This document shows positions 1 through 64,000 of a DNA stretch of 64,000 nt, in pieces. Source of the DNA: Cupriavidus pauculus (lineage in GTDB: Bacteria > Pseudomonadota > Gammaproteobacteria > Burkholderiales > Burkholderiaceae); assembly GCF_003854935.1 (NCBI RefSeq), contig NZ_CP033969.1, positions 806,001 through 870,000 of the forward strand, written 5' to 3'. The notes below the pieces were generated by a model. The model saw only the letters and a list, made by a program, of their open reading frames with translations, did no database searches and was not told the origin of the DNA. Both the position numbers and the translations under genes were made by a program. Positions within the stretch are counted from its first letter, which is position 1; every line of letters begins with the position of its first letter.

Positions 1-52
1 CACCGCCGGCCCTCTCCCCCGGCCCCTCTCCCGCAACGCGGGAGAAGGGAGC
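1..52. repeat. Intergenic hairpin repeat (REP/BIME-like), partial
   Basis: A dyad CCCCTCTCCCGC-aac-GCGGGAGAAGGG lies at about 23-49, preceded by a CCGGCCCTCTCCCCCGG stretch. The same module recurs at 14887-14914, 25655-25800 and 36800-37175. It sits downstream of the LysR gene, whose stop is at 83, and may be cut by the window edge. Confidence 0.7.
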
Positions 53-82
53 AAACCAGGGGCTGCAAACAGACTAGCCCCA

Positions 83-1021
83 TCACCCCGCCGTGGCCGC
101 CATCCAGAACGCTTCCGCCAGCGGGCGCATCGCCGTGCGGGGCCGGTACAGGCGGATGTCGAGCGCCAGGTCGGCCGTGTCGCCGCCGGGCAGGTCGGCG
201 CGGACCAGGCGGCCGGTGTGCAGGTCATCGGCGATCAGGCGGGCGGGCAGCCAGGCCAGGCCCATCTTCTGGCGCACCATTTCGTGGACCGATTCCGCGA
301 AGTCGCTGACGGCGATGACGTCGAGCCAGCTTGCGAGCTTGCGGCGGGCGATCTCCTGGTTGACCATGCGGCCCATCGTCAGCGTCTCGGCGTAGGCGAT
401 CATCGGCACTGGCGCGGGCCGGGCGCCTGCCTTGGGCTTCTGCAGCCGGAACTCGGGCCCGCCGCGCGCGTTGGCGGCCGACACGCAGACCAGCCGCTCC
501 ACGCCCACGGCGTGGAACTGGTAGCGCGCGTCGTCGAGCATCACGGGCAGGTCGTGCGGGCTGTAGCAGAGCAGGAAATCGGCGTCGCCCTCGGTAAAGC
601 GTTCGAGCGCGTCGTGCGTGGAATGGGTGGACAGCCGCGTGCGAAAGCCGGCGCCGGCCGGGTCGTCGCGCATGGCATGGCGCAGGCCGGCCAGCCACGC
701 GGGTACCATCGATCGGGCCAGCGTCTTGCCGGTGGCGATGGTGAGCGTGCGGGCATCGGCGCGATGGGCGGCGCGCAGCGCCATGCGGGTTTCGTCCAGC
801 GTGCGCAGCGCGGTCTGCGCGGCTTCCAGGAACTGGCGGCCTTCGCGGGTCAGCCGCACCGGGTACGCGCTGCGGTCGATGAGCGGCGCCCCGGCCCAGA
901 CTTCCAGCGCTTGCATGCGGCGCCCGAACGCCGGCGGCGTGACGTTGCGCAGCTCGGCGGCCCGCGCGAGGCTGCCGGCCTGCGCCAGGCACACGAAGTC
1001 TTCGAGCCAACGGATATGCAT
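83..1021 (-). CDS. LysR-family transcriptional regulator, HypT/YjiE-like
   Basis: 312 aa, normal LysR length. The N-terminal winged HTH (about residues 1-60) contains PAFGRRMQALE, and a C-terminal effector domain follows. Segments such as TMGRMVNQEIARRK and GLAWLPARLI match the layout I remember for the E. coli hypochlorite-responsive regulator HypT (YjiE), so I place it in that subgroup by motif memory rather than alignment. It is divergent from the MerR-type gene, with about 60 bp between the starts, so the two probably share control sequences. Its target and effector are not visible in the sequence. The start is the only ATG that keeps the whole HTH. Confidence 0.85.
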   Translation of the reverse strand: MHIRWLEDFVCLAQAGSLARAAELRNVTPPAFGRRMQALEVWAGAPLIDRSAYPVRLTREGRQFLEAAQTALRTLDETRMALRAAHRADARTLTIATGKTLARSMVPAWLAGLRHAMRDDPAGAGFRTRLSTHSTHDALERFTEGDADFLLCYSPHDLPVMLDDARYQFHAVGVERLVCVSAANARGGPEFRLQKPKAGARPAPVPMIAYAETLTMGRMVNQEIARRKLASWLDVIAVSDFAESVHEMVRQKMGLAWLPARLIADDLHTGRLVRADLPGGDTADLALDIRLYRPRTAMRPLAEAFWMAATAG

Positions 1022-1080
1022 GGGGACGCCAGGAAGAGTTGGCGCATTGTAACGTCGCCGGCTCGGTTAGAATTTTCGCC

Positions 1081-1923
1081 ATGCCCTCCCAACCGCGCGG
1101 CGCCCGGCCGTCCGCATCCGCCCCTGCCTTGCCCGATGCCAGCGCACCGGCGCGCACCCCATCCCCGGAATACACGATCGACGAACTCGCGCGTGCCGCC
1201 GGCACCACGGTGCGCAATATCCGCTCGTACCAGGACCGCGGTCTGATCGACCCGCCCGAGCGGCGCGGCCGCGTGGGCATCTACACGCAGACCCATCTGG
1301 GCCGGCTGCGGCTGATCCACCATCTGCTGGCGCGCGGCTACACGCTGGCCAACATCATGGAGCTGCTCAAGGCCATCGTGGAAGGGCACGACCTGCGTTC
1401 GATCCTGGGCCTGGAGACGGCCATCAGCAGCCCCTGGAACAGCGAGGCCCCGCGCCACTATTCGTACCTGGCGCTGGCGCGGCTGTTCGGGCGGGCGATC
1501 TCTCGCCCGGCGCTGGCCCGCGCGATCTCGCTGGGGCTGCTGGAGCCGGACGGCCTGGGCTACCTGGCGCGCAGTCCGCGCGCGCTGGCGGCCGGTGCCG
1601 AAATGGCGCGCGCCGGCTTTGCGCTGGAAGACGTGCTGGACATCATCGGCCATGCGCGCGAGCACTTCCAGGCCGTCTCGGACCGCATCGTCGCGATGGT
1701 GGTGCGGGAACTGGACAAGTTCGGCGAAGGCCAGCTCCCGCCGCCGGCAGAGGTGCCGCGCATTGTCGACGTGCTGTGGCGCATCCGCCCGCTCGCGCTG
1801 GTGGCGCTGGAAACCGAGATGATGCGGGCGCTGGAGCTGTCGGCCAACAAATACCTGGGCGACCGCGTGGCCGCCATCCTCGAACATCTGCACGACGCGC
1901 CGGGGACGCCGCCCAGGGGCTGA
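1081..1923 (+). CDS. MerR-family transcriptional regulator
   Basis: 280 aa from the ATG at 1081; an in-frame TTG 42 bases upstream is less likely. After a 30-residue Ala/Pro-rich leader comes the MerR winged helix (EYTIDELARAAGTTVRNIRSYQDRGL, then the GRVGIYTQTHLGRLRLI wing). A long C-terminal ligand or dimerisation region of about 180 residues follows. There is no Cys cluster of the metal-sensing MerR type, so an organic or stress ligand is more likely. It converges on the PF10118 operon, 13 bp from the end of that operon, and is a reasonable but unproven candidate regulator for it. Confidence 0.85.
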   Translation: MPSQPRGARPSASAPALPDASAPARTPSPEYTIDELARAAGTTVRNIRSYQDRGLIDPPERRGRVGIYTQTHLGRLRLIHHLLARGYTLANIMELLKAIVEGHDLRSILGLETAISSPWNSEAPRHYSYLALARLFGRAISRPALARAISLGLLEPDGLGYLARSPRALAAGAEMARAGFALEDVLDIIGHAREHFQAVSDRIVAMVVRELDKFGEGQLPPPAEVPRIVDVLWRIRPLALVALETEMMRALELSANKYLGDRVAAILEHLHDAPGTPPRG

Positions 1924-1936
1924 CCCAGCGCCCCGG

Positions 1937-2809
1937 CTACGCCGCGCCGCGGATCGGTGGCGCCTTGGTGCTGGCGCCGGCCCGCAGCGCCGTCTCCTCG
2001 ATCTCGGCGATCAGCGGCTGGATGCGATGCAGCGCCGCGCGGTTGTCGGCGTCCCACGGATGGAAGCCGGGCCGGAAGTAGTCGAACCATTCCGGAATCA
2101 TCTTGCGCAGCACGCCGGGCGACCCCCACAGAAAGTTCACCACGCTGCCAAAGCCGGTGAGCTTGTTGCGGCAGGTGCGGTCCGCCATCACCAGCCGCAC
2201 GTGGAACACGAACACCAGCGCCCAGAACGTCACCGTCGTGGTCAGCATCGTGAACGCCCGCAGCAGGTAGCGGTACGGGCCCGGCTTCATCACCAGGTTC
2301 CAGACGTCGTAGGCCACGGCCTTGTGCTCGGTTTCCTCCAGCGCGTGCCACGTCCACACCTGCCGGTAGCCGGGCTCGGAATTGCCCATGTGGCGCGGAT
2401 CAGCCAGCATCCCGCCGGCCAGCATCGCCGTGTAGTGTTCCAGCGCGATGGTGTGCGCCAGTTGCCACGACTTCGGCAGCACCTTGCGCAGCAGGTTCAG
2501 CAGCTTTGCCACGGCGTTGTCGAGCTTTGACGCGGGCAGGCCGGCATCGTCGAGCAGCCGGTTGTAGAGGATGTGCTCGCGCGTGTGCATGGCCTCCTGG
2601 CCGATGAAGCCGGCCACGGCCTGCTTGAGCTCGGGGTCGGTCACGCGGTCGCGGTAGTTGCGCACGCTGTCCATGAAAAAGCGCTCGCCGGCCGGAAAGA
2701 AGATCGACAGCGCGTTGATGAAATGGGTCACGTGCGGCCCGCGCTCGTGCCAGTCGCAGATGCGCGCCGGCGGAAGGTGGGGATGCACGTCACGGCGGAC
2801 TGGCATCAT
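1937..2809 (-). CDS. PF10118 'metal-dependent hydrolase' with diiron-like ligand pattern
   Basis: 290 aa, recognised as the PF10118 family usually named predicted metal-dependent hydrolase. The potential ligands are spaced as in ferritin-like diiron enzymes: E42, E72-x-x-H75 (QEAMH), E124 (ALEHY) and E159-x-x-H162 (EETEH). The C-terminal half has hydrophobic helices near residues 180-215 that may associate with membrane. It is the last gene of a four-gene operon and its start overlaps the stop of the alpha/beta hydrolase (ATGA at 2806-2809). An adjacent second ATG gives a one-residue shorter alternative. The diiron pattern suggests oxygen or redox chemistry beside the flavin monooxygenase; hydrolase activity is only the family label. 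Confidence 0.8.
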   Translation of the reverse strand: MMPVRRDVHPHLPPARICDWHERGPHVTHFINALSIFFPAGERFFMDSVRNYRDRVTDPELKQAVAGFIGQEAMHTREHILYNRLLDDAGLPASKLDNAVAKLLNLLRKVLPKSWQLAHTIALEHYTAMLAGGMLADPRHMGNSEPGYRQVWTWHALEETEHKAVAYDVWNLVMKPGPYRYLLRAFTMLTTTVTFWALVFVFHVRLVMADRTCRNKLTGFGSVVNFLWGSPGVLRKMIPEWFDYFRPGFHPWDADNRAALHRIQPLIAEIEETALRAGASTKAPPIRGAA

Positions 2810-3804
2810 GATGTGGACTCCTGTGCAAGGGCTGGCGCCGCGGGGGCGCGGTTCAGGAAACGCAGCAGGTCGGCCGCCACGCGCTGCGGGTCTTCCTCCA
2901 TCGGCACGTGCCCCAGCCCCGCGTAGCGGCGCAGCGTCACGTCGGGCAGGCGGGCTGCGAAGGCGTCGGCGTGCGCGGGCGGAACCCAGCGGTCGCGGTC
3001 GCCCCAGAGCACCAGCGTGGGCTGGCGCACGCCGCGCAGGCGTTCGGTATCGATCTGGTCGAAATCAAGCTTCGGCACCATGCGGCCCACGGCCTCGCGG
3101 CTGCCGGCCGCGTAGAAGAAGTCGACGTAGCGGCGGAACGTGGCCTCCGGCACGCGCGTGGCGTCGCCGTAGACGTCGCGCGTGGCTGCGCGGATGATCC
3201 ATTCGGGCAGCAGCCACGGCGCCGACCAGCGCACCGCGGCATGGCGGAACAGGTCGATATAGATCGGCAGCTTCATCGGAAAGCCGGCCGCGTCGATCAG
3301 CACCAGCCGGTTCACCATCGACGGCCGCCGCGCCGCCAGGTCCCACGCCACCAGCCCGCCCAGCGAATTGCCAACGAACGTGGCGCGCTGCAGCCCGATG
3401 GCGGCCAGGAAGGCGTCGATGAATGCGCGGTAGGCGTCGATATCCATCGTCACGATGCGTCCGCGTGCATCGCGCAGCGGGCCGGTCAGCCCGAACGGCG
3501 CCAGGTCCAGCCGGATCACGCGATGGTGCTGGCGCAGCGCCGGCAGCACGCCTTCCCAGGTATGGAGCGACGCGCCAAAGCCGTGGATCAGCACCAGCGG
3601 CTCGCCCTCGGGCGCGCCTTCGTCGGTGTAGTGGACCAGCGCGCCCATCACCTGCACCCAGCGCGACGCCGGCAGCGCGTAGCGGCGCGCCAGCGTATCG
3701 CGCGACAGGCTGAACAGGCCCACGCGCCCCTGGCCGAACCAGCGCGTGAAGGTGCCCGGCGGCGATTGCAGCACCGCTTCACGTGGCAGCGCGGCGCGCG
3801 TCAT
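2806..3804 (-). CDS. Alpha/beta hydrolase
   Basis: 332 aa. It has the oxyanion motif HGFG (74-77), the nucleophile elbow GNSLGG with Ser147, a late Asp in LVLWGDRDRWVPP and a C-terminal His in GLGHVPMEEDP, so the triad is complete. The cap region (about 165-240) is typical of ester or lactone hydrolases. The open frame continues upstream into the neighbouring gene, but translation should start at the ATG at 3804, which overlaps the SDR stop (ATGA). In an operon with a Baeyer-Villiger-type monooxygenase and an SDR, hydrolysis of the resulting ester or lactone is the natural role. The substrate is unknown. Confidence 0.88.
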   Translation of the reverse strand: MTRAALPREAVLQSPPGTFTRWFGQGRVGLFSLSRDTLARRYALPASRWVQVMGALVHYTDEGAPEGEPLVLIHGFGASLHTWEGVLPALRQHHRVIRLDLAPFGLTGPLRDARGRIVTMDIDAYRAFIDAFLAAIGLQRATFVGNSLGGLVAWDLAARRPSMVNRLVLIDAAGFPMKLPIYIDLFRHAAVRWSAPWLLPEWIIRAATRDVYGDATRVPEATFRRYVDFFYAAGSREAVGRMVPKLDFDQIDTERLRGVRQPTLVLWGDRDRWVPPAHADAFAARLPDVTLRRYAGLGHVPMEEDPQRVAADLLRFLNRAPAAPALAQESTS

Positions 3805-4694
3805 GCGGCGTCTCCGGTGCGGGCCGGCGCGGCGGCGGCATCTGGCACGAGCTGCTTGCGCTTGCGGCGCGCCTCGCGCACCACCAGCGACTGGTAGGCC
3901 GCCGGCAGCAGCCGCGCCATGGCGTCGGCCGCATAGGCATCGGGCCCGATCAGCACGCGGCGCTTGTTGGCCCGCACGCCGGCCAGGATCACGCGCGCGG
4001 CCTTGTCTGCCGACGTGATGAAGAACTTCTCGAATTCCTCGCGGCCCTGCTGGGCGTCGCGCACCAGCAGGCCGTTGACGCTGGGCGACACCCGGCTCGA
4101 CCGCGCGATGTTGGTCTTGATGCCGCCCGGGTGCACGGTCGTGGCCGACACGCCGCACTGCATCAGGTCCAGCTCCTGGCGCAGCGATTCGGTAAAGCCG
4201 CGCACCGCGTACTTGCTGGCGTTGTAGGCGCCCATGCCCGGCTGGGCGAACAGGCCGAAGACGCTGGACGTGTTGACCACGTGGCCTTCGCCGCTGGCCT
4301 TCAGGTACGGCAGGAACGCCTTGGTGCCGTGCACCACGCCCCAGAAGTTGATGCCGAGGATCCATTCCAGGTCGTCGTAGCCCATGCCCTCGACCGTGCT
4401 CGACAGCGCCACGCCAGCGTTGTTGAAGATCAGGTTCACGCGGCCGTGGTCGCGGGCCACGGCGTCGGCCCAGGCGTGCACGGCGGCGCGGTCGGCCACG
4501 TCCACGCAGGCGATGGTGGCGCGCACGTCGGGCGCCACGCGCCGCACGTCGGCCAGCGTCTGCGCCAGCCCGGCTTCGTCGCGGTCGCACATCGCCACGT
4601 GGCAGCCGGCCTGGGCCAACTGCACGGCCAGCGCGCGGCCCATGCCCGAGCCGGCGCCCGTGATGGCGGCTACCCGGTTGCGGAAATCCTTCAT
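3801..4694 (-). CDS. Short-chain dehydrogenase/reductase (SDR)
   Basis: 297 aa classical SDR. The nucleotide-binding motif TGAGSGMGR is at residues 12-20, NNAG at 91-94, the catalytic Ser in NTSS (143-144) and the YNASK motif places Tyr157 and Lys161. A C-terminal extension of about 40 residues ends in a basic Ala-rich tail. The start at 4694 has a GAGGAG-type ribosome site just upstream; longer in-frame starts would run into the intergenic spacer. It lies between the flavin monooxygenase and the alpha/beta hydrolase and would interconvert an alcohol and a ketone feeding the monooxygenase. NAD or NADP preference cannot be decided by eye. Confidence 0.9.
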   Translation of the reverse strand: MKDFRNRVAAITGAGSGMGRALAVQLAQAGCHVAMCDRDEAGLAQTLADVRRVAPDVRATIACVDVADRAAVHAWADAVARDHGRVNLIFNNAGVALSSTVEGMGYDDLEWILGINFWGVVHGTKAFLPYLKASGEGHVVNTSSVFGLFAQPGMGAYNASKYAVRGFTESLRQELDLMQCGVSATTVHPGGIKTNIARSSRVSPSVNGLLVRDAQQGREEFEKFFITSADKAARVILAGVRANKRRVLIGPDAYAADAMARLLPAAYQSLVVREARRKRKQLVPDAAAAPARTGDAA

Positions 4695-4728
4695 GCGTGG
4701 CTCCTCTGTCGTTGTGCGGATCGCCGCG

Positions 4729-6291
4729 TCACGCGCGGACCGTTTCGGCATGCCCCGGCTCGGCGGCAGCGGCGTTGCCATGGCGCACCGGCCAGCGCTC
4801 GTAGTCGCCCATGCGGAACGTGGCCGTGGCGCGGCGGAACTGGAACGTGAAGCCGGGCCAGAGCGTGGTGTTTTTGCGGCTGCGCGGGTCGATGTACCAG
4901 CTCGCGCAGCCGCCGGCCGTCCAGATCGCATGGCCGAGCTTGCGCTGGATGCCCTGGTTGAAGTTCGCCTGCACGGTCGGGCGCACGTCCACGGCCTGCA
5001 CGCCGTCGCGGCGCATCTGGCGCAGTGCGTCGAGCACGTAGTTCACCTGCGACTCGATCATGAACACCATCGAGCTGTGGCCCAGCCCTGTGTTCGGCCC
5101 GACGATCAGGAACAGGTTGGGAAATCCGGCCACGGTGGTGCCCAGGTACGCCTCGGCGCCGTCGCGCCAGGCATCGAGCAGGTCGCGCCCGTCGCGGCCG
5201 ACGATCACGCCGCGCGGCAGCGGATCGGTGGCATGAAAGCCGGTGCCCAGGATGATGGCGTCCGCTGGCCGGCGCGTGCCGTCGCGCAGCACCACGGCGT
5301 CTGGCTCCACGCGCGCGATGCCGGCGGTCACCACGTCGACGTTCTCGCGCATCAGCGCCGGGTAGTAGTCGTTGGAGATCAGCACGCGCTTGCAGCCGAT
5401 GGTGTAGTCGGGCGTCAGCGCCTGGCGCAGCGCGGGGTCGGGCACCTGCCGCTTCAGGTGGCGGCGCGCCACCTGCTCCACCGCCTTCATCAGCCGGGGA
5501 TGGATCACGAAACCGAGCACGCGCGATTCCAGCATCCAGTACAGGCCGGTGCGGACCAGCGCCTGCGTGGCCGGCACATGGCGGAACAGCCAGCGCTCGG
5601 CCGCCGTGACCGTGCGGTCCGGCTTGGGCATGATCCACGGCGGCGTGCGCTGGTAGAGATCGAGCCGCGCCACCTGCGGCGCGATCTGCGGCACGAACTG
5701 GATGGCGCTGGCGCCCGTGCCGATCACGGCCACGCGCTTGCCGGCCAGCGGGTAGTCGTGGCGCCACTGCTGGGAATGGAACAGCGTGCCGGCGAATGTG
5801 TCGAGGCCCGGGATATCGGGGATGGCCGGCCGGCTCAGCCCGCCCATGCCGGACACCAGCACGCGGGCGCGCACGCGCCGGCCATCGCGCATCCGCAGCC
5901 GCCAGAGCGCGGCGCCAGCGTCCCATTCGGCGCGCGCCAGCTCGTGGCCCAGCCGCAGGTGGCCGCGCAGGCCGAAGCGGTCTGTGCAGTGTTCGAGATA
6001 GCGGCGGATCTCCGGCTGGCGCGAGAACATGCGCGACCAGTCCGGATTCGGCGCGAACGAGAACGAGTAGAGATGCGATTGCACGTCGCAGGCGCAGCCG
6101 GGGTAGTGGTTGTCGCGCCAGGTGCCGCCCACCGAATCGGCCTTCTCGAAGATCAGGAAGTCGTCCACGCCCGACTGCTTGAGCCGGATGCCCATGCCGA
6201 GCCCGGCAAACCCGCTGCCGATGATGGCGATGTCGCACGCCTGTTCCGGCTCGGACGAGAGAAACGCTGGCAGCTCGGCGGGTGCATTCAT
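4729..6291 (-). CDS. Flavin-containing / Baeyer-Villiger-type monooxygenase
   Basis: 520 aa. The FAD Rossmann motif GSGFAG is at residues 25-30, followed by GGTWRDNHYPGCACD typical of class B flavoprotein monooxygenases. FAGTLFHSQQW (166-176) fits the Baeyer-Villiger fingerprint FxGxxxHxxxW, although the residue after the Trp is Arg rather than Pro or Asp. A second dinucleotide motif, VAVIGTGASA, starts near residue 187. The start MNAPAEL at 6291 leaves a normal N-terminus; longer in-frame versions would translate through the candidate promoter and operator at 6363-6408. It is first in the operon FMO - SDR - hydrolase - PF10118, consistent with ketone to ester to acid-plus-alcohol breakdown or lipid tailoring. 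Confidence 0.9.
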   Translation of the reverse strand: MNAPAELPAFLSSEPEQACDIAIIGSGFAGLGMGIRLKQSGVDDFLIFEKADSVGGTWRDNHYPGCACDVQSHLYSFSFAPNPDWSRMFSRQPEIRRYLEHCTDRFGLRGHLRLGHELARAEWDAGAALWRLRMRDGRRVRARVLVSGMGGLSRPAIPDIPGLDTFAGTLFHSQQWRHDYPLAGKRVAVIGTGASAIQFVPQIAPQVARLDLYQRTPPWIMPKPDRTVTAAERWLFRHVPATQALVRTGLYWMLESRVLGFVIHPRLMKAVEQVARRHLKRQVPDPALRQALTPDYTIGCKRVLISNDYYPALMRENVDVVTAGIARVEPDAVVLRDGTRRPADAIILGTGFHATDPLPRGVIVGRDGRDLLDAWRDGAEAYLGTTVAGFPNLFLIVGPNTGLGHSSMVFMIESQVNYVLDALRQMRRDGVQAVDVRPTVQANFNQGIQRKLGHAIWTAGGCASWYIDPRSRKNTTLWPGFTFQFRRATATFRMGDYERWPVRHGNAAAAEPGHAETVRA

Positions 6292-6638
6292 GAGGGCGCT
6301 TTCCGGTCTGGTGCCACGTCGCGTCCGCCGGGGGTGGCGAGGGCTGCGAACACCGTTGATTGTGACATTGATCGATGTCATCGTAGGGTCCGCTGCCGGG
6401 TCGGTCAAATGCGGTGGATGGAAGGATTGCTCTATTTTTCGGCGATATCCAGCGCCGTTGGCGTCACATTAAACGGCGTTCGTGCCGAAAGACCGGCATG
6501 GCAGGCGCCAGTCGGTCGTGCGTTTGAAACCGTTGCACGGCCCAAAAAAGAAATGCGCCGCTTCGGCAGAATCGCAACGCCGCCCCAGTGCGGCCGCGCC
6601 AGCCCCCGGCGACGCGCAGAACAACATCCGGAGACACG
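6292..6638. other. Divergent intergenic region, monooxygenase operon / GMC operon
   Basis: 347 bp without a convincing gene between two divergent operons. It contains the promoter/operator described at 6363-6408 and, at 6522-6536, a sequence resembling one upstream of the PsrA-like TetR gene (8929-8943). I see no clear sigma70 promoter for the rightward operon. Confidence 0.6.
6363..6408 (-). promoter_or_regulatory. Candidate promoter and operator of the monooxygenase operon
   Basis: On the minus strand, TTGACC (6403-6408) and TACGAT (6380-6385) are separated by exactly 17 bp, a plausible sigma70 promoter. Directly downstream, across the expected transcription start, lies an 18-bp dyad TGACAT-TGATCG-ATGTCA (6363-6380; arms perfect, 16 of 18 positions symmetric). 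A repressor site is the simplest reading. The MerR or TetR proteins encoded nearby are candidates, but nothing in the sequence proves which one binds. Confidence 0.5.
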
Positions 6639-7223
6639 ATGACAAACCCTGCCGATCCTGCCGTCCCGCCCGACCCGTCGCGCCGGGTGTTCCTGAAGCT
6701 CGGTGCCGGGCTATCAGCCGCCGTGGCCTGCTCGGCGCTGCTGCCGGGGCTGACGGGCTGCTCGCCGGCCGATACGCCGCCGCAGCCCGGCATGGCGTGG
6801 CTGCGCCCGGCGGACGTGGCGCTGTTCCGCGCGGTGCTGCCGGCCGTGGCGAGCGAACTCGAAGGGCTTGACGCGGCAACCCGCGCACGGCGCATCGACG
6901 CGGCCATGCGCAACATCGACGGCACCATTGCGGCGATGGACCTCAACGCACGCCACGAACTGCGCAAGCTGCTGGACCTGCTGGCCAGCGCGCCGCTGCG
7001 CTGGTTGCTGGCGGGCGTGCGCACGCCGTGGCACGCCGCCACGCCGGACCAGGTGCGCGCGTTCCTGGCGCGCTGGCGCGGCAGCCGGATCGGCGCGCTC
7101 AACGCCGGCGGCGTGGTGCTTGTGAAGCTGGCCAGCGTGAGCTACTTCGTCGCGCCGGACACCTGGGCCGCCAGCGGCTATCCCGGCCCCAACCCCGCCA
7201 TCTACCGCGCCCTCCAGGGCTGA
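6639..7223 (+). CDS. Tat-exported lipoprotein, small partner of GMC oxidoreductase
   Basis: 194 aa. The N-terminus has a twin-arginine motif SRRVFLK (Arg15-Arg16), a hydrophobic stretch and a lipobox-like LTGC ending at Cys41, so a Tat-exported and possibly lipidated protein is predicted. The rest is helical, with no catalytic motif that I recognise. Its position, 5 bp before a GMC oxidoreductase, matches the small Tat-signal subunits (gluconate 2-dehydrogenase subunit 3-like) that accompany membrane-linked GMC dehydrogenases and carry them across the membrane. The ATG at 6639 follows CCGGAGAC; an upstream in-frame start would bury the signal peptide. Confidence 0.75.
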   Translation: MTNPADPAVPPDPSRRVFLKLGAGLSAAVACSALLPGLTGCSPADTPPQPGMAWLRPADVALFRAVLPAVASELEGLDAATRARRIDAAMRNIDGTIAAMDLNARHELRKLLDLLASAPLRWLLAGVRTPWHAATPDQVRAFLARWRGSRIGALNAGGVVLVKLASVSYFVAPDTWAASGYPGPNPAIYRALQG

Positions 7224-7228
7224 CCGCC

Positions 7229-8824
7229 ATGCCGATTCCCGATCTCTACAGCGCCGGCATCGCGTCCGGCTGGAAGGTGCTGGACGCCGCCACGTTCACC
7301 GCGCCGCGCACCATCGACGCCGACGTTGTCATCGTCGGCACCGGCGCGGGCGGCGGCATTGCCGCCGAGCTGCTCAGCGAGGCCGGGCTGAACGTGGTGA
7401 TGGTGGAGGAGGGCGGCCTGCACACGTCCGACAGCTTCCGCGACATGGACGAGGCGCGCGCCTATCGCACCCTGTATCAGGAGGCCGCCGCGCGGGCCAC
7501 GTCGGACGGCGCCATCTCGATCCTGCAGGGCCGCGCCGTGGGCGGCAGCACCACGGTGAACTGGTCGTCGAGCTTCCGCACCCCGCCGCGCACGCTGGCG
7601 CACTGGGCTGCGCACCACGCGGTGGCCGGCCACGGCGAGCAGGACATGGCGCCATGGTTCGCCCGGATCGAGGAACGGCTCAGCATGGCGCCGTGGGCGA
7701 TGGATCCGAACCCGAACAACGCGGTGCTGCGGCGCGGGTGCGAAGCGCTCGGCTGGGAGTGGCACGTGATCCCGCGCAACGTGAAGGGCTGCTGGAATTC
7801 GGGCTACTGCGGCCTTGGCTGTCCGGTGAACGCCAAGCAGTCGATGCTGGTGTCGACGATCCCCGCCGCGCTGGCGCATGGCGCCACACTGGTCCACCGG
7901 CTGCGGGTACGGGCCATCGACCATGACGGCAAGGCCGTGCGGGGCGTGACGGGCGACGCGCTGGGCCATGACGGCTACTCGCCGACCGGCATCCGCGTCA
8001 CCGTCCGCGCCCGCCATGTCATTGCCGCGGGCGGGGCCATCAACACCCCGGCGCTGCTGCTGCGATCCCGCGTGCCCGACCCGTACCAGCGGCTCGGCCA
8101 ACGCACGTTTATTCATCCGGTGAATTTGAGTGTCGCCAAAATGCCGGAGAAAATCGATCCATACTATGGCGCGCCGCAGTCGATCGCGTCTGACCACTTC
8201 CAGTGGCGCCACGGCGCGACCGGGCCGATCGGCTACAAGCTCGAAGTCCCGCCGATGTTCCCGGGCATCAGCGCCGGCGTGCTGAACGGCATGGGCGACG
8301 ACCTGCGGCGCGACATGGCCGCGCTGCCGCACGCCAACGCCATGCTGGCGCTGCTGCGCGACGGCTTTGTGCCCGAAAGCCCCGGCGGGCGGGTCCGGAT
8401 TGCCGACGATGGCAGCCCGATCCTGGACTACGAAGTGAGCGACTACCTATGGGACGGGGTGCGCCGGGCCTACCTGAGCATGGCCGAGGCCCAGTTCGCG
8501 GCCGGGGCGCAGCGGGTGCGGCCGGCCCACCTGGATGCCACGTGGTACACAAGCTGGCCGCAGGCGCGCGACGCCATCGGCCAGTTGCCGCTCAAGCCGT
8601 TCCGCGTGCTCCTGTTCAGTGCGCACCTGATGGGCGGCTGCGCGATGAGCGAGGATCCGGCGCGCGGCGTGGTGAGCAGCGCGGGCCGCCATCACCAGTT
8701 GCCGAACCTGTACGTGCTCGACGGATCGGTATTTCCTACCAGCATCGGGGCCAATCCCCAGTTGTCAGTGCTGGCCCTGGCGGCGCAGAATGCCACGACG
8801 TTGCGCAAGACCATCACGGCGTGA
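7229..8824 (+). CDS. GMC-family FAD oxidoreductase (long-chain alcohol / sterol oxidase-like)
   Basis: 531 aa. The FAD motif GTGAGG is at residues 37-42, GRAVGGSTTVNWSSSFRTP is a GMC signature, and the C-terminus has HLMGGC and GSVFPTSIGANPQLSV, which include the usual catalytic His and Asn positions. A Cys-rich stretch GCWNSGYCGLGCPVNAKQS near residue 185 is typical of the long-chain alcohol oxidase and cholesterol oxidase-like branch. It has no signal peptide of its own, so export with the preceding Tat protein is plausible. It probably oxidises a hydrophobic alcohol and passes electrons to a carrier or oxygen. The start at 7229 is the ATG five bases after the upstream stop. Confidence 0.88.
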   Translation: MPIPDLYSAGIASGWKVLDAATFTAPRTIDADVVIVGTGAGGGIAAELLSEAGLNVVMVEEGGLHTSDSFRDMDEARAYRTLYQEAAARATSDGAISILQGRAVGGSTTVNWSSSFRTPPRTLAHWAAHHAVAGHGEQDMAPWFARIEERLSMAPWAMDPNPNNAVLRRGCEALGWEWHVIPRNVKGCWNSGYCGLGCPVNAKQSMLVSTIPAALAHGATLVHRLRVRAIDHDGKAVRGVTGDALGHDGYSPTGIRVTVRARHVIAAGGAINTPALLLRSRVPDPYQRLGQRTFIHPVNLSVAKMPEKIDPYYGAPQSIASDHFQWRHGATGPIGYKLEVPPMFPGISAGVLNGMGDDLRRDMAALPHANAMLALLRDGFVPESPGGRVRIADDGSPILDYEVSDYLWDGVRRAYLSMAEAQFAAGAQRVRPAHLDATWYTSWPQARDAIGQLPLKPFRVLLFSAHLMGGCAMSEDPARGVVSSAGRHHQLPNLYVLDGSVFPTSIGANPQLSVLALAAQNATTLRKTITA

Positions 8825-8860
8825 CTGAAATCGCCTGGCGGAATCGGCCACCACAGAAGG

Positions 8861-8943
8861 CTTGCAATTTAGAGCAAGTCTTCGAAAAATGGACTTGTGA
8901 AACGCTCGGAGCGCTGGATAGGCTCCCTACAACCGTTTGAAGC
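8861..8943 (+). promoter_or_regulatory. Possible control elements upstream of the TetR gene
   Basis: The spacer holds an inverted repeat CTTGC-aatttaga-GCAAG (8861-8878) and, at 8929-8943, ACAACCGTTTGAAGC. The latter resembles (11 of 15 positions) the reverse complement of 6522-6536 upstream of the GMC operon. PsrA sites are known as GAAAC/GTTTC-type dyads, so these may be autoregulatory sites. Weak evidence. Confidence 0.3.
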
Positions 8944-9038
8944 ATCCGTATGCCGACAGAGCGCGGAGCGGGACGGTGGTGGATTGCGTGACATTTTTTT
9001 GCAGGGGTCCACAGCGGTTTTTCAGCGAGAGACGCCCC

Positions 9039-9980
9039 ATGAAGACCGGGAAAACCACGGCAGGAGATACGAAGGCCCGCATCCTCGATGCGACCGAGAA
9101 ACTGTTCATCGAGGTAGGCTACGAGGCGACTTCGCTCAGGCAGGTGACTTCACGAGCGATCGTCAATCTGGCTGCCGTGAACTATCACTTCCGCAGCAAG
9201 GAAATCATGATGCAGTCGGTGCTGAGCCGCCGGCTGGATCCCCTCAACACGCGGCGCCTGGCGCTGCTGGACGCCTGCGAGGCCCGCTGGCCCGGCAACG
9301 CCATCCGCTGCGAGCACGTGATGGGCGCGCTGTTCGTGCCCGCGCTGCAGATGGCGCGCGAGCCGGAGATTGGCGGCCCGTCGTTCCTGCGCCTGCTCGG
9401 GCGCGTGTATTCCGATACCTCGCCATTCATCCAGTCCTGGCTGATGGGCCATTACGCGCCCGTCTTCGGACGCTTCTTCGAAGCGTTTGCGCGGGCGCTG
9501 CCCGACGTGCCGCGCCAGGAACTGGGCTGGCGCCTGCATTTCGCGCTCAAGGCGCTGGCCGGCGTGCTGGCTGGCGACGAACTGGGCAACCTGATGCCGG
9601 CCTTCACGCAGGGCAAGCGGATGAGCGACGCGCAGGTGCTGGCGCAACTGACGTCGATGGTGGTGGCGGCCCTGAAGGCGCCGTCGCCGGCCACGCAGGA
9701 ACTGGGCGCCCTGCAGGAAGTGTTCGAGATCGGCGAGGCCCAGCAGGCCGACGAACAGGCCCAGATGGCCGCGCAGGCCGCCACGGCCGAGACCGAGGCC
9801 CAGGAGCTGGCCGCCGCCACCGCCGCGGCGATGGGCCGGGCCCGGCGCAGCGCGCGGGCCGCACGCAGTGAAGGCGCATCGCGGCCGCCCACCGCCAGCA
9901 TGGCGGTACGCCGCGAGCATTGCGCCACCTTCCCCAGCAATCCGCTCGACGACTGGATGCGCACCCGCCCCAGGACATAG
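9039..9980 (+). CDS. TetR-family regulator, PsrA-like
   Basis: 313 aa. The N-terminal HTH (TKARILDATEKLFIEVGYE, TSLRQVTSRAIVNLAAVNYHF) and the ligand-binding part (FLRLLGRVYSDTSPF, ELGWRLHFALKAL) resemble PsrA, the fatty-acid-responsive repressor of pseudomonads; this is recalled, not aligned. The last 90 or so residues are unusual: an Ala/Gln/Glu-rich helical stretch, then an Arg/Ala-rich tail. The start at 9039 follows GAGAGACG; the longer TTG-initiated reading is unlikely. A long-chain acyl effector would fit the monooxygenase, alcohol oxidase and envelope genes on either side. Confidence 0.82.
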   Translation: MKTGKTTAGDTKARILDATEKLFIEVGYEATSLRQVTSRAIVNLAAVNYHFRSKEIMMQSVLSRRLDPLNTRRLALLDACEARWPGNAIRCEHVMGALFVPALQMAREPEIGGPSFLRLLGRVYSDTSPFIQSWLMGHYAPVFGRFFEAFARALPDVPRQELGWRLHFALKALAGVLAGDELGNLMPAFTQGKRMSDAQVLAQLTSMVVAALKAPSPATQELGALQEVFEIGEAQQADEQAQMAAQAATAETEAQELAAATAAAMGRARRSARAARSEGASRPPTASMAVRREHCATFPSNPLDDWMRTRPRT

Positions 9981-10198
9981 CGGCCCGCCGCCGCGGTCTC
10001 CACCGGGGCCGCGGCGCGCACCGCCACGAGCCGCGACGGCAACCGTCGCCTTCGAGAACGACCTGTTGATACGCCACGCCGAAGGCGAGGCGTGACCCCC
10101 TGCGCGCCGCGCCTGCCGCACGCATGCACCTGCCGTGGCTGCCACGCGCGGGAGGGCCCCGTCTTGCCTGACGCCAGACCACACACTGGAGACACGCG

Positions 10199-11098
10199 AT
10201 GAAGCAGATGGTCCTGATTGCCGCGATCGGCGGCATCCTGGGGTTCCTGGCCACGCAGCCGGGCACCCTGCTCCAGGCGCACGCGCAGGGCGCCCCGGCA
10301 GCGCCCGCCGCGGCCCGCCCCGCCACGCCCTACGACGGGTTGTCCACCGCCCAGCAGACTGCGCTGTTCGCCCGGCAGACGGCCAGCGGCGAACTGGCCG
10401 CGCTGCCGGACGCGCAGGTGCTGGCCGTGTTCGACGCGCTGCAGCCCGAGGCGCTGCTGACGTGGGCGCGCCAGGAGATCAACCGCTTTCCCGAGTACGA
10501 ATACACGATGACGCGCCAGGAGCGGCTGAACGGCCAGTGGCAGGACAAGCCCGCGCGCATGTTCATCCGCTACCGCCACATGCCGCGCCAGCTCTACGCC
10601 AGGTGGCTGCCCAACGGCGCGCAGGCGGGGCAGGAGATCCTGTACGACGAGACCAAGCGCAAGGACGAGATGTACGGCCACCTGGGCGGCATCATGGGCT
10701 TCACGTCGATCTGGACGTCGATCGACGGCTCGCTGGCCAGGTCGCAGTCGAACCACACCGTGCGCGACCTGGGCTTCCAGTTCGTGCTGTCGATGCTGGA
10801 ACGCGACGCCAGGACGCTGCGCGCCGCCGGGCTGTCCGAGAAGTACAGCCGCGCCGAGATCGTGCAGGAGCACGGCACGCGCATGGTGGCGCTGACCTGG
10901 GAGCTGCCCGAGGGCGCGCCCAAGTACTACGCCAAGAAGGTCCAGCTGATGTTCGACCTCAAGCATCCGTGGCCGCGCGCGGAAACGGCCTGGGATGCCG
11001 ACGGCAACATGGTCGAGAAGATCGTCTTCGAGAAGGCCGCGAAGAAGTCGTTCGATGCGTCCGCGTTCGACCCCACCAACAGCGAATACAAGTTCTGA
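10199..11098 (+). CDS. DUF1571 family periplasmic protein
   Basis: 299 aa with an N-terminal signal peptide (hydrophobic about 5-20, cleavage near AHAQG). The pattern EYEYTMTRQERLNGQWQ, MFIRYRHMPRQLYARW and EILYDETKRKDEMY matches the DUF1571 family as I know it: exported proteins with an LolA-like feel and no known enzyme activity. Start at 10199 after GGAGACACG. It is followed by two DUF2957 lipoproteins and an OmpW-like porin on the same strand, suggesting an envelope module. A role in handling a hydrophobic molecule or lipid is inference from context only. Confidence 0.75.
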   Translation: MKQMVLIAAIGGILGFLATQPGTLLQAHAQGAPAAPAAARPATPYDGLSTAQQTALFARQTASGELAALPDAQVLAVFDALQPEALLTWARQEINRFPEYEYTMTRQERLNGQWQDKPARMFIRYRHMPRQLYARWLPNGAQAGQEILYDETKRKDEMYGHLGGIMGFTSIWTSIDGSLARSQSNHTVRDLGFQFVLSMLERDARTLRAAGLSEKYSRAEIVQEHGTRMVALTWELPEGAPKYYAKKVQLMFDLKHPWPRAETAWDADGNMVEKIVFEKAAKKSFDASAFDPTNSEYKF

Positions 11099-11324
11099 AG
11101 CGCGCCACGCCGGGCGTCACCCCCGTTTGAATGCGCGTGCCGGGCCACGCGCGGGCGGTTTGAACAGGCCACGTGATCGCTTGGCCAACAACGGCCCACG
11201 GCACGGCGGCGATGTTTGGAACGAGCGCTCTATTGCGCGCAGGCGCTTGAAACGCGAGATTCCGACCACCGTGCGACACCTTGGCCCATGCCGGTGCGCG
11301 CGCCATAAGAACGAGGAGACAACC

Positions 11325-12689
11325 ATGCACCCGTCGATCCTTCGACGCACCACCTTTGCCGTTGCCGGGGTAAGCCTGACCATCGCGCTGGCCGCCTGCG
11401 GCGGCGGCGACGGCGACCCCGGTGGCACCACGCCGCAGGCCGCCGCGCAGCAATGCGCCACCAATGGGACGTGCACGCCGTCGGGCCCCACCCTCAATCA
11501 TCCGGTGGCCGCCATCTGCCCGGCCACGCTGGACTACGGCACCACGTACACGGGCGGATCGGGGGCGGGCGAACTGCTGAAGATCCAGCTCGACAGCAAG
11601 CAGGGCACCTACCGCATCCAGGTGCTCGAATCGGCCGTGCCGCAGGTGCCGGGCGAGGTCAATCCCACCCGCGCCGGCGTGACGTTCACCGGCACCATGT
11701 CGCACCCGACCCGCCCGCTGCCCACGGCCGCGCAGAACAACTGCGCGTACGAGCTGAAGACCGCCGAGGCGTCCGACGGGCGCTCGCAGGCGCTGATCGA
11801 TCCGGCCAATCCGCCGATCCTGTTCGTCGGCAACGGTGTGGTCGGCGGTGGCATCCCGGGCGCGACGATCAGCTTCGGCGGCATCTTCGGCATCGGCGTC
11901 ATTCCGGCCAAGACGTTCCCGATGTACCCGGCGCTGGCGTTTGCCGAGACCGAGACCGATTTCAGCAAGGTGGCCGGCCGCTACAACGTGCTGGGTTATC
12001 ACCTGGTGCCGTCCGGCGGCAGCATCGTGGCCAGCGACCACTTTGTGGCCGGCACCTACAGCGGCACCGAAACGCTGCAGGCCGACGGGTCCTGCACGGG
12101 CCCGAACAACGCCGCCTGCCGCACGACGGGCACGCCGTGGACGCTGCGGGCCGATGGCGCGGGCTTCGACAGCGGCAACGCCGAGGCGTCCGGCGGCGCC
12201 CAGTATCCGATCTTCTACAGCCAGCGCGTACAGACCCGTGATTCGCGGGCCCATGGCGTGCTGGTGGTCGGCAAGCTGGAAGGCCAGCGCGTGCCGCTGG
12301 TGGTGCGCGTGGGCTACGCCATCGCGGACCTGTCGACGTTCGACATCAACATCGACGACGAATCCGGCATCGCGCTGCTGGCGCCGGCCACCGCGGCTAC
12401 GGCCGCCACGCTCAAGGGCGGCTACATCGGCTCGGGCAGCGATTTCCGCTACGTCGCATCGTCGCTGCACGACAACGTGGGCGCGTGGCTCGATCCGCAG
12501 GACCCGTCGCTCACGCCCACGGGCGGCTTCCAGATGGATCTGACGCAGGCCACGCAGCCGGGGCTGGTGGGCACCGTGGACAACAGCGGCATCACCGGCT
12601 CGCTCATCACCACGGGCCCCGTGTACGCGCACCTGTTCGGCGACGCCGCCAACCCGACATTCCGCGTCAGCGCCGTGGCCAGCCGCTAG
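11325..12689 (+). CDS. DUF2957 lipoprotein (copy 1)
   Basis: 454 aa. Signal peptide with lipobox ALAAC followed by a GGGDGDPGG linker, so the mature protein is probably a lipid-anchored envelope protein. The body is beta-rich (LDYGTTYTGGSGAGELLKIQ, DFSKVAGRYNVLGYHLVPSGG) and belongs to DUF2957, a family I know mainly from Burkholderiaceae and with no assigned function. It is a paralogue of the next gene: both share SVDYSTPYIGG/TLDYGTTYTGG, the ETD-(F/L)-KVAG motif and the VGKL-GQ-VP block. The leader carries CCATAAGAACG (11303-11313), also found upstream of copy 2. Confidence 0.82.
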   Translation: MHPSILRRTTFAVAGVSLTIALAACGGGDGDPGGTTPQAAAQQCATNGTCTPSGPTLNHPVAAICPATLDYGTTYTGGSGAGELLKIQLDSKQGTYRIQVLESAVPQVPGEVNPTRAGVTFTGTMSHPTRPLPTAAQNNCAYELKTAEASDGRSQALIDPANPPILFVGNGVVGGGIPGATISFGGIFGIGVIPAKTFPMYPALAFAETETDFSKVAGRYNVLGYHLVPSGGSIVASDHFVAGTYSGTETLQADGSCTGPNNAACRTTGTPWTLRADGAGFDSGNAEASGGAQYPIFYSQRVQTRDSRAHGVLVVGKLEGQRVPLVVRVGYAIADLSTFDINIDDESGIALLAPATAATAATLKGGYIGSGSDFRYVASSLHDNVGAWLDPQDPSLTPTGGFQMDLTQATQPGLVGTVDNSGITGSLITTGPVYAHLFGDAANPTFRVSAVASR

Positions 12690-12748
12690 CCGCTGCCCGC
12701 ACCCCAGTACCCTGCCTCGCCCATAAGAACGTACCAAGGAGACTCCAC

Positions 12749-13999
12749 ATGCAGCAGCATCCGATCCCACGCTGGACGCCGCGCCTGGCGCTGGCGCTCG
12801 TCACCACCACGTTGCTGGCCGCCTGCGGCGGCGGGGACGGCGGTGGCGGGGGCACGTCCACGCCGGCGTCGGTGACGCCACGGCTGTGTCCCGCATCGGT
12901 CGACTACTCGACGCCGTACATCGGCGGCACCGGCTCCGGCGAGCTGGTCAAGGTGCAGATCGACACGGCAAGGATGACGTGGGCCGTGACGTTCCTGGAT
13001 TCGTCGGTGCCGCGTACGCCGGGCACGGTCTCGCCCACGCGCTCGGACCCCACCGACGGCAAGAACGTGATGACCGGCAAGCTGGCGCAGGAAACCACGC
13101 TGCCGACCCAGAAGCTGAACCAGTGCGCGTTTGTGCTGCAGGGCGCCAGCCTGGACCCGGCGCGCCCGGCCAAGCTGTTCCTGGGCGAGGGCGTGATGGG
13201 CGGCACCATTCCCGGCGCGCGCATCCAGTTCAACGGCCTGCTTGGCGCGGGCGCGGTGCCCGACACCACCTTCCCGTACTTCCAGTTCATCGGCTTTGCC
13301 CAGACCGAGACCGACCTGGGCAAGGTGGCCGGCGTCTACAACGGATCGGGCTTCCACGAGATCCCGTCGCAGGGCTTTGCGCAGGTGGCGCAGGACTACC
13401 GGATGTCGCTGGCGGCCGACGGCTCGTTCACGGTCTGCGACAACCGCAGCGGCGGCACCTGCAAGCAGAAGGGCAACAAGTTCGTGGCGCAGCCCACCGG
13501 CACGCTGATGTCCACCAACTACGAAGGCGAGCGTGCGCCGACGCTGGGCGCCGTGATGGGCCGCGCGTACCTGATCGTCGGCAAGCTGCGCGGCCAGCTG
13601 GTGCCGGTGATGATCCGCGTGGGCTACGCCAGCGCCGAGGCGCTGCCGCTGGGCGCCGACGACGAGATCGGCATCGGCATGATGGCGCCGGCCGTGGCGG
13701 CCACGCAGGGCACGATCAACGGCGAGTACGTGGGCGTGGACAGCGCGTTCGAGTACAAGACCACGGCGCTGGTGGGGGCCGACGCGGCCATGCTGGACCC
13801 GTTCCACGCATCGGACGCCACGCGGGCCATCGCGCTGAAGCTCGACTTCTCGCAAACCACGCCCGGCGTGATCACCACCACGCGCAAGGAAGGCACGCCC
13901 GGCATCACCGGCAAGCTGATGTTCACGGGCGGCGTGTTCGGCTTCCTGGAAAACCGCAACGGCAGCCCGTACTTCACGATCGGCGCCTTCGTCGAATAA
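12749..13999 (+). CDS. DUF2957 lipoprotein (copy 2)
   Basis: 416 aa, paralogous to the preceding gene. Lipobox LLAAC, then a Gly-rich GGGDGGGGG linker. Shared blocks include TPYIGGTGSGELVKVQ, AQTETDLGKVAGVYN and IVGKLRGQLVPVMIRVGYA. A good AGGAGAC ribosome site precedes the ATG at 12749, and the same CCATAAGAACG element occurs at 12721-12731. The tandem pair followed by an OmpW-like protein suggests surface or periplasmic components acting together. No enzymatic motif is visible and the function is unknown. Confidence 0.82.
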   Translation: MQQHPIPRWTPRLALALVTTTLLAACGGGDGGGGGTSTPASVTPRLCPASVDYSTPYIGGTGSGELVKVQIDTARMTWAVTFLDSSVPRTPGTVSPTRSDPTDGKNVMTGKLAQETTLPTQKLNQCAFVLQGASLDPARPAKLFLGEGVMGGTIPGARIQFNGLLGAGAVPDTTFPYFQFIGFAQTETDLGKVAGVYNGSGFHEIPSQGFAQVAQDYRMSLAADGSFTVCDNRSGGTCKQKGNKFVAQPTGTLMSTNYEGERAPTLGAVMGRAYLIVGKLRGQLVPVMIRVGYASAEALPLGADDEIGIGMMAPAVAATQGTINGEYVGVDSAFEYKTTALVGADAAMLDPFHASDATRAIALKLDFSQTTPGVITTTRKEGTPGITGKLMFTGGVFGFLENRNGSPYFTIGAFVE

Positions 14000-14013
14000 C
14001 AGGGGAGACCACG

Positions 14014-14865
14014 ATGCAGAACAAGCGCCTCACCCTGGCATGCCGGCTGGCCACCGCCGCCTTGCTGGCCGCCGGCCTGGCCGCGCCGGCCCACGCGCAG
14101 AAGGCTGGCGACAACGTCGTGTCGGCCGGCTGGTTCCATATCCAGACGTTCGGCACCAGCGGGCCGCTGACCACCAACGTCGTCGACGTGCCGATCAACT
14201 ACCCGCTCGGGCTGCCGTCATCGTTCACGGCGCCGGGCAGCGGGCTGTCGTCGTCGAACGCGGACACGCTGGGGCTGACCTTCAGCCACTTTGTCACCGA
14301 CCACATCGCCATCACGGGCGTGGGCGGAATCCCGCCGACATTCAAGATCTACGGCCACGGCGAGCTGATTCCGCCCGGGCCCGCCGGCGCGCTGGGCCGC
14401 CAGAGCCTGGGCGACCCGTCGCTGAACCCGATCATCACGCGCGCACGGCAGTGGAGCCCGGCCGCCATGGTGCAGTACCACTTCCGCTCGCCGGGGGTGT
14501 CGTTCCGGCCGTTCGTGGGCGTGGGGGTGTCGTACAACTTCTTCACCGACATCAAGGTCAACCCGGCCTTTGCCGAGTCCGTCAACAACAACCTCGGCGC
14601 CATCCTGGCCGCGGGGGCCGGCATCCCCGGCCCGACGTCGGTCAGCGCCGACGCGTCGTCGTCATGGGCGCCGATCTTCAACCTGGGCGCCACTTACAAC
14701 TTCAACGAGCACTGGGGCGTGACCGGCGCGGTGACCTACATCCCGCTGAAATCGGAATCGACGATGACGATCAAGGCGTCGGACGGCACCGTGCTGTCCA
14801 CGTCGAAGACCACGCTGCGGCCCAACCCGCTCGTGTTCTTCCTGGCGGCGACGTACAAGTTCTGA
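14014..14865 (+). CDS. OmpW-family outer-membrane protein
   Basis: 283 aa with a signal peptide (cleavage near AHAQ, about residue 29). The mature part shows amphipathic beta strands and the OmpW signatures FSHFVTDHIAITGVGG, PSVMVQYHF-like (SPAAMVQYHFRS), FRPFVGVGVSYNFF and a C-terminal aromatic LAATYKF. It is 14 bp after the DUF2957 gene with a GGGGAGACC ribosome site, so it is probably co-transcribed. OmpW porins are 8-strand barrels that admit hydrophobic compounds; AlkL is a relative. Hydrophobic substrate entry would suit the oxidative genes upstream. It is somewhat longer than E. coli OmpW because of loop insertions. Confidence 0.88.
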   Translation: MQNKRLTLACRLATAALLAAGLAAPAHAQKAGDNVVSAGWFHIQTFGTSGPLTTNVVDVPINYPLGLPSSFTAPGSGLSSSNADTLGLTFSHFVTDHIAITGVGGIPPTFKIYGHGELIPPGPAGALGRQSLGDPSLNPIITRARQWSPAAMVQYHFRSPGVSFRPFVGVGVSYNFFTDIKVNPAFAESVNNNLGAILAAGAGIPGPTSVSADASSSWAPIFNLGATYNFNEHWGVTGAVTYIPLKSESTMTIKASDGTVLSTSKTTLRPNPLVFFLAATYKF

Positions 14866-14886
14866 CCGACGATCCCGGCGTTGTTG

Positions 14887-14914
14887 CTCCCCGCTCCCGC
14901 TCGCGGGAGAGGGG
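14887..14914. repeat. Intergenic hairpin repeat (REP-like), single copy
   Basis: CTCCCCGCTCCCGC-tc-GCGGGAGAGGGG, the same module as at 36800-37175, lying between the OmpW gene and the shared terminator. Confidence 0.7.
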
Positions 14915-14964
14915 TCGGGGAGAGGGCAAGCACATCAGCATCCGCCCCCGTCATGCGCCAAAAG

Positions 14965-14999
14965 AAAAAGGGCGAAGCACCGAAGGCTTCGCCCTTTTT
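14965..14999. terminator. Bidirectional terminator, OmpW / efflux outer-membrane gene
   Basis: Stem AAAAAGGGCGAAGC with GCTTCGCCCTTTTT around a 7-nt loop. A-tract and T-tract on the two sides serve both converging operons. Confidence 0.9.
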
Positions 15000-15026
15000 C
15001 ATGGACAGTCGCGCTGCACGCGACGA

Positions 15027-16511
15027 TTACTGCGTGGTCGTCGTCGCCGGGGCTGGCTGCGGGGCCGCCTGGGCCACCGCGCCGGTTTCGTTCAGGCCGC
15101 CGCCGAGCGCGCGGTACAGGTCGATCGCGTTGGTCAGCCGAAGCTGCCGCGCCTGCACCAGCGCCTGTTCGGCCGAGAACAGCTGGCGCTGGGCGTCCAG
15201 TTCATCCAGGTAGCTCGCCACGCCGCTGCGGAAGCGCAGCCGCGACAGCTCGTAGCGCGCGGCCTCGGCGTTGCGCTGCTGCTCCTGGCCGGCCACCTGT
15301 TCCTCCAGCGTGCCGCGTGCCACCAGCGCGTCGGCCACCTCGGAAAACGCGGTCTGGATCGTCTTCTCGTAGTTGGCCACCTGGATGTTCTTGCGCACGT
15401 TGGCCAGGTCCAGGTTCGACAGGTTGCGGCCATAGTCGAAGATCGGCAGCACCAGTTGCGGCGAGAACGACCACACGCCCGCGCCGTTGTCGAACAGGTT
15501 CGTGAACGACGTGCTGATGTTGCCCGCGTTGGCCGTCATCGTGATGCGCGGGAAGAACGCCGCGCGCGCCGCGCCGATGTTGGCGTTGGCCGACAGCAGC
15601 GCCTGCTCGGCCTGGCGGATGTCCGGACGCTGCGTCAGCAGATCCGAGGGCAGGCCCTCGGGGATGTCGCTGATGATGCGCTCGTCAGACAGCCGCATCG
15701 GCGCCGGCAGGTTCGGAATCTCGGCGATGGGCTTGCCCACCAGCACTTCCAGCGCGTTCTGCGCCTGCGCGCGCTGACGCGCGAGCTGGGCGGCGGACAC
15801 GCGGGCCTGGGCCACCAGCGACTCGTTGTCGCGCAGATCCAGCGCCGACGTGGCGCCGGCATCGAAGCGCTTCTTGGCCAGTTCGAACGTGCTCTGGCGC
15901 GCCTCCAGCGTCTCGCGCGCCAGATCGTACTGCTCGGCGGCGGCCCGCTCGGCCAGGTACGCCTTGGCCACCTCGGACACCAGCGAGATGTACGCGGCGC
16001 GGTGCGCCTCCTCGGTGGAGAAGTACTGCGCCAGCGCGGCGTTCGACAGGCTGCGCACGCGGCCGAAGAAGTCCAGCTCCCACTGCGTCACCGACAGGCC
16101 CACCTGGTAGATGTTGCCCGTGAACGACTGGTTCACGCCCGACGTGGCGCCCGAGAACCGCCCGCGCTGGAAGCTCGCGTTGCCGTTCACCGTCGGCAGC
16201 AGGTCGGCGCGTTGGATCTGGTACTGCGCGCGCGCTTCCTCGATCCGCAGCGCGGCCGTGCGCAGGTCGCGGTTGTTTTCCAGCGACGTGGCGATCAGCG
16301 TCTGCAGCCGCGGGTCGGTGAAGAACTCGCGCCAGCCGATATCGGCGGCCCGGCGCGTCTCGCCGCTCTTCACCTCGGCCGTGGCGTAGCCGTCCGGCGC
16401 GGCCGGGTAGCTGCCGGCCACGGGGGCGGCGGGGCGGTCGTAGCGCGGCGCCAGCGTGCAGCCGCTCATCACCCCGGCCACCAGCAGCAATGTGGTCAAA
16501 GTCTTGGTCAT
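15027..16511 (-). CDS. RND efflux outer-membrane lipoprotein, NodT/OprM family
   Basis: 494 aa. Lipobox VMSGC near residue 18, then TLAPRYDRP as in OprM-type channels. Two repeated helical-barrel halves follow, seen from the duplicated patterns QTLIATSLENNRDLR/ADALVARGTLEEQV and ELDFFGRVRSL/PIFDYGRNLSNL. It forms the trimeric channel across the outer membrane for the adjacent pump. It starts 2 bp after the RND gene stop, and the three genes adaptor - pump - channel form one minus-strand operon. The low-complexity end (AAPQPAPATTTTQ) is probably exposed in the periplasm. Confidence 0.93.
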   Translation of the reverse strand: MTKTLTTLLLVAGVMSGCTLAPRYDRPAAPVAGSYPAAPDGYATAEVKSGETRRAADIGWREFFTDPRLQTLIATSLENNRDLRTAALRIEEARAQYQIQRADLLPTVNGNASFQRGRFSGATSGVNQSFTGNIYQVGLSVTQWELDFFGRVRSLSNAALAQYFSTEEAHRAAYISLVSEVAKAYLAERAAAEQYDLARETLEARQSTFELAKKRFDAGATSALDLRDNESLVAQARVSAAQLARQRAQAQNALEVLVGKPIAEIPNLPAPMRLSDERIISDIPEGLPSDLLTQRPDIRQAEQALLSANANIGAARAAFFPRITMTANAGNISTSFTNLFDNGAGVWSFSPQLVLPIFDYGRNLSNLDLANVRKNIQVANYEKTIQTAFSEVADALVARGTLEEQVAGQEQQRNAEAARYELSRLRFRSGVASYLDELDAQRQLFSAEQALVQARQLRLTNAIDLYRALGGGLNETGAVAQAAPQPAPATTTTQ

Positions 16512-16513
16512 GG

Positions 16514-19500
16514 TCAGATTTCCTTCTGGCTGCTTTCCAGGCGCGCCTGTTCGCGTTCCTGCTGGGCCTTGCTGCCCTTGAAGCGGCTGCGCACCACCAC
16601 GAAGAACACCGGCACCAGGAAGATCGCCAACACCGTGGCCGTGATCATGCCGCCCATCACGCCGGTACCGATGGCGCGCTGGCTACCCGAGCCCGCGCCG
16701 GTGGAGATGGCCAGCGGCAGCACGCCCAGGATGAACGCCATCGACGTCATCAGGATCGGGCGGAACCGCAGGTGCACCGCTTCCAGCGTGGCGTCGATCA
16801 GGCTGCGGCCCTGCGCCTGCAGGTCCTTGGCGAACTCGACGATCAGGATGGCGTTCTTGGCCGACAGGCCGATCGTGGCGATCAGGCCCACCTTGAAGTA
16901 CACGTCGTTGGGCATGCCGCGCAGCGTCACGCCCAGCAGCGCGCCGATCACGCCCAGCGGCACCACCAGCAGCACCGACACCGGGATCGACCAGCTCTCG
17001 TAGAGCGCGGCCAGGCACAGGAACACGATGATCAGCGACAGCGTGTAGAGGATCGGCTCCTGCGAGCCGGCCAGGCGCTCTTCATACGACTGGCCCGACC
17101 ACTCGAAGCCAAACCCCGGCGGCAGCTTGGCGAAGTTTTCCTCCATCACGCGCATCGCCTCGCCCGTGGACTTGCCCGGCGCGGCCTGGCCGGCCAGCTT
17201 CACGGCCGGCATGCCGTTGTAGCGCTCCAGGCGCGGCGAGCCCATGATCCACTGCGACGTCGAAAAAGCCGAGAACGCCACCATGTCGCCGTTGCCGTTG
17301 CGCACGCGCAGCTTGCCCAGGTCGTCGGGCAGCAGGCGGTCCTGGCCTTCGGCCTGCACGATCACGCGGCGCACGCGGCCTTCGTAGATGAAGTCGTTCA
17401 CGTACGACGAGCCAAAGGCGATCGACAGCGTCTGGTTGATCTCGGCCACCGATACGCCCAGCGCGCGGGCCTTCTCGCGGTCGATGTCGATGCGCAGCTG
17501 CGGCGCGTCTTCCTGGCCTTCCGGGCGCACGCCAACCAGCGCCTGCGACTGTGCGGCCATGCCGAGCATCATGTTGCGCGCCTCCATCAGCTTCGCGTGG
17601 CCCTGGCCGGTACGGTCCTGCAGGCGGAAGTCGAAGCCGGACGAATTGCCCAGCTCGGCAATGGCCGGCGGGTTCAGCGGGAAGATGATGGCGTCCTTGA
17701 TGAACGACAGCGTGCCGAAGGCGCGGCCCACCAGCGCCTGCGCGGTCTGGTCCTCGCCCGGACGTTCCTTCCAGTCCTTCAGGCGCACGAACGCGATACC
17801 GCCGTTCTGGCCGCGGCCGAAGAACGAGAAGCCGGCCACCGTGATCATCTGGTCCACCACCTTCGATTCCTTCTGCAGGTAGTAGTCCTCGATCTGCTTG
17901 AGCACGCCGATGGTGCGCTCCTGCGTGGCGCCGGTCGGCAGCTGCACGACCGTGATCATGTAGCCCTGGTCCTCGTCGGGCAGGAACGACGACGGCAGGC
18001 GCTGGAACAGCACCACCACGCCGCCGATGATCAGCGCGTAGATGATCAGGTAGCGGCCCGAGCGCTTGAGGATGCGCGCCACGATGCCCTGGTAGCCCGT
18101 GGATGCCGTGGCGAACGTGCGGTTGAACCAGCCGAAGAAGCCCTTCTTCTCGTGGTGGTGGCCGGCTTCCACCGGCTTGAGCAGCGTGGCGCACAGCGCC
18201 GGCGTCAGCGTCAGCGCCAGCAGCGCCGAGAACGCCATCGACGAGATCAGCGACAGCGAGAACTGGCGGTAGATGTTGCCCACCGAGCCCGAGAAGAACG
18301 CCATCGGGATGAACACGGCCGTCAGCACCAGCGTGATGCCGATGATGGCGCCCGTGATCTGGCCCATGGCCTTGCGGGTGGCCTGGCGGGGCGACAGCCC
18401 TTCCTCGCTCATGATCCGCTCGACGTTCTCGACGACCACGATGGCGTCATCCACGAGGATACCGATCGCCAGCACCATGCCGAACATCGTCAGCACGTTG
18501 ATCGAGAAGCCGAACGCCAGCATGGCGCCGAACGTGCCCAGCAGCGCCACCGGCACCACCAGCGTCGGGATCAGCGTGGCCCGGAAGTTCTGCAGGAACA
18601 GGTACATCACCAGGAACACCAGCACCACGGCTTCCAGCAGCGTCTTGACCACTTCCTCGATCGAGATCTTCACGAAGGCCGAGGTGTCGTACGGCACGCT
18701 GTACTCGTAGTCGGGCGGGAAGAAGCGCGACAGCTCTTCCATCTTGGCGCGTACCGCCTCGGCCGTGGCCAGCGCGTTGCCCGTGGGCGACAGCTTGATG
18801 GCGATGGCCGACGCCGGCTTGCCGTTGATGCGGGCCAGCGTCGAGTAGTCGGCGCCGCCCAGTTCCACGCGGCCCACGTCCTTGATGCGCACCGACGAGC
18901 CGTCCGGGTTCACGCGCAGCAGGATGTTGGCGAACTGCTCCGGCGTGGTCAGCCGGCTTTCGGTGCTGACCGTCGCGTTCAGTTCCGTGCCGCGCGGCGA
19001 CGGCGTGCCGCCCAGTTCACCCACGGCCACCTGGATGTTCTGTTCCTCGACGGCGGCGGTCACGTCCAGCGGCGTCAGGTTGTAGCCCGTCAGCTTGGCC
19101 GGATCCAGCCAGATCCGCATTGCGTACTCGGTGCCGAACAGGTCGGCGGCGCCCACGCCCGGCACGCGGCGGACGGAGTCCACCACCTGCGCCGAGACGA
19201 AGTTGCCCAGCTCGATCGCGTCGGACTTGCCCGACTTCGACGAGACCGTGATGAACATCATGTAGTTGTTGCCGGCCTTGTCGACCCGCACCCCCTGCTG
19301 GCGCACTTCGGCCGGCAGGCGCGCTTCCACGCGCTTGAGGCGGTTCTGCACCTCGACGGAGTTCAGGTCGGCGTTGGAGCCCGGCGCGAACGAGATGTTG
19401 ATCGTGGCCAGCCCCGACGACTCGCTCTGCGACTCGTAGTAGAGCAGGTTCGGTGCGCCGTTGAGCTCCTGCTCGATCGGCGTGACCACCGAGTCCTCGA

Positions 19501-19669
19501 TCGTCTTGGCCGACGCGCCCGGGTACGTGGTGGTCACCGTGATGATCGGCGGCGCGATATTGGGGTACTGCGCGATCGGCAACTGCGTGATCGCCAGCAT
19601 CCCGCCCAGCACGATGATCAGCGCGAGCACCCACGCGAACACCGGCCGGTCGATGAAAAACTTCGCCAT
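16514..19669 (-). CDS. RND multidrug efflux pump, HAE1/AcrB family
   Basis: 1051 aa, the full AcrB/MexB length. N-terminus [18 protein letters not shown], two large periplasmic loops and twelve membrane segments. The proton-relay Asp pair is present in [17 protein letters not shown], and [23 protein letters not shown] is an HAE1 signature. It is the proton-driven inner-membrane pump that takes drugs, dyes or solvents from periplasm and inner leaflet. It lies between the adaptor (53 bp gap) and the outer-membrane gene (2 bp gap), so the system is complete. Regulation is probably by the divergent TetR gene at 21409. The substrate range cannot be inferred. Confidence 0.95.
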
Positions 19670-19722
19670 GAATCTGGCTCCCTAAACGGATTCTCTGCGG
19701 ATTCTCTGGATGGCTCGCCGCC

Positions 19723-20976
19723 TCAGCCCTGCTTGGCCGGGGTGGCCTGGCCGGCCTTGGCGTCCTTGCCGGCGGCGGGCTGCGCGCCCTGCGCCGCGGC
19801 GCCCGATGCCGGCGCGGCTTCCGCCGTCTTGGGCGCCTGGAACGGCACGGCCTTGGCCGGCGCACCGGGGCGCACCTTCTGCAGGCCCTCCACGATCACC
19901 TTCTCGCCACCCTTCAGGCCCTCGGTCACGACCCAGCGGTCGCCGATGGCCTGCGGTGCCTTGACCGGCACGGCGGCCACGTTGCCGTCGGCGCCCACCA
20001 CCATCACGCTGGCGCCCTGGGCGCTGCGGATCAGCGCGCGCTGCGGCACGGTCAGGGCGGCTTCGTCGATGCCCTGCTCGATCTTCACGCGCACGAAGGT
20101 GCCGGACAGCAGTTCACGCTTCGGATTCGGGAATTCGGCCCGCAGCGTGATGGCGCCGGTGGTCGGGTCCACGGTCATGTCGGTGAACAGCAGCTTGCCG
20201 GTGGCGCTGTATTCCTTGTCGCCGGCTTCCGGGAACAGGTGCACCCTGGCGCCGCCGTTCACGCCCTTGACCTTGCCGGACTCGATGGCGGCCCGCAGGC
20301 GCGCCACTTCCGACGCCGGCTGGGTGAACGTGACCCAGATCGGATCGACCTGCTCGACGGTGGCCAGCTTGGTCGCCTCGCCCTTGCCCACCAGTGCGCC
20401 TTCCGTCACCAGCGCGCGGCCCACGCGGCCCGAGATCGGCGCAGTGACCGTGGTGTAGCCCAGGTTGATCTGGGCCGTGGTCACGGCCGCCTTGGCGGCG
20501 GCGATGTCGGCATTGGCCTGGCCGGCGGCGGCCACGGCATCGTCGTATTCCTGCTTGCTGACCGCGTTCACGGCCACCAGCGGCTTGTAGCGCTCGGCCT
20601 TCTGGCGGGCCGAAACCGCGTTGGCCTCCGCGCGTTCCAGCTGGGCCTTGGCCGATGCAAGCTGGGCCTGGTACGGGGCCGGGTCGATGCGGAACAGCAC
20701 CTGGCCCGCCTTGACCTCGCCGCCTTCGGTGTAGTTGCGCGACAGCACGATGCCTTCCACGCGCGCGCGCACTTCGGCCGTGCGCACGCCTTCCAGGCGG
20801 CCCGGCAATTCGTTGACGACGGCGACGGCGGACGGTGTGACGGTAACCACGCCCACTTCCGGCGGCGGCGGGGCGCCACCTTCGGCGGCCTTCTTGCCGC
20901 AGGCGGACAGCGCCACGGCAACGGCGATGGCGGCGGCAGCAACGGCTACGCCACGGACTGGTTGGGACTTCCTCAT
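19723..20976 (-). CDS. RND periplasmic adaptor, AcrA/MexA family
   Basis: 417 aa lipoprotein with lipobox VALSAC near residue 26. The order is standard: beta-barrel start (NELPGRLEGVRTAEVRARVEG), lipoyl half, alpha-helical hairpin (about 95-165), second lipoyl half (TVTAPISGRVGRALVTEG) and barrel domain. The C-terminus is an Ala/Pro/Gln-rich tail. It bridges the AcrB-like pump to the outer-membrane channel. It is the first gene of the operon, and the promoter at 21166-21194 leaves a leader of about 180 nt. Confidence 0.94.
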   Translation of the reverse strand: MRKSQPVRGVAVAAAAIAVAVALSACGKKAAEGGAPPPPEVGVVTVTPSAVAVVNELPGRLEGVRTAEVRARVEGIVLSRNYTEGGEVKAGQVLFRIDPAPYQAQLASAKAQLERAEANAVSARQKAERYKPLVAVNAVSKQEYDDAVAAAGQANADIAAAKAAVTTAQINLGYTTVTAPISGRVGRALVTEGALVGKGEATKLATVEQVDPIWVTFTQPASEVARLRAAIESGKVKGVNGGARVHLFPEAGDKEYSATGKLLFTDMTVDPTTGAITLRAEFPNPKRELLSGTFVRVKIEQGIDEAALTVPQRALIRSAQGASVMVVGADGNVAAVPVKAPQAIGDRWVVTEGLKGGEKVIVEGLQKVRPGAPAKAVPFQAPKTAEAAPASGAAAQGAQPAAGKDAKAGQATPAKQG

Positions 20977-21165
20977 CGATAACCCCGTGATGGCAATTTG
21001 AGATCTGCCGCGCCGCTCCCGGCATGGCGCAGGAAGCAGTTGCGCCCCGGGGGCGGGGCGCGGCGGCTAAAAAGTGAAGTTTGAGTCAGACGGAATCGGC
21101 GGCGGGACTGGCGGGTCACCTGCACCCCCGAAAAAACGGCTTGGCCGAACTCCGGACAAGCGCGT

Positions 21166-21194
21166 AGTATAGATACATTCGCGCATGTATGTAA
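21166..21194 (-). promoter_or_regulatory. Efflux operon promoter with embedded AcrR-type operator
   Basis: Reading the minus strand, TTACAT (21189-21194) and TATACT (21166-21171) are 17 bp apart, a good sigma70 promoter. A 24-bp imperfect palindrome at 21170-21193 (halves TAGATACATTCG and CGCATGTATGTA, 10 of 12 positions symmetric) fills the spacer. By my count it matches 19 of 24 positions of the E. coli acrAB operator as I remember it. The TetR protein encoded at 21409 is the obvious repressor and could control itself from the same site. Confidence 0.85.
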
Positions 21195-21408
21195 GTCCCG
21201 CTTACGAAATTAGCGGTGCCCGCAACACATGGCACCTGTTGTGTGCATTGGAATGTTCGGCCGCCGTGAGCACGATTGTTCCATTCACGGTACGATGCGG
21301 CCCGCCGCAACCATCGGGCGACTTGCAAGGCCAAAGCCCCTGGCCGCGACATCCGCGCAAGGGGTCAGAAGACCCGGACGGCAAGCCCTGGTCCTGGAAA
21401 AAGAGGAA

Positions 21409-22119
21409 ATGGTCAGACGTACCAAGGAAGAAGCGCTAGAGACGCGCAACCGGATTCTTGACGCGGCGGAAGCCGTGTTCCACGCCCGCGGCGTGGCGCG
21501 CCCGTCGCTGGCGGACATAGCCGAGGCGGCCGGCGTCACGCGCGGCGCCATCTACTGGCACTTCAAGAACAAGAGCGACGTGTTCGCCGCCATGTGCGAC
21601 CGCGTGAACCTGCCCGTCGAGGCGCTCTGCGCGCCCGAGCGGCTGGCGCTGCAGGAAGACCCGCTGGGCGGCATCCGCGACATCTGCGCGTTCGTGTTCC
21701 GCCAGACCGTGACCAATCCGCAATGGCGCCGGGTGTTCGAGATCATCTTCCACAAGTGCGAGATGGTGGAGGACAACGGCGCGATCTTCGAGCGCCAGCG
21801 CCAGTCCCACCAGGAAGGCACGGTCAAGATGCGCGAGCACCTGCGCCTGGCCATGGAGCGCGGCCAGCTACCCGCCGACCTGGACCTCGAACTGGCCGTC
21901 AACGCGTTCCATGCCGCCATTGGCGGCGTGCTGGCCCACTGGCTGTTTTCCCCGACCGATTTCGAACTGAGCCGCGAGGCCGAGCGCCTGGCGGACGCCT
22001 TTGTCGACACGCTGCGCCTGTCTCCCGCGCTGCGCCTTGGCTATGTGCCGCGCCCGATGGCGCCGCTGGACGCCGAGATGGCCGCGCTCTGCGAGCGGCC
22101 GCAGACCGTCGTCGCCTGA
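21409..22119 (+). CDS. TetR-family repressor, AcrR/TtgR-like
   Basis: 236 aa. The N-terminal HTH (EALETRNRILDAAEAVFHARG, SLADIAEAAGVTRGAIYWHFKNK) is nearly textbook AcrR, and the C-terminal half resembles TetR_C_2 (REHLRLAMERGQLPADLDLELAVNAFHAAIGG). The start at 21409 follows AGAGGAA; longer in-frame extensions have no family match. It is divergent from the adaptor - pump - channel operon, with a matching operator between them. It should block the efflux operon until a pump substrate binds its C-terminal pocket. Confidence 0.93.
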   Translation: MVRRTKEEALETRNRILDAAEAVFHARGVARPSLADIAEAAGVTRGAIYWHFKNKSDVFAAMCDRVNLPVEALCAPERLALQEDPLGGIRDICAFVFRQTVTNPQWRRVFEIIFHKCEMVEDNGAIFERQRQSHQEGTVKMREHLRLAMERGQLPADLDLELAVNAFHAAIGGVLAHWLFSPTDFELSREAERLADAFVDTLRLSPALRLGYVPRPMAPLDAEMAALCERPQTVVA

Positions 22120-22137
22120 TTCCCCTGCTTCAGCCTT

Positions 22138-23319
22138 TCAGCCTTTCAGCGCCTCGCGCCAGCGCGCGAGGAAGGCCCGCTTGCGCAGCGCGTCCTGCGC
22201 GGCCAGCAGCCCGGGGCCGACGCTGATCGGCTTGAGCGCGTAGCCCAGCCGCTCGGCCAGCGCGTTGGCAGTGTGCTGGCTGTCGGTGTCGGTGCGGATG
22301 GTGTAGAGCTGCGACGTCGACCGGCTCAGCAGCGCCTGGCCTTCGCGCGACAGCAGGTAGTCCAGCCATAGCCGCGCCGCGTGCGGGCGCGGGGCGCGCC
22401 GGGCGATGAACGCCACGCGCGACATCACCAGCGTGTAGTCGCGCGGCGCAATCACGCCGATGCCGGCGCCGCGCTCCATCAGCGACAGCGCGTACGACCC
22501 CAGCAGGTTGTAGCCCAGCACCAGTTCGCCGCTGGCGATCTGCTCGATCATGTCGGCCGTCGACGCCGACAGCCGCACCCCCGCCCGCCCCAGCGCCTGC
22601 GCCAGATACCAGAACTCGCTGCCCATGCGCGCGTCCTGCTGCGCCAGCAGGTAGCCCACGCCCGAGCGCTCCACGTCGTACGTCACCACCTTGCCGCGCC
22701 ATTGCTGCACGTGTTCCTGCAGCAGCCGCGCCAGCCCGCTGCGGCTGCCGGGCACGTGCGCACCCGCGAAATGCTGGCGGTTGTAGACGATCACGGCCGG
22801 CTCGAACGTGGTGCCCCAGGCCTCGTCGCGCCACACCGCCCAGCCGGGCAGCCCCCGGCGCTCGGGCGACTCGTAGCGCTGCGCGTGGCCGTCGTTGACG
22901 AGCTTGATTTGCAGGTCCATCGCCGTGCTCCACAGCACGTCGGCATACGCCGCGTCGCGGGCCGGCCGGCCGTCGCCCAGGCGCGCGGTCTCCGCCAGAT
23001 AGCGCTCATGCAGATCCAGCGTATTCAGATCCTGATACTGGACCCGCACGCCCGGAAAGCGCGCCTGGAAGCCGTCGATCAGCGGCTGCACCGCCTCCAG
23101 GTCGGTCGATGCATAGACCGACACGGCGCCTTCCTGCTGCGCCCGTGCGATGGTCTCCGCGTAGTCGCCCGGATACCCGGCCGGCACGCGCGGCGCCGGC
23201 TGGGCGCCCGCGGGCAGGCCCAGCGCCATGGCCCCGCCCGCCAGCAGCAGATGGCGGCGCGTGGCGCGGAAGGCGTCGGGTTCGGCGGATTCGGCGGAAG
23301 GGGGCAGGCTCGGCGGCAC
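22138..23319 (-). CDS. Tat-exported ABC transporter substrate-binding protein (iron/thiamine/putrescine type)
   Basis: 393 aa from a GTG start. The N-terminus contains a twin-arginine motif TRRHLLLAGGAMALGLPAG, so folded export through Tat is likely. The mature part is a type II binding-protein fold: VSVYASTDLEAVQPLIDGF, YADVLWSTAMDLQIKLV, FEPAVIVYN, ELVLGYNLLGSYAL. It resembles the Fe3+-type (FbpA/AfuA) family, but there is no obvious pair of adjacent tyrosines. No ABC permease or ATPase genes are next to it. Instead it is divergent from a two-component system, so it may serve as a ligand sensor for the kinase, as in the PgtC/TctC arrangements. Confidence 0.85.
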   Translation of the reverse strand: MPPSLPPSAESAEPDAFRATRRHLLLAGGAMALGLPAGAQPAPRVPAGYPGDYAETIARAQQEGAVSVYASTDLEAVQPLIDGFQARFPGVRVQYQDLNTLDLHERYLAETARLGDGRPARDAAYADVLWSTAMDLQIKLVNDGHAQRYESPERRGLPGWAVWRDEAWGTTFEPAVIVYNRQHFAGAHVPGSRSGLARLLQEHVQQWRGKVVTYDVERSGVGYLLAQQDARMGSEFWYLAQALGRAGVRLSASTADMIEQIASGELVLGYNLLGSYALSLMERGAGIGVIAPRDYTLVMSRVAFIARRAPRPHAARLWLDYLLSREGQALLSRSTSQLYTIRTDTDSQHTANALAERLGYALKPISVGPGLLAAQDALRKRAFLARWREALKG

Positions 23320-23462
23320 GGGAATCGGAGGCGGGCGGACCGCTGGCGATGACGCGGCGGCCCGCGGACACCTGGGGGGCAGGGCGGAGGTATTATAGGC
23401 GCCCGCGGGGGCCCCGGAGCGGCCCCGCGCGACACGACGAGAGCGGGCAGAGGAGGTCCGGC

Positions 23463-24146
23463 ATGCGCATCCTGCTGGTGGAAGACGAGGTGGAACTGGC
23501 CCGCTGGGTGGCCCGCGCGCTGGAGCAGGGCGGCTTTGTCATCGAGCACGTGGCCGACGGCCTGCAGGCCGAGGCCCGCCTGATGGCCGAGGAGTACGAC
23601 GCCGTGGTGCTGGATCTGCGCCTGCCCGGCAAGGACGGCCTGGCGGTGCTCAAGTCGATGCGCGGCCGCGACGACCGCACGCCCGTGCTGATCCTGACCG
23701 CGCAGGACACGCTCGACGAGCGCGTGCGCGGCCTGAACCTGGGCGCCGACGACTACCTGCCCAAGCCGTTCGCCATCGCAGAACTGGAAGCCCGCATCCT
23801 GGCCCTGATCCGCCGCAGCCGGGGCCGCGCGCACCCGCGCCTGCAATGCGGCACGCTGGTCTTCGATGGCGAGACGCGCAGCTTCACGCTGGGCGGCGCG
23901 CCGCTGTCGCTCACGCCGCGCGAATCGACGCTGCTGGGCGCCCTGCTGGCCCGCAGCGGCCAGCCGCTGACCAAGGCGCAGCTACTGGACAAGGTGTTCT
24001 CGCTCGACGCCGACGTCAGCCCCGACGCCATCGAGGTGCTGGTCTACCGCCTGCGCAAGAAGCTGAGCGGGCACGGCGTCACCATCGTCACGCTGCGCGG
24101 CTTCGGCTACCTGCTGGAACCGGAAGCCCCCGACGCCGGGGCCTGA
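23463..24146 (+). CDS. OmpR-family response regulator (TctD/QseB-like)
   Basis: 227 aa. The receiver has the acidic pair EDE near residues 8-10, phospho-acceptor Asp51 (VVLDLRLPGKDG), Thr in LILTAQD and Lys in YLPKPF. The winged helix (about 130-220) ends with YRLRKKLSGHGVTIVTLRGFGYLL. The start has a GGAGGT ribosome site. The kinase gene begins 4 bp after its stop. The likely target is the divergent binding-protein gene or a linked transporter elsewhere. Confidence 0.93.
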   Translation: MRILLVEDEVELARWVARALEQGGFVIEHVADGLQAEARLMAEEYDAVVLDLRLPGKDGLAVLKSMRGRDDRTPVLILTAQDTLDERVRGLNLGADDYLPKPFAIAELEARILALIRRSRGRAHPRLQCGTLVFDGETRSFTLGGAPLSLTPRESTLLGALLARSGQPLTKAQLLDKVFSLDADVSPDAIEVLVYRLRKKLSGHGVTIVTLRGFGYLLEPEAPDAGA

Positions 24147-24150
24147 CGCC

Positions 24151-25626
24151 ATGTGGCCGCGCCACCTGCGCCCGCGTGCGCGCCTGCCCGTGCGCCAGTG
24201 GCTGCGCGGCAGCCTGCGCCGGCAGTTGCTGATCCTGCTGGTACCGGCGCTGGCGCTGATGATGGCGGCCGACACGTGGTTCACCTACGGCACGCTGCGC
24301 GACGCCGCCAACACCGCCTACGACCGCTCGCTCTACGGCTCGGTGCGGGCCATCGACAACGCCATCGGCATGGCCGGCGAGAGCGTGCAGCTCACGCTGC
24401 CCGACGCCGCCATGGAAATGTTCGAGACCGCCGCGCAGACCCACGTGTTCTACCGCGTGTCGATGGAGCGCGGCGGCAGCGTCGAGACCGTGACCGGCTA
24501 CGACGACCTGCCGCTGCCCCGGGGCGCGCTGGCCAACAACGTGCCGCGCTTCTACGACGCCACCTATCACGGCGACGCCGTGCGCATCGCCGCGCTGGCG
24601 CGGCCGATCTACCGCCCCGACGCCAACATGCGCGTCATCATCCAGGTGGCCGAAACCGCCGAGCCGCGCGCCGCGCTGATCGGCAACGTCTGGCGCAGCG
24701 CGCTGCTGCGCGACATCGCGCTGATCACGCTGTCGGCGCTGATCCTGGTGGGCGGCATCACCTACGTGCTCAAGCCGCTGCAACGGGTACGCGACGACGT
24801 GCGCGCGCGGTCGCCCGAGGATTTGACGCCGCTGCGGTTCGACATCGTGCCGGTGGAGGTGCGCCCGCTGGTCGACGCCGTGAACCTGCACGTGTCGCGC
24901 TCCGAGGCGATGGCGCAGTCGCAGGCCCAGTTCATCGCCGACGCCGCGCACCAGCTCCGCACGCCGCTGGCCATCCTCAAGACCCAGGCGGAATTCGCCC
25001 AGCGGCAACTTCAACTGCCGCACGACGCCCCGGCACGCGCGGCGGCATCCGAGGCGGTGGGCGGCATCGTCACCCAGCTCGAACAGGCGGCCCGGCTGAC
25101 CAACCAGCTACTGGCGCTGGCCCGCGTGCGCCAGCCCGCGCGCGACGCCGCGGCGTCCGAGGAAGTGGCCGGCATCATCGACGCGGTGACGGTGGCCGAA
25201 CAGGTGGCGCTGGACTACCTGCCGCTGGCACGTGGCAAGCAGCAGGACTTCGGCTGGGAACGCCCGGCCGGCCTGACCCTGCCCGTGCGTGCCGACGCCG
25301 CGCTGCTGCGCGAGGCGCTGGCCAACCTGGTCCACAACGCCATCCAGTACTCGGGCCGCGGCAGCCGCATCACGCTATCCGCCGCCCGCCGCGACGGCCA
25401 CGCGCTGCTGACCGTGGAGGACGATGGCCCCGGCATCCCGCAAAACGAGCGCGAGAAGGTGTTCGCCCGCTTCTACCGCCGCGTGGAAAACACCGAACCG
25501 GGCTCCGGCCTGGGCCTGGCCATCACCCGCGAAATGGCCGCCCGCTTCGGCGGCAAGGTCACGCTGCGCGACGCGACACAGGGCAGGGGGCTGAGGGCGG
25601 AACTGGATTTCCTGCTGGCGGAGTAG
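24151..25626 (+). CDS. Sensor histidine kinase (TctE/QseC-like)
   Basis: 491 aa. Short cytoplasmic N-terminus, transmembrane segment near residues 28-45, a periplasmic sensor of about 135 residues, a second transmembrane segment near 188-208, a HAMP-like stretch, then an H-box (DAAHQLRTPLAILKTQ), N-box (NLVHNAIQYSG) and G-boxes (DDGPGIP, GSGLGLAITREMAARFGG). All residues needed for kinase activity are visible. With the preceding regulator it forms a two-component pair, and the divergent Tat-exported binding protein may present its ligand. Confidence 0.93.
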   Translation: MWPRHLRPRARLPVRQWLRGSLRRQLLILLVPALALMMAADTWFTYGTLRDAANTAYDRSLYGSVRAIDNAIGMAGESVQLTLPDAAMEMFETAAQTHVFYRVSMERGGSVETVTGYDDLPLPRGALANNVPRFYDATYHGDAVRIAALARPIYRPDANMRVIIQVAETAEPRAALIGNVWRSALLRDIALITLSALILVGGITYVLKPLQRVRDDVRARSPEDLTPLRFDIVPVEVRPLVDAVNLHVSRSEAMAQSQAQFIADAAHQLRTPLAILKTQAEFAQRQLQLPHDAPARAAASEAVGGIVTQLEQAARLTNQLLALARVRQPARDAAASEEVAGIIDAVTVAEQVALDYLPLARGKQQDFGWERPAGLTLPVRADAALLREALANLVHNAIQYSGRGSRITLSAARRDGHALLTVEDDGPGIPQNEREKVFARFYRRVENTEPGSGLGLAITREMAARFGGKVTLRDATQGRGLRAELDFLLAE

Positions 25627-25654
25627 GGCAGCGCCGCACGGCACCGCCCGCCGT

Positions 25655-25800
25655 CTTGCTCCCCTCTCCCGACTACGGGAGAGGGGTTGGGGGTGAGGGC
25701 CGGCGGTTCAAAATGCGAGACCCGTCGGCAAGCAGATCCTCAACGCCCTCACCCCCGGCCCCTCTCCCATTGCATGGGAGAGGGGAGAAAAACTGGCGAG
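25655..25800. repeat. Composite hairpin repeat with inverted core
   Basis: Two copies of the hairpin (CCCCTCTCCCGactaCGGGAGAGGGG near 25669-25687, and CCCCTCTCCCattgcatGGGAGAGGGG near 25759-25784) flank a core that reads CGTCGGCAAGCAGATCC and AACGCCCTC. This core is the reverse complement of the one in the array at 36800-37175 (GAGGGCGTCGAGGCT, CTGCTTGCCGACCG). The same unit is thus present in opposite orientation. It lies between the kinase gene and the ChaN gene. Confidence 0.8.
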
Positions 25801-25820
25801 GTGGCAAAACGGACCACGCA

Positions 25821-26669
25821 CTACCGCGCCATCGGTTTTCCCATCACCGCGTCCTTGCACGGGTCCTCGCGTTGCTTGGCGGGTACGCGCACGACGGTGT
25901 CGAAGCCGGTGGCGGGCGAATCAGGTTCCAGGTAGCCGATGCTCAGCACGCCGTTGCCGGCATCGGGCAGCCAGCGGGGCACGCCGATGTCGCGGCGGAC
26001 GTGGCCGTTGCCGGCGATCAGTACGGCGCCGCGGTTGGCGTAGGGACGCAGGGTCTGGGCCATGACGGCGTCGCGCGCGGCCTGGGCGTCTAGCATGCCG
26101 GGCAGCATCGCCTTGGGGAAATGGCCGCAGTGGCCGGCGTCGAGCGCGGCGGTCTGGGCGGCGGCGATGTCCGCCGGCAGCGCGCGGTCCAGGCCCAGCG
26201 CCGTCTGCTGGTTGCGGGCGAAGACGTCACCCATGCCGCCGCGCACGATGCGTGACGCGTCGGCGCGCGACAGATTGGCGGCCAGCAGCGGCAGGTCGTA
26301 TTGCAGCGCCAGCGCCACCACGGGCCGGTACAGCGTCCAGTCCCAGCCGCTCTTGCCGCCGGCCGCCTGGGCGATCAGGTAGTCGGCGTCGCGCGGCCGT
26401 TCGCGGCGGGCGCGGTCGATGTCGGGCTGGCGTTCGCGGTCGAACTGTTCCATCGCGATGGCCGGGCGCCAGCCGGCCGCCACCGCGCGCGTCAGCGCCT
26501 GCAGCCGCTGCTGCTGCCCGTCCGCGTTGTCGTGGACCTCGCCCAGCAGCACATAGGACTTGCCAGCGAACTGCCGGCTGGCGGCATCGGGCGACGGCTG
26601 CGTCGAGGCGCAGCCGGCCACCATTACCAGCGCCGCCACGGCGGCCGGGGCGTTCAGGAATCGCATCAT
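25821..26669 (-). CDS. ChaN-family heme/iron lipoprotein
   Basis: 282 aa. Lipobox VAGC near residue 20, then the ChaN pattern VLLGEVHDNADGQQ, AIAMEQFDRERQ, PVVALALQYDLPLLAANLSR and a late GNGHVRRDIGVP. The conserved Glu-x-His of GEVHD and the later His fit the metal- or heme-binding face described for Campylobacter ChaN. It overlaps the DUF2149 gene start region (its start is at 26669 and the DUF2149 stop at 26666), so it is the last gene of an ExbB-like - DUF2149 - ChaN operon. Participation in heme or iron handling energised by the proton channel is the best guess. Confidence 0.85.
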   Translation of the reverse strand: MMRFLNAPAAVAALVMVAGCASTQPSPDAASRQFAGKSYVLLGEVHDNADGQQQRLQALTRAVAAGWRPAIAMEQFDRERQPDIDRARRERPRDADYLIAQAAGGKSGWDWTLYRPVVALALQYDLPLLAANLSRADASRIVRGGMGDVFARNQQTALGLDRALPADIAAAQTAALDAGHCGHFPKAMLPGMLDAQAARDAVMAQTLRPYANRGAVLIAGNGHVRRDIGVPRWLPDAGNGVLSIGYLEPDSPATGFDTVVRVPAKQREDPCKDAVMGKPMAR

Positions 26670-27028
26670 GGCCGCGCGGGCTCCGGTTGCGACGGCGCCC
26701 GGTCGGTGCCGCCTGTCTGGGTCACTTCGGGCACGTAGACCATCGACCCGTCCTTCATCCGATAGGCCACGCCCGCCTTGATGCCGTCGCCGGCGCCCGC
26801 CTGGCCGCTGGCCTGGTAGCGCACGATCTTCTCGCCCTGGCGCGACACGATTTCCATGTTCGGCTTGCCCGGGTTCGAAATCACGGTCACGTCCTGGTGC
26901 AGGAACGGGTTCAGCGGGTTCTGCGCCACGGTCACCAGCAGCGCGGCGATCACCACCAGGAACACGTCGATCAGGTTCACCACCGACAGGATCGGGTCGT
27001 CGGCCTCGCTTTCGTCCAGGAACTTCAT
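26666..27028 (-). CDS. DUF2149 protein (ExbD/TolR-like partner)
   Basis: 120 aa. One N-terminal transmembrane helix (PILSVVNLIDVFLVVIAALL) carries an Asp within the membrane, followed by a small periplasmic domain. This is the topology of ExbD/TolR, and DUF2149 members are usually found beside MotA/TolQ/ExbB proteins. It overlaps the ExbB-like gene (ATGA at 27025-27028) and the ChaN gene. The start at 27028 is the first Met of the family-like sequence; a longer reading would extend into the ExbB-like gene in another frame. Confidence 0.85.
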   Translation of the reverse strand: MKFLDESEADDPILSVVNLIDVFLVVIAALLVTVAQNPLNPFLHQDVTVISNPGKPNMEIVSRQGEKIVRYQASGQAGAGDGIKAGVAYRMKDGSMVYVPEVTQTGGTDRAPSQPEPARP

Positions 27029-27534
27029 GCCTCGGGCTCCCACTGCGGCGGCGTCTGGCCCAGCCACACCAGTTCCTCGGCCAGCCAGCGCCGGCGCACG
27101 TTGACCACCCAGAACGTGATGCTGGCCGCGATCAGCGCCAAAATCACCGCCGAGAACGCGATGGTCAGGTTCTCGCCGACGTTGGCCAGGTTGCCGCCCG
27201 ACAGGCTCTTCAGCGCCGGTCCCATCGGAATCATCGTCGCGACCAGCCCCAGCATCGGCGCCACGCGCGTGGCGATGCGCGGGCGTTCCAGCAGCTTGTG
27301 CGCGGTCACGTCCAGCGCGTCGGGGTGGGTCACCTTGTGGCGCCGCGCCCAGGCCACCAGCGGGTAGCCGCGCCCGGTGCCAATCGCATGGCGGCTGCGC
27401 AGCCACGCCTGCATCGCAAAGTCGCCCAGGGCCCAGAAGGCGTAGAGGAACAGCAGGCCGATCAGCACCAGCGTGGGGTACAGAAAAAGCTGGCCCACGT
27501 CATACATCAGGGATTCGAGCAGGGAAGGGGTCAT
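27025..27534 (-). CDS. MotA/TolQ/ExbB-family proton channel protein
   Basis: 169 aa. Three transmembrane helices can be placed (about 17-38, 90-112 and 122-145) with the family signature LGLVATMIPMGPALKSL in the second. It should form a proton channel with the DUF2149 protein, whose gene overlaps its stop. It is shorter than ExbB or TolQ. It is first in a three-gene operon with ChaN, suggesting an Exb-like energising unit for an outer-membrane uptake step, although no TonB or receptor gene is in the window. Confidence 0.87.
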   Translation of the reverse strand: MTPSLLESLMYDVGQLFLYPTLVLIGLLFLYAFWALGDFAMQAWLRSRHAIGTGRGYPLVAWARRHKVTHPDALDVTAHKLLERPRIATRVAPMLGLVATMIPMGPALKSLSGGNLANVGENLTIAFSAVILALIAASITFWVVNVRRRWLAEELVWLGQTPPQWEPEA

Positions 27535-27736
27535 GATCGAAAGACGGCGCTAAATATCCATATGATGGATGGATTGTGATCAATAGGATCCATCGACATT
27601 CATGCCAATGATAGCGACGACCGTGCAACGGGCGCGGTCGTCCGGCCAGCCAAGATAGCACCGGCAGCACGGCCGCGGCGGGCCAGGTGAGGGAAAAGGC
27701 GCGGCAGGCCGGGCAGCGGGCGCCCGGCCGCGCCGC

Positions 27737-30700
27737 TCAGTGCACGGGTTCCGCGCGGGCCTCGTCGGCCACCGGGTTGCCTTCGGCGTCGATCTGCAGT
27801 GGGCCGCTGCCCGAGTAGCGGTCCAGCGCCAGGTAGATCACCGGCGTGATGAACAGCGTGATGACCTGCGAGAACAGCAGGCCGCCCACCACGGCCAGGC
27901 CCAGCGGCTGGCGCAGCTCGGCGCCGGCACCCAGGCCCAGCGCCAGCGGCAGGGCGCCCATCACGGCCGCGAAGGTGGTCATCATGATCGGCCGGAAGCG
28001 CAGCAGGCAGGCCTGGCGGATGGCGCGGGCCGGCGCCATGCCTTGCTCGCGCTGCGCGGCCAGCGCGAAGTCGATCATCATGATGGCGTTCTTCTTGACG
28101 ATGCCGATCAGCATCAGCACCCCGATGGTGGCAATCAGCGACAGCTCGACGTTGAACAGGAACAGCGTCAGCAGCGCGCCGATGGCCGCCGACGGCAGCC
28201 CGGCCAGGATGGTCAGCGGGTGGATGTAGCTCTCGTAGAGCACGCCCAGCAGCGTGTAGATCACGGCGATGGCCGCGATCAGCAGCACCACCTGCGTGGC
28301 CTGCGACGACTGGAACACGGCCGCGTCGCCGCCCCAGCTCGTGAAGATCGACGCCGGCATGTCGATTTCCTGCCGGTAGCGGTCCATCAGCTTCGACGCA
28401 TCGCCCAGCGGCGCGCCCGGCGCCAGGTTGAACGACACCGTGACCGACGGCAACTGCCCCTGGTGGTTCACGGCAATCGGGCCCACGCGGCGCTCGGTGG
28501 TGGCGAAGGCCGACACCGGCACCATCTGCCCGGTCTTGCTGCGCACGTAGAGCTTGGAGAACGCGGTCTCGTCCACGCGGTCGACGTCGGCGGCGGTCAG
28601 GATCACGTAGTAGTTGTCGATGGGCGTGTAGATCGTCGACACCTGCCGCTCGCCGAATGCCGTGTACAGCGCGGCGCGCACGTCCTGCATCTGCACGCCC
28701 ATGGCGTTGGCCTTGTCGCGGTCGATGGAGAGCTGCGCCTCCAGGCCCGACTGCTGCGAATCGCTGGTCACGTCGCGGAAGATGGGCTCGGCGCGCATCT
28801 TGGCCATCAGCTTGTCGCTGTACTCCTGCAACTGGCCCGCTTTCACGCTCTGCAGCGTGTACTGGTAGCGGCTCTTGCTCTGCCGGCCGCCCAGCCGCAG
28901 GTTCTGCACCGGCGAGAAATAGACCTGCAGCCCCGGCACGCCGGCCACGTCCTTGCGCAGCGATTCCACCACCTGCGGCATCTTGGGGCGCTGGCCCAGC
29001 GGCTTGAGCTCGACGAACATCCGGCCCGTGTTGATGGCCGGCGAACTGCCGCCGCCAATCGACGCCACCACGCTTTTCACGGCCGGATTCGCGCGGATGC
29101 GCTCGGCCGCGTCGCGCAGGCGATCCGACATGGCATCGAACGAGATGTCCTGCGGCCCCTCGGCGTTGACCTGGATCTGGCCGATGTCTTCCTCGGGAAA
29201 GAAGCCCTTGGGGATCTTGACGAACAGCACGGCCGTCAGCACGAACGTCAGCCCGGCCACGCCCAGCACCACGCGCCGGTGCGCCAGGCACCAGTCCAGC
29301 CCGCGCGCGTAGCGGTGCAGCGTCCACTCGAACAGGTCTTCGAACCACTGCGTGGCGCGCAGGCCGATGGTCTGCTTCTGCGGCGCGCGGTGGGCCGGCG
29401 CGCCGTGGGCGTGGTCGCCATAGGCGTGCTGCGATTCGTCGACGGGCACGTTCTCGGCCGACAGGAAGCGCGCGCAGAGCATGGGGATCAGCGTCAGCGA
29501 CACCAGCGCCGACACCAGGATCGACAGCGACACCACGGCCGCGAACTCGTGGAACAGCAGCCCGATCACGCCCGGCATGAAGAAGATGGGGATGAACACG
29601 GCCACCAGCGAGATCGAGATCGACAGGATCGTGAAGCCCATCTCGCGCGAGCCCACCAGCGCGGCCTTCAGCGGCGGCACGCCTTCCTCGATGTGGCGCA
29701 CGATGTTTTCCAGCATCACGATGGCGTCGTCCACCACCAGCCCCACGGCCAGCGTGATGGCCAGCAGCGACACGTTGTCCAGGCTGTAGCCGAACGCCTT
29801 CATCAGCGCCACGGTGCCGATCAGCGAGATGGGCAGCGACACCGTCGGGATCAGCGTGGCCGCCGCGCGGCGCAGGAACAGGAAGATCACCATCACCACC
29901 AGCGCCACGGTCAGCGCCAGCGTGAACTGCACGTCGTGGATCGATTCGCGGATGGAGTTCGAGCGGTCGTTCACCACGCTCACGTTGACCGACCCCGGCA
30001 TCTGCTGGACCAGCCGGGGCAGGGCGGCCTTGATCGCGTCCACCACGGCCACGGTGTTGGCGTCGGGCTGGCGCAGCACGGCCAGCACGATCGAGCGCTC
30101 GTTGTTGAGCCAGCTACCGGTCTTGATCGTCTCGACGCTGTCTTCCACGTCGGCCACGTCCGACAGCCGCACCACCGCGCCGCTGGGCTGGCTGGCGACG
30201 ATGATGTTGCGGAACGCGTCGGCGTTGGTCATCTGGCGGTTGGCCTGGATGGTCAGCGTCTGGCGCGCGCCGTCGAGCGTGCCCACCGGCGTGTTTGCGT
30301 TGGCGCGGTTCAGCGCCGTGGCCAGCTCGTCCAGCGTCATGCCGCGCGCGGCCAGCGCGTCCGGGTGGGCGCGCACCCGCACCGAAAAGCGCTTCTGGCC
30401 GAAGATCTGCACCTGCGCCACGCCGGGCAGCGTAGCCAGCGTGGGCGAGATCAGGTTGTCGCCAAACGCGTTGAGTTCGCCCAGGCTCATCGACGGCGAG
30501 TTGATCGCCAGCAGGATCACCGGCGCATCGGCCGGGTTCACCTTGCGGTACGACGGCGGCACCGTCATCTCGATGGGCAGCGAGCGCTGGGCGCGGAACA
30601 GGGCCGCCTGCACGTCGACGGCCGCGTCGTCGATGTCGCGGTCGCTGTTGAACTCGATCGTGATGCTGGAATTGCCAAGCGTGTTCGACGAGCTGATCAC

Positions 30701-30934
30701 GGTCACGCCCGGGATCGTCGCGAACTGCTTCTCAAGCTGCGTGGCGACCGACGCCGCCATGGTCTCGGGGCTGGCCCCGGGCAGCGTGGCCGTGACCTGG
30801 ATCACCGGCGAGTTGAAGCTGGGCAGCGCGGCGATCGGGATCGTCGGATACAGCACGATGCCCGTGACGATGACGGCCAGGCACAGCAGCACCGTCATGA
30901 CGGGCCGGCGGATACAAAGCTCGGAAAGCGACAT
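27737..30934 (-). CDS. RND efflux pump, MdtB/MuxB-like
   Basis: 1065 aa, full HAE1 length. It begins MSLSELCIRRPVMTVLL, which is MdtB/MdtC-like rather than AcrB-like, and has the proton-relay Asp pair in GLVVDDAIVMLENIVRH. A His-rich insertion (SQHAYGDHAHGAPAHRAP) lies near residues 510-530 in the central cytoplasmic loop. It follows the adaptor gene by 4 bp. Unlike MdtABC there is only one pump gene and no outer-membrane gene, so it must borrow a channel, possibly the one encoded at 15027. Substrates are unknown; the MdtABC group exports bile salts, novobiocin and similar compounds. Confidence 0.93.
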   Translation of the reverse strand: MSLSELCIRRPVMTVLLCLAVIVTGIVLYPTIPIAALPSFNSPVIQVTATLPGASPETMAASVATQLEKQFATIPGVTVISSSNTLGNSSITIEFNSDRDIDDAAVDVQAALFRAQRSLPIEMTVPPSYRKVNPADAPVILLAINSPSMSLGELNAFGDNLISPTLATLPGVAQVQIFGQKRFSVRVRAHPDALAARGMTLDELATALNRANANTPVGTLDGARQTLTIQANRQMTNADAFRNIIVASQPSGAVVRLSDVADVEDSVETIKTGSWLNNERSIVLAVLRQPDANTVAVVDAIKAALPRLVQQMPGSVNVSVVNDRSNSIRESIHDVQFTLALTVALVVMVIFLFLRRAAATLIPTVSLPISLIGTVALMKAFGYSLDNVSLLAITLAVGLVVDDAIVMLENIVRHIEEGVPPLKAALVGSREMGFTILSISISLVAVFIPIFFMPGVIGLLFHEFAAVVSLSILVSALVSLTLIPMLCARFLSAENVPVDESQHAYGDHAHGAPAHRAPQKQTIGLRATQWFEDLFEWTLHRYARGLDWCLAHRRVVLGVAGLTFVLTAVLFVKIPKGFFPEEDIGQIQVNAEGPQDISFDAMSDRLRDAAERIRANPAVKSVVASIGGGSSPAINTGRMFVELKPLGQRPKMPQVVESLRKDVAGVPGLQVYFSPVQNLRLGGRQSKSRYQYTLQSVKAGQLQEYSDKLMAKMRAEPIFRDVTSDSQQSGLEAQLSIDRDKANAMGVQMQDVRAALYTAFGERQVSTIYTPIDNYYVILTAADVDRVDETAFSKLYVRSKTGQMVPVSAFATTERRVGPIAVNHQGQLPSVTVSFNLAPGAPLGDASKLMDRYRQEIDMPASIFTSWGGDAAVFQSSQATQVVLLIAAIAVIYTLLGVLYESYIHPLTILAGLPSAAIGALLTLFLFNVELSLIATIGVLMLIGIVKKNAIMMIDFALAAQREQGMAPARAIRQACLLRFRPIMMTTFAAVMGALPLALGLGAGAELRQPLGLAVVGGLLFSQVITLFITPVIYLALDRYSGSGPLQIDAEGNPVADEARAEPVH

Positions 30935-30938
30935 GGCC

Positions 30939-32186
30939 TCAGTGTCCGCCGTTGCCCACGCCCACGGCGGCGGGCGGTGCCGATGCGGCGCGCGGCGTGG
31001 CCTCGCGCACGAGGCTGCCCGGCCGCAGGTTCTGCGCGCCTTCGGTCACCGCGCGCGCGCCGGGCGGCACGCCCTCGACCACGGCGGCGGCGGCCGTCGA
31101 CACCAGCACCTTGACCGGCACGCGCGCCACCTTGCTGTCGGCGCCCACGGTATAGACAAAGCGGCCCTCGGGGCCAGTCACCACGGCCTGCGGCGGCACG
31201 CTCAGCGCGTTCTTCAGCACCTGCACCGTGGCGTTCACATTGGCGTAGGTGCCCGGCCACAGCCGCTGTTCCTCGTTCGGGAACATGGCCTTGACGCGGA
31301 TGCTGCCGTACTGCGGGTCGACGGTGTTGTCGACGAACGTGATCTTGCCGGTCACCGGCGCCGGATTGCCGTCGTTGGGCTGGGCGGTCACGGTGACCGG
31401 GCCGGCCTGCAGCGCCTCGCGCAGCGCGGCAAGCTGGCGCTCGGGCAGCGTGAACATGACCGTGATCGGCGCGATCTGGGCGATGGTGACCATCGCCGTC
31501 GTGGTGGTGGTGTTGGTCGGCGTGACCAGCGAGCCCGGGAACACGTTGATGACGCCGGTGCGCCCGCCGATCGTCGCGCGGATCTGGCCGTAGCTGATGG
31601 CTACCTGGCTGGCCTCGATGGCGGCCTGGTCGGCGCGGATGGTGGCTTCGAAGCCGTCGACCTTGGCCTGCGCGGTGTCCACGGCGCTGCGCGAGATGAA
31701 ATTGCGTTGCAGCAGTTCCTGGCTGCGGGCCAGCGTGCGGCGGGCATCGGCCAGGTCGGCCTGGTCCCGCATCAGCTGGGCGCGCGCCTTGGCCAGATTG
31801 GCCTCGTCCATGCGGGTGTCCAGCGTGAACAGCAGGTCGCCGGGCTTGACGGACTGGCCTTCCTTGATATGGACGGTACGCACGGTGCTGGACACCTGCG
31901 GGCGCACGTCGACGGTCTGCATGGCCGTGACCGTGCCGTTGGCGGTGACCTCGACGGGCACGTCGCCCTGGCGCACCGGCGCGGTAGTCACCGTGGCCAC
32001 GGCCGGGCCCTTGGGCGCCGGCTTGGCCGCGAACCACGTCTTCCAGCCGAACCACGCGGCCAGCGCCAGCACCAGCACGACCGCCACGGCGATCCAAGGC
32101 GAAGTGCGGCCGCGCCCCGTGGCGGCGGACGCGCTCCAGTTGCCATCGACGAAGCCTTTCGGCCGGTCGATCCCGTCAGTTTTCAT
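30939..32186 (-). CDS. RND periplasmic adaptor, MdtA-like
   Basis: 415 aa. A short cytoplasmic N-terminus is followed by one membrane anchor (WIAVAVVLVLALAAWFGW, about residues 31-48), not a lipobox. The adaptor order follows: VEVTANGTVTAMQTVDVRPQVSS, a helical hairpin, then ISYGQIRATIGGRTGVINVFPG with a run of Thr, and a barrel domain. This anchor type and the MdtB-like partner indicate an MdtA relative. It is the first gene of the two-gene operon and has a candidate activator-dependent promoter at 32270-32323. Confidence 0.92.
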   Translation of the reverse strand: MKTDGIDRPKGFVDGNWSASAATGRGRTSPWIAVAVVLVLALAAWFGWKTWFAAKPAPKGPAVATVTTAPVRQGDVPVEVTANGTVTAMQTVDVRPQVSSTVRTVHIKEGQSVKPGDLLFTLDTRMDEANLAKARAQLMRDQADLADARRTLARSQELLQRNFISRSAVDTAQAKVDGFEATIRADQAAIEASQVAISYGQIRATIGGRTGVINVFPGSLVTPTNTTTTTAMVTIAQIAPITVMFTLPERQLAALREALQAGPVTVTAQPNDGNPAPVTGKITFVDNTVDPQYGSIRVKAMFPNEEQRLWPGTYANVNATVQVLKNALSVPPQAVVTGPEGRFVYTVGADSKVARVPVKVLVSTAAAAVVEGVPPGARAVTEGAQNLRPGSLVREATPRAASAPPAAVGVGNGGH

Positions 32187-32269
32187 GTGAGGACCCTCAA
32201 ATCCCGCGTGGCGCGCTCCCCCGGTGGCGCCGGCTTCTTGGAGCCGGTTTGCGCCCGCGCAAATTGCTA

Positions 32270-32323
32270 CTAGTACCGCATCGGCCCGGTCAGGCCAAGC
32301 GCGCGGTATTACAAGCCATTACA
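32270..32323 (-). promoter_or_regulatory. Candidate promoter with OmpR-type direct repeat, MdtA-like operon
   Basis: On the minus strand there is TGTAAT-N4-TGTAAT (10-bp period, 32308-32323), then TTGGCC (32293-32298), 17 bp, and TACTAG (32270-32275). Poor core elements with a helical-turn-spaced repeat just upstream of the -35 suit activation by an OmpR-family regulator. Which one is not shown. Confidence 0.5.
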
Positions 32324-32425
32324 GCTTCGTCGGGGGAAAGGCTGCCCGGACCCGCGGGGGGTCGGTCGAATCGCTTGTATCAGATGCAAAACATTAGCAG
32401 AAAAGCGAGACGACTCAACTTGGGA

Positions 32426-33085
32426 CTAACGCGCGGACGCCTGGCGGTGGGCGGACTCGGCCAGACAGGCAATCGATACACGGCGCGGGCCGGGGGTGAG
32501 GATCATGGTGTCGCCGGCCCGGATCACGCCAGACCGCGCCACGCTCAGGTACACGCCCGAAAAGCCGCTGCGGGCCATGTCGCGCACGGCCTGGGCGTAG
32601 CCCATCACCGCGTTGAACTTGCAGCCTGGGCGGCGTGGCGATTCCACCACAAATTCGACCTCGCCGATGCGCAGGCGGTCGCCCACCCACAGCGCGGTCT
32701 CCACCAGCCCCTGCGTGGTCAGGTTCTCGCCCATCGCGCCAAAGGCCAGCGGGCGCTCGGCTTCCTCCACGCCGGCTTCGCGGCGGCGCGTGTTCCACCA
32801 TGTGTAGTGCTCGATCGGATAGGCGTAGACGGCCCGGTTCGGCCCGCCGTGGACGCTGCGGTCCACCTGTTCGTCGCCGGCCAGGCCCAGCCGGTGTACG
32901 CCGACGGCGATCGGATGATGAAGCGTGCTCAGCGGGTGCTTGCGGACGGCCGACATCACCACCGCCTCGGTACCGGCACCGGCCACCACCAGCGGCAGCG
33001 CGGTGCCCACGTTGACCGCCAGCACACGGCCGGCGGCGGCACCGCCGGCGCCTGCGGGATTGGGACGCGGATCGGATTCGGCCAC
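32426..33085 (-). CDS. MOSC domain protein (YiiM-like)
   Basis: 219 aa from a GTG start with a strong AAGGAGGG ribosome site. Contains the YiiM-type MOSC pattern GLAGDEQVDRSVHGGPNRAVYAYP, GENLTTQGLVE, FVVESPRRPGCKFNAVMGYA (conserved Cys in PGCK) and GVYLSVARSGVIRAGD. MOSC proteins handle sulfur carried with molybdenum cofactor; YiiM of E. coli is linked to detoxification of hydroxylated purines (6-HAP) with molybdoenzymes. It stands alone between the MdtA-like gene and the tandem repeat at 33259. Confidence 0.88.
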   Translation of the reverse strand: MAESDPRPNPAGAGGAAAGRVLAVNVGTALPLVVAGAGTEAVVMSAVRKHPLSTLHHPIAVGVHRLGLAGDEQVDRSVHGGPNRAVYAYPIEHYTWWNTRRREAGVEEAERPLAFGAMGENLTTQGLVETALWVGDRLRIGEVEFVVESPRRPGCKFNAVMGYAQAVRDMARSGFSGVYLSVARSGVIRAGDTMILTPGPRRVSIACLAESAHRQASAR

Positions 33086-33258
33086 GGGACGCCCTCCTTG
33101 CGTTTGCGGGCCTGCGCGCGATGCACCGGAGGCCCGGATGTCGCACGCTGACTGTTTGCACCGAGTGTACCGGCTCGTCCGCTCGTTTGAGGGCCGCCAA
33201 TGTGGGCAAACAGACGCACGCCGGCCCGGCGCGCGCCGGGCAGGGGGAGGGCGGAAGG

Positions 33259-33353
33259 CGCTCAGCGCGGGAGCGCTGGCAGGAAGGGGGAAGCCGCTCA
33301 GCGCGGAAGCGCTGGCAGGAAGGGGGAAGCGCTCAGCGCGGCAGCGCTGGCGT
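33259..33353. repeat. Short tandem repeat (35-36 bp, about 2.6 units) at the 3' end of the dehydrogenase gene
   Basis: Units start at 33259, 33295 and 33330 with the core CGCTCAGCGCGG-nAGCGCTGGC followed by AGGAAGGGGGAAG. The first-read unit holds the stop codon and last codons (ALPR) of the dehydrogenase; the next two repeat that tail downstream. This looks like serial duplication of the gene end. Confidence 0.85.
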
Positions 33354-34346
33354 GAGGGCCTTCGGATTGACGATGCTGTCGTGCTTGCCGCCCAGCACGT
33401 CCAGGATGTTCTGGAACGCCGTGCGGAAGTACAGCTCGTAGCTGTCGCGCTCCACGTAGCCCAGGTGCGGCGTGCAGATGCAGTTTTCCATGCGCAGCAG
33501 CGCGTGGCCCTGCAGGATCGGCTCCGACTCGAACACGTCCACCGCGGCCATGCCGGGGCGGCCCCGGTTCAGCGCGGCCACCAGCGCGTTTTCCTCGATC
33601 AGCTCGGCGCGGCTCGTGTTGACGAACAGTGCCGTGGGCTTCATGCGCTGCAGGTCGGCCAGCTTGACGATGCCGCGCGTCTCGTCGTTCAGGCGCAGGT
33701 GCAGCGACAGCACGTCGCTGTCCGTGAAAAGCTGCTCGACCGATTCGGCCACGTTCAGGCCATCGTCGCGGGCAGCCTGTTGCGACGCCTCGCGGCCCCA
33801 GACCAGCACGTTCATGCCGAACGCCCGGCCGTAGCCGGCCAGCAGCTTGCCGATCTTGCCGTAGCCCCAGATCCCCAGCGTCTGGCCGCGCAGCACCTGG
33901 CCCAGGCCGAAGTTCGGCGGCATCGTCGTCGACTTCAGCCCCGACTGCTGCCACGCGCCGTGCTTGAGGCTGGCCACGTACTGAGGAATGCGCCGCTGCG
34001 CCGCCATGATCAGCGCCCAGGTCAGCTCCGCCGGCGCCACCGGCGAGCCCACGCCCTCCAGCACCACCACGCCGCGGTCGGTGCAGGCGTCCAGGTCCAC
34101 GTGGTTACCGGCGCGGCCGGTCTGGCTGATGATCTTGAGCTTGGGCAGCTTTTCCAGCAGCTGGCGGGTCACGCGGGTGCGCTCGCGGATCAGGACCAGC
34201 GCCTCCACATCGGACAGCCGCGCGGCCAGTTGGCCCACGCCCTTGACTGTGTTGTTGAAAACCTTGACGTCGTGCCCCTCCAGCAAGGAAAAGCACGGCA
34301 GCTTGCGTACGGCGTCCTGGTAATCGTCGAGAACGGCAATCTTCAT
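33333..34346 (-). CDS. D-2-hydroxyacid dehydrogenase family protein
   Basis: 337 aa. The order is that of NAD-dependent D-isomer 2-hydroxyacid dehydrogenases: a split substrate domain (MKIAVLDDYQDAVRKLPCF), Rossmann motif WGYGKIGKLLAGYG near residue 160, LSLHLRLNDETRGI, the catalytic Arg region FVNTSRAELI, Asp/Glu in AAVDVFESEP and a His in CTPHLGYVE. Substrates of the family include glyoxylate/hydroxypyruvate, phosphoglycerate and D-lactate; specificity cannot be told here. It is monocistronic, with its 3' end in a tandem repeat. The C-terminus (NPKALTPALPR) therefore depends on repeat number. Confidence 0.9.
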   Translation of the reverse strand: MKIAVLDDYQDAVRKLPCFSLLEGHDVKVFNNTVKGVGQLAARLSDVEALVLIRERTRVTRQLLEKLPKLKIISQTGRAGNHVDLDACTDRGVVVLEGVGSPVAPAELTWALIMAAQRRIPQYVASLKHGAWQQSGLKSTTMPPNFGLGQVLRGQTLGIWGYGKIGKLLAGYGRAFGMNVLVWGREASQQAARDDGLNVAESVEQLFTDSDVLSLHLRLNDETRGIVKLADLQRMKPTALFVNTSRAELIEENALVAALNRGRPGMAAVDVFESEPILQGHALLRMENCICTPHLGYVERDSYELYFRTAFQNILDVLGGKHDSIVNPKALTPALPR

Positions 34347-34862
34347 GAGTGACTCGTTGGGGGCTTGGTGCGCGCGACCACAGAATCAGCGCGCGCCGGA
34401 CAGTATTGTTAGCTTCCCTGACGCAACAATCGCAGCTGGCAAGCCGCGCGGTCCACGCCGCGCGACACGCACTGCGCGGTGGCGAACGGGCATTCTGACA
34501 GGGGAAACAATGCTGCGCAGCAAAAAACAGGGGCCCGGTACAGTGGTATTCTTGCCCGCTTCCCGCAGCGGACAGTGCGGTCGAGCCACGCTCCCGCCCC
34601 CTGTTTGCCGCCGGACAATGCCCGACCGGACCCTGGCGCCCGCCAAAAGCGGGCGAAGCGCAACTGTATCGCAGCCGCAGGGACCCCCGCGACCATTTGC
34701 GCGGATTTGGTCGTCGCCGAGTTGTAACGGGATGTGACGGTCAGCGAAGCGCATGCGCCACGCCCACTTTGCGGCAGGCCGCTGCCCGCCTTTCCCCATG
34801 ATGCCGGCTGACGCCCCGGCCGGACAGGCCCCGAATTCCTTTTCGCTTTGGAGCATTCAAAA
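34347..34862. other. Long intergenic region upstream of pckG
   Basis: 516 bp with no convincing reading frame on either strand, between the divergent dehydrogenase and pckG. It holds a GC-rich hairpin CGCCCGC-caaaa-GCGGGCG (34637-34655) with no T-tract. I found no confident promoter, riboswitch or small-RNA signature. The length suggests a long pckG leader or several control sites. Confidence 0.5.
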
Positions 34863-36716
34863 ATGAACCACCCCACGATGCAAGGTACACCGGCGCTGAA
34901 CGTGCCGGCCTGGGTCAAGAACCAGAAACTGGTCGCCTGGGTTGCGGAAATCGCCTCGCTGACCAAGCCGGACCAGATCTACTGGTGCGATGGGTCGCAG
35001 GAAGAGTACGACCGGCTGTGCGAGCAGATGGTGGCCGCGGGCACCATGCGCCGCCTGAACCCGGCCAAGCGCAAGAATTCGTTCCTGGCCCTGTCCGACC
35101 CGTCCGACGTGGCGCGCGTCGAGGACCGTACCTTCATCTGCACCGAGAAGAAGGAACAAGCCGGCCCGACCAACAACTGGACCGCCCCGGCAGAAATGCG
35201 CCAGACGCTGGCCGGGCTGTTCGACGGCTGCATGCGCGGCCGCACGCTCTACGTGGTGCCGTTCTCGATGGGCCCGCTGGGCTCGCCCATCGCGCACATC
35301 GGCGTGGAGCTGTCCGATTCGCCGTACGTGGCCGTGAACATGCGGATCATGACGCGCATGGGCCGCGCCGTGTACGACGTGCTGGGCGCCGACGGCGAAT
35401 TCGTGCCGTGCGTGCACACCGTGGGCAAGCCGCTGGCCGCCGGCGAAAAGGACGTGGCGTGGCCGTGCAATCCCACCAAGTACATCGTCCACTTCCCCGA
35501 ATCGCGCGAGATCTGGTCGTTCGGCTCCGGCTACGGCGGCAACGCGCTGCTGGGCAAGAAGTGCTTTGCGCTGCGGATTGCCTCGACCATGGGCCGCGAC
35601 GAGGGCTGGCTGGCCGAGCACATGCTGATCCTGGGCGTGACCTCGCCCGAGGGCAAGAAGTACCACGTGGCCGCCGCGTTCCCGTCGGCCTGCGGCAAGA
35701 CCAACTTCGCCATGCTGATCCCGCCCAAGGGCTTCGACGGCTGGAAGGTCACCACGATCGGCGACGACATCGCCTGGATCAAGCCGGGCCAGGACGGCCG
35801 CCTGTACGCGATCAACCCCGAGGCCGGCTACTTTGGCGTGGCGCCGGGCACGAGCGAGAAGACCAACTACAACGCCATGGCGACGCTCAAGGAGAACGTC
35901 ATCTTCACCAACGTGGCGCTGACCGATGACGGCGACGTGTGGTGGGAAGGCATGACCAAGGAAGCCCCGGCGCACCTGATCGACTGGCAGGGCAAGGACT
36001 GGACGCCCGAGATCGCGCGCGAGACCGGCGCCAAGGCCGCCCACCCGAACGCCCGCTTCACCGCGCCGGCGTCGCAGTGCCCGTCGATCGACGAGAACTG
36101 GGACAACCCCGCCGGCGTGGCCATCGACGCATTCATCTTCGGCGGCCGCCGCAGCACCACGGTGCCGCTGGTGACCGAGGCCCGCAACTGGACCGAAGGC
36201 GTCTACATGGCCGCCACGATGGGCTCCGAAACCACCGCCGCGGCCGCCGGCCAGCAGGGCGTGGTGCGCCGCGACCCGTTCGCCATGCTGCCGTTCTGCG
36301 GCTACAACATGAGCGACTACTTCGGCCACTGGCTGGCGCTGGGCAAGAAGCTGGAGGCATCGGGCGCCACGCTGCCGAAGTTCTACTGCGTCAACTGGTT
36401 CCGCAAGGACGCCGACGGCAACTTCGTGTGGCCGGGCTTTGGCGAGAACATGCGCGTGCTGTCGTGGATGATCGACCGCGTGGAAGGCCGCGGCCAGGGC
36501 CAGGAACACGTGTTCGGCACGTCGCCCCGCTACGCCGACCTGAACTGGGACGGCCTGGCCTTCACGGCCGAACAGTTCGACCAGGTCACCTCGATCGACC
36601 GCGACGCCTGGCAGCAGGAACTGGCACTGCACGACGAACTGTTCACGCAGCTCCAGCACAACCTGCCGCCCGCCCTGGTGGAAACCAAGGCAGCCCTGGC
36701 CAAGCGACTGGGCTGA
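34863..36716 (+). CDS. pckG: Phosphoenolpyruvate carboxykinase (GTP)
   Basis: 617 aa, the length of the GTP-dependent class. It converts oxaloacetate plus GTP to PEP, CO2 and GDP in gluconeogenesis. The P-loop with the reactive Cys ([13 protein letters not shown]), substrate loop ([14 protein letters not shown]), metal-binding segment (GDDIAWI) and nucleotide region ([23 protein letters not shown]) are all present. The start at 34863 has GGAG 9 bases upstream; an in-frame TTG at 34848 overlaps that site and is rejected. A strong terminator follows at 36735. Neighbouring carboxylate transporters (TRAP, CstA) suggest growth on C3/C4 acids. Confidence 0.97.
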
Positions 36717-36734
36717 TTCGCTGGGTGGTGGAAG

Positions 36735-36770
36735 AAACGCCGGACGGCTGGTGGCCGTCCGGCGTTTTTT
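36735..36770 (+). terminator. Rho-independent terminator of pckG
   Basis: Stem AAACGCCGGACGGC with GCCGTCCGGCGTTT around a 5-nt loop, then a T-tract. Confidence 0.93.
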
Positions 36771-36799
36771 GTTTGGGGTCGGCGACGACGCTGAGGACT

Positions 36800-37175
36800 G
36801 CGCTGTCTTGGCTCCCCTCTCCCGCGCGCGGGAGAGGGGTTGAGGGGAGAGGGCGTCGAGGCTCTGCTTGCCGACCGCATCGCATCTTGCGCCGCCGGCC
36901 CTCTCCCCCGGCCCCTCTCCCGCCATGCGGGAGAGGGGAGAAGCCCGCCGGGTATTCACAATGCCGCTGTCTTGGCTCCCCTCTCCCGCCGTGCGGAGAG
37001 GGGAGAAACCCACCGGGTATTCACAATGCCGCTGTCTTGGCTCCCCTCTCCCGCCGTGCGGGAGAGGGGTTGGGGGAGAGGGCGTCGAGGCTCTGCTTGC
37101 CGACCGCATCGCATCCTGCGCCGCCGGCCCTCTCCCCCGGCCCCTTTCCCGCCATGCGGGAGAGGGGAGACCACA
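36800..37175. repeat. Hairpin repeat array (five REP-like hairpins, two long cassettes)
   Basis: Five copies of CCCCTCTCCCGC-nnn-GCGGGAGAGGGG at about 36814-36839, 36912-36938, 36978-37003 (one G lost), 37044-37069 and 37141-37167. Copies 1-2 and 4-5 each flank the same 60-70 bp core (GAGGGCGTCGAGGCT ... CTGCTTGCCGACCG ... CGCCGCCGGCCCTC), so a cassette of about 140 bp is present twice. A shorter unit with GGGTATTCACAATGCCG repeats between them. It fills the gap between the pckG terminator and the TRAP permease. Confidence 0.9.
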
Positions 37176-37213
37176 AGCGCAAGGCGGAAGCTCGCCTTGT
37201 CATCTCCCACAGC

Positions 37214-39136
37214 CTACCGATACAAAACCTCCGGCAGCCACAGCCCGATTTCCGGGAACACGTACAGCAGCGCCAGCGCCACCACCTGGATGGCCATGAA
37301 CGGCAGCATGCCGGCGAAGATCTGGTTCAGCGTGACGTGGGGCGGGGCCACGCCCTTGAGGTAGAACGCGGCCATTGCCACCGGGGGCGACAGGAAGGCT
37401 GTCTGCAGGTTCAGCGCGACCAGCAGGCCGAAGAACAGCGGGTCGATGCCGAAGTTGTCCAGCAGCGGGATGAAGATCGGCATGAAGATGATGATGATCT
37501 CGGTCCATTCCAGCGGCCAGCCCAGCAGGAAGATGATGACCTGCGCCAGGATCATGAACTGCACGGGCGTGAGGTCCAGCGACAGCACCCATTCCTCGAC
37601 CAGCGCCTGGCCGCCCAGCAGCGCGAACGCGGCCGAGAAGATCGACGAGCCGACGAACAGCCAGCACACCATCGCGCTGGTCTTGACCGTCAGGAACACC
37701 GAATCGCGCACCACGCCGTAGTTGAGCTGGCCGTACGCGGCCGCCAGCACCGCGCCGCCGAGCGAGCCCACGGCGGCAGCCTCGGTGGGCGTGGCCAGCC
37801 CGAACACGATCGAGCCGAGCACGGCCAGGATCATCACCGCCAGCGGGAAGAACGACGACAGCAGCAGCTTGAAGATTTCCAGCCGGGCGAAGTTGAAGAA
37901 CCAGTAGAACAGCGCCAGCGCGGCGGCCACGACGGCCAGCGTGATCCAGAACCACGCCGGGGCAGGCCGGGACGGCGCATCAGCCGCCGGGGCAGCCGGC
38001 AGGGCCGTGGCCGGGGCGACGTCCTGCGCGGTGGCGGGCTTGGGCGTTACCGTGGCCGGGTCGGCGTTGAGCGGCGCGGGCGCGTCGCTGTCGGCCGGCG
38101 GGGCCTGCAGGTCGTCGAACGATTGCGGCGCGGCCTCGGTGGCGGCGCCCATCTCGACCAGGCCGCCGGACGCCTCCACGGCGCGCGGCGCGGTCACCGC
38201 CGCGTACATCAGGCTCATCGCCACGGCCACCACGAACGCGGGCATCAGCACCACGCCCAGCTGGCGCATCAGGTAGCCGGCCGGCACGTCGGCGTTGCGG
38301 CGTCCCTTGAAAGCCAGCAGCAGCGCGGGCAGCGCGCGATGGCTGAACTGGTCGTGCAGCGTGGCCGCGAAGCCGGACAGCGGAATGACCCGTTCCTCGC
38401 GCGACAGCGGCGGCGCCAGCGACGGCTTGAGCTTGGCGATGATGATCGCGTAGACGATGTAGAGCCCGGCCAGCATCAGCCCCGGGAAGAACGCACCCGC
38501 ATAGAGCTGCACGACCGACACGCCAGCCGTGGCGCCGTAGACGATCAGCAGCACCGACGGCGGAATCAGGATGCCCAGGCAGCCGCCGGCGGTGACCGCC
38601 CCGGCCGACAGCTGCGGGCTGTAGCCGGCGCGCAGCATCGCCGGGAATGCCAGCAGCCCCATCAGCGTCACCACCGCGCCGACGATGCCGGTGGCCGTGG
38701 CAAACACCGCGCAGGTAATCAGCGTGGCCACCGCCAGCGACCCCGGCAGCCACGCCAGCGCCAGGTGCAGGCTGCGGAACAGCTTCTCGATCAGGTTGGC
38801 GCGCTCGACCAGGTAGCCCATGAACACGAACAGCGGCACCGAAATCAGCACGTCGTTGGTCATGACCGCATAGGCGCGCTGGACCATCAGGTCCAGCGTC
38901 TGCTCCACGGCGATGGCGGGGTTGGCGTGGCGGTACGCCAGCCACGCGAACAGCACGCCCATGCCCATCAGCGTGAACGCCGTGGGAAAGCCGAGCATGA
39001 TCGCCACCACGATCAGCGCCAGCATCAACAGGCCCAGGTGGCCGTTGGTCCAGTCGGCCGGGGACGGCATCAGGAAGATCACGGCGCCGATGATCAGCAC
39101 CATCAGCGTCACGCCGAACCACAGTTCCTTTCTCAT
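37214..39136 (-). CDS. TRAP transporter large permease (DctM-like) with central insert
   Basis: 640 aa, clearly longer than the usual 420-440 of DctM. The family core is intact: GMGVLFAWLAYRH, AVFATATGIVGAVVTLMGLLAFPAM, GCLGILIPPSVLLIVYG and, late, VFGLATPTEAAAVGSLGGA, NLQTAFLSPPVAMAAFYLKG. Between the two halves (about residues 275-410) sits an insert with an added membrane helix, a Pro/Ala/Thr-rich loop and another helix. The start at 39136 overlaps the DctQ stop (ATGA). It provides the sodium-coupled transport channel for the binding protein encoded at 39794. Confidence 0.92.
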   Translation of the reverse strand: MRKELWFGVTLMVLIIGAVIFLMPSPADWTNGHLGLLMLALIVVAIMLGFPTAFTLMGMGVLFAWLAYRHANPAIAVEQTLDLMVQRAYAVMTNDVLISVPLFVFMGYLVERANLIEKLFRSLHLALAWLPGSLAVATLITCAVFATATGIVGAVVTLMGLLAFPAMLRAGYSPQLSAGAVTAGGCLGILIPPSVLLIVYGATAGVSVVQLYAGAFFPGLMLAGLYIVYAIIIAKLKPSLAPPLSREERVIPLSGFAATLHDQFSHRALPALLLAFKGRRNADVPAGYLMRQLGVVLMPAFVVAVAMSLMYAAVTAPRAVEASGGLVEMGAATEAAPQSFDDLQAPPADSDAPAPLNADPATVTPKPATAQDVAPATALPAAPAADAPSRPAPAWFWITLAVVAAALALFYWFFNFARLEIFKLLLSSFFPLAVMILAVLGSIVFGLATPTEAAAVGSLGGAVLAAAYGQLNYGVVRDSVFLTVKTSAMVCWLFVGSSIFSAAFALLGGQALVEEWVLSLDLTPVQFMILAQVIIFLLGWPLEWTEIIIIFMPIFIPLLDNFGIDPLFFGLLVALNLQTAFLSPPVAMAAFYLKGVAPPHVTLNQIFAGMLPFMAIQVVALALLYVFPEIGLWLPEVLYR

Positions 39137-39756
39137 TGCGCGCGCTCCTCCACCTTGGGCACCGCGGCCGGCGCCACGCCGTGGGCAGCGTCCTGGCCCA
39201 CCATCTGCTTGAGCTTGTCGACGTCCACCTCCTCGACGTCGTCCTCGCGCCGGGGCCAGTGGCCCGTGGACACGCACATCACGCAGCGCGCCACCTCGGC
39301 CACGCCCTGCAGCAGCAGCAGCGCGCCGGCAATCGGGATGACGGCCTTGAACGGGTAGATCGGCGGCCCGTCGGCGGCAATCGACGAGTGCTCGTTCTGC
39401 GCCAGCGACACCTCGAAGAAGTCGATGCCGGCCCAGGCCAGCGCGATCACGCCAGGGAAGAAGAACACCAGGTACAGCACCAGGTCGATGGTGGCCTGCG
39501 CGCGCGGCGCCAGGAAGCCGTAGAGAATGTCGCCGCGCACGTGGCCGCGCTTGGCCAGCGTGTAGGCGCCGCCCAGCATGAACAGCGCGCCGTAGAGCAT
39601 GTTGCTGGCGTCGAACACCCAGGCGTGCGGCGTGCCCAGCGCGTAGCGCGAGAACACCTCGTAGCTGATCATCAGTGTCAGGCCGACGATCAGCCACGAG
39701 GCCGCCTGTCCCACGACCGTGCTGATCCGGTCGATACCCAGCAGCAGCTTTTGCAT
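39133..39756 (-). CDS. TRAP transporter small permease (DctQ-like)
   Basis: 207 aa. Four transmembrane helices in the first 160 residues with the DctQ pattern LIVGLTLMISYEVFSRYALG and RGHVRGDILYG, then a charged cytoplasmic tail (about 165-207, REDDVEEVDVDKLKQ) longer than in many DctQ proteins. The start is MQKLLLGIDRI at 39756; upstream in-frame Met codons have no family similarity. It overlaps DctM and follows the binding-protein gene by 37 bp, completing a three-gene TRAP operon. Confidence 0.9.
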   Translation of the reverse strand: MQKLLLGIDRISTVVGQAASWLIVGLTLMISYEVFSRYALGTPHAWVFDASNMLYGALFMLGGAYTLAKRGHVRGDILYGFLAPRAQATIDLVLYLVFFFPGVIALAWAGIDFFEVSLAQNEHSSIAADGPPIYPFKAVIPIAGALLLLQGVAEVARCVMCVSTGHWPRREDDVEEVDVDKLKQMVGQDAAHGVAPAAVPKVEERAQ

Positions 39757-39793
39757 GCGGTGCTCCGTCAGGCGCGCAGGCGTGGCGGCCCCA

Positions 39794-40942
39794 TCAGCCG
39801 CGTTTGGTCGAGAAGTAGTACGAGGCGGCCATCCGGTAGTCGACGTTGGTGTCGTTCTGCCAGCGCGTGCTGCGCTGGGCAAACGCCTTCATCGAGTCGT
39901 TGACCTTCTTGAACATCGGGTTCTCTTTTTCCTTGCGCGCGACGATCTCGTCCCAGATCTTCAACTGCGCCTGGAGCACCGAGTTGGGCGTGGCATAGAA
40001 CTTCACGCCCTGTTCCTGCAGCGCCTGGTAGTCCTTCGCGTACCGGTCGATGGCCTTCATCGACATCTCGGCCGAGCTGGCGTCCACGGCATTGGCGATC
40101 AGCGCGCGCAGCTTGGGCGACAGCGCCTCGTAGCGCTTGCGGTTGAACAGGATCTCGAACTGCTCCGAGCACTGGTGGAAGCTGCGCAGCATGCAGACCT
40201 TGGAGACGTCCTGGAAGCCCAGCGCGCGGTCCGAGCTGGCGTTGTTGAACTCGGCGGCGTCCAGCAGCCCGCGGTCCATCGCCGGCACGATCTCGGCGCC
40301 CGGCAGCGCGTTCACGGCGGCGCCCAGCCCGGTGAAGATGTCGATCGACAGCCCGACCGTGCGGAATTTCAGCCCCTTGAAGTCCTCGGGCTTGGTGATC
40401 GGCTTCTTGAACCAGCCCAGCGGCTGCGTGGGCATCGGCCCGTACAGGAACGACACCACGTCCAGGTTCAGGCTCTTGTAGATCTCCTGCTGCAGTTCCT
40501 TGCCCCCGCCGTACTTGTGCCAGGCCAGCAGCATGTTCGGGTCCATGCCCCAGGCCGGGCCCGAGCCCCAGAGTGCCAGCGCCGAGTTCTTGCCGTACCA
40601 GTAGGCAATCACGCCGTGGCCGCCGTCCAGCGTGCCCTTGCTGACCGCGTCGATCAGGTCGAACGCCTTGACCACGGCGCCGGCCGGCAGCAGCTCGATC
40701 TTGATCTCGCCGCCCGACATGTCGTTGACCTTCTTGACGAAGTCGCCGGCGAACTCGTGGAAGATGTCCTTGGTCGGCCACGTGCTCTGCCAGCGCATGG
40801 TGACCGGCCCCTGGGCCTTGACGATGGCCGGAAAGCCCATCGTGGCTGCGCCGGCCGCCGCCGCGGTGGCGCCGCCGATGAAGCCGCGCCGCGAAACCTT
40901 CTCACCGGCACCGCCGGTGCCATCCTTGCGCCTTGCTGCCAT
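39794..40942 (-). CDS. TRAP transporter substrate-binding protein, Tat-exported (keto-acid/lactate-type)
   Basis: 382 aa. Tat signal SRRGFIGGATAAAAGAATMG then cleavage near AIVKA. The mature part is the DctP/TakP fold: MRWQSTWPTKDIFHEF, the ligand-contacting FRTVGLSIDIFTGLGAAV, GAEIVPAMDRGLLDAAEF and the QCSEQFEILFNRKRYEAL helix. These are closer, from memory, to the 2-oxoacid (TakP) and lactate-binding members than to C4-dicarboxylate DctP. The start at 40942 has GGGGAGAC upstream; a longer ATG reading from 41152 would bury the Tat motif. It is first in the operon, with a promoter at 41171-41199. Confidence 0.9.
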   Translation of the reverse strand: MAARRKDGTGGAGEKVSRRGFIGGATAAAAGAATMGFPAIVKAQGPVTMRWQSTWPTKDIFHEFAGDFVKKVNDMSGGEIKIELLPAGAVVKAFDLIDAVSKGTLDGGHGVIAYWYGKNSALALWGSGPAWGMDPNMLLAWHKYGGGKELQQEIYKSLNLDVVSFLYGPMPTQPLGWFKKPITKPEDFKGLKFRTVGLSIDIFTGLGAAVNALPGAEIVPAMDRGLLDAAEFNNASSDRALGFQDVSKVCMLRSFHQCSEQFEILFNRKRYEALSPKLRALIANAVDASSAEMSMKAIDRYAKDYQALQEQGVKFYATPNSVLQAQLKIWDEIVARKEKENPMFKKVNDSMKAFAQRSTRWQNDTNVDYRMAASYYFSTKRG

Positions 40943-41170
40943 GACCGTCTCCCCTTTCGTGTTGGACGAACCGACGAACGACAACTGCACACCCGCCCCC
41001 CGGCGCGCCGGCCATGGGGCCGGTGCCGCCTGAAGCGGGACAAAGGCAATAGGAAGGTTTCGGTGCGGGGGCTCGATGCGCCGTGGTCGGGGCGGCGTGC
41101 CGCGCGGCGGCCGGCATGGCGCGCGCAGGCAGACATTCGCAGACAGGTTCATGGCCCTTCAGTTGACTTG

Positions 41171-41199
41171 ATCTTAGGCAGCGCTGATCACGTTAACAA
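41171..41199 (-). promoter_or_regulatory. Candidate promoter of the TRAP operon
   Basis: Minus strand TTGTTA (41194-41199), 17 bp, TAAGAT (41171-41176). The GTTAAC palindrome overlaps the -35. The transcript would have a leader of about 220 nt. The rest of the 342-bp spacer (40943-41284) shows nothing else convincing. Confidence 0.5.
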
Positions 41200-41284
41200 T
41201 GTAGGGATTACCCGATTCGGTGGCGCGCATCGCACGCGGGCCGGCCCGGCGCACGCCCGTGGGGCGCCCCGGCACCCGTGGCGG

Positions 41285-41974
41285 CTAGGCCGGGTTGCGG
41301 TCCAGGCCCAGCTGCTGCACCGCGTACTTGACCAGTTCCGCGCGGCCCTCGATGCCCAGCTTGCGCTTGAGGTTGAGCCGGTGCGTTTCCACCGTGCGCA
41401 CCGACACCCCGAGCCGCGCGGCGATGTCCTTGTTCGACTGGCCCCGGCCGATGCCGTGCAGGATGTCGCGCTCGCGCGGCGTCAGCGCGTCCAGCGGGCT
41501 GATCGCCTGCTCGGCCATGCCGCGGGCAATGCGCGCGCTGTAGAACACCCGCCCGGCCAGCACGGCCTGGATGGCCGCCATCAGCTCGTCGGCCGGCGCA
41601 TCCTTGAGCACGTAGCCGCGCGCGCCGGCCCGGATGGCCTGGCGCACGTATTCAAGGTTGTCGTGCATCGACACGATCAGCACGGCTACCTCCGGATACC
41701 GGTCGTGCAGCGCCCCGGCCAGCGCAATGCCGCCCATGCCGCGCATGCCGATGTCGGTAATCACCAGCTCGGGCACGCTGGCCGGGCCGGCGCCGGCCAG
41801 CCACGCCAGCGCCGCCTCGCCGTCGTCGGCCTCGCCCACCACTTCCAGGCCCGGCTGCAGCGCCAGGTGCATGCGCATGCCGTCGCGCACCAGCGCGTGG
41901 TCGTCGATCAGCAGCACGCGGGCCGGGGCGTTCGAGGGCGGTGGGACGAGGTCTTCGTCGTGCAAAACGGTCAT
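41285..41974 (-). CDS. NarL/LuxR-family response regulator
   Basis: 229 aa. A 16-residue leader, receiver with Asp pair (LLIDDHALVRDGM), phospho-acceptor Asp74 (LVITDIGMRGMGG) and Lys in GYVLKDA, then a LuxR-type HTH (LTPRERDILHGIGRGQSNKDIAARL, VSVRTVETHRLNLKRKL). It overlaps the kinase stop (ATGA at 41971-41974). The long upstream reading frame through the kinase gene is a different frame and not coding. It is placed to control cstA (divergent from the kinase) and perhaps the TRAP operon downstream. Confidence 0.93.
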   Translation of the reverse strand: MTVLHDEDLVPPPSNAPARVLLIDDHALVRDGMRMHLALQPGLEVVGEADDGEAALAWLAGAGPASVPELVITDIGMRGMGGIALAGALHDRYPEVAVLIVSMHDNLEYVRQAIRAGARGYVLKDAPADELMAAIQAVLAGRVFYSARIARGMAEQAISPLDALTPRERDILHGIGRGQSNKDIAARLGVSVRTVETHRLNLKRKLGIEGRAELVKYAVQQLGLDRNPA

Positions 41975-43380
41975 GACAGGGGGATATCGGTGGAAACGGG
42001 GGGCACGGCGGCCACGGCCGACGCAGCGGACGCCGGCAGCACCGCCACCAGCCGCGTGCCGGACGGCATCGACACGATGTCGAACTGTCCGCCCAGCGCG
42101 GCCATGCGCTCGCGCAGGTTGCGCAGGCCGATGCCGCGCTGCGGATCGTGCTGCATGCGGGCGACGTCGAAGCCGGTGCCGTCGTCGCGCACGGTCAGGC
42201 GCGTGGCCGACGGCGAGAAATCGAGTTCGATGCGGACATGCCGCGCGTGCGCGTGGCGCTCCACGTTGGCCAGCGCCTCCTGCGCGATGCGGAACAGCGC
42301 CGTGGCCTGCTCGTCGGACAGCGTGCGCGGCTGGCCGGACTGCGCCACCTCCACGCTTAGCGTGCTGCCGGCCTGCATCTCGCGCGCCAGATGCTGCAGC
42401 GCCGCAAACAGGCCCAGGTCGTCCAGCAGGGCGGGGCGCAGGTTGCGGGCCACGCGCCGCACCTCGTTGAACGCCGAATCGAGCCGGTGCAGCGCCATGC
42501 CAAGGATGGGTGCCACCGCGGCACCGTCGGCCGGGGCCGTGCGGATGCGGTTGGCGGCGGCTTCCAGCACCAGCTTGACCGACACCAGCAACTGGCCGAT
42601 GCCGTCGTGCAGCTCGCGCGACAGCCGCGCGCGTTCCTCTTCCTGCGACTGCACCACGCGCTGCGCAAGCTGGCGCAGCTTGGCGTCGGCCTCGCGGTGT
42701 TCGCTGATGTTCAGCGCCAGCCCGCTGGCGGCCACCAGCAGGATGCTGATGCCGGCGATCACGCCGATCCAGGCCATGGTCTCGCGGATGTCGGTCTCGG
42801 CGCGCGCGTCGAGCTGGCGCAGCGTCCGCTCGACGTCGTCCAGGTAGATGCCGGTGCCGAGCATCCAGTTCCAGCCCGGCACGGCCACCACGTAGCCCAG
42901 CTTGGGCACGGTCTGCTTCGACGACGGCTTCTGCCACATGTAGCGCACGGACCCGCCGCCAGCCTTGGCGGCCGTCACCAGCTTCTGGATCGTCAGCGCG
43001 CCCTGCGGGTCGCGCATCAGCCACAGGTCCTGTCCCACCAGCTCGGGCTGGCGCGGATGCATCAGATTCCGACCCTGCAGGTCGTAGAGGAAGAAGTAGC
43101 CGTCCGGGCCGTAGTCCAGCCGGGCCAGTGCCTCCATGGCCGCCTGGCGCGTGGCGGCGTCGGTGCGGCCCGACTGCACCATCGGCGCAATGGCGCTCTG
43201 GGCCAGGTCGACGTAGTGGCGCAGCTCGGTTTCCTTGCTCTGCAGGTAGGCGGCTTCCACCAGCGCGCGCTCGTGGCGCGCCAGCGCGGTGGCCTGGTAG
43301 CGCACGGCAAAGGCGATGCCGAGCATCGCGACGGCCAGGGGCGCCACGGCCAGCAACAGGATCTTTTGGCGGAGTTTCAT
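41971..43380 (-). CDS. Cache-domain sensor histidine kinase (HisKA_3 / NarX type)
   Basis: 469 aa. A transmembrane helix at about 8-27, a periplasmic single-cache domain (about 35-185, with YGPDGYFFLYDLQGRNLMHP and GWNWMLGTGIYLDDV), a second helix near 200-222, then the HisKA_3 phospho-acceptor in RLSRELHDGIGQLL and an ATPase domain with DDGTGFD and GIGLRNLRERMAALGG. Such caches usually bind small carboxylates such as pyruvate, propionate or acetate. Its gene is divergent from cstA, so a carboxylate-sensing role like BtsS or MctS is reasonable. Confidence 0.92.
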   Translation of the reverse strand: MKLRQKILLLAVAPLAVAMLGIAFAVRYQATALARHERALVEAAYLQSKETELRHYVDLAQSAIAPMVQSGRTDAATRQAAMEALARLDYGPDGYFFLYDLQGRNLMHPRQPELVGQDLWLMRDPQGALTIQKLVTAAKAGGGSVRYMWQKPSSKQTVPKLGYVVAVPGWNWMLGTGIYLDDVERTLRQLDARAETDIRETMAWIGVIAGISILLVAASGLALNISEHREADAKLRQLAQRVVQSQEEERARLSRELHDGIGQLLVSVKLVLEAAANRIRTAPADGAAVAPILGMALHRLDSAFNEVRRVARNLRPALLDDLGLFAALQHLAREMQAGSTLSVEVAQSGQPRTLSDEQATALFRIAQEALANVERHAHARHVRIELDFSPSATRLTVRDDGTGFDVARMQHDPQRGIGLRNLRERMAALGGQFDIVSMPSGTRLVAVLPASAASAVAAVPPVSTDIPLS

Positions 43381-43429
43381 CTGAACCGGGGGTAAACACC
43401 GATGCCGGGGAGGCCGCCTGGCATCGTCG

Positions 43430-43499
43430 GTCTACGTACTACTACGCACCGGTGTTGCGTAGTTTCGCGCTTGTGCCGACATGGGCGGCTGTCAATACT
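43430..43499 (+). promoter_or_regulatory. Candidate cstA promoter with upstream activator dyad
   Basis: A perfect inverted repeat ACTACGCA-ccggtgt-TGCGTAGT (43441-43463) lies 7 bp before TTGTGC (43471-43476), which is 17 bp from AATACT (43494-43499). A further half-site, CTACGTACT, precedes it at 43432-43440. Weak core elements and a dyad at the activator position fit control by the adjacent NarL-type regulator. The remaining spacer to 43767 would be a leader of about 260 nt. Confidence 0.55.
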
Positions 43500-43767
43500 A
43501 CACGCCGGTTCGCGTCCGGGCTTGCCCCGCGCCGCAAACCGACGCAGTAGGTGCGCCGCGGCATGGCATTTCCGCCAGATCCGGGACGCACTGCCTGCCT
43601 GCACGGCAAGATCCGGGACCAGACGAGAACAGACCGGGCGCCCGCAGACGTCCCAGGAGACCCCGTTTTCCGCGCGACACGTCCGCGTCCGCCATCCGGC
43701 ACCGCCCCCGCTGCCCGCCTGTCTGCCGCCGCAGGTTCTTTCAGCCGGTCTGAGGAGACCCTTCAAC

Positions 43768-45843
43768 ATGAATCGCATCGGACAACACCTGTTGTGGCTG
43801 GCCGTCGCCGTGCTCGGCGCATTTGCCTTTGCCACTGTCGCGCTGTCGCGCGGTGAAGCCGTCAGCGCACTGTGGATCGTGGTTGCCGCGCTCTGCATCT
43901 ACCTGATCGCCTACCGCTACTACAGCCGCTTCATCGCCGACAAGGTGATGCAGCTCGACCCCAAACGCATGACGCCCGCGTGGCGCCACAACGACGGCCT
44001 GGACTACGTGCCGACCAACAAGGCGGTGCTGTTCGGCCACCATTTCGCCGCCATTGCCGGCGCGGGGCCGCTGGTGGGCCCGGTGCTGGCCGCGCAGATG
44101 GGCTACCTGCCCGGCATGCTGTGGCTGCTGGCCGGCGTGGTGTTCGCCGGCGCGGTGCAGGACTTCATGGTGCTGTTCATCTCCACGCGCCGCGACGGCC
44201 GCTCGCTGGGCGACCTGGTCAAGTCCGAGATGGGTACCGTGCCCGGCATGATCGCGCTGTTCGGCTGCTTCATGATCATGATCATCATCCTGGCGGTGCT
44301 GGCGCTGATCGTGGTGAAGGCGCTGGCCGATTCGCCGTGGGGCACGTTCACCGTGGCCGTGACAATCCCGATCGCGATCTTCATGGGCATCTACACGCGC
44401 TACATCCGCCCTGGCCGCATCGGCGAGGTGTCGGTCATCGGCTTCGTGCTGCTGATGGCGGCCATCGTCGGCGGCCAGTACGTGCACGAGAGCGCCACGC
44501 TGGCGCCGCTGTTCACGTACGACGGCAAGGCGCTGACCTGGATGCTGATCGGCTACGGCTTCGTGGCCGCCGTGCTGCCCGTGTGGCTGCTGCTGGCGCC
44601 GCGCGACTACCTGTCCACGTTCCTCAAGATCGGCACGATCATCGCGCTGGCCATCGGCATCCTGATCGTCGCGCCCGAGCTGAAGATGCCCGCGCTGACG
44701 CAGTTCGCGGCCGGCGGCGGTCCGGTGTGGTCGGGCAACCTGTTCCCGTTCCTGTTCATCACCATCGCCTGCGGCGCGGTGTCGGGCTTCCACGCGCTGA
44801 TCTCGTCGGGCACCACGCCCAAGCTGCTGGAAAACGAGACGCACGCGCGCTTCATCGGCTACGGCGCGATGCTGGCCGAGTCGTTCGTCGCCATCATGGC
44901 CCTGGTGGCCGCGTCGGTGATCGAGCCGGGCGTCTACTTTGCGATGAACAGCCCGGCCGCCGTGATCGGCACGACGCCGGAGGCCGTGGCGGCCACCGTG
45001 TCGACCTGGGGCTTCGTCATCACGCCTGACGTGCTGATCCAGACCGCCAAGGATGTTGGCGAAAATACGATCATCTCGCGCGCCGGCGGTGCCCCGACGC
45101 TGGCGGTGGGCATCGCGCACATCCTGCACCAGGTGGTGGGCGGCCAGGCCATGATGGCGTTCTGGTACCACTTTGCCATCCTGTTCGAGGCGCTGTTCAT
45201 CCTGACCGCCGTCGACGCGGGCACCCGCGCCGGCCGCTTCATGCTGCAGGACCTGCTGGGCAGCTTCGTGCCGGCGCTGAAGAAGACCGAGTCGCTGTCG
45301 GCCAACCTGATCGCCACCGGCCTGACCGTGGCGGCCTGGGGCTACTTCCTGTACCAGGGCGTGGTCGATCCGCTGGGTGGCATCAACACGCTGTGGCCGC
45401 TGTTCGGCATCTCGAACCAGATGCTGGCCGCCGTGGCGCTGGTGCTGGGCACGTGCGTGCTGGTCAAGATGAAGCGCGGCCAGTACGCCTGGGTGACGCT
45501 GGTGCCCACGGTCTGGCTGCTGATCTGCACGCTGACCGCTGGCTGGCAGAAGCTGTTCAGCGCCGACCCGAAGGTCAGCTTCCTGACGCACGCCGAGAAG
45601 TTCAGCGCCGCCATTGCCGAGGGCAAGGTGCTGGCGCCGGCCAAGTCGATGGAGCAGATGCACCGCATCGTCTTCAACGACTACCTGGACGCCGGCCTGT
45701 GCGCGCTGTTCATGTTCGTGGTGCTGTCGATCGTGTTCTACGGCTTCAAGACCGCGATGCAGGCCCGTGGCGCCACCCGCCGCACCGACAGCGAGACGCC
45801 GTTCGAACCGCTGCCGGCGCAGGCTTCGGCCGCATCGCACTGA
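43768..45843 (+). CDS. cstA: CstA-family transporter (pyruvate / peptide)
   Basis: 691 aa, many transmembrane helices. Signatures include YRYYSRFIADKVMQLD, GHHFAAIAGAGPLVGPVLAAQMGYLPG, VQDFMVLFISTRRDGRSLG and FHALISSGTTPKLL. E. coli CstA and its paralogue BtsT transport pyruvate (CstA was also linked to peptides). The ATG at 43768 follows TGAGGAGAC; an in-frame extension upstream covers the promoter and is rejected. The next gene is its usual small partner. The adjacent cache-domain kinase supports pyruvate-responsive expression. Confidence 0.95.
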   Translation: MNRIGQHLLWLAVAVLGAFAFATVALSRGEAVSALWIVVAALCIYLIAYRYYSRFIADKVMQLDPKRMTPAWRHNDGLDYVPTNKAVLFGHHFAAIAGAGPLVGPVLAAQMGYLPGMLWLLAGVVFAGAVQDFMVLFISTRRDGRSLGDLVKSEMGTVPGMIALFGCFMIMIIILAVLALIVVKALADSPWGTFTVAVTIPIAIFMGIYTRYIRPGRIGEVSVIGFVLLMAAIVGGQYVHESATLAPLFTYDGKALTWMLIGYGFVAAVLPVWLLLAPRDYLSTFLKIGTIIALAIGILIVAPELKMPALTQFAAGGGPVWSGNLFPFLFITIACGAVSGFHALISSGTTPKLLENETHARFIGYGAMLAESFVAIMALVAASVIEPGVYFAMNSPAAVIGTTPEAVAATVSTWGFVITPDVLIQTAKDVGENTIISRAGGAPTLAVGIAHILHQVVGGQAMMAFWYHFAILFEALFILTAVDAGTRAGRFMLQDLLGSFVPALKKTESLSANLIATGLTVAAWGYFLYQGVVDPLGGINTLWPLFGISNQMLAAVALVLGTCVLVKMKRGQYAWVTLVPTVWLLICTLTAGWQKLFSADPKVSFLTHAEKFSAAIAEGKVLAPAKSMEQMHRIVFNDYLDAGLCALFMFVVLSIVFYGFKTAMQARGATRRTDSETPFEPLPAQASAASH

Positions 45844-45861
45844 CCCCGGAGGGCCACCGCC

Positions 45862-46056
45862 ATGCTCGAACAGATCGGTACCATGGGCCGCTACCTGGGC
45901 CAGTCGCTGCGGCTGATGGTGGGCCTGCCCGACTACCAGACCTACGTGGCCCACATGGAAAGCACCCACCCGGACCGCGCGCCGATGACGTACGAGGAAT
46001 TCTTCCGCGAGCGTCAGGAGGCCCGCTACGGCGGCGGCCAGGGCAAGTGCTGCTGA
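45862..46056 (+). CDS. YbdD/YjiX family small protein
   Basis: 64 aa, complete. Contains the family pattern GLPDYQTYVAHMESTHPDRAPMTYEEFFRERQEARYG and ends with GKCC. Members are nearly always encoded directly after CstA/BtsT-type transporters, here 18 bp downstream with a GGAGGG ribosome site. The molecular role is unknown; it probably assists the transporter. A terminator follows at 46116. Confidence 0.93.
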   Translation: MLEQIGTMGRYLGQSLRLMVGLPDYQTYVAHMESTHPDRAPMTYEEFFRERQEARYGGGQGKCC

Positions 46057-46115
46057 CCTGTCGGGGCGGGGCGCCGGCCTGCGGTTGCCCGCCCCGTCGC
46101 ACCAGTCTGACGAAG

Positions 46116-46140
46116 GCGGCCCCCCCGGGCCGCTTTTTTT
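46116..46140 (+). terminator. Terminator of the cstA operon
   Basis: Stem GCGGCCC-cccc-GGGCCGC followed by seven T. Confidence 0.92.
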
Positions 46141-46222
46141 CGTCTGCGACTTTGTGACGTACTATTGCGCGCTGTTGCGCCGGAGCATCGGTTTTTAATG
46201 CTTCGAAACCGTTTCTGCAGCG

Positions 46223-46276
46223 GGTTACAGGGCTTCACAACTGGTTACAGCAAGGGCAGGGTTGCTTCTCTACACT
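46223..46276 (+). promoter_or_regulatory. Candidate activator-dependent promoter of the glycine-zipper gene
   Basis: GGTTACAG occurs at 46223-46230 and 46243-46250 (20-bp period), with a degenerate middle half-site TTCACA. The second copy overlaps the expected -35 of TACACT (46271-46276). This layout is typical of OmpR-family activation and resembles the ATTACA repeat at 32308-32323. Confidence 0.45.
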
Positions 46277-46311
46277 CCGCTTCCAGATACACACCACATA
46301 AGGAAAATACG

Positions 46312-46749
46312 ATGTCTCGCCAACCTCTTCGCAATCTGACTCTGGCTCTTGCCCTCTCGGCGGCTACGCTGCCGGCGTTTGCAGGGGGTGACCTGAACAA
46401 CGCACTGGGCGGTGGCCTGGGCGGCGTGGCGGGTGCCGCGGTAGGCGGCGCCCTGGGTGGCAGCACCGGCGCCGTGATCGGCGGTGCGGTGGGCGGCGGC
46501 GCGGGTGGCGCGCTGACGTCGAACCGCCGCGAGCGCACCGGCGCCATCATCGGCGGCGCCCTGGGCGGCGGCGCCGGCACGGCAGCGGGCAACGCCATGG
46601 GCGGCCGCACTGGCGGCCTGGTGGGCGCGGGCCTGGGCGGCGCGGCAGGCGCGGCGCTGGGCGGCAACGTGTCGCGCAGCAATTCGTACGACGACGACCG
46701 CCGCTACTACAAGCGCAGCAAGCATCGCCGCCATCGTCATCACGACTGA
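46312..46749 (+). CDS. Glycine-zipper envelope protein
   Basis: 145 aa. Signal peptide (NLTLALALSAATLPAFAGG), then a long glycine-zipper tract (about residues 30-120) of GGxxG repeats such as GGAVGGGAGGAL and GAIIGGALGGGAG. It ends in a Tyr/Arg/His-rich basic tail (about 125-145, YKRSKHRRHRHHD). Glycine zippers of this kind pack in or against membranes, as in Rcc01698/OmpA-like stress lipoproteins; I cannot name a closer family. The ATG at 46312 follows AAGGAAAA. It is monocistronic with its own terminator. Confidence 0.85.
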   Translation: MSRQPLRNLTLALALSAATLPAFAGGDLNNALGGGLGGVAGAAVGGALGGSTGAVIGGAVGGGAGGALTSNRRERTGAIIGGALGGGAGTAAGNAMGGRTGGLVGAGLGGAAGAALGGNVSRSNSYDDDRRYYKRSKHRRHRHHD

Positions 46750-46760
46750 TGACAAGCGAC

Positions 46761-46790
46761 AACGGGCCCTGTGGGGCCCGTTTTGATTTT
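46761..46790 (+). terminator. Terminator of the glycine-zipper gene
   Basis: Stem AACGGGCCC-tgtg-GGGCCCGTT, then TTGATTTT. Confidence 0.88.
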
Positions 46791-46826
46791 GAGAATCGGC
46801 TGATGGCGGCCGGGGCGAAATCTGGC

Positions 46827-46852
46827 TACACTAGCTAAGTATATTAGCTAAG
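46827..46852 (+). promoter_or_regulatory. Toxin-antitoxin promoter with direct repeats
   Basis: TAGCTAAG occurs at 46832-46839 and 46845-46852 (13-bp period), close to possible -10 hexamers TACACT (46827-46832) and TATATT (46840-46845). It is just upstream of the antitoxin start, where Phd-type antitoxins bind their own promoters. Confidence 0.55.
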
Positions 46853-46862
46853 CGCGGATGCC

Positions 46863-47123
46863 ATGCTTACCGTCAACATGCACGATGCCAAGAGCCAGCT
46901 TTCCAAGCTTGTGGAAGCCCTGGAGACTGGCAACGAACAGGAAGTCATCATTGCGCGGAACGGCAAGCCTGCGGCCAGGCTCGTTCCTGTGCAGCCCGCG
47001 TTCTCGCAGCGGATCGGCGGGGGCAGGGCGATCTTCGCGGGCGCGCTGGAGGACCTGTCTCTGGAGCAGATCAACGCCAGTGACGACGAAGTCGCGGCCA
47101 TGTTCCAGGGAGGCACGGATTGA
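46863..47123 (+). CDS. Phd/YefM-type antitoxin
   Basis: 86 aa. The N-terminal DNA-binding and dimer part reads LTVNMHDAKSQLSKLVEALETG, EVIIARNGKPAARLVPV, characteristic of prevent-host-death antitoxins. The C-terminal third (about 55-86) is the expected toxin-neutralising tail. No clear ribosome site is visible, so the mRNA may have a very short leader. It overlaps the VapC toxin by a TTGA junction (47120-47123). It should bind the repeats upstream and repress the pair. Confidence 0.92.
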   Translation: MLTVNMHDAKSQLSKLVEALETGNEQEVIIARNGKPAARLVPVQPAFSQRIGGGRAIFAGALEDLSLEQINASDDEVAAMFQGGTD

Positions 47124-47506
47124 GACTGCTCCTGGATACGCACATTGCATTGTGGGCTGCCACGGCTGCGCCCCAGCTGTCGCAGGCAGCGGCGCGGCTC
47201 ATCGACGATCCCGCAAACGAGATCCATGTATCGACGGTCAGCCTGTGGGAAATCGGCATCAAGGCCGGCCTGGGGAAGCTGCCTTTGACAGCCACCCAGG
47301 CCTCGGCCATGTTCGACCTCTGCGGATATCAGTCGCTGGCGCTCGCCAAGTCTCATGCGCGGACGCTGGATGGCCTGGCAATGAATGCCGACCACAAGGA
47401 CCCCTTCGACCGGATGCTGGTGGCCCAGGCATTGACCGAAGGCATGACCTTGCTGACCGCCGACGCAAAGATGATGGCTTACAGGCCGACCGCGCGGCTG
47501 GTCTGA
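47120..47506 (+). CDS. vapC: PIN-domain ribonuclease toxin (VapC family)
   Basis: 128 aa from a TTG start overlapping the antitoxin stop, with AGGGAGG upstream. The four PIN acidic residues are visible: Asp6 (LLLDTHIALW), Glu44 (VSLWEIGIK), Asp94 or Asp97 (DHKDPFDRM) and Asp115 (LLTADAKM). It should be a magnesium-dependent endoribonuclease, probably cutting tRNA or rRNA when freed from its antitoxin. The TTG start would keep toxin levels below antitoxin. Confidence 0.93.
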   Translation: MRLLLDTHIALWAATAAPQLSQAAARLIDDPANEIHVSTVSLWEIGIKAGLGKLPLTATQASAMFDLCGYQSLALAKSHARTLDGLAMNADHKDPFDRMLVAQALTEGMTLLTADAKMMAYRPTARLV

Positions 47507-47522
47507 CCCTCGCCGCCAAAAC

Positions 47523-47555
47523 AAAAAAGCCCGTACCGGTTGGTACGGGCTTTTT
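47523..47555. terminator. Bidirectional terminator, vapC / repeat-protein gene
   Basis: Stem AAAAAAGCCCGTACC with GGTACGGGCTTTTT around a short loop, between two converging genes. Confidence 0.92.
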
Positions 47556-47571
47556 GCGAATCCGGTGTAGC

Positions 47572-47820
47572 TTAGATGGCCGCGCCGTCGGTGTAGACGT
47601 CGAACGACTTGGCGCCGTCGGTGAAGCTGTCGAACTTGCCGGTCTTCGCGCCATCGGTGAACGGGTCGAACTTGCCAGCCTTGGCACCGTCCGTGTACGG
47701 ATCGAATTTCGTGGCCTTGGCGCCGTCGGTGAACGGGTCGAACTTGCCGGCCTTGGCGAAGGCGGGGGCAGCGGCCAGGGTGAGGGTCAGGGTGGCGATC
47801 AGGGCGAGTTGGCGCTTCAT
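47572..47820 (-). CDS. Small secreted protein of FDPFTDGAK repeats
   Basis: 82 aa. A signal peptide (about 1-22, QLALIATLTLTLAAAPAFA) is followed by five tandem repeats of 11-12 residues: KAGKFDPFTDGA, KATKFDPYTDGA, KAGKFDPFTDGA, KTGKFDSFTDGA and a degenerate KSFDVYTDGAAI. Each repeat has two Asp and one or two Phe/Tyr, giving regularly spaced acidic and aromatic groups. I do not recognise a named family; metal or surface binding is only a guess. The start is the Met at 47820, before the signal peptide; a longer frame reaching 47925 lacks support. Monocistronic, sharing a terminator with vapC. Confidence 0.85.
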   Translation of the reverse strand: MKRQLALIATLTLTLAAAPAFAKAGKFDPFTDGAKATKFDPYTDGAKAGKFDPFTDGAKTGKFDSFTDGAKSFDVYTDGAAI

Positions 47821-48008
47821 GGCGTATCCTTCACTTTTGCTTTGGATGCCGGGAAAACCTGTATTGCTGCGGCGCGGCATCTGATGACTGGATATTAGGC
47901 ATTCCCCTGATATGAATAAATACATGCCTCCACAATGATTGATTGTGGTTTCAACAATAAACTGTGCGCGCCGTGTAAAAGTTCACGGCTTAGTCGGGGG
48001 ACTATGTC

Positions 48009-48932
48009 ATGGATCGGCTGCAATCGATGCGCGTCTTCGCCAAGGTGGTCGAACTTGGCAGCTTCGCCCGTGCGGCGCAGCAACTTGAAATGTCCAACGC
48101 CGTGGTCACCCGCTACGTGGCCGATCTGGAGAGCCACCTCGGCACCCGGCTGCTGAACCGCACCACGCGCAGCCTGTCGCTGACCGACGCCGGGGAGACC
48201 TACCTGCAGCGCTGCGCGCAGATCCTGGAGGACGTGGAGGAAGCCGAATCCATCGTCACGGCCCGGAGCCAATCACTATCCGGGACGCTGCGGCTGGTGG
48301 CGCCGGTCATGTTCGGGCTGCACCTGCTGCCGCAGACGCTGGAACGCTTCCACCAGATGTATCCCGACGTGGTGTTCGACGTGCAATTGTCCGACCGCAT
48401 GGTCGATATCGTCGAGGAGGGGCGCGACGTCGGCGTGATGCTGTCCGATCTGGGGCTGGGATCCCATCTTGTGGCGCGCCCGCTGATCTCGGCCGAGATC
48501 ATCCTGTGCGCGTCGCCCGGCTATCTGCGCGAGCACCCGCCGCTGCGTACCGCCCATGACCTGTCCAGCCATCGCGCCATCGCGATGCGGCTGCCGACCG
48601 CCGAGCACGAGTGGACGCTGTCCGGCCCCGAAGGCGAGGTCACGGTGCCGATCCGGCCCGGCCTGCTGTGCAGCAACGCCGAGCTGGCGCACCAGGCGGC
48701 GCTGTCCAACATGGGCATCGCGATGCTGTCGTCGTATCTGGCGCGGCCCAATATCGAGGCCGGCCGGCTGGTGCACATCCTGCCGCAGTACCAGTTGCCG
48801 CGCCGCGACGTGAGCGTGGTCTACCCGAGCCGCAAGTTCCTGCCGACCAAGGTGCGCGCGTTCATCGACTTCCTGCTGGAGGAAGGCAAGCAGCGCGCCG
48901 GCGAGAGCGTCGCCAAGGCCGTCGCCAAATAG
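48009..48932 (+). CDS. LysR-family transcriptional regulator (CrgA/DmlR-like)
   Basis: 307 aa. HTH MRVFAKVVELGSFARAAQQLEMSNAVVTRYVADLESHLG at the N-terminus, then the effector domain with LRLVAPVMFGLHLLPQ, DVVFDVQLSDRMVDIVEEG and a GIAMLSSYLARPNIE segment, as in the large CrgA-like LysR branch. It ends in a short Ala/Lys tail. It is divergent from the small repeat-protein gene (189 bp apart), which could be its target. A terminator follows immediately. Confidence 0.9.
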   Translation: MDRLQSMRVFAKVVELGSFARAAQQLEMSNAVVTRYVADLESHLGTRLLNRTTRSLSLTDAGETYLQRCAQILEDVEEAESIVTARSQSLSGTLRLVAPVMFGLHLLPQTLERFHQMYPDVVFDVQLSDRMVDIVEEGRDVGVMLSDLGLGSHLVARPLISAEIILCASPGYLREHPPLRTAHDLSSHRAIAMRLPTAEHEWTLSGPEGEVTVPIRPGLLCSNAELAHQAALSNMGIAMLSSYLARPNIEAGRLVHILPQYQLPRRDVSVVYPSRKFLPTKVRAFIDFLLEEGKQRAGESVAKAVAK

Positions 48933-48934
48933 AA

Positions 48935-48960
48935 AACGGCGAGGCATGCGCCTCGCCGTT
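48935..48960. terminator. Terminator between the LysR gene and topB
   Basis: Stem AACGGCGAGGC-atgc-GCCTCGCCGTT; short T-tract only, may act for both converging genes. Confidence 0.75.
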
Positions 48961-48990
48961 CTGCCTGCCGCGGACGTCAGCCGCCCGCGA

Positions 48991-51681
<2,691 letters not shown>

Positions 51682-51841
51682 TCAACGGGTCCTTGTGGCA
51701 ACCACTGCCGGGAAGGGCAGTTCGCGCCTCTTGAAATTCACAGCAAACTATGTAAACACCACGCCTGGGCTTTGAGGCGCCAATAATAAGCGCGGTTTCG
51801 ACGGCGGTGCAAGCAAACGCCGCCCGCCGGCCTGACGGCGC

Positions 51842-52249
51842 TCAACCGTTGCCGCCCACCTTGCCAAGTAGCCAGGGCAGCACTTCCGGCACGTCCGACG
51901 CCGGGGCGCCCATCGACGCGCCGCGCGCCAGCATCCGCTCCAGCACATCCAGGTGGGGCAGCACAGTACCGTAGAACTGCGGCGCCCCGCCCGCGATGGG
52001 CTGAATCAATACAGTAGGAAAATTTTCGATGTCGATGTCCTCGCCCAGATAGTCCGAGTGGGTTTCGACGTCGATCCAGACGAAACAGTCGTCCGGATAA
52101 CGTGCCGCCAACGCCGCAAATCCAGGCTGGTATTCCTTGCACGTCCCGCACCAGTCCGCGCACAGGCAGGCCACCAGCCGCCCCTGGGGGCGGGCCAGCA
52201 GCGCCTGGCGCACGGTTGCGGGGTCCTGCTCGGGAAAGTAAACGGCCAT
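51842..52249 (-). CDS. Thioredoxin-fold protein
   Basis: 135 aa from the ATG at 52249; an in-frame TTG at 52276 would add 9 residues and neither has a clear ribosome site. The active site is WCGTCKEYQPGF (Cys-Gly-Thr-Cys), followed by DCFVWIDVETHSDYLGEDIDIENFPTVLIQP, with the cis-Pro in FPTVL. No signal peptide, so it is probably cytoplasmic. It lies between topB and dprA in the same direction. The role may be a general thiol reductant; a C-terminal helical extension (about 100-135) departs from thioredoxin. Confidence 0.85.
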   Translation of the reverse strand: MAVYFPEQDPATVRQALLARPQGRLVACLCADWCGTCKEYQPGFAALAARYPDDCFVWIDVETHSDYLGEDIDIENFPTVLIQPIAGGAPQFYGTVLPHLDVLERMLARGASMGAPASDVPEVLPWLLGKVGGNG

Positions 52250-52285
52250 GGCAGTCGGGATGTGAGGCAAGGGCAATACCGCGGA

Positions 52286-53419
52286 TCATGCCAGACGGCG
52301 GAAGCGGTTGCCCGGCAGCCGCTCGGCCGCGCCCGCCAGTTCCATCTGCAACAGCGCCGCCGAGGCCGCCTCCGCCGCCATGCCGGCGCGCGCGCACAAC
52401 ACGTCGAACGTGACAGGATCATAGGCGAGCGCCGGGCCGAAAGCGTCGCCGGCGGTGGCCGGGCCAGGCGCGGGCGGCGCCGGGGCCGGCGTCACGGTCG
52501 CGGCGGTTGGCGGCACCTGCGGCAGGTCGCCGAATTCCTCCAGCACGTCGGCCGCCGTCTCCACCAGCTTGGCGCCTTGCCGGATCAGCTTGTGGCAGCC
52601 GCGCGATAGCTCGGCGTGGATCGAGCCGGGAATCGCAAAGACCTCGCGCCCGATCTCCGACGCCAGCCGCGCCGTGATCAGCGACCCCGAGCGCTCGGCC
52701 GCCTCCACCACCAGCACCCCGCGCGCCAGCGCCGCGATGATGCGGTTGCGGCGCGGAAAGTGGTTCGGCAGGCCCGGCGTGCCGAGTGGGAATTCGCTGA
52801 CGATGGCGCCGCCCGCATCGACGATCTGGTGCGCCAGCTTGTGATGCCGCGCCGGATAGACGATGTCGACACCCGTGCCGACCACGGCCACGGTGCCGCC
52901 CGGCCCGGCCAGCGCCGCGGCATGCGCGGCGGCGTCGATGCCGAGCGCCAGGCCCGACACCACGCTCAGGCCGGCCTCGGAAAACGCCGACGCGAACGCG
53001 CCCGCGTTGCGCACACCCTGGGCCGTCGCATGGCGGGCGCCGACGATGCCGAGCGACGGGCGGCCCAGGCAGCCCGCGTCACCATTGACATAGAGCACCA
53101 GCGGCGGATCGGCCAGGTCGAGCAGGCGGGCGGGGTAGGCCGCGTCGGCCATCGTCACGAGATAGTGGCCGGGCTCGGCGAGCCACTGGATCGTGCGGGC
53201 AATGCGTGCGGAGACGTCGGCGTCTGGCGGGGCGGCCAGCAAGCGGGCGACGGCGGGCTCGGCAGCCTCGCGCAGCCGGGCCGCGCCCAGGGCCAGCAGC
53301 GCCTGCGGCAGCCCGAAGGCGGCCAGCAGGCGCCGGCCGGCCTGCGCGGAAACCCCGGGGGTGGCCGTCAGGCGCACCCAGGCAGCCACTTCGGCCGGGT
53401 CGCGTGTCGTATCGCTCAT
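52286..53419 (-). CDS. dprA: DNA-processing protein DprA
   Basis: 377 aa. DprA binds incoming single-stranded DNA and loads RecA during transformation. The N-terminal helical part is followed by the Rossmann-like domain with GIVGARHATAQGVRNAGAFA, VVSGLALGIDAAAH, GTGVDIVYPARH, SEFPLGTPGLPNHFPRRNRIIAAL and AERSGSLITARLA. The C-terminal winged-helix (about 325-377) begins after a Pro/Ala linker (PPTAATVTPAPAPPAPGP). It is next to the LysM gene and opposite to def, an arrangement common in beta- and gammaproteobacteria. Confidence 0.96.
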   Translation of the reverse strand: MSDTTRDPAEVAAWVRLTATPGVSAQAGRRLLAAFGLPQALLALGAARLREAAEPAVARLLAAPPDADVSARIARTIQWLAEPGHYLVTMADAAYPARLLDLADPPLVLYVNGDAGCLGRPSLGIVGARHATAQGVRNAGAFASAFSEAGLSVVSGLALGIDAAAHAAALAGPGGTVAVVGTGVDIVYPARHHKLAHQIVDAGGAIVSEFPLGTPGLPNHFPRRNRIIAALARGVLVVEAAERSGSLITARLASEIGREVFAIPGSIHAELSRGCHKLIRQGAKLVETAADVLEEFGDLPQVPPTAATVTPAPAPPAPGPATAGDAFGPALAYDPVTFDVLCARAGMAAEAASAALLQMELAGAAERLPGNRFRRLA

Positions 53420-53458
53420 CGGTCACACCGTGGCCCGCGCCATGCGCAGGCCAGCCGG

Positions 53459-54637
53459 TTACTGCGGCGTGGTGGCCAGGTCGCCCACCTTCATGACGTT
53501 GCTGGCATCGGTGACCAGCGCGTAGGCCAGGCCCGGGAAGACGCGATAGACGTAGGCCAGCCCATAGCGGTCGTCCGGCAGCGTGATCGTGCGGTTGTTG
53601 TCGGTCGGATCCTTGACCACGCCGCCCACGCGCGACAGCGCCAGCACGTGCCCCGGCTCCAGGCCGCCATTGGTGCCCATGTTCAGCACCACTACCTGCT
53701 TGGCGCCGCCGTACTGGACGCCGCCATAGACCGCCGCGATATGGGCCTGCACCGGGGTGTCCGGCGCGTGCGGCACGTAGCGCACCAGTTCGCGGGCCGG
53801 TTGCGGCAGCAGCAGCGATCCGGCGCCCATTTCCTGCGGCGACTGCGTGGCTTCCACGGTCGACACGGCGTCGGGGCCCTCGGGGCCGCGCAGCACGCGC
53901 ACGCTGCCCTGGAACTGCGCCTCATAGCCGATCACAGCCTGCGTGACCGGGTCGCGCACCGGCTGCGCGGGCGTGAACGCCTGCCAGTCGCTGCCGACCG
54001 CCGCGTCCGCCGGCGCAATGCCGCGCACGAAGCCGGTGTCGCCGCGGCCCATGTAAACGCGGGCGTCGGGCAGGGCGACGATGCGCGCCGAGGTGTCGAT
54101 CGTGCCCTTGTCGACCACCAGCGGGCGCCGCAGGAACGGTTCGATGTCGGACGCCGGAATGCTCAGGATGGCGTCGCCGTCCGGGCCTTCGCCCCGCACG
54201 CGCGGCGACAGGCGGGCATCGCCGCCGCTGGCGCCGCCCGGCCCGGTGGTGGACAGGTACGCGCGGCCATCGCGCTGGATCAGGTACAGGATCTGGCCGG
54301 GGTAGATCAGGTGCGGATTGCGGACCTGCTGCCGGTTCATGCCCCACAGCGCCGGCCAGCGCCACGGCTGGCGCAGGTACTGGCCCGAGATGCCCCACAG
54401 CGTGTCGCCCGAGCGCACGGTGTACTGGCTGGGCGCGTTGGGCGCGAGTTCGGAAACGGGGATACCCTGCTGGGCAGTGACATCGGCCTCGGCCAGCTGC
54501 GCCGGGGAGACGCTAAGCTCCGCGGCCTGGACGGCCAGCGCGGCGCCGGCAGTGATGCCGGCAGCACATAGCATGCTGAGGGTGAACGCGTGCAGCCTGC
54601 GGCCCGACGCCGCCTGTTCTTTGGTAAGATCGCGCAT
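53459..54637 (-). CDS. LysM-domain cell-envelope protein
   Basis: 392 aa. A signal sequence (about 17-40, ending near VQAAE) precedes a LysM domain (about 73-130) reading YTVRSGDTLWGISGQYL, WRWPALWGMN, PHLIYPGQILYLI. The rest is a beta-rich region with PASDIEPFLRRPLVVD, RIVALPDARVYMGRGDTGF and a GHVLALSR motif. The LysM part binds peptidoglycan. This type is regularly found upstream of dprA and divergent from def, as in E. coli (smg/dprA region), but its function is undefined. Confidence 0.9.
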   Translation of the reverse strand: MRDLTKEQAASGRRLHAFTLSMLCAAGITAGAALAVQAAELSVSPAQLAEADVTAQQGIPVSELAPNAPSQYTVRSGDTLWGISGQYLRQPWRWPALWGMNRQQVRNPHLIYPGQILYLIQRDGRAYLSTTGPGGASGGDARLSPRVRGEGPDGDAILSIPASDIEPFLRRPLVVDKGTIDTSARIVALPDARVYMGRGDTGFVRGIAPADAAVGSDWQAFTPAQPVRDPVTQAVIGYEAQFQGSVRVLRGPEGPDAVSTVEATQSPQEMGAGSLLLPQPARELVRYVPHAPDTPVQAHIAAVYGGVQYGGAKQVVVLNMGTNGGLEPGHVLALSRVGGVVKDPTDNNRTITLPDDRYGLAYVYRVFPGLAYALVTDASNVMKVGDLATTPQ

Positions 54638-54801
54638 TTTCCTGAACCGGTCGGGAGAACGACCGGATTGACCCTAGGTAGAGCGTGCCTGCTGCGGCGC
54701 GCCTTGAATTTTTGTACTAGCGCCCCGATTCTGCATGGAAACCCTGCACGCCGCAACGCCGGCCGGGCAGGCGACCGCAACCGGCGTTGCGCCCGAGCAT
54801 C

Positions 54802-55308
54802 ATGGCCAAACTCGACATCCTCACCTACCCCGATCCTCGCCTGCACAAGGTGGCCAAGCCCGTGGCGGTGGTGGACGACCGCATCCGCCAGCTCGTCCGC
54901 GACATGGCCGAAACCATGTACGACGCGCCCGGCATCGGCCTGGCCGCCACGCAGGTGGACGTGCACGAGCGCGTGATCACCATCGACATTTCCGAGACGC
55001 GCGACCAGCTCATGGTCTTCATCAACCCCGAGGTGGTCTGGGCCAGCGACAACCGCAAGGTCTGGGAAGAGGGCTGCCTGTCGGTGCCGGAAGTCTATGA
55101 CCGCGTGGAGCGGCCGGACCGCGTCAAGGTGCGCGCGCTGAACGAGAAGGGCGAGACCTTCGAGATCGACGCCGACGACCTGCTGGCTGTATGTATACAG
55201 CACGAGATCGATCACCTGGACGGCAAGGTCTTCGTCGAATACCTGTCGCCGCTCAAGCTCAACCGCATCAGGAGCAAGCTCCAGAAGCGCGTGCGCGCCC
55301 GCATGTGA
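54802..55308 (+). CDS. def: Peptide deformylase
   Basis: 168 aa. Removes the N-formyl group from nascent proteins. All three motifs are present: GIGLAATQV (GxGLAAxQ), EGCLSVP with the metal-ligand Cys, and QHEIDHLDG (HExxH-type His-Glu-His). The ATG at 54802 ([14 protein letters not shown]) is preferred to an upstream TTG reading. It is followed by fmt, its functional partner, 116 bp downstream on the same strand. Confidence 0.97.
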
Positions 55309-55424
55309 GGATGTAACAGGGGGCGGCCACCGGCGGTGGCGTCTGCTATCGTTACACCTTCCAACGCTTCATCCCGTACCGGCCGCCATGCGGCCGGTGT
55401 CGTTTCCACACGCGGATTTCTGTC

Positions 55425-56429
55425 ATGACTCAAGCCCAGCCACTGCGCGTCGCGTTTGCCGGCACCCCCGAATTCGCGCGCGCGGCCCTTGAGGCCATCC
55501 ACGCCGCCGGGTTTCCGGTGGTGGCCGTCCTGACCCAGCCGGACCGCCCCGCCGGGCGGGGCATGCAGTTGCAGGCCAGCCCGGTCAAGCAGTTTGCCAT
55601 CGAGCAGGGCCTGGGCCCGCTGCTGCAGCCGCGCTCGCTGCGCCGCCACGGCAAGTACCCCGAGGAAGCCGGCGCCGCCGTCGACACGCTGGCCGACATC
55701 GCGCCCGACGTGATGGTGGTGGCCGCCTACGGCCTGATCCTGCCGGCCGAAGTCCTGGATCTGCCGCGCCATGGGTGCCTGAACATCCACGCCTCGCTGC
55801 TGCCGCGCTGGCGCGGCGCGGCGCCGATCCACCGTGCCATCGAGGCCGGCGATGCCGAGACCGGCATCACGCTGATGCAGATGGACGAGGGGCTCGACAC
55901 CGGCGCGATGCTGTCGCGCGAGGCGGTGCCGATCGGCCCGCTGGACAGCACCGGCACGCTCCACGACACGCTGGCCGAACTGGGCGGGCGCATGATCGTC
56001 GACGCGCTGCGCCAGTTGGCCGCCGCCCAGCCGCTGGCCGCCACACCGCAGCCCGAGGCGGGCGTGACCTACGCCGAAAAGATCGCCAAGGACGAAGCGC
56101 CGCTGGACCTGACCCGTCCGGCCGCCGCGCTGGCCAACCAGGTGCGCGCGTTCAACCCGTTCCCGGGCGCGACGATCCAGGTGGGCGACACGCTGATCAA
56201 GTGCTGGCAGGCGCTGCCGCTGGCCGCCGCGACGAGCCTGCCGCATCCGCCGGGCACCGTGCTGGCGGCCGACGCCGCCGGCGTGATCATCGCGTGCGGC
56301 GGGGGCAGCGCATTGCAGGTGACCGAACTCCAGAAGCCGGGCGGCCGCCGCCAGCCGGCCCAGCAATTCCTGCAGGGCATGCCGCTGCCCCCCGGCACGC
56401 GCTGCCAGGTCCCCGGCACGCCCGGCTGA
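55425..56429 (+). CDS. fmt: Methionyl-tRNA formyltransferase
   Basis: 334 aa. Transfers a formyl group from 10-formyl-THF to initiator Met-tRNA. The N-terminal domain has [15 protein letters not shown] and the folate site [20 protein letters not shown] with the catalytic Asn-His, then [16 protein letters not shown] with the catalytic Asp. The C-terminal OB-like domain covers about 215-334. It is downstream of def as in most proteobacteria. A 116-bp gap separates the genes, so an internal promoter is possible. Confidence 0.97.
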
Positions 56430-56609
56430 CCTGCAAGGCCCGGGGCGGCGCCTGAGACACTTCCCGCGCCCCGCCCGCCCGGCGCACCCCGCCGCCAAAA
56501 CCCTGCCGCCGACATTGAATTTCCGCGGCCCGGACCCTATCTAACGGTCATCGCGTCCCGCAGGGGCGGGTACGCGCGTGATCGAAACGATCGTTCTGGA
56601 GAGCAAGCC

Positions 56610-57470
56610 ATGTTCAACTGGGTCAAGACCTTCATGCTGATGGCCGCCATCACGGCGCTGTTCATCGTCATCGGCGGAATGATCGGCGGACGCAGCGGCA
56701 TGATGTTCGCGCTGCTGATCGCGCTCGGCATGAACTTCTTTTCTTACTGGTTCTCGGACAAGATGGTCCTGCGCATGTACAACGCGCAGGAAGTGGATGC
56801 CAGCACCGCGCCGCAGTTCTACAACATGGTGCGGGACCTGGCGCAGCGCGCACAGCTGCCCATGCCGCGCGTGTACCTGATCAACGAGGACGCGCCGAAC
56901 GCGTTTGCCACGGGCCGCAACCCCGAGCACGCGGCGCTGGCCGCCACGACCGGCATCCTGCGCGTGCTGTCCGACCGCGAATTGCGCGGCGTGATGGCGC
57001 ACGAACTGGCGCACGTGAAGCACCGCGACATCCTGACGTCGACCATCGCCGCCACCATGGCCGGCGCCATCTCGGCCCTGGCCAACATGGCGATGTTCTT
57101 CGGCGGGCGCGACGAGAACGGCAACCGGAGCAACCCGATCGCCGGCATCGCCGTGGCCATCCTGGCGCCGCTGGCCGCGTCGCTGATCCAGATGGCGATC
57201 TCGCGGGCGCGCGAGTTCGAGGCCGACCGCGGCGGCGCCGAGATCAGCGGCGACCCGCAGGCGCTGGCCGCCGCGCTGGACAAGATCCACCGCTACGCGC
57301 AGGGCATCCCGTTCCAGGCGGCCGAGGCGCACCCGGCCACCGCGCAGATGATGATCATGAACCCGCTGTCGGGCGGGGCCGTGGCCAACCTGTTCTCGAC
57401 CCACCCGGCCACCGAGGAACGCATTGCGCGCCTGATGCACATGGCCCAGACCGGCACGTATCCGGCCTGA
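56610..57470 (+). CDS. htpX: Membrane zinc protease HtpX
   Basis: 286 aa. Two N-terminal transmembrane helices (about 5-22 and 28-50), the zinc motif [10 protein letters not shown] (HExxH), two further helices in the middle and the third ligand Glu in [13 protein letters not shown]. HtpX degrades damaged inner-membrane proteins during envelope stress. The ATG at 56610 follows CTGGAGAG. It sits between fmt and rsmB, with a terminator after it. Confidence 0.96.
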
Positions 57471-57492
57471 CGCCCCGCGACTCCGGGTAAAC

Positions 57493-57530
57493 TGCCCGCT
57501 GAGTTCCCTCCGGAACCGGCGGGCATTTTT
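57493..57530 (+). terminator. Terminator of htpX
   Basis: Stem GCCCGC...GCGGGC enclosing an inner stem GTTCC-ctcc-GGAAC, followed by a T-tract. Confidence 0.85.
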
Positions 57531-57572
57531 GTGCCCGCGCCATTCCCCGACGTTGCCTGACAGATTTTTCCC

Positions 57573-58946
57573 ATGCGCCTGCCTCACGATTCCCTTGCCT
57601 TCCAGATGCTCGGTGCCGCCGCGGCCGTTCGCGGCGTGCACGAAGGCACGGCCCTGCCGCAGGCCCTCGAAGACGTAGCCACCCAGTTGCGGCTGGACCG
57701 CGTGCGCGACGCCGCCACGCGCGGCGCGATCCAGGACCTGGCCTACCGCTCGGTGCGCCTGTTCGGCACCACGCGCGCGCTGGTCACCGAACTGGTGACG
57801 CGCCCGCCCGGCGCCCTTGTCGATTCGCTGCTGGCCGTGGCGCTGGCGCTGCTGATCGAGGGCGAGGACGGCGACGGCAGCAAGGTAGGCCGCGGCGGCT
57901 ATGCCGCGTTCACCGTGGTCGACCAGGCCGTCAGCGCGGCGGCGTCCGAGCCCAAGACCGCGCATGCGCGGGGGCTGGTCAACGCGGTGCTGCGTCGATT
58001 CCTGCGCGAGCGCCAGTCGCTGATGCCGAAGGTCATGGCCGATGACGAAGCGCGCTGGAACCTGCCCGCGTGGTGGCTGGCGCAACTGCGCGGCGCCTAT
58101 CCGGACCAGTGGATGGCGCTGGCCGAGCGCGTCAACGCGCGGCCGCCGATGACGCTGCGCGTCAACACCCGGCGCATCTCGGTGGCCGATTACCTGCAGG
58201 CGCTTGCCAACGCCGGGCTGGCCGGCGTGGCCGTGGGCGACCAGGCCGTGCGGCTGGTGCGCGCGTTCCCGGTGACGCAGATCCCCGGCTTTGCCGAGGG
58301 CGACGTGTCGGTGCAGGACGCCGGCGCGCAACTGGCCGCGCCGCTGTGCGAGGTGGCCGATGGCATGCGCGTGCTCGACGCCTGCGCCGCGCCGGGCGGC
58401 AAGACCGGTCACCTGCTGGAGCTGGCCGACATCCACGTCACGGCCGTGGAAAGCGACGCCGACCGCGCCGCGCGCATCCACGACAACCTGGCGCGGCTGG
58501 GTCAGCGTGCCGACGTGATCGTCGGCGATGCGAGCCGTCCGAAGGACTGGTGGGACGGACAGCCGTTCGACCGCATCCTGGCCGACGTGCCGTGCTCCGC
58601 GTCGGGCATCGTGCGGCGCCATCCCGATATCCGCTGGCTGCGGCGCGAATCGGACGTGGCCAGGCTCATGACCGAGCAGCGGCGCATCGTCTCGCAGCTC
58701 TGGCCGCTGCTGAAGCCGGGCGGCATCCTGGTCTACGTGACCTGTTCTATTTTCCCAACGGAAGGCGAGGCGCAGGCGCGCTGGTTTGGTGCGCAGCTTC
58801 CAGATGCGATACGATTGCAGGCGCCGGGGCAACTGCTGCCCGGCATCGAGGCGCCTGAAACGGCCGGTCGCGGGATTGCCGGCCAGGCAAGCCTGCCATC
58901 GGACCACGATGGCTTCTACTACGCCCGCTTCCAGAAACGCGCCTGA
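57573..58946 (+). CDS. rsmB: 16S rRNA (cytosine-967-C5) methyltransferase
   Basis: 457 aa. The N-terminal NusB-like RNA-binding domain (about 1-165) is followed by a methyltransferase domain with the SAM motif DACAAPGGKTGHLLEL and the two Cys motifs, DVPCSASGIVRRHPD and YVTCSIFPTEGEAQ. Both the catalytic and release cysteines are therefore present. It methylates C967 in the 30S subunit. It starts a five-gene run (rsmB, DUF4390, NtrY-like, regulator) seen in many Burkholderiales. Confidence 0.96.
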   Translation: MRLPHDSLAFQMLGAAAAVRGVHEGTALPQALEDVATQLRLDRVRDAATRGAIQDLAYRSVRLFGTTRALVTELVTRPPGALVDSLLAVALALLIEGEDGDGSKVGRGGYAAFTVVDQAVSAAASEPKTAHARGLVNAVLRRFLRERQSLMPKVMADDEARWNLPAWWLAQLRGAYPDQWMALAERVNARPPMTLRVNTRRISVADYLQALANAGLAGVAVGDQAVRLVRAFPVTQIPGFAEGDVSVQDAGAQLAAPLCEVADGMRVLDACAAPGGKTGHLLELADIHVTAVESDADRAARIHDNLARLGQRADVIVGDASRPKDWWDGQPFDRILADVPCSASGIVRRHPDIRWLRRESDVARLMTEQRRIVSQLWPLLKPGGILVYVTCSIFPTEGEAQARWFGAQLPDAIRLQAPGQLLPGIEAPETAGRGIAGQASLPSDHDGFYYARFQKRA

Positions 58947-58958
58947 ACCCATCCACCC

Positions 58959-59791
58959 ATGCCCAGCCTGCTGCGCCTGTTCGTCCTACGTGCCCCCGGC
59001 CGCGCGGTGCGCGGATGGCCGGCAGCACCGCTGGCCGGCGCGTGGGGGCTGTGCCGCGCGTGGTATGCCGTGGCGCTGCTGATGCTGGCGCTGCTGGTGC
59101 ACGTGCCCCATGCCAGCGCGCAGCTGATCGAGACCACCGAGGCGCGCATCGACTACCAGGACGGCGGCTTCGAGCTTGCCGCGGCGTTCGACTTCGACCT
59201 GCCGCCGGCGCTGGAAGACGCGCTGCATAAAGGCATCTCGCTCTATTTCGTCGTCGACTTCCAGTTGTCGCGCGCGCGCTGGTACTGGTTCGACGAGAAG
59301 CCGGTCAACACGTCGCGCGCCGTGCGGCTGTCGTACCAGCCGCTGACGCGGCAGTACCGGGTCTCCACCGGCGGCCTGCAACTGCCGTTCAACCGCCTGA
59401 AGGGCGCGCTGCAGTTCATCCAGCAGGTGCGCGGCTGGCGCGTGTTCGAGCGCCGGGACGTCAAGCTGGGCGAGACTTATCACGCCGAGACACGCATGCG
59501 GCTGGACCTCTCGCAGCTGCCCAAGCCGTTCCAGATCAACGCGGTGAATACGCGCGACTGGAACCTGTCGTCGGACTGGAAGCGCTTCAACTACACGGTG
59601 CCGACGAATCTCGACGCGCCGCCACCCCCGCCGCCGCCCGCGCCCCCCGTGGCGCCACCCGCGCCGCCGGCCATGCCGGGATCGGCGCCCGCGCCCGCGT
59701 CGGCCCCGTCGGCCGAGGTGCGCACGCCGTTCGCGCAGACCGTGTCGAACGTGCTGTCGCCCAACCAACTGGTCCAGCCGGCCAGCCAGCC

Positions 59792-59795
<4 letters not shown>
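58959..59795 (+). CDS. DUF4390 envelope protein
   Basis: 278 aa, 12 bp after rsmB. One N-terminal hydrophobic segment (about 35-52, AVALLMLALLVHVPHASAQ) that could act as a signal peptide. Then comes the DUF4390 pattern TTEARIDYQDGGFELAAAFDFDLPPALEDALHKGI, SLYFVVDFQLSRARWYWFDEK and LSYQPLTRQYRVSTGGLQ. The end is a Pro/Ala tract (about 215-245). Its stop overlaps the kinase start (ATGA), so it may be functionally coupled with the NtrY-like kinase. The function is unknown. Confidence 0.9.
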
Positions 59796-62254
<2,459 letters not shown>

Positions 62255-62311
62255 TCAATCTAGCGCACCGGCGCCTCCGGTCTGCGCTGCGGTGGGGTTA
62301 AGAGGGGAAGT

Positions 62312-63028
62312 ATGGCAACGATCCTCGTAGTCGATGACGAAATGGGAATCCGGGAACTGCTCTCGGAGATCCTCAGTGACGAAGGACATGTGGTCGAGCT
62401 GGCGGAAAACGCCCAGAAGGCGCGCGAATTCCGCGCGCAGGCCACACCCGACCTGGTGCTGCTCGATATCTGGATGCCGGATACCGACGGCGTCACGCTG
62501 CTCAAGGAGTGGTCGGCGCAAGGCTATCTGACGATGCCGGTGATCATGATGTCCGGCCACGCCACGATCGATACCGCCGTGGAAGCGACCAAGATCGGCG
62601 CGCTGAACTTCCTGGAAAAGCCCATCGCGCTGCAGAAGCTGCTGTCGGCCGTGGAAGCCGGGCTGGCCCGCGGCGTCGAGCGCCCGCGCACCGCCCCCGT
62701 GGCCGCCGCCCCGATGACGCCGTCCGGCACGCCCGAAGCGCCCGGCACCGTCGCCGCGCCGGCCGAGACGCCCGCCGAGACCGCCACCAACGGCAACCCG
62801 TCGCGCGGCGTGCCCGAGGGCGAGATGCAGTTCTCGTTCGACATGCCGCTGCGCGAAGCACGCGACCTGTTCGAACGGGCCTACTTCGAATACCACCTGG
62901 TGCGCGAACACGGCAGCATGACGCGCGTGGCCGAGAAAACGGGCCTGGAGCGCACGCACCTCTACCGCAAGCTCAAGCAGCTTGGCGTGGAACTGGGCCG
63001 CAACAAGCCCGAGCCAACCGAGCAGTAA
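62312..63028 (+). CDS. NtrX-like response regulator lacking the AAA+ domain
   Basis: 238 aa, about half the length of NtrX. Receiver 1-120 (VDDEMGI, phospho-acceptor Asp52 in LLDIWMPDTDG, Lys103 in FLEKPI). Then comes a Pro/Ala/Thr-rich linker (about 122-175), then a Fis-type HTH (180-226: REARDLFERAYFEYHL, RVAEKTGLERTHLYRKLKQLGV) that is the NtrX C-terminus. There is no sigma54-interacting AAA+ segment (no GESGTGKE or GAFTGA), and no sign of a frameshift: the frame is continuous with normal codon usage. The layout (receiver, Pro-rich hinge, Fis HTH) is that of RegA/ActR regulators. It follows the NtrY-like kinase with a good AGAGGGGAAG ribosome site. Confidence 0.92.
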   Translation: MATILVVDDEMGIRELLSEILSDEGHVVELAENAQKAREFRAQATPDLVLLDIWMPDTDGVTLLKEWSAQGYLTMPVIMMSGHATIDTAVEATKIGALNFLEKPIALQKLLSAVEAGLARGVERPRTAPVAAAPMTPSGTPEAPGTVAAPAETPAETATNGNPSRGVPEGEMQFSFDMPLREARDLFERAYFEYHLVREHGSMTRVAEKTGLERTHLYRKLKQLGVELGRNKPEPTEQ

Positions 63029-63086
63029 GCGCCGCTCAGAAAACGCTTGACGCGTCCGGTCCCGCCCGTTATAGTTTCGCTTCTTT

Positions 63087-63162
63087 GGCCCGGTAGCTCA
63101 GTCGGTAGAGCAGAGGATTGAAAATCCTTGTGTCGGCGGTTCGATTCCGTCCCAGGCCACCA
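63087..63162 (+). tRNA. tRNA-Phe (GAA)
   Basis: 76 nt with encoded CCA. The D-arm (AGCTCAGTCGGTAGAGC), anticodon loop TTGAAAA with GAA at 63120-63122 and T-arm GGCGG-TTCGATT-CCGTC all form. The acceptor stem GGCCCGG / CCAGGCC has a mismatch at C5-A68, where G would be expected. A hairpin terminator follows at 63171. Confidence 0.95.
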
Positions 63163-63170
63163 GAATTCGC

Positions 63171-63197
63171 AAACGGACGCTTTGGCGTCCGTTTTTG
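63171..63197 (+). terminator. Terminator after tRNA-Phe
   Basis: Stem AAACGGACGC-tttg-GCGTCCGTTT, then T-rich tail. Confidence 0.9.
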
Positions 63198-63480
63198 TTT
63201 TGCGTCGCAGTTCCGTCGCGTGCTCTCGCCCGAGAGCCACCATCCACGCCACATCTCCTGGCATTCAGCTAGACCCATCCCGCTGCACGAAGCCGAAGTC
63301 TTCGGCTCATCGCTCGCACGCCAAAAATCCTGCTGCCGTCAGCTCTGCTGACGAGTGTCAACGAACGGACCTGCCAGCCAGTAGTACGGTTCGAACGCTG
63401 CACGTCGGCTGTGCCTGGCGCAAGCGGCAAAACTAATATTCGTGCTGAAAAACTAATAAAAAACGTATAATAGGGTCTCC
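63198..63480. other. Spacer between tRNA terminator and toxin gene
   Basis: About 280 bp without a convincing gene; short frames on both strands cross the tRNA and look spurious. Its last 60 bp are AT-rich, unlike the surrounding chromosome, and carry the toxin-antitoxin promoter. No integrase gene is visible before the window ends. Confidence 0.6.
63429..63471 (+). promoter_or_regulatory. Toxin-antitoxin promoter with direct repeats
   Basis: AAAACTAATA occurs at 63429-63438 and 63449-63458 (20-bp period) upstream of a perfect TATAAT (63466-63471), which lies only 9-10 bases before the toxin ATG. The repeats would overlap the -35 region and are probably the antitoxin operator. Confidence 0.65.
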
Positions 63481-63750
63481 ATGGAAAAGCCATTGGAAAA
63501 CACGATCCTCTGGTCGGTGAAGGCTGCCAAGGAGTTACGCAAGCTGGACCCTCAGCATCAGAGGCCGATACGCGATGGAGTGGACGCATTGAGGGGCATG
63601 CCGGACTGCGCCAACGTCAAGCAGCTTAAAGGCGAGACGTCCGGCTACAGGCTGCGGATTGGAAACTATCGCGTGATATTCGATTTCGATGGGAAGGTGA
63701 GGATCGTGTCGATACAGGAAGTGAAACTTCGAAACGAACAGACCTACTGA
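63481..63750 (+). CDS. RelE/ParE-family toxin (HigB-like order)
   Basis: 89 aa. The pattern ILWSVKAAKELRKLDPQHQRPIRDGVDAL, VKQLKGETSGYRLRIGNYRVIFDF and VRIVSIQEVK is that of RelE-type toxins, ribosome-dependent mRNA interferases. Basic Arg residues in the YRLRIGNYRV region are the usual catalytic zone. There is no ribosome site, and the TATAAT lies so close that the mRNA is probably leaderless. The antitoxin gene comes second, as in HigBA systems. Confidence 0.9.
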   Translation: MEKPLENTILWSVKAAKELRKLDPQHQRPIRDGVDALRGMPDCANVKQLKGETSGYRLRIGNYRVIFDFDGKVRIVSIQEVKLRNEQTY

Positions 63751-63808
63751 CAGACGGCCCGGAGCAAACCGGCCCCACCGCACCCACGCATATCAACAGG
63801 GGCATCCC

Positions 63809-64000
63809 ATGAACGCACCCAACAACTTCCAGATCATCCACGGCCCGGACGGCAAGCCGGAGTATGTGGTGGTCCCTTACGCCCAGTACATGGCTGAACG
63901 GCGCGCCGAGCGGCAGCGCGATCCCAACTACGTGCCGCACGAAGTGGTCAGCCGCGCTGTCGATGGCGCAACGCCGGTGAAGGCGTGGCGCGAACATCTG
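63809..64000 (+). CDS. XRE-type antitoxin (partial, cut by window end)
   Basis: First 64 residues only, open to the window end. The N-terminus (FQIIHGPDGKPEYVVVPYAQYMAE) and IPHEVV-like segment (VPHEVVSRAVDGATPVKAWREHL) are what precedes a Cro/C1 helix-turn-helix in antitoxins of RelE-type pairs; the HTH itself would lie beyond 64000. An AGGGG ribosome site precedes the ATG, 58 bp after the toxin stop. Confidence 0.82.
   Translation, partial: MNAPNNFQIIHGPDGKPEYVVVPYAQYMAERRAERQRDPNYVPHEVVSRAVDGATPVKAWREHL

Follow-up and report, generated by a model that had tools for sequence, protein, structure and literature searches.

A modular Cupriavidus locus that may serve the uptake and oxidation of a hydrophobic compound

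The window analyzed here, a stretch of 64,000 nucleotides from the genome of Cupriavidus pauculus, carries oxidation genes, regulators, and a cassette of envelope genes close to its start (Table 1). A family scan of the 13 proteins at this locus, from 83 to 14,865, gave Pfam matches for PF10118, alpha/beta hydrolase, short-chain dehydrogenase (SDR), FMO-like flavoprotein, both GMC domains, TetR_N with TetR_C_30, DUF1571, DUF2957 (twice), and OmpW, the last at 55 bits against a cut-off of 24. Every protein family named in an initial annotation was thus backed by Pfam except the small Tat protein, which had no Pfam family above cut-off (TAT_signal scored only below it) and no NCBIfam match. The genes were as that annotation had described them, but it had missed the MerR gene, which is part of the oxidation module, and we revised the starts of the hydrolase (3804), the Baeyer-Villiger-type monooxygenase (BVMO; 6291), and the GMC protein (7229).

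Table 1. Genes and other features of the locus, in window coordinates.
Feature	Position	Strand	Evidence or remark
MerR-family regulator	1081..1923	+	PF13411 E 2.7e-21; convergent with oxidation operon
PF10118 "predicted metal-dependent hydrolase", diiron-like	1937..2809	-	PF10118 E 3.7e-87
Alpha/beta hydrolase, probable esterase	2806..3804	-	PF00561 E 3.4e-30; ATGA overlap on each side
SDR, probably converting a secondary alcohol to a ketone	3801..4694	-	PF00106 E 1.3e-47
BVMO, flavin monooxygenase	4729..6291	-	PF00743 E 5.7e-13
Small twin-arginine (Tat) protein, GMC partner	6639..7223	+	SRRVFLK motif
GMC flavin alcohol dehydrogenase, own signal not evident	7229..8824	+	PF00732 E 7.8e-51; PF05199
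TetR regulator, PsrA-like	9039..9980	+	PF17939 E 2.1e-23
DUF1571 protein, predicted LolA-like periplasmic carrier	10199..11098	+	
Operator-like dyad	11217..11232		TGGAACG-NN-CGCTCTA
DUF2957 lipoprotein a	11325..12689	+	PF11170 E 3.6e-120; lipobox LAAC
DUF2957 lipoprotein b, predicted beta-barrel lipoprotein	12749..13999	+	
OmpW-family outer-membrane channel	14014..14865	+	PF03922 E 1.3e-14

The minus-strand operon is compact, with 34 bp between the BVMO and SDR genes and ATGA overlaps at the SDR-hydrolase and hydrolase-PF10118 junctions. Type I BVMOs are recognized by two fingerprints, [AG]GxWxxxx[FY]P[GM]xxxD and FxGxxxHxxxW followed by P or D. The window's BVMO has the first complete, as GGTWRDNHYPGCACD, and the second incomplete, as FAGTLFHSQQW followed by R rather than P or D; the orthologs compared have R, N, S, or D at that position. 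In the PF10118 protein, a putative diiron-type protein, the ligand set of ferritin-like diiron proteins is present (E41, E71xxH74, E123, and E158xxH161) and invariant in all seven aligned members. In M. chubuense, a PF10118 gene has an SDR, three FAD oxidoreductases, a hydrolase, and an annotated P450 among its neighbors; in Acinetobacter, an IS5 gene lies between PF10118 and a nearby P450-ferredoxin set. On B. glumae plasmids a BVMO is fused to an alpha/beta hydrolase, beside a GMC gene and an aldehyde dehydrogenase gene, and strain JMP134 has four BVMO genes with no known substrates near esterases and dehydrogenases (PMC2842291).

On the plus strand, 5 bp separate the Tat and GMC genes. Close GMC relatives (E <= 1e-100) occur in 9 of 131 genomes, all in the genus Cupriavidus, and plasmids held no close GMC relative at E <= 1e-60. 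A plasmid DNA search with the first 16 kb of the window returned seven records, the best covering 15% of the query. AlkB was considered as the first enzyme and set aside: the genome's two PF00487 matches resemble desaturases by eye, and none was recognized as AlkB. P450s are encoded at five places in the genome, the closest ~160 kb away; judged by eye, a fusion encoded at one of the five resembles CYP102.

The TetR regulator matches PDB entry 2fbq (E 1.3e-29, residues 8-218 of 313) and shares 58% over 229 residues with the TetR upstream of a FadD-DUF1571 pair in locus L121. It is related to PsrA but is not its equivalog, as it scores 129.8 bits with NF053516 against an NCBIfam cut-off of 300. 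The PsrA operator is given as G/CAAAC-N2-4-GTTTG/C (PMC13104628); the 64 kb contain no exact site and three one-mismatch sites, one in the region at 11249, none of them convincing. In 23 of 24 named loci, the dyad of Table 1, with at most one mismatch and a variable 2-bp center, precedes DUF2957a by 105-136 bp; none was found within one mismatch ahead of the BVMO gene. A looser form of the dyad has three exact sites genome-wide: the window's own, a second ahead of a NUDIX gene, and a third elsewhere. The gene neighbors scanned, for the window and NUDIX sites, point to no fatty-acid regulon. Literature on Cupriavidus BVMO operons, on AlmA, on OmpW with fatty-acid transcriptomes, on PsrA, and on FadP offered no function for this locus.

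Within Cupriavidus, gene order is kept in all 19 congeneric loci that hold the BVMO, which excludes a chance run of open reading frames; the exceptions are in content, with L041 lacking Tat-GMC and L051 lacking DUF2957a. The BVMO has an ortholog in 20 of 36 congeneric genomes. A twentieth fetched locus, L052, is not counted among the 19, as it has a BVMO match of 47% and none of the other locus genes, and L084 was excluded from alignment A3 because its frame as cut contains a stop. A MerR gene lies near the BVMO in 15 of the 19 loci and in 9 of 11 loci of other genera (10 fetched from 35 such genomes, plus L053). We conclude that this gene belongs to the oxidation module and in most cases accompanies the monooxygenase genes. 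The rest of the locus comes and goes in blocks. TetR-DUF2957-OmpW is kept without the monooxygenase in L070, L072, and L075, while DUF1571 and BVMO are both present in 21 and both absent in 3 of 24 named loci, being jointly missing where the intervening TetR gene remains (in L070, Tat-GMC as well). For the three BVMO-less loci, the whole genomes gave no match to DUF1571 (E <= 1e-10) or BVMO (E <= 1e-100), in searches that had no built-in positive control but used queries that matched in other genome searches. On the tree, from which L073 is absent as it has no TolC or RND, BVMO and DUF1571 change together three times, one of these being L133, which was fetched because its genome lacks BVMO and which also lacks the DUF2957 cassette; just one pair of these changes falls on well-supported branches.

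Outside the genus the arrangement dissolves. Among 33 other-genus genomes holding both BVMO and DUF2957, the two lie within 20 kb in only two, L116 and L117, which belong to one genus. There the DUF2957-DUF2957-OmpW unit is again linked to a monooxygenase operon, on a single strand and in the order DUF2957a-DUF2957b-OmpW-MerR-BVMO-SDR-PF10118-hydrolases-DUF1571, without TetR and Tat-GMC; the hydrolases of L116 resemble the window's only distantly (at best 33% over 124 residues). Gene order is conserved within Cupriavidus, but the data do not support one fixed system: the locus is modular. Across 131 genomes, in raw counts not corrected for descent, DUF2957 occurs in 41 of 43 BVMO genomes and BVMO in 41 of 51 DUF2957 genomes, leaving 10 with DUF2957 alone of the two, while DUF1571 is absent from 5 of the 43 and 25 of 63 DUF1571 genomes lack BVMO. 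For the BVMO set the threshold was E < 1e-200, which retained 43 of 51 matched genomes, including G104, whose frame has a stop.

The envelope genes have associations of their own. Outside the Cupriavidus group, 26 of 27 fetched loci have OmpW adjoining DUF2957b. DUF1571 directly follows FadD (seven loci) or thiolase (one) of a beta-oxidation operon in 8 of 10 loci from other genera of the Burkholderiaceae, fetched from 55 such genomes; a PsrA-like TetR is present in 3 of the 10, and OmpW follows DUF1571 in 2, whereas the Cupriavidus DUF1571 sits at a BVMO locus. LolA, RseB, and LprG share a LolA/LolB-like fold, and the predicted model of DUF1571 is, at low confidence, LolA/RseB-like; a PDB profile search with DUF1571 gave no match. 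The DUF2957 models are beta-barrels whose structural matches are middling, with unrelated barrels scoring equally. Surface lipoproteins of the TbpB/fHbp type, a possible class for DUF2957, carry lipocalin- or FABP-like barrel lobes on a lipid anchor. In the literature searched, DUF2957 is named in one paper and DUF1571 in none. OmpW and two DUF2957 lipoproteins also have consecutive locus tags in Burkholderia cenocepacia, BCAL0198-BCAL0200, but these are listed as antigen candidates, and the passage available names no monooxygenase alongside (PMC10303873).

The enzyme set has precedents. In the alk system of Pseudomonas putida GPo1, which acts on hydrophobic substrates, AlkL is OmpW-like and the alcohol dehydrogenase AlkJ is a GMC protein; the window differs in having no recognized AlkB hydroxylase, a BVMO route, and added lipoproteins. 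Published work describes faster alkane uptake with AlkL (PMC5376172) and a hydrophobic channel in OprG, an OmpW relative (PMC2993939). In Thalassolituus oleivorans, subterminal oxidation of alkanes and secondary alcohols likewise uses an alcohol dehydrogenase, a BVMO, and an esterase to yield a fatty acid and an alcohol, with a BVMO and an esterase raised on C28 alkane; its genes are scattered (TOL_0709, TOL_0906, TOL_2772), whereas the window's form one operon, and its proteins were seen to be expressed on alkane, whereas the window's route is predicted from gene content (PMC6304351). The BVMO-SDR-hydrolase route is already a known kind of pathway. The initial annotation knew of no described pathway with this set, which does not hold for the enzyme trio, and the added envelope parts make the set a new variant.

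These data bear on what the locus is for. The initial annotation proposed uptake and oxidation of a hydrophobic compound, a proposal that gains from the genus-wide order and from L116 and L117 but loses as a single fixed system. We favor the view that the locus is modular and serves the breakdown of a hydrophobic compound of aliphatic type, with envelope intake parts of its own, a reading about as likely as not to be right. Alternatively, the region may be a variable hot spot, in which unrelated cargo modules between LysR/MerR genes and an RND efflux operon stay together in the genus through shared ancestry alone and form no joint pathway. Modules have indeed been gained or lost separately here (L062, L070, L072, L075, L133), and 31 of the 33 other-genus genomes with both BVMO and DUF2957 show no linkage between the two. 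However, the joint absence of DUF1571 and BVMO around a retained TetR is not what a hot spot would suggest, and because L116 and L117 hold the same kinds of genes in a different order, and given the order kept across the genus, we infer a functional tie beyond mere neighborhood; we regard the hot spot as somewhat unlikely.

The mymA (virS) operon of Mycobacterium tuberculosis, under VirS, combines a BVMO with an SDR and an alpha/beta hydrolase; FadD13, wax synthases, and AdhD are encoded there too. By analogy, the window's set could remodel or salvage membrane lipids under stress rather than process outside food, a reading that also draws on the LolA/RseB-like model of DUF1571 and on a report that mymA is needed for a proper envelope and has a lipid role (PMC9044951). 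An AraC gene with PF12625 precedes the BVMO in L043, a further likeness to mymA. The window's operon is not of the mymA type, as the scan of 13 proteins turned up no wax synthase, AdhD, or FadD13 family, and PF10118 and MerR stand in their stead. The position of DUF1571 behind beta-oxidation genes, and a BVMO found in little more than half of the congeneric genomes, suit niche catabolism better than upkeep, which makes envelope maintenance quite unlikely. We consider a cyclic substrate very unlikely, in which case the BVMO would act on a ketone of alicyclic, terpenoid, or steroid type and the hydrolase would then open the lactone. The best relatives of the BVMO with solved structures, at E values down to 8.8e-72, are cyclohexanone, phenylacetone, and steroid monooxygenases, and those of the GMC protein, by weak and partial matches, are cholesterol oxidases; for the BVMO this is weak evidence, because such enzymes dominate solved structures. 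No ring-degradation family appeared among the 13 proteins, and the association with beta-oxidation genes speaks for a chain-like substrate.

For the aliphatic catabolic locus, we infer the following reactions, transport steps, ligand, and regulation. OmpW would let the compound cross the outer membrane, aided by the two DUF2957 lipoproteins, and DUF1571, as a LolA-like soluble carrier, would shield a substrate or product of acyl type within the periplasm, where the Tat-exported GMC protein may oxidize alcohols. PF10118 may be the oxygenase supplying the first alcohol. In the cytoplasm, the SDR would then yield a ketone and the BVMO an ester, which the hydrolase would split into a fatty acid and an alcohol, with beta-oxidation finishing the process. 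Control of the envelope cassette probably falls to the PsrA-like TetR, which would respond to a fatty acyl ligand. Fatty-acyl-type substrates would fit OmpW, the TetR, the LolA-like DUF1571 model, and the position of DUF1571 after FadD or thiolase elsewhere.

How very hydrophobic food crosses the periplasm of Gram-negative bacteria is poorly understood. DUF1571 and DUF2957, families without an assigned function, are here linked, through genomic neighborhood and predicted fold, with beta-oxidation and the intake of lipids, and direct tests are therefore possible. A broader reading, rather unlikely as it stands, is that the DUF2957 pair acts with OmpW and DUF1571 as a trans-envelope relay in the Burkholderiaceae that feeds an oxidation module specific to each genus, either a BVMO operon or a FadD beta-oxidation operon. 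Surface DUF2957 lipoproteins, as fatty-acid-binding-like barrels, would catch a long-chain hydrophobe, OmpW would pass it on, and the LolA-like carrier would take either the hydrophobe itself or an acyl chain released from it through the periplasm. If true, the lipid intake chain would include a soluble periplasmic carrier, and we know of no named system of that kind.

The gene set described in the initial annotation is present at the locus, and every family it named is backed by Pfam. After TetR come, in order, DUF1571, DUF2957a, DUF2957b and OmpW, which ends at 14865. Past OmpW, on the opposite strand, lie ORFs resembling TolC and an RND pump (15027-20976); a TolC relative was found near the cassette, at distances up to ~6 kb, in the fetched stretch of 23 of the 24 named loci compared. 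The genome containing the window is 6.18 Mb, and in a TolC-RND tree its closest named record is Cupriavidus sp. D384 (97% identity).

Genes of the oxidation and regulatory units in the window
Gene	Position	Strand	Arrangement
MerR	1081-1923		convergent with the BVMO-SDR-hydrolase-PF10118 operon
PF10118 protein	1937-2809	-	ATGA overlap with alpha/beta hydrolase gene
alpha/beta hydrolase	2806-3804	-	ATGA overlaps on both sides (SDR, PF10118)
SDR	3801-4694	-	ATGA overlap with alpha/beta hydrolase gene
BVMO	4729-6291	-	tight operon with SDR, alpha/beta hydrolase, PF10118
Tat protein	6639-7223		divergent from BVMO operon
GMC	7229-8824		divergent from BVMO operon, after Tat protein
TetR	9039-9980		after GMC, same direction

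A BVMO ortholog (at least 75% identity) occurs in 20 of 36 same-genus genomes, and 19 loci taken from the 19 BVMO-bearing genomes besides the window's have an identical gene order, except that L041 lacks Tat-GMC and L051 lacks DUF2957a; MerR is present in 15 of the 19. In L043 and some further loci the gap ahead of BVMO is longer and leaves space for an additional gene, which in L043 encodes an AraC protein with an arabinose-binding domain (PF12625; 10139-11242, between Tat-GMC and BVMO). In Pseudomonas, Acinetobacter and B. glumae, relatives of this AraC (27-28%) adjoin PF10118, P450 and BVMO clusters.

Because a common order inside one genus is weak evidence, we widened the comparison to 131 evenly drawn genomes of the family. 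DUF2957 was found in 51 (E <= 1e-20), DUF1571 in 63 (E <= 1e-20), the BVMO ortholog in 43 (E < 1e-200) and GMC in nine (E <= 1e-100), all from the window's genus. DUF2957 and BVMO co-occur (both 41, DUF2957 alone 10, BVMO alone 2, neither 78; Fisher p 5e-22, descent ignored), as do DUF1571 and BVMO (both 38, DUF1571 alone 25, BVMO alone 5, neither 63; p 4e-11, descent ignored). One BVMO ortholog (G104:C23:18642-20135) is interrupted by an in-frame stop and is perhaps a pseudogene.

The proposal of one joint system, for uptake and oxidation of a hydrophobic compound, is partly supported. Gene order is kept within the genus, but close GMC relatives are confined to it among the 131 genomes, and DUF2957 lies within 20 kb of BVMO in only two of 33 other-genus genomes having both (G165, G112). 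The strongest single argument for the set working together is its re-clustering in these two genomes (loci L116 and L117) as a one-strand run of DUF2957a, DUF2957b, OmpW, MerR, BVMO, SDR, PF10118, alpha/beta hydrolases and DUF1571. This is the window's set minus TetR and Tat-GMC, in a different order; its hydrolases are not near relatives of those in the window (33% over 124 residues at best). Among 11 other-genus loci fetched, MerR (9), SDR (10) and PF10118 (10) recur near BVMO. DUF2957b and OmpW relatives (51-60%) also occur on L084, a 3-kb scaffold labelled as a Jatrophihabitans MAG, whose DUF2957 frame, as cut, has a stop; elsewhere in this analysis such relatives were found only in Burkholderiaceae, and the scaffold is probably misbinned.

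Acting in series, SDR, BVMO and hydrolase would convert an alcohol to a ketone, an ester, and finally an acid plus an alcohol. This enzyme route is known in kind. In Thalassolituus, BVMO and an esterase go up on C28 alkane (PMC6304351), and JMP134 carries BVMO clusters with esterases and dehydrogenases, no substrate being assigned to them (PMC2842291). On a B. glumae plasmid (such plasmids make up 19 among the 30 matches listed), a BVMO-alpha/beta hydrolase fusion (L093, 9001-11466) adjoins GMC, aldehyde dehydrogenase and AraC genes. The diiron-type ligand set of PF10118 is invariant in all seven members aligned. On a Mycolicibacterium chubuense plasmid, PF10118 has as neighbours an annotated P450 together with SDR, FAD oxidoreductases and a hydrolase; on an Acinetobacter plasmid it neighbours a P450-ferredoxin set, with an intervening IS5 gene, and in Pseudomonas AraC plus a hydrolase. 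No such enzyme adjoins it in Marinobacter. Elsewhere, L136 (G000:C2:976797-978068) has a P450 whose long open frame continues into a flavodoxin/reductase-like part; it is CYP102-like by eye and could be a source of subterminal hydroxy fatty acids. In genus g48 (L119, L131), DUF1571 and then an OmpW-like gene close a beta-oxidation run, with an amine-oxidase-like flavoprotein gene next in L119.

The dyad TGGAACG-NN-CGCTCTA lies 105-136 bp upstream of DUF2957a in 23 of 24 named loci (108 bp in the window), twice with one mismatch. Its centre varies freely, as expected for a binding site, making it a candidate operator, plausibly of the local TetR. In L069 and L070 TetR, too, has a similar dyad upstream, with one mismatch; scanned other-genus loci had none, except one in L079 away from the cassette. 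A looser form has three exact places in the genome, the window's site and two others, one of them upstream of a NUDIX gene, versus none for the control. TetR aligns to 2fbq over residues 8-218 of 313; it scores far below the PsrA equivalog cut-off, and the 64-kb window holds no exact PsrA motif. In Ralstonia and Burkholderia, fatty-acid genes are predicted to be divided between PsrA and FadP, a second TetR regulator (PMC5343134).

We infer the reactions, their substrate and the steps of transport. The novelty lies in the association of this enzyme route with two families lacking assigned function, DUF1571 and DUF2957, which genomic context and predicted fold tie to lipid handling.
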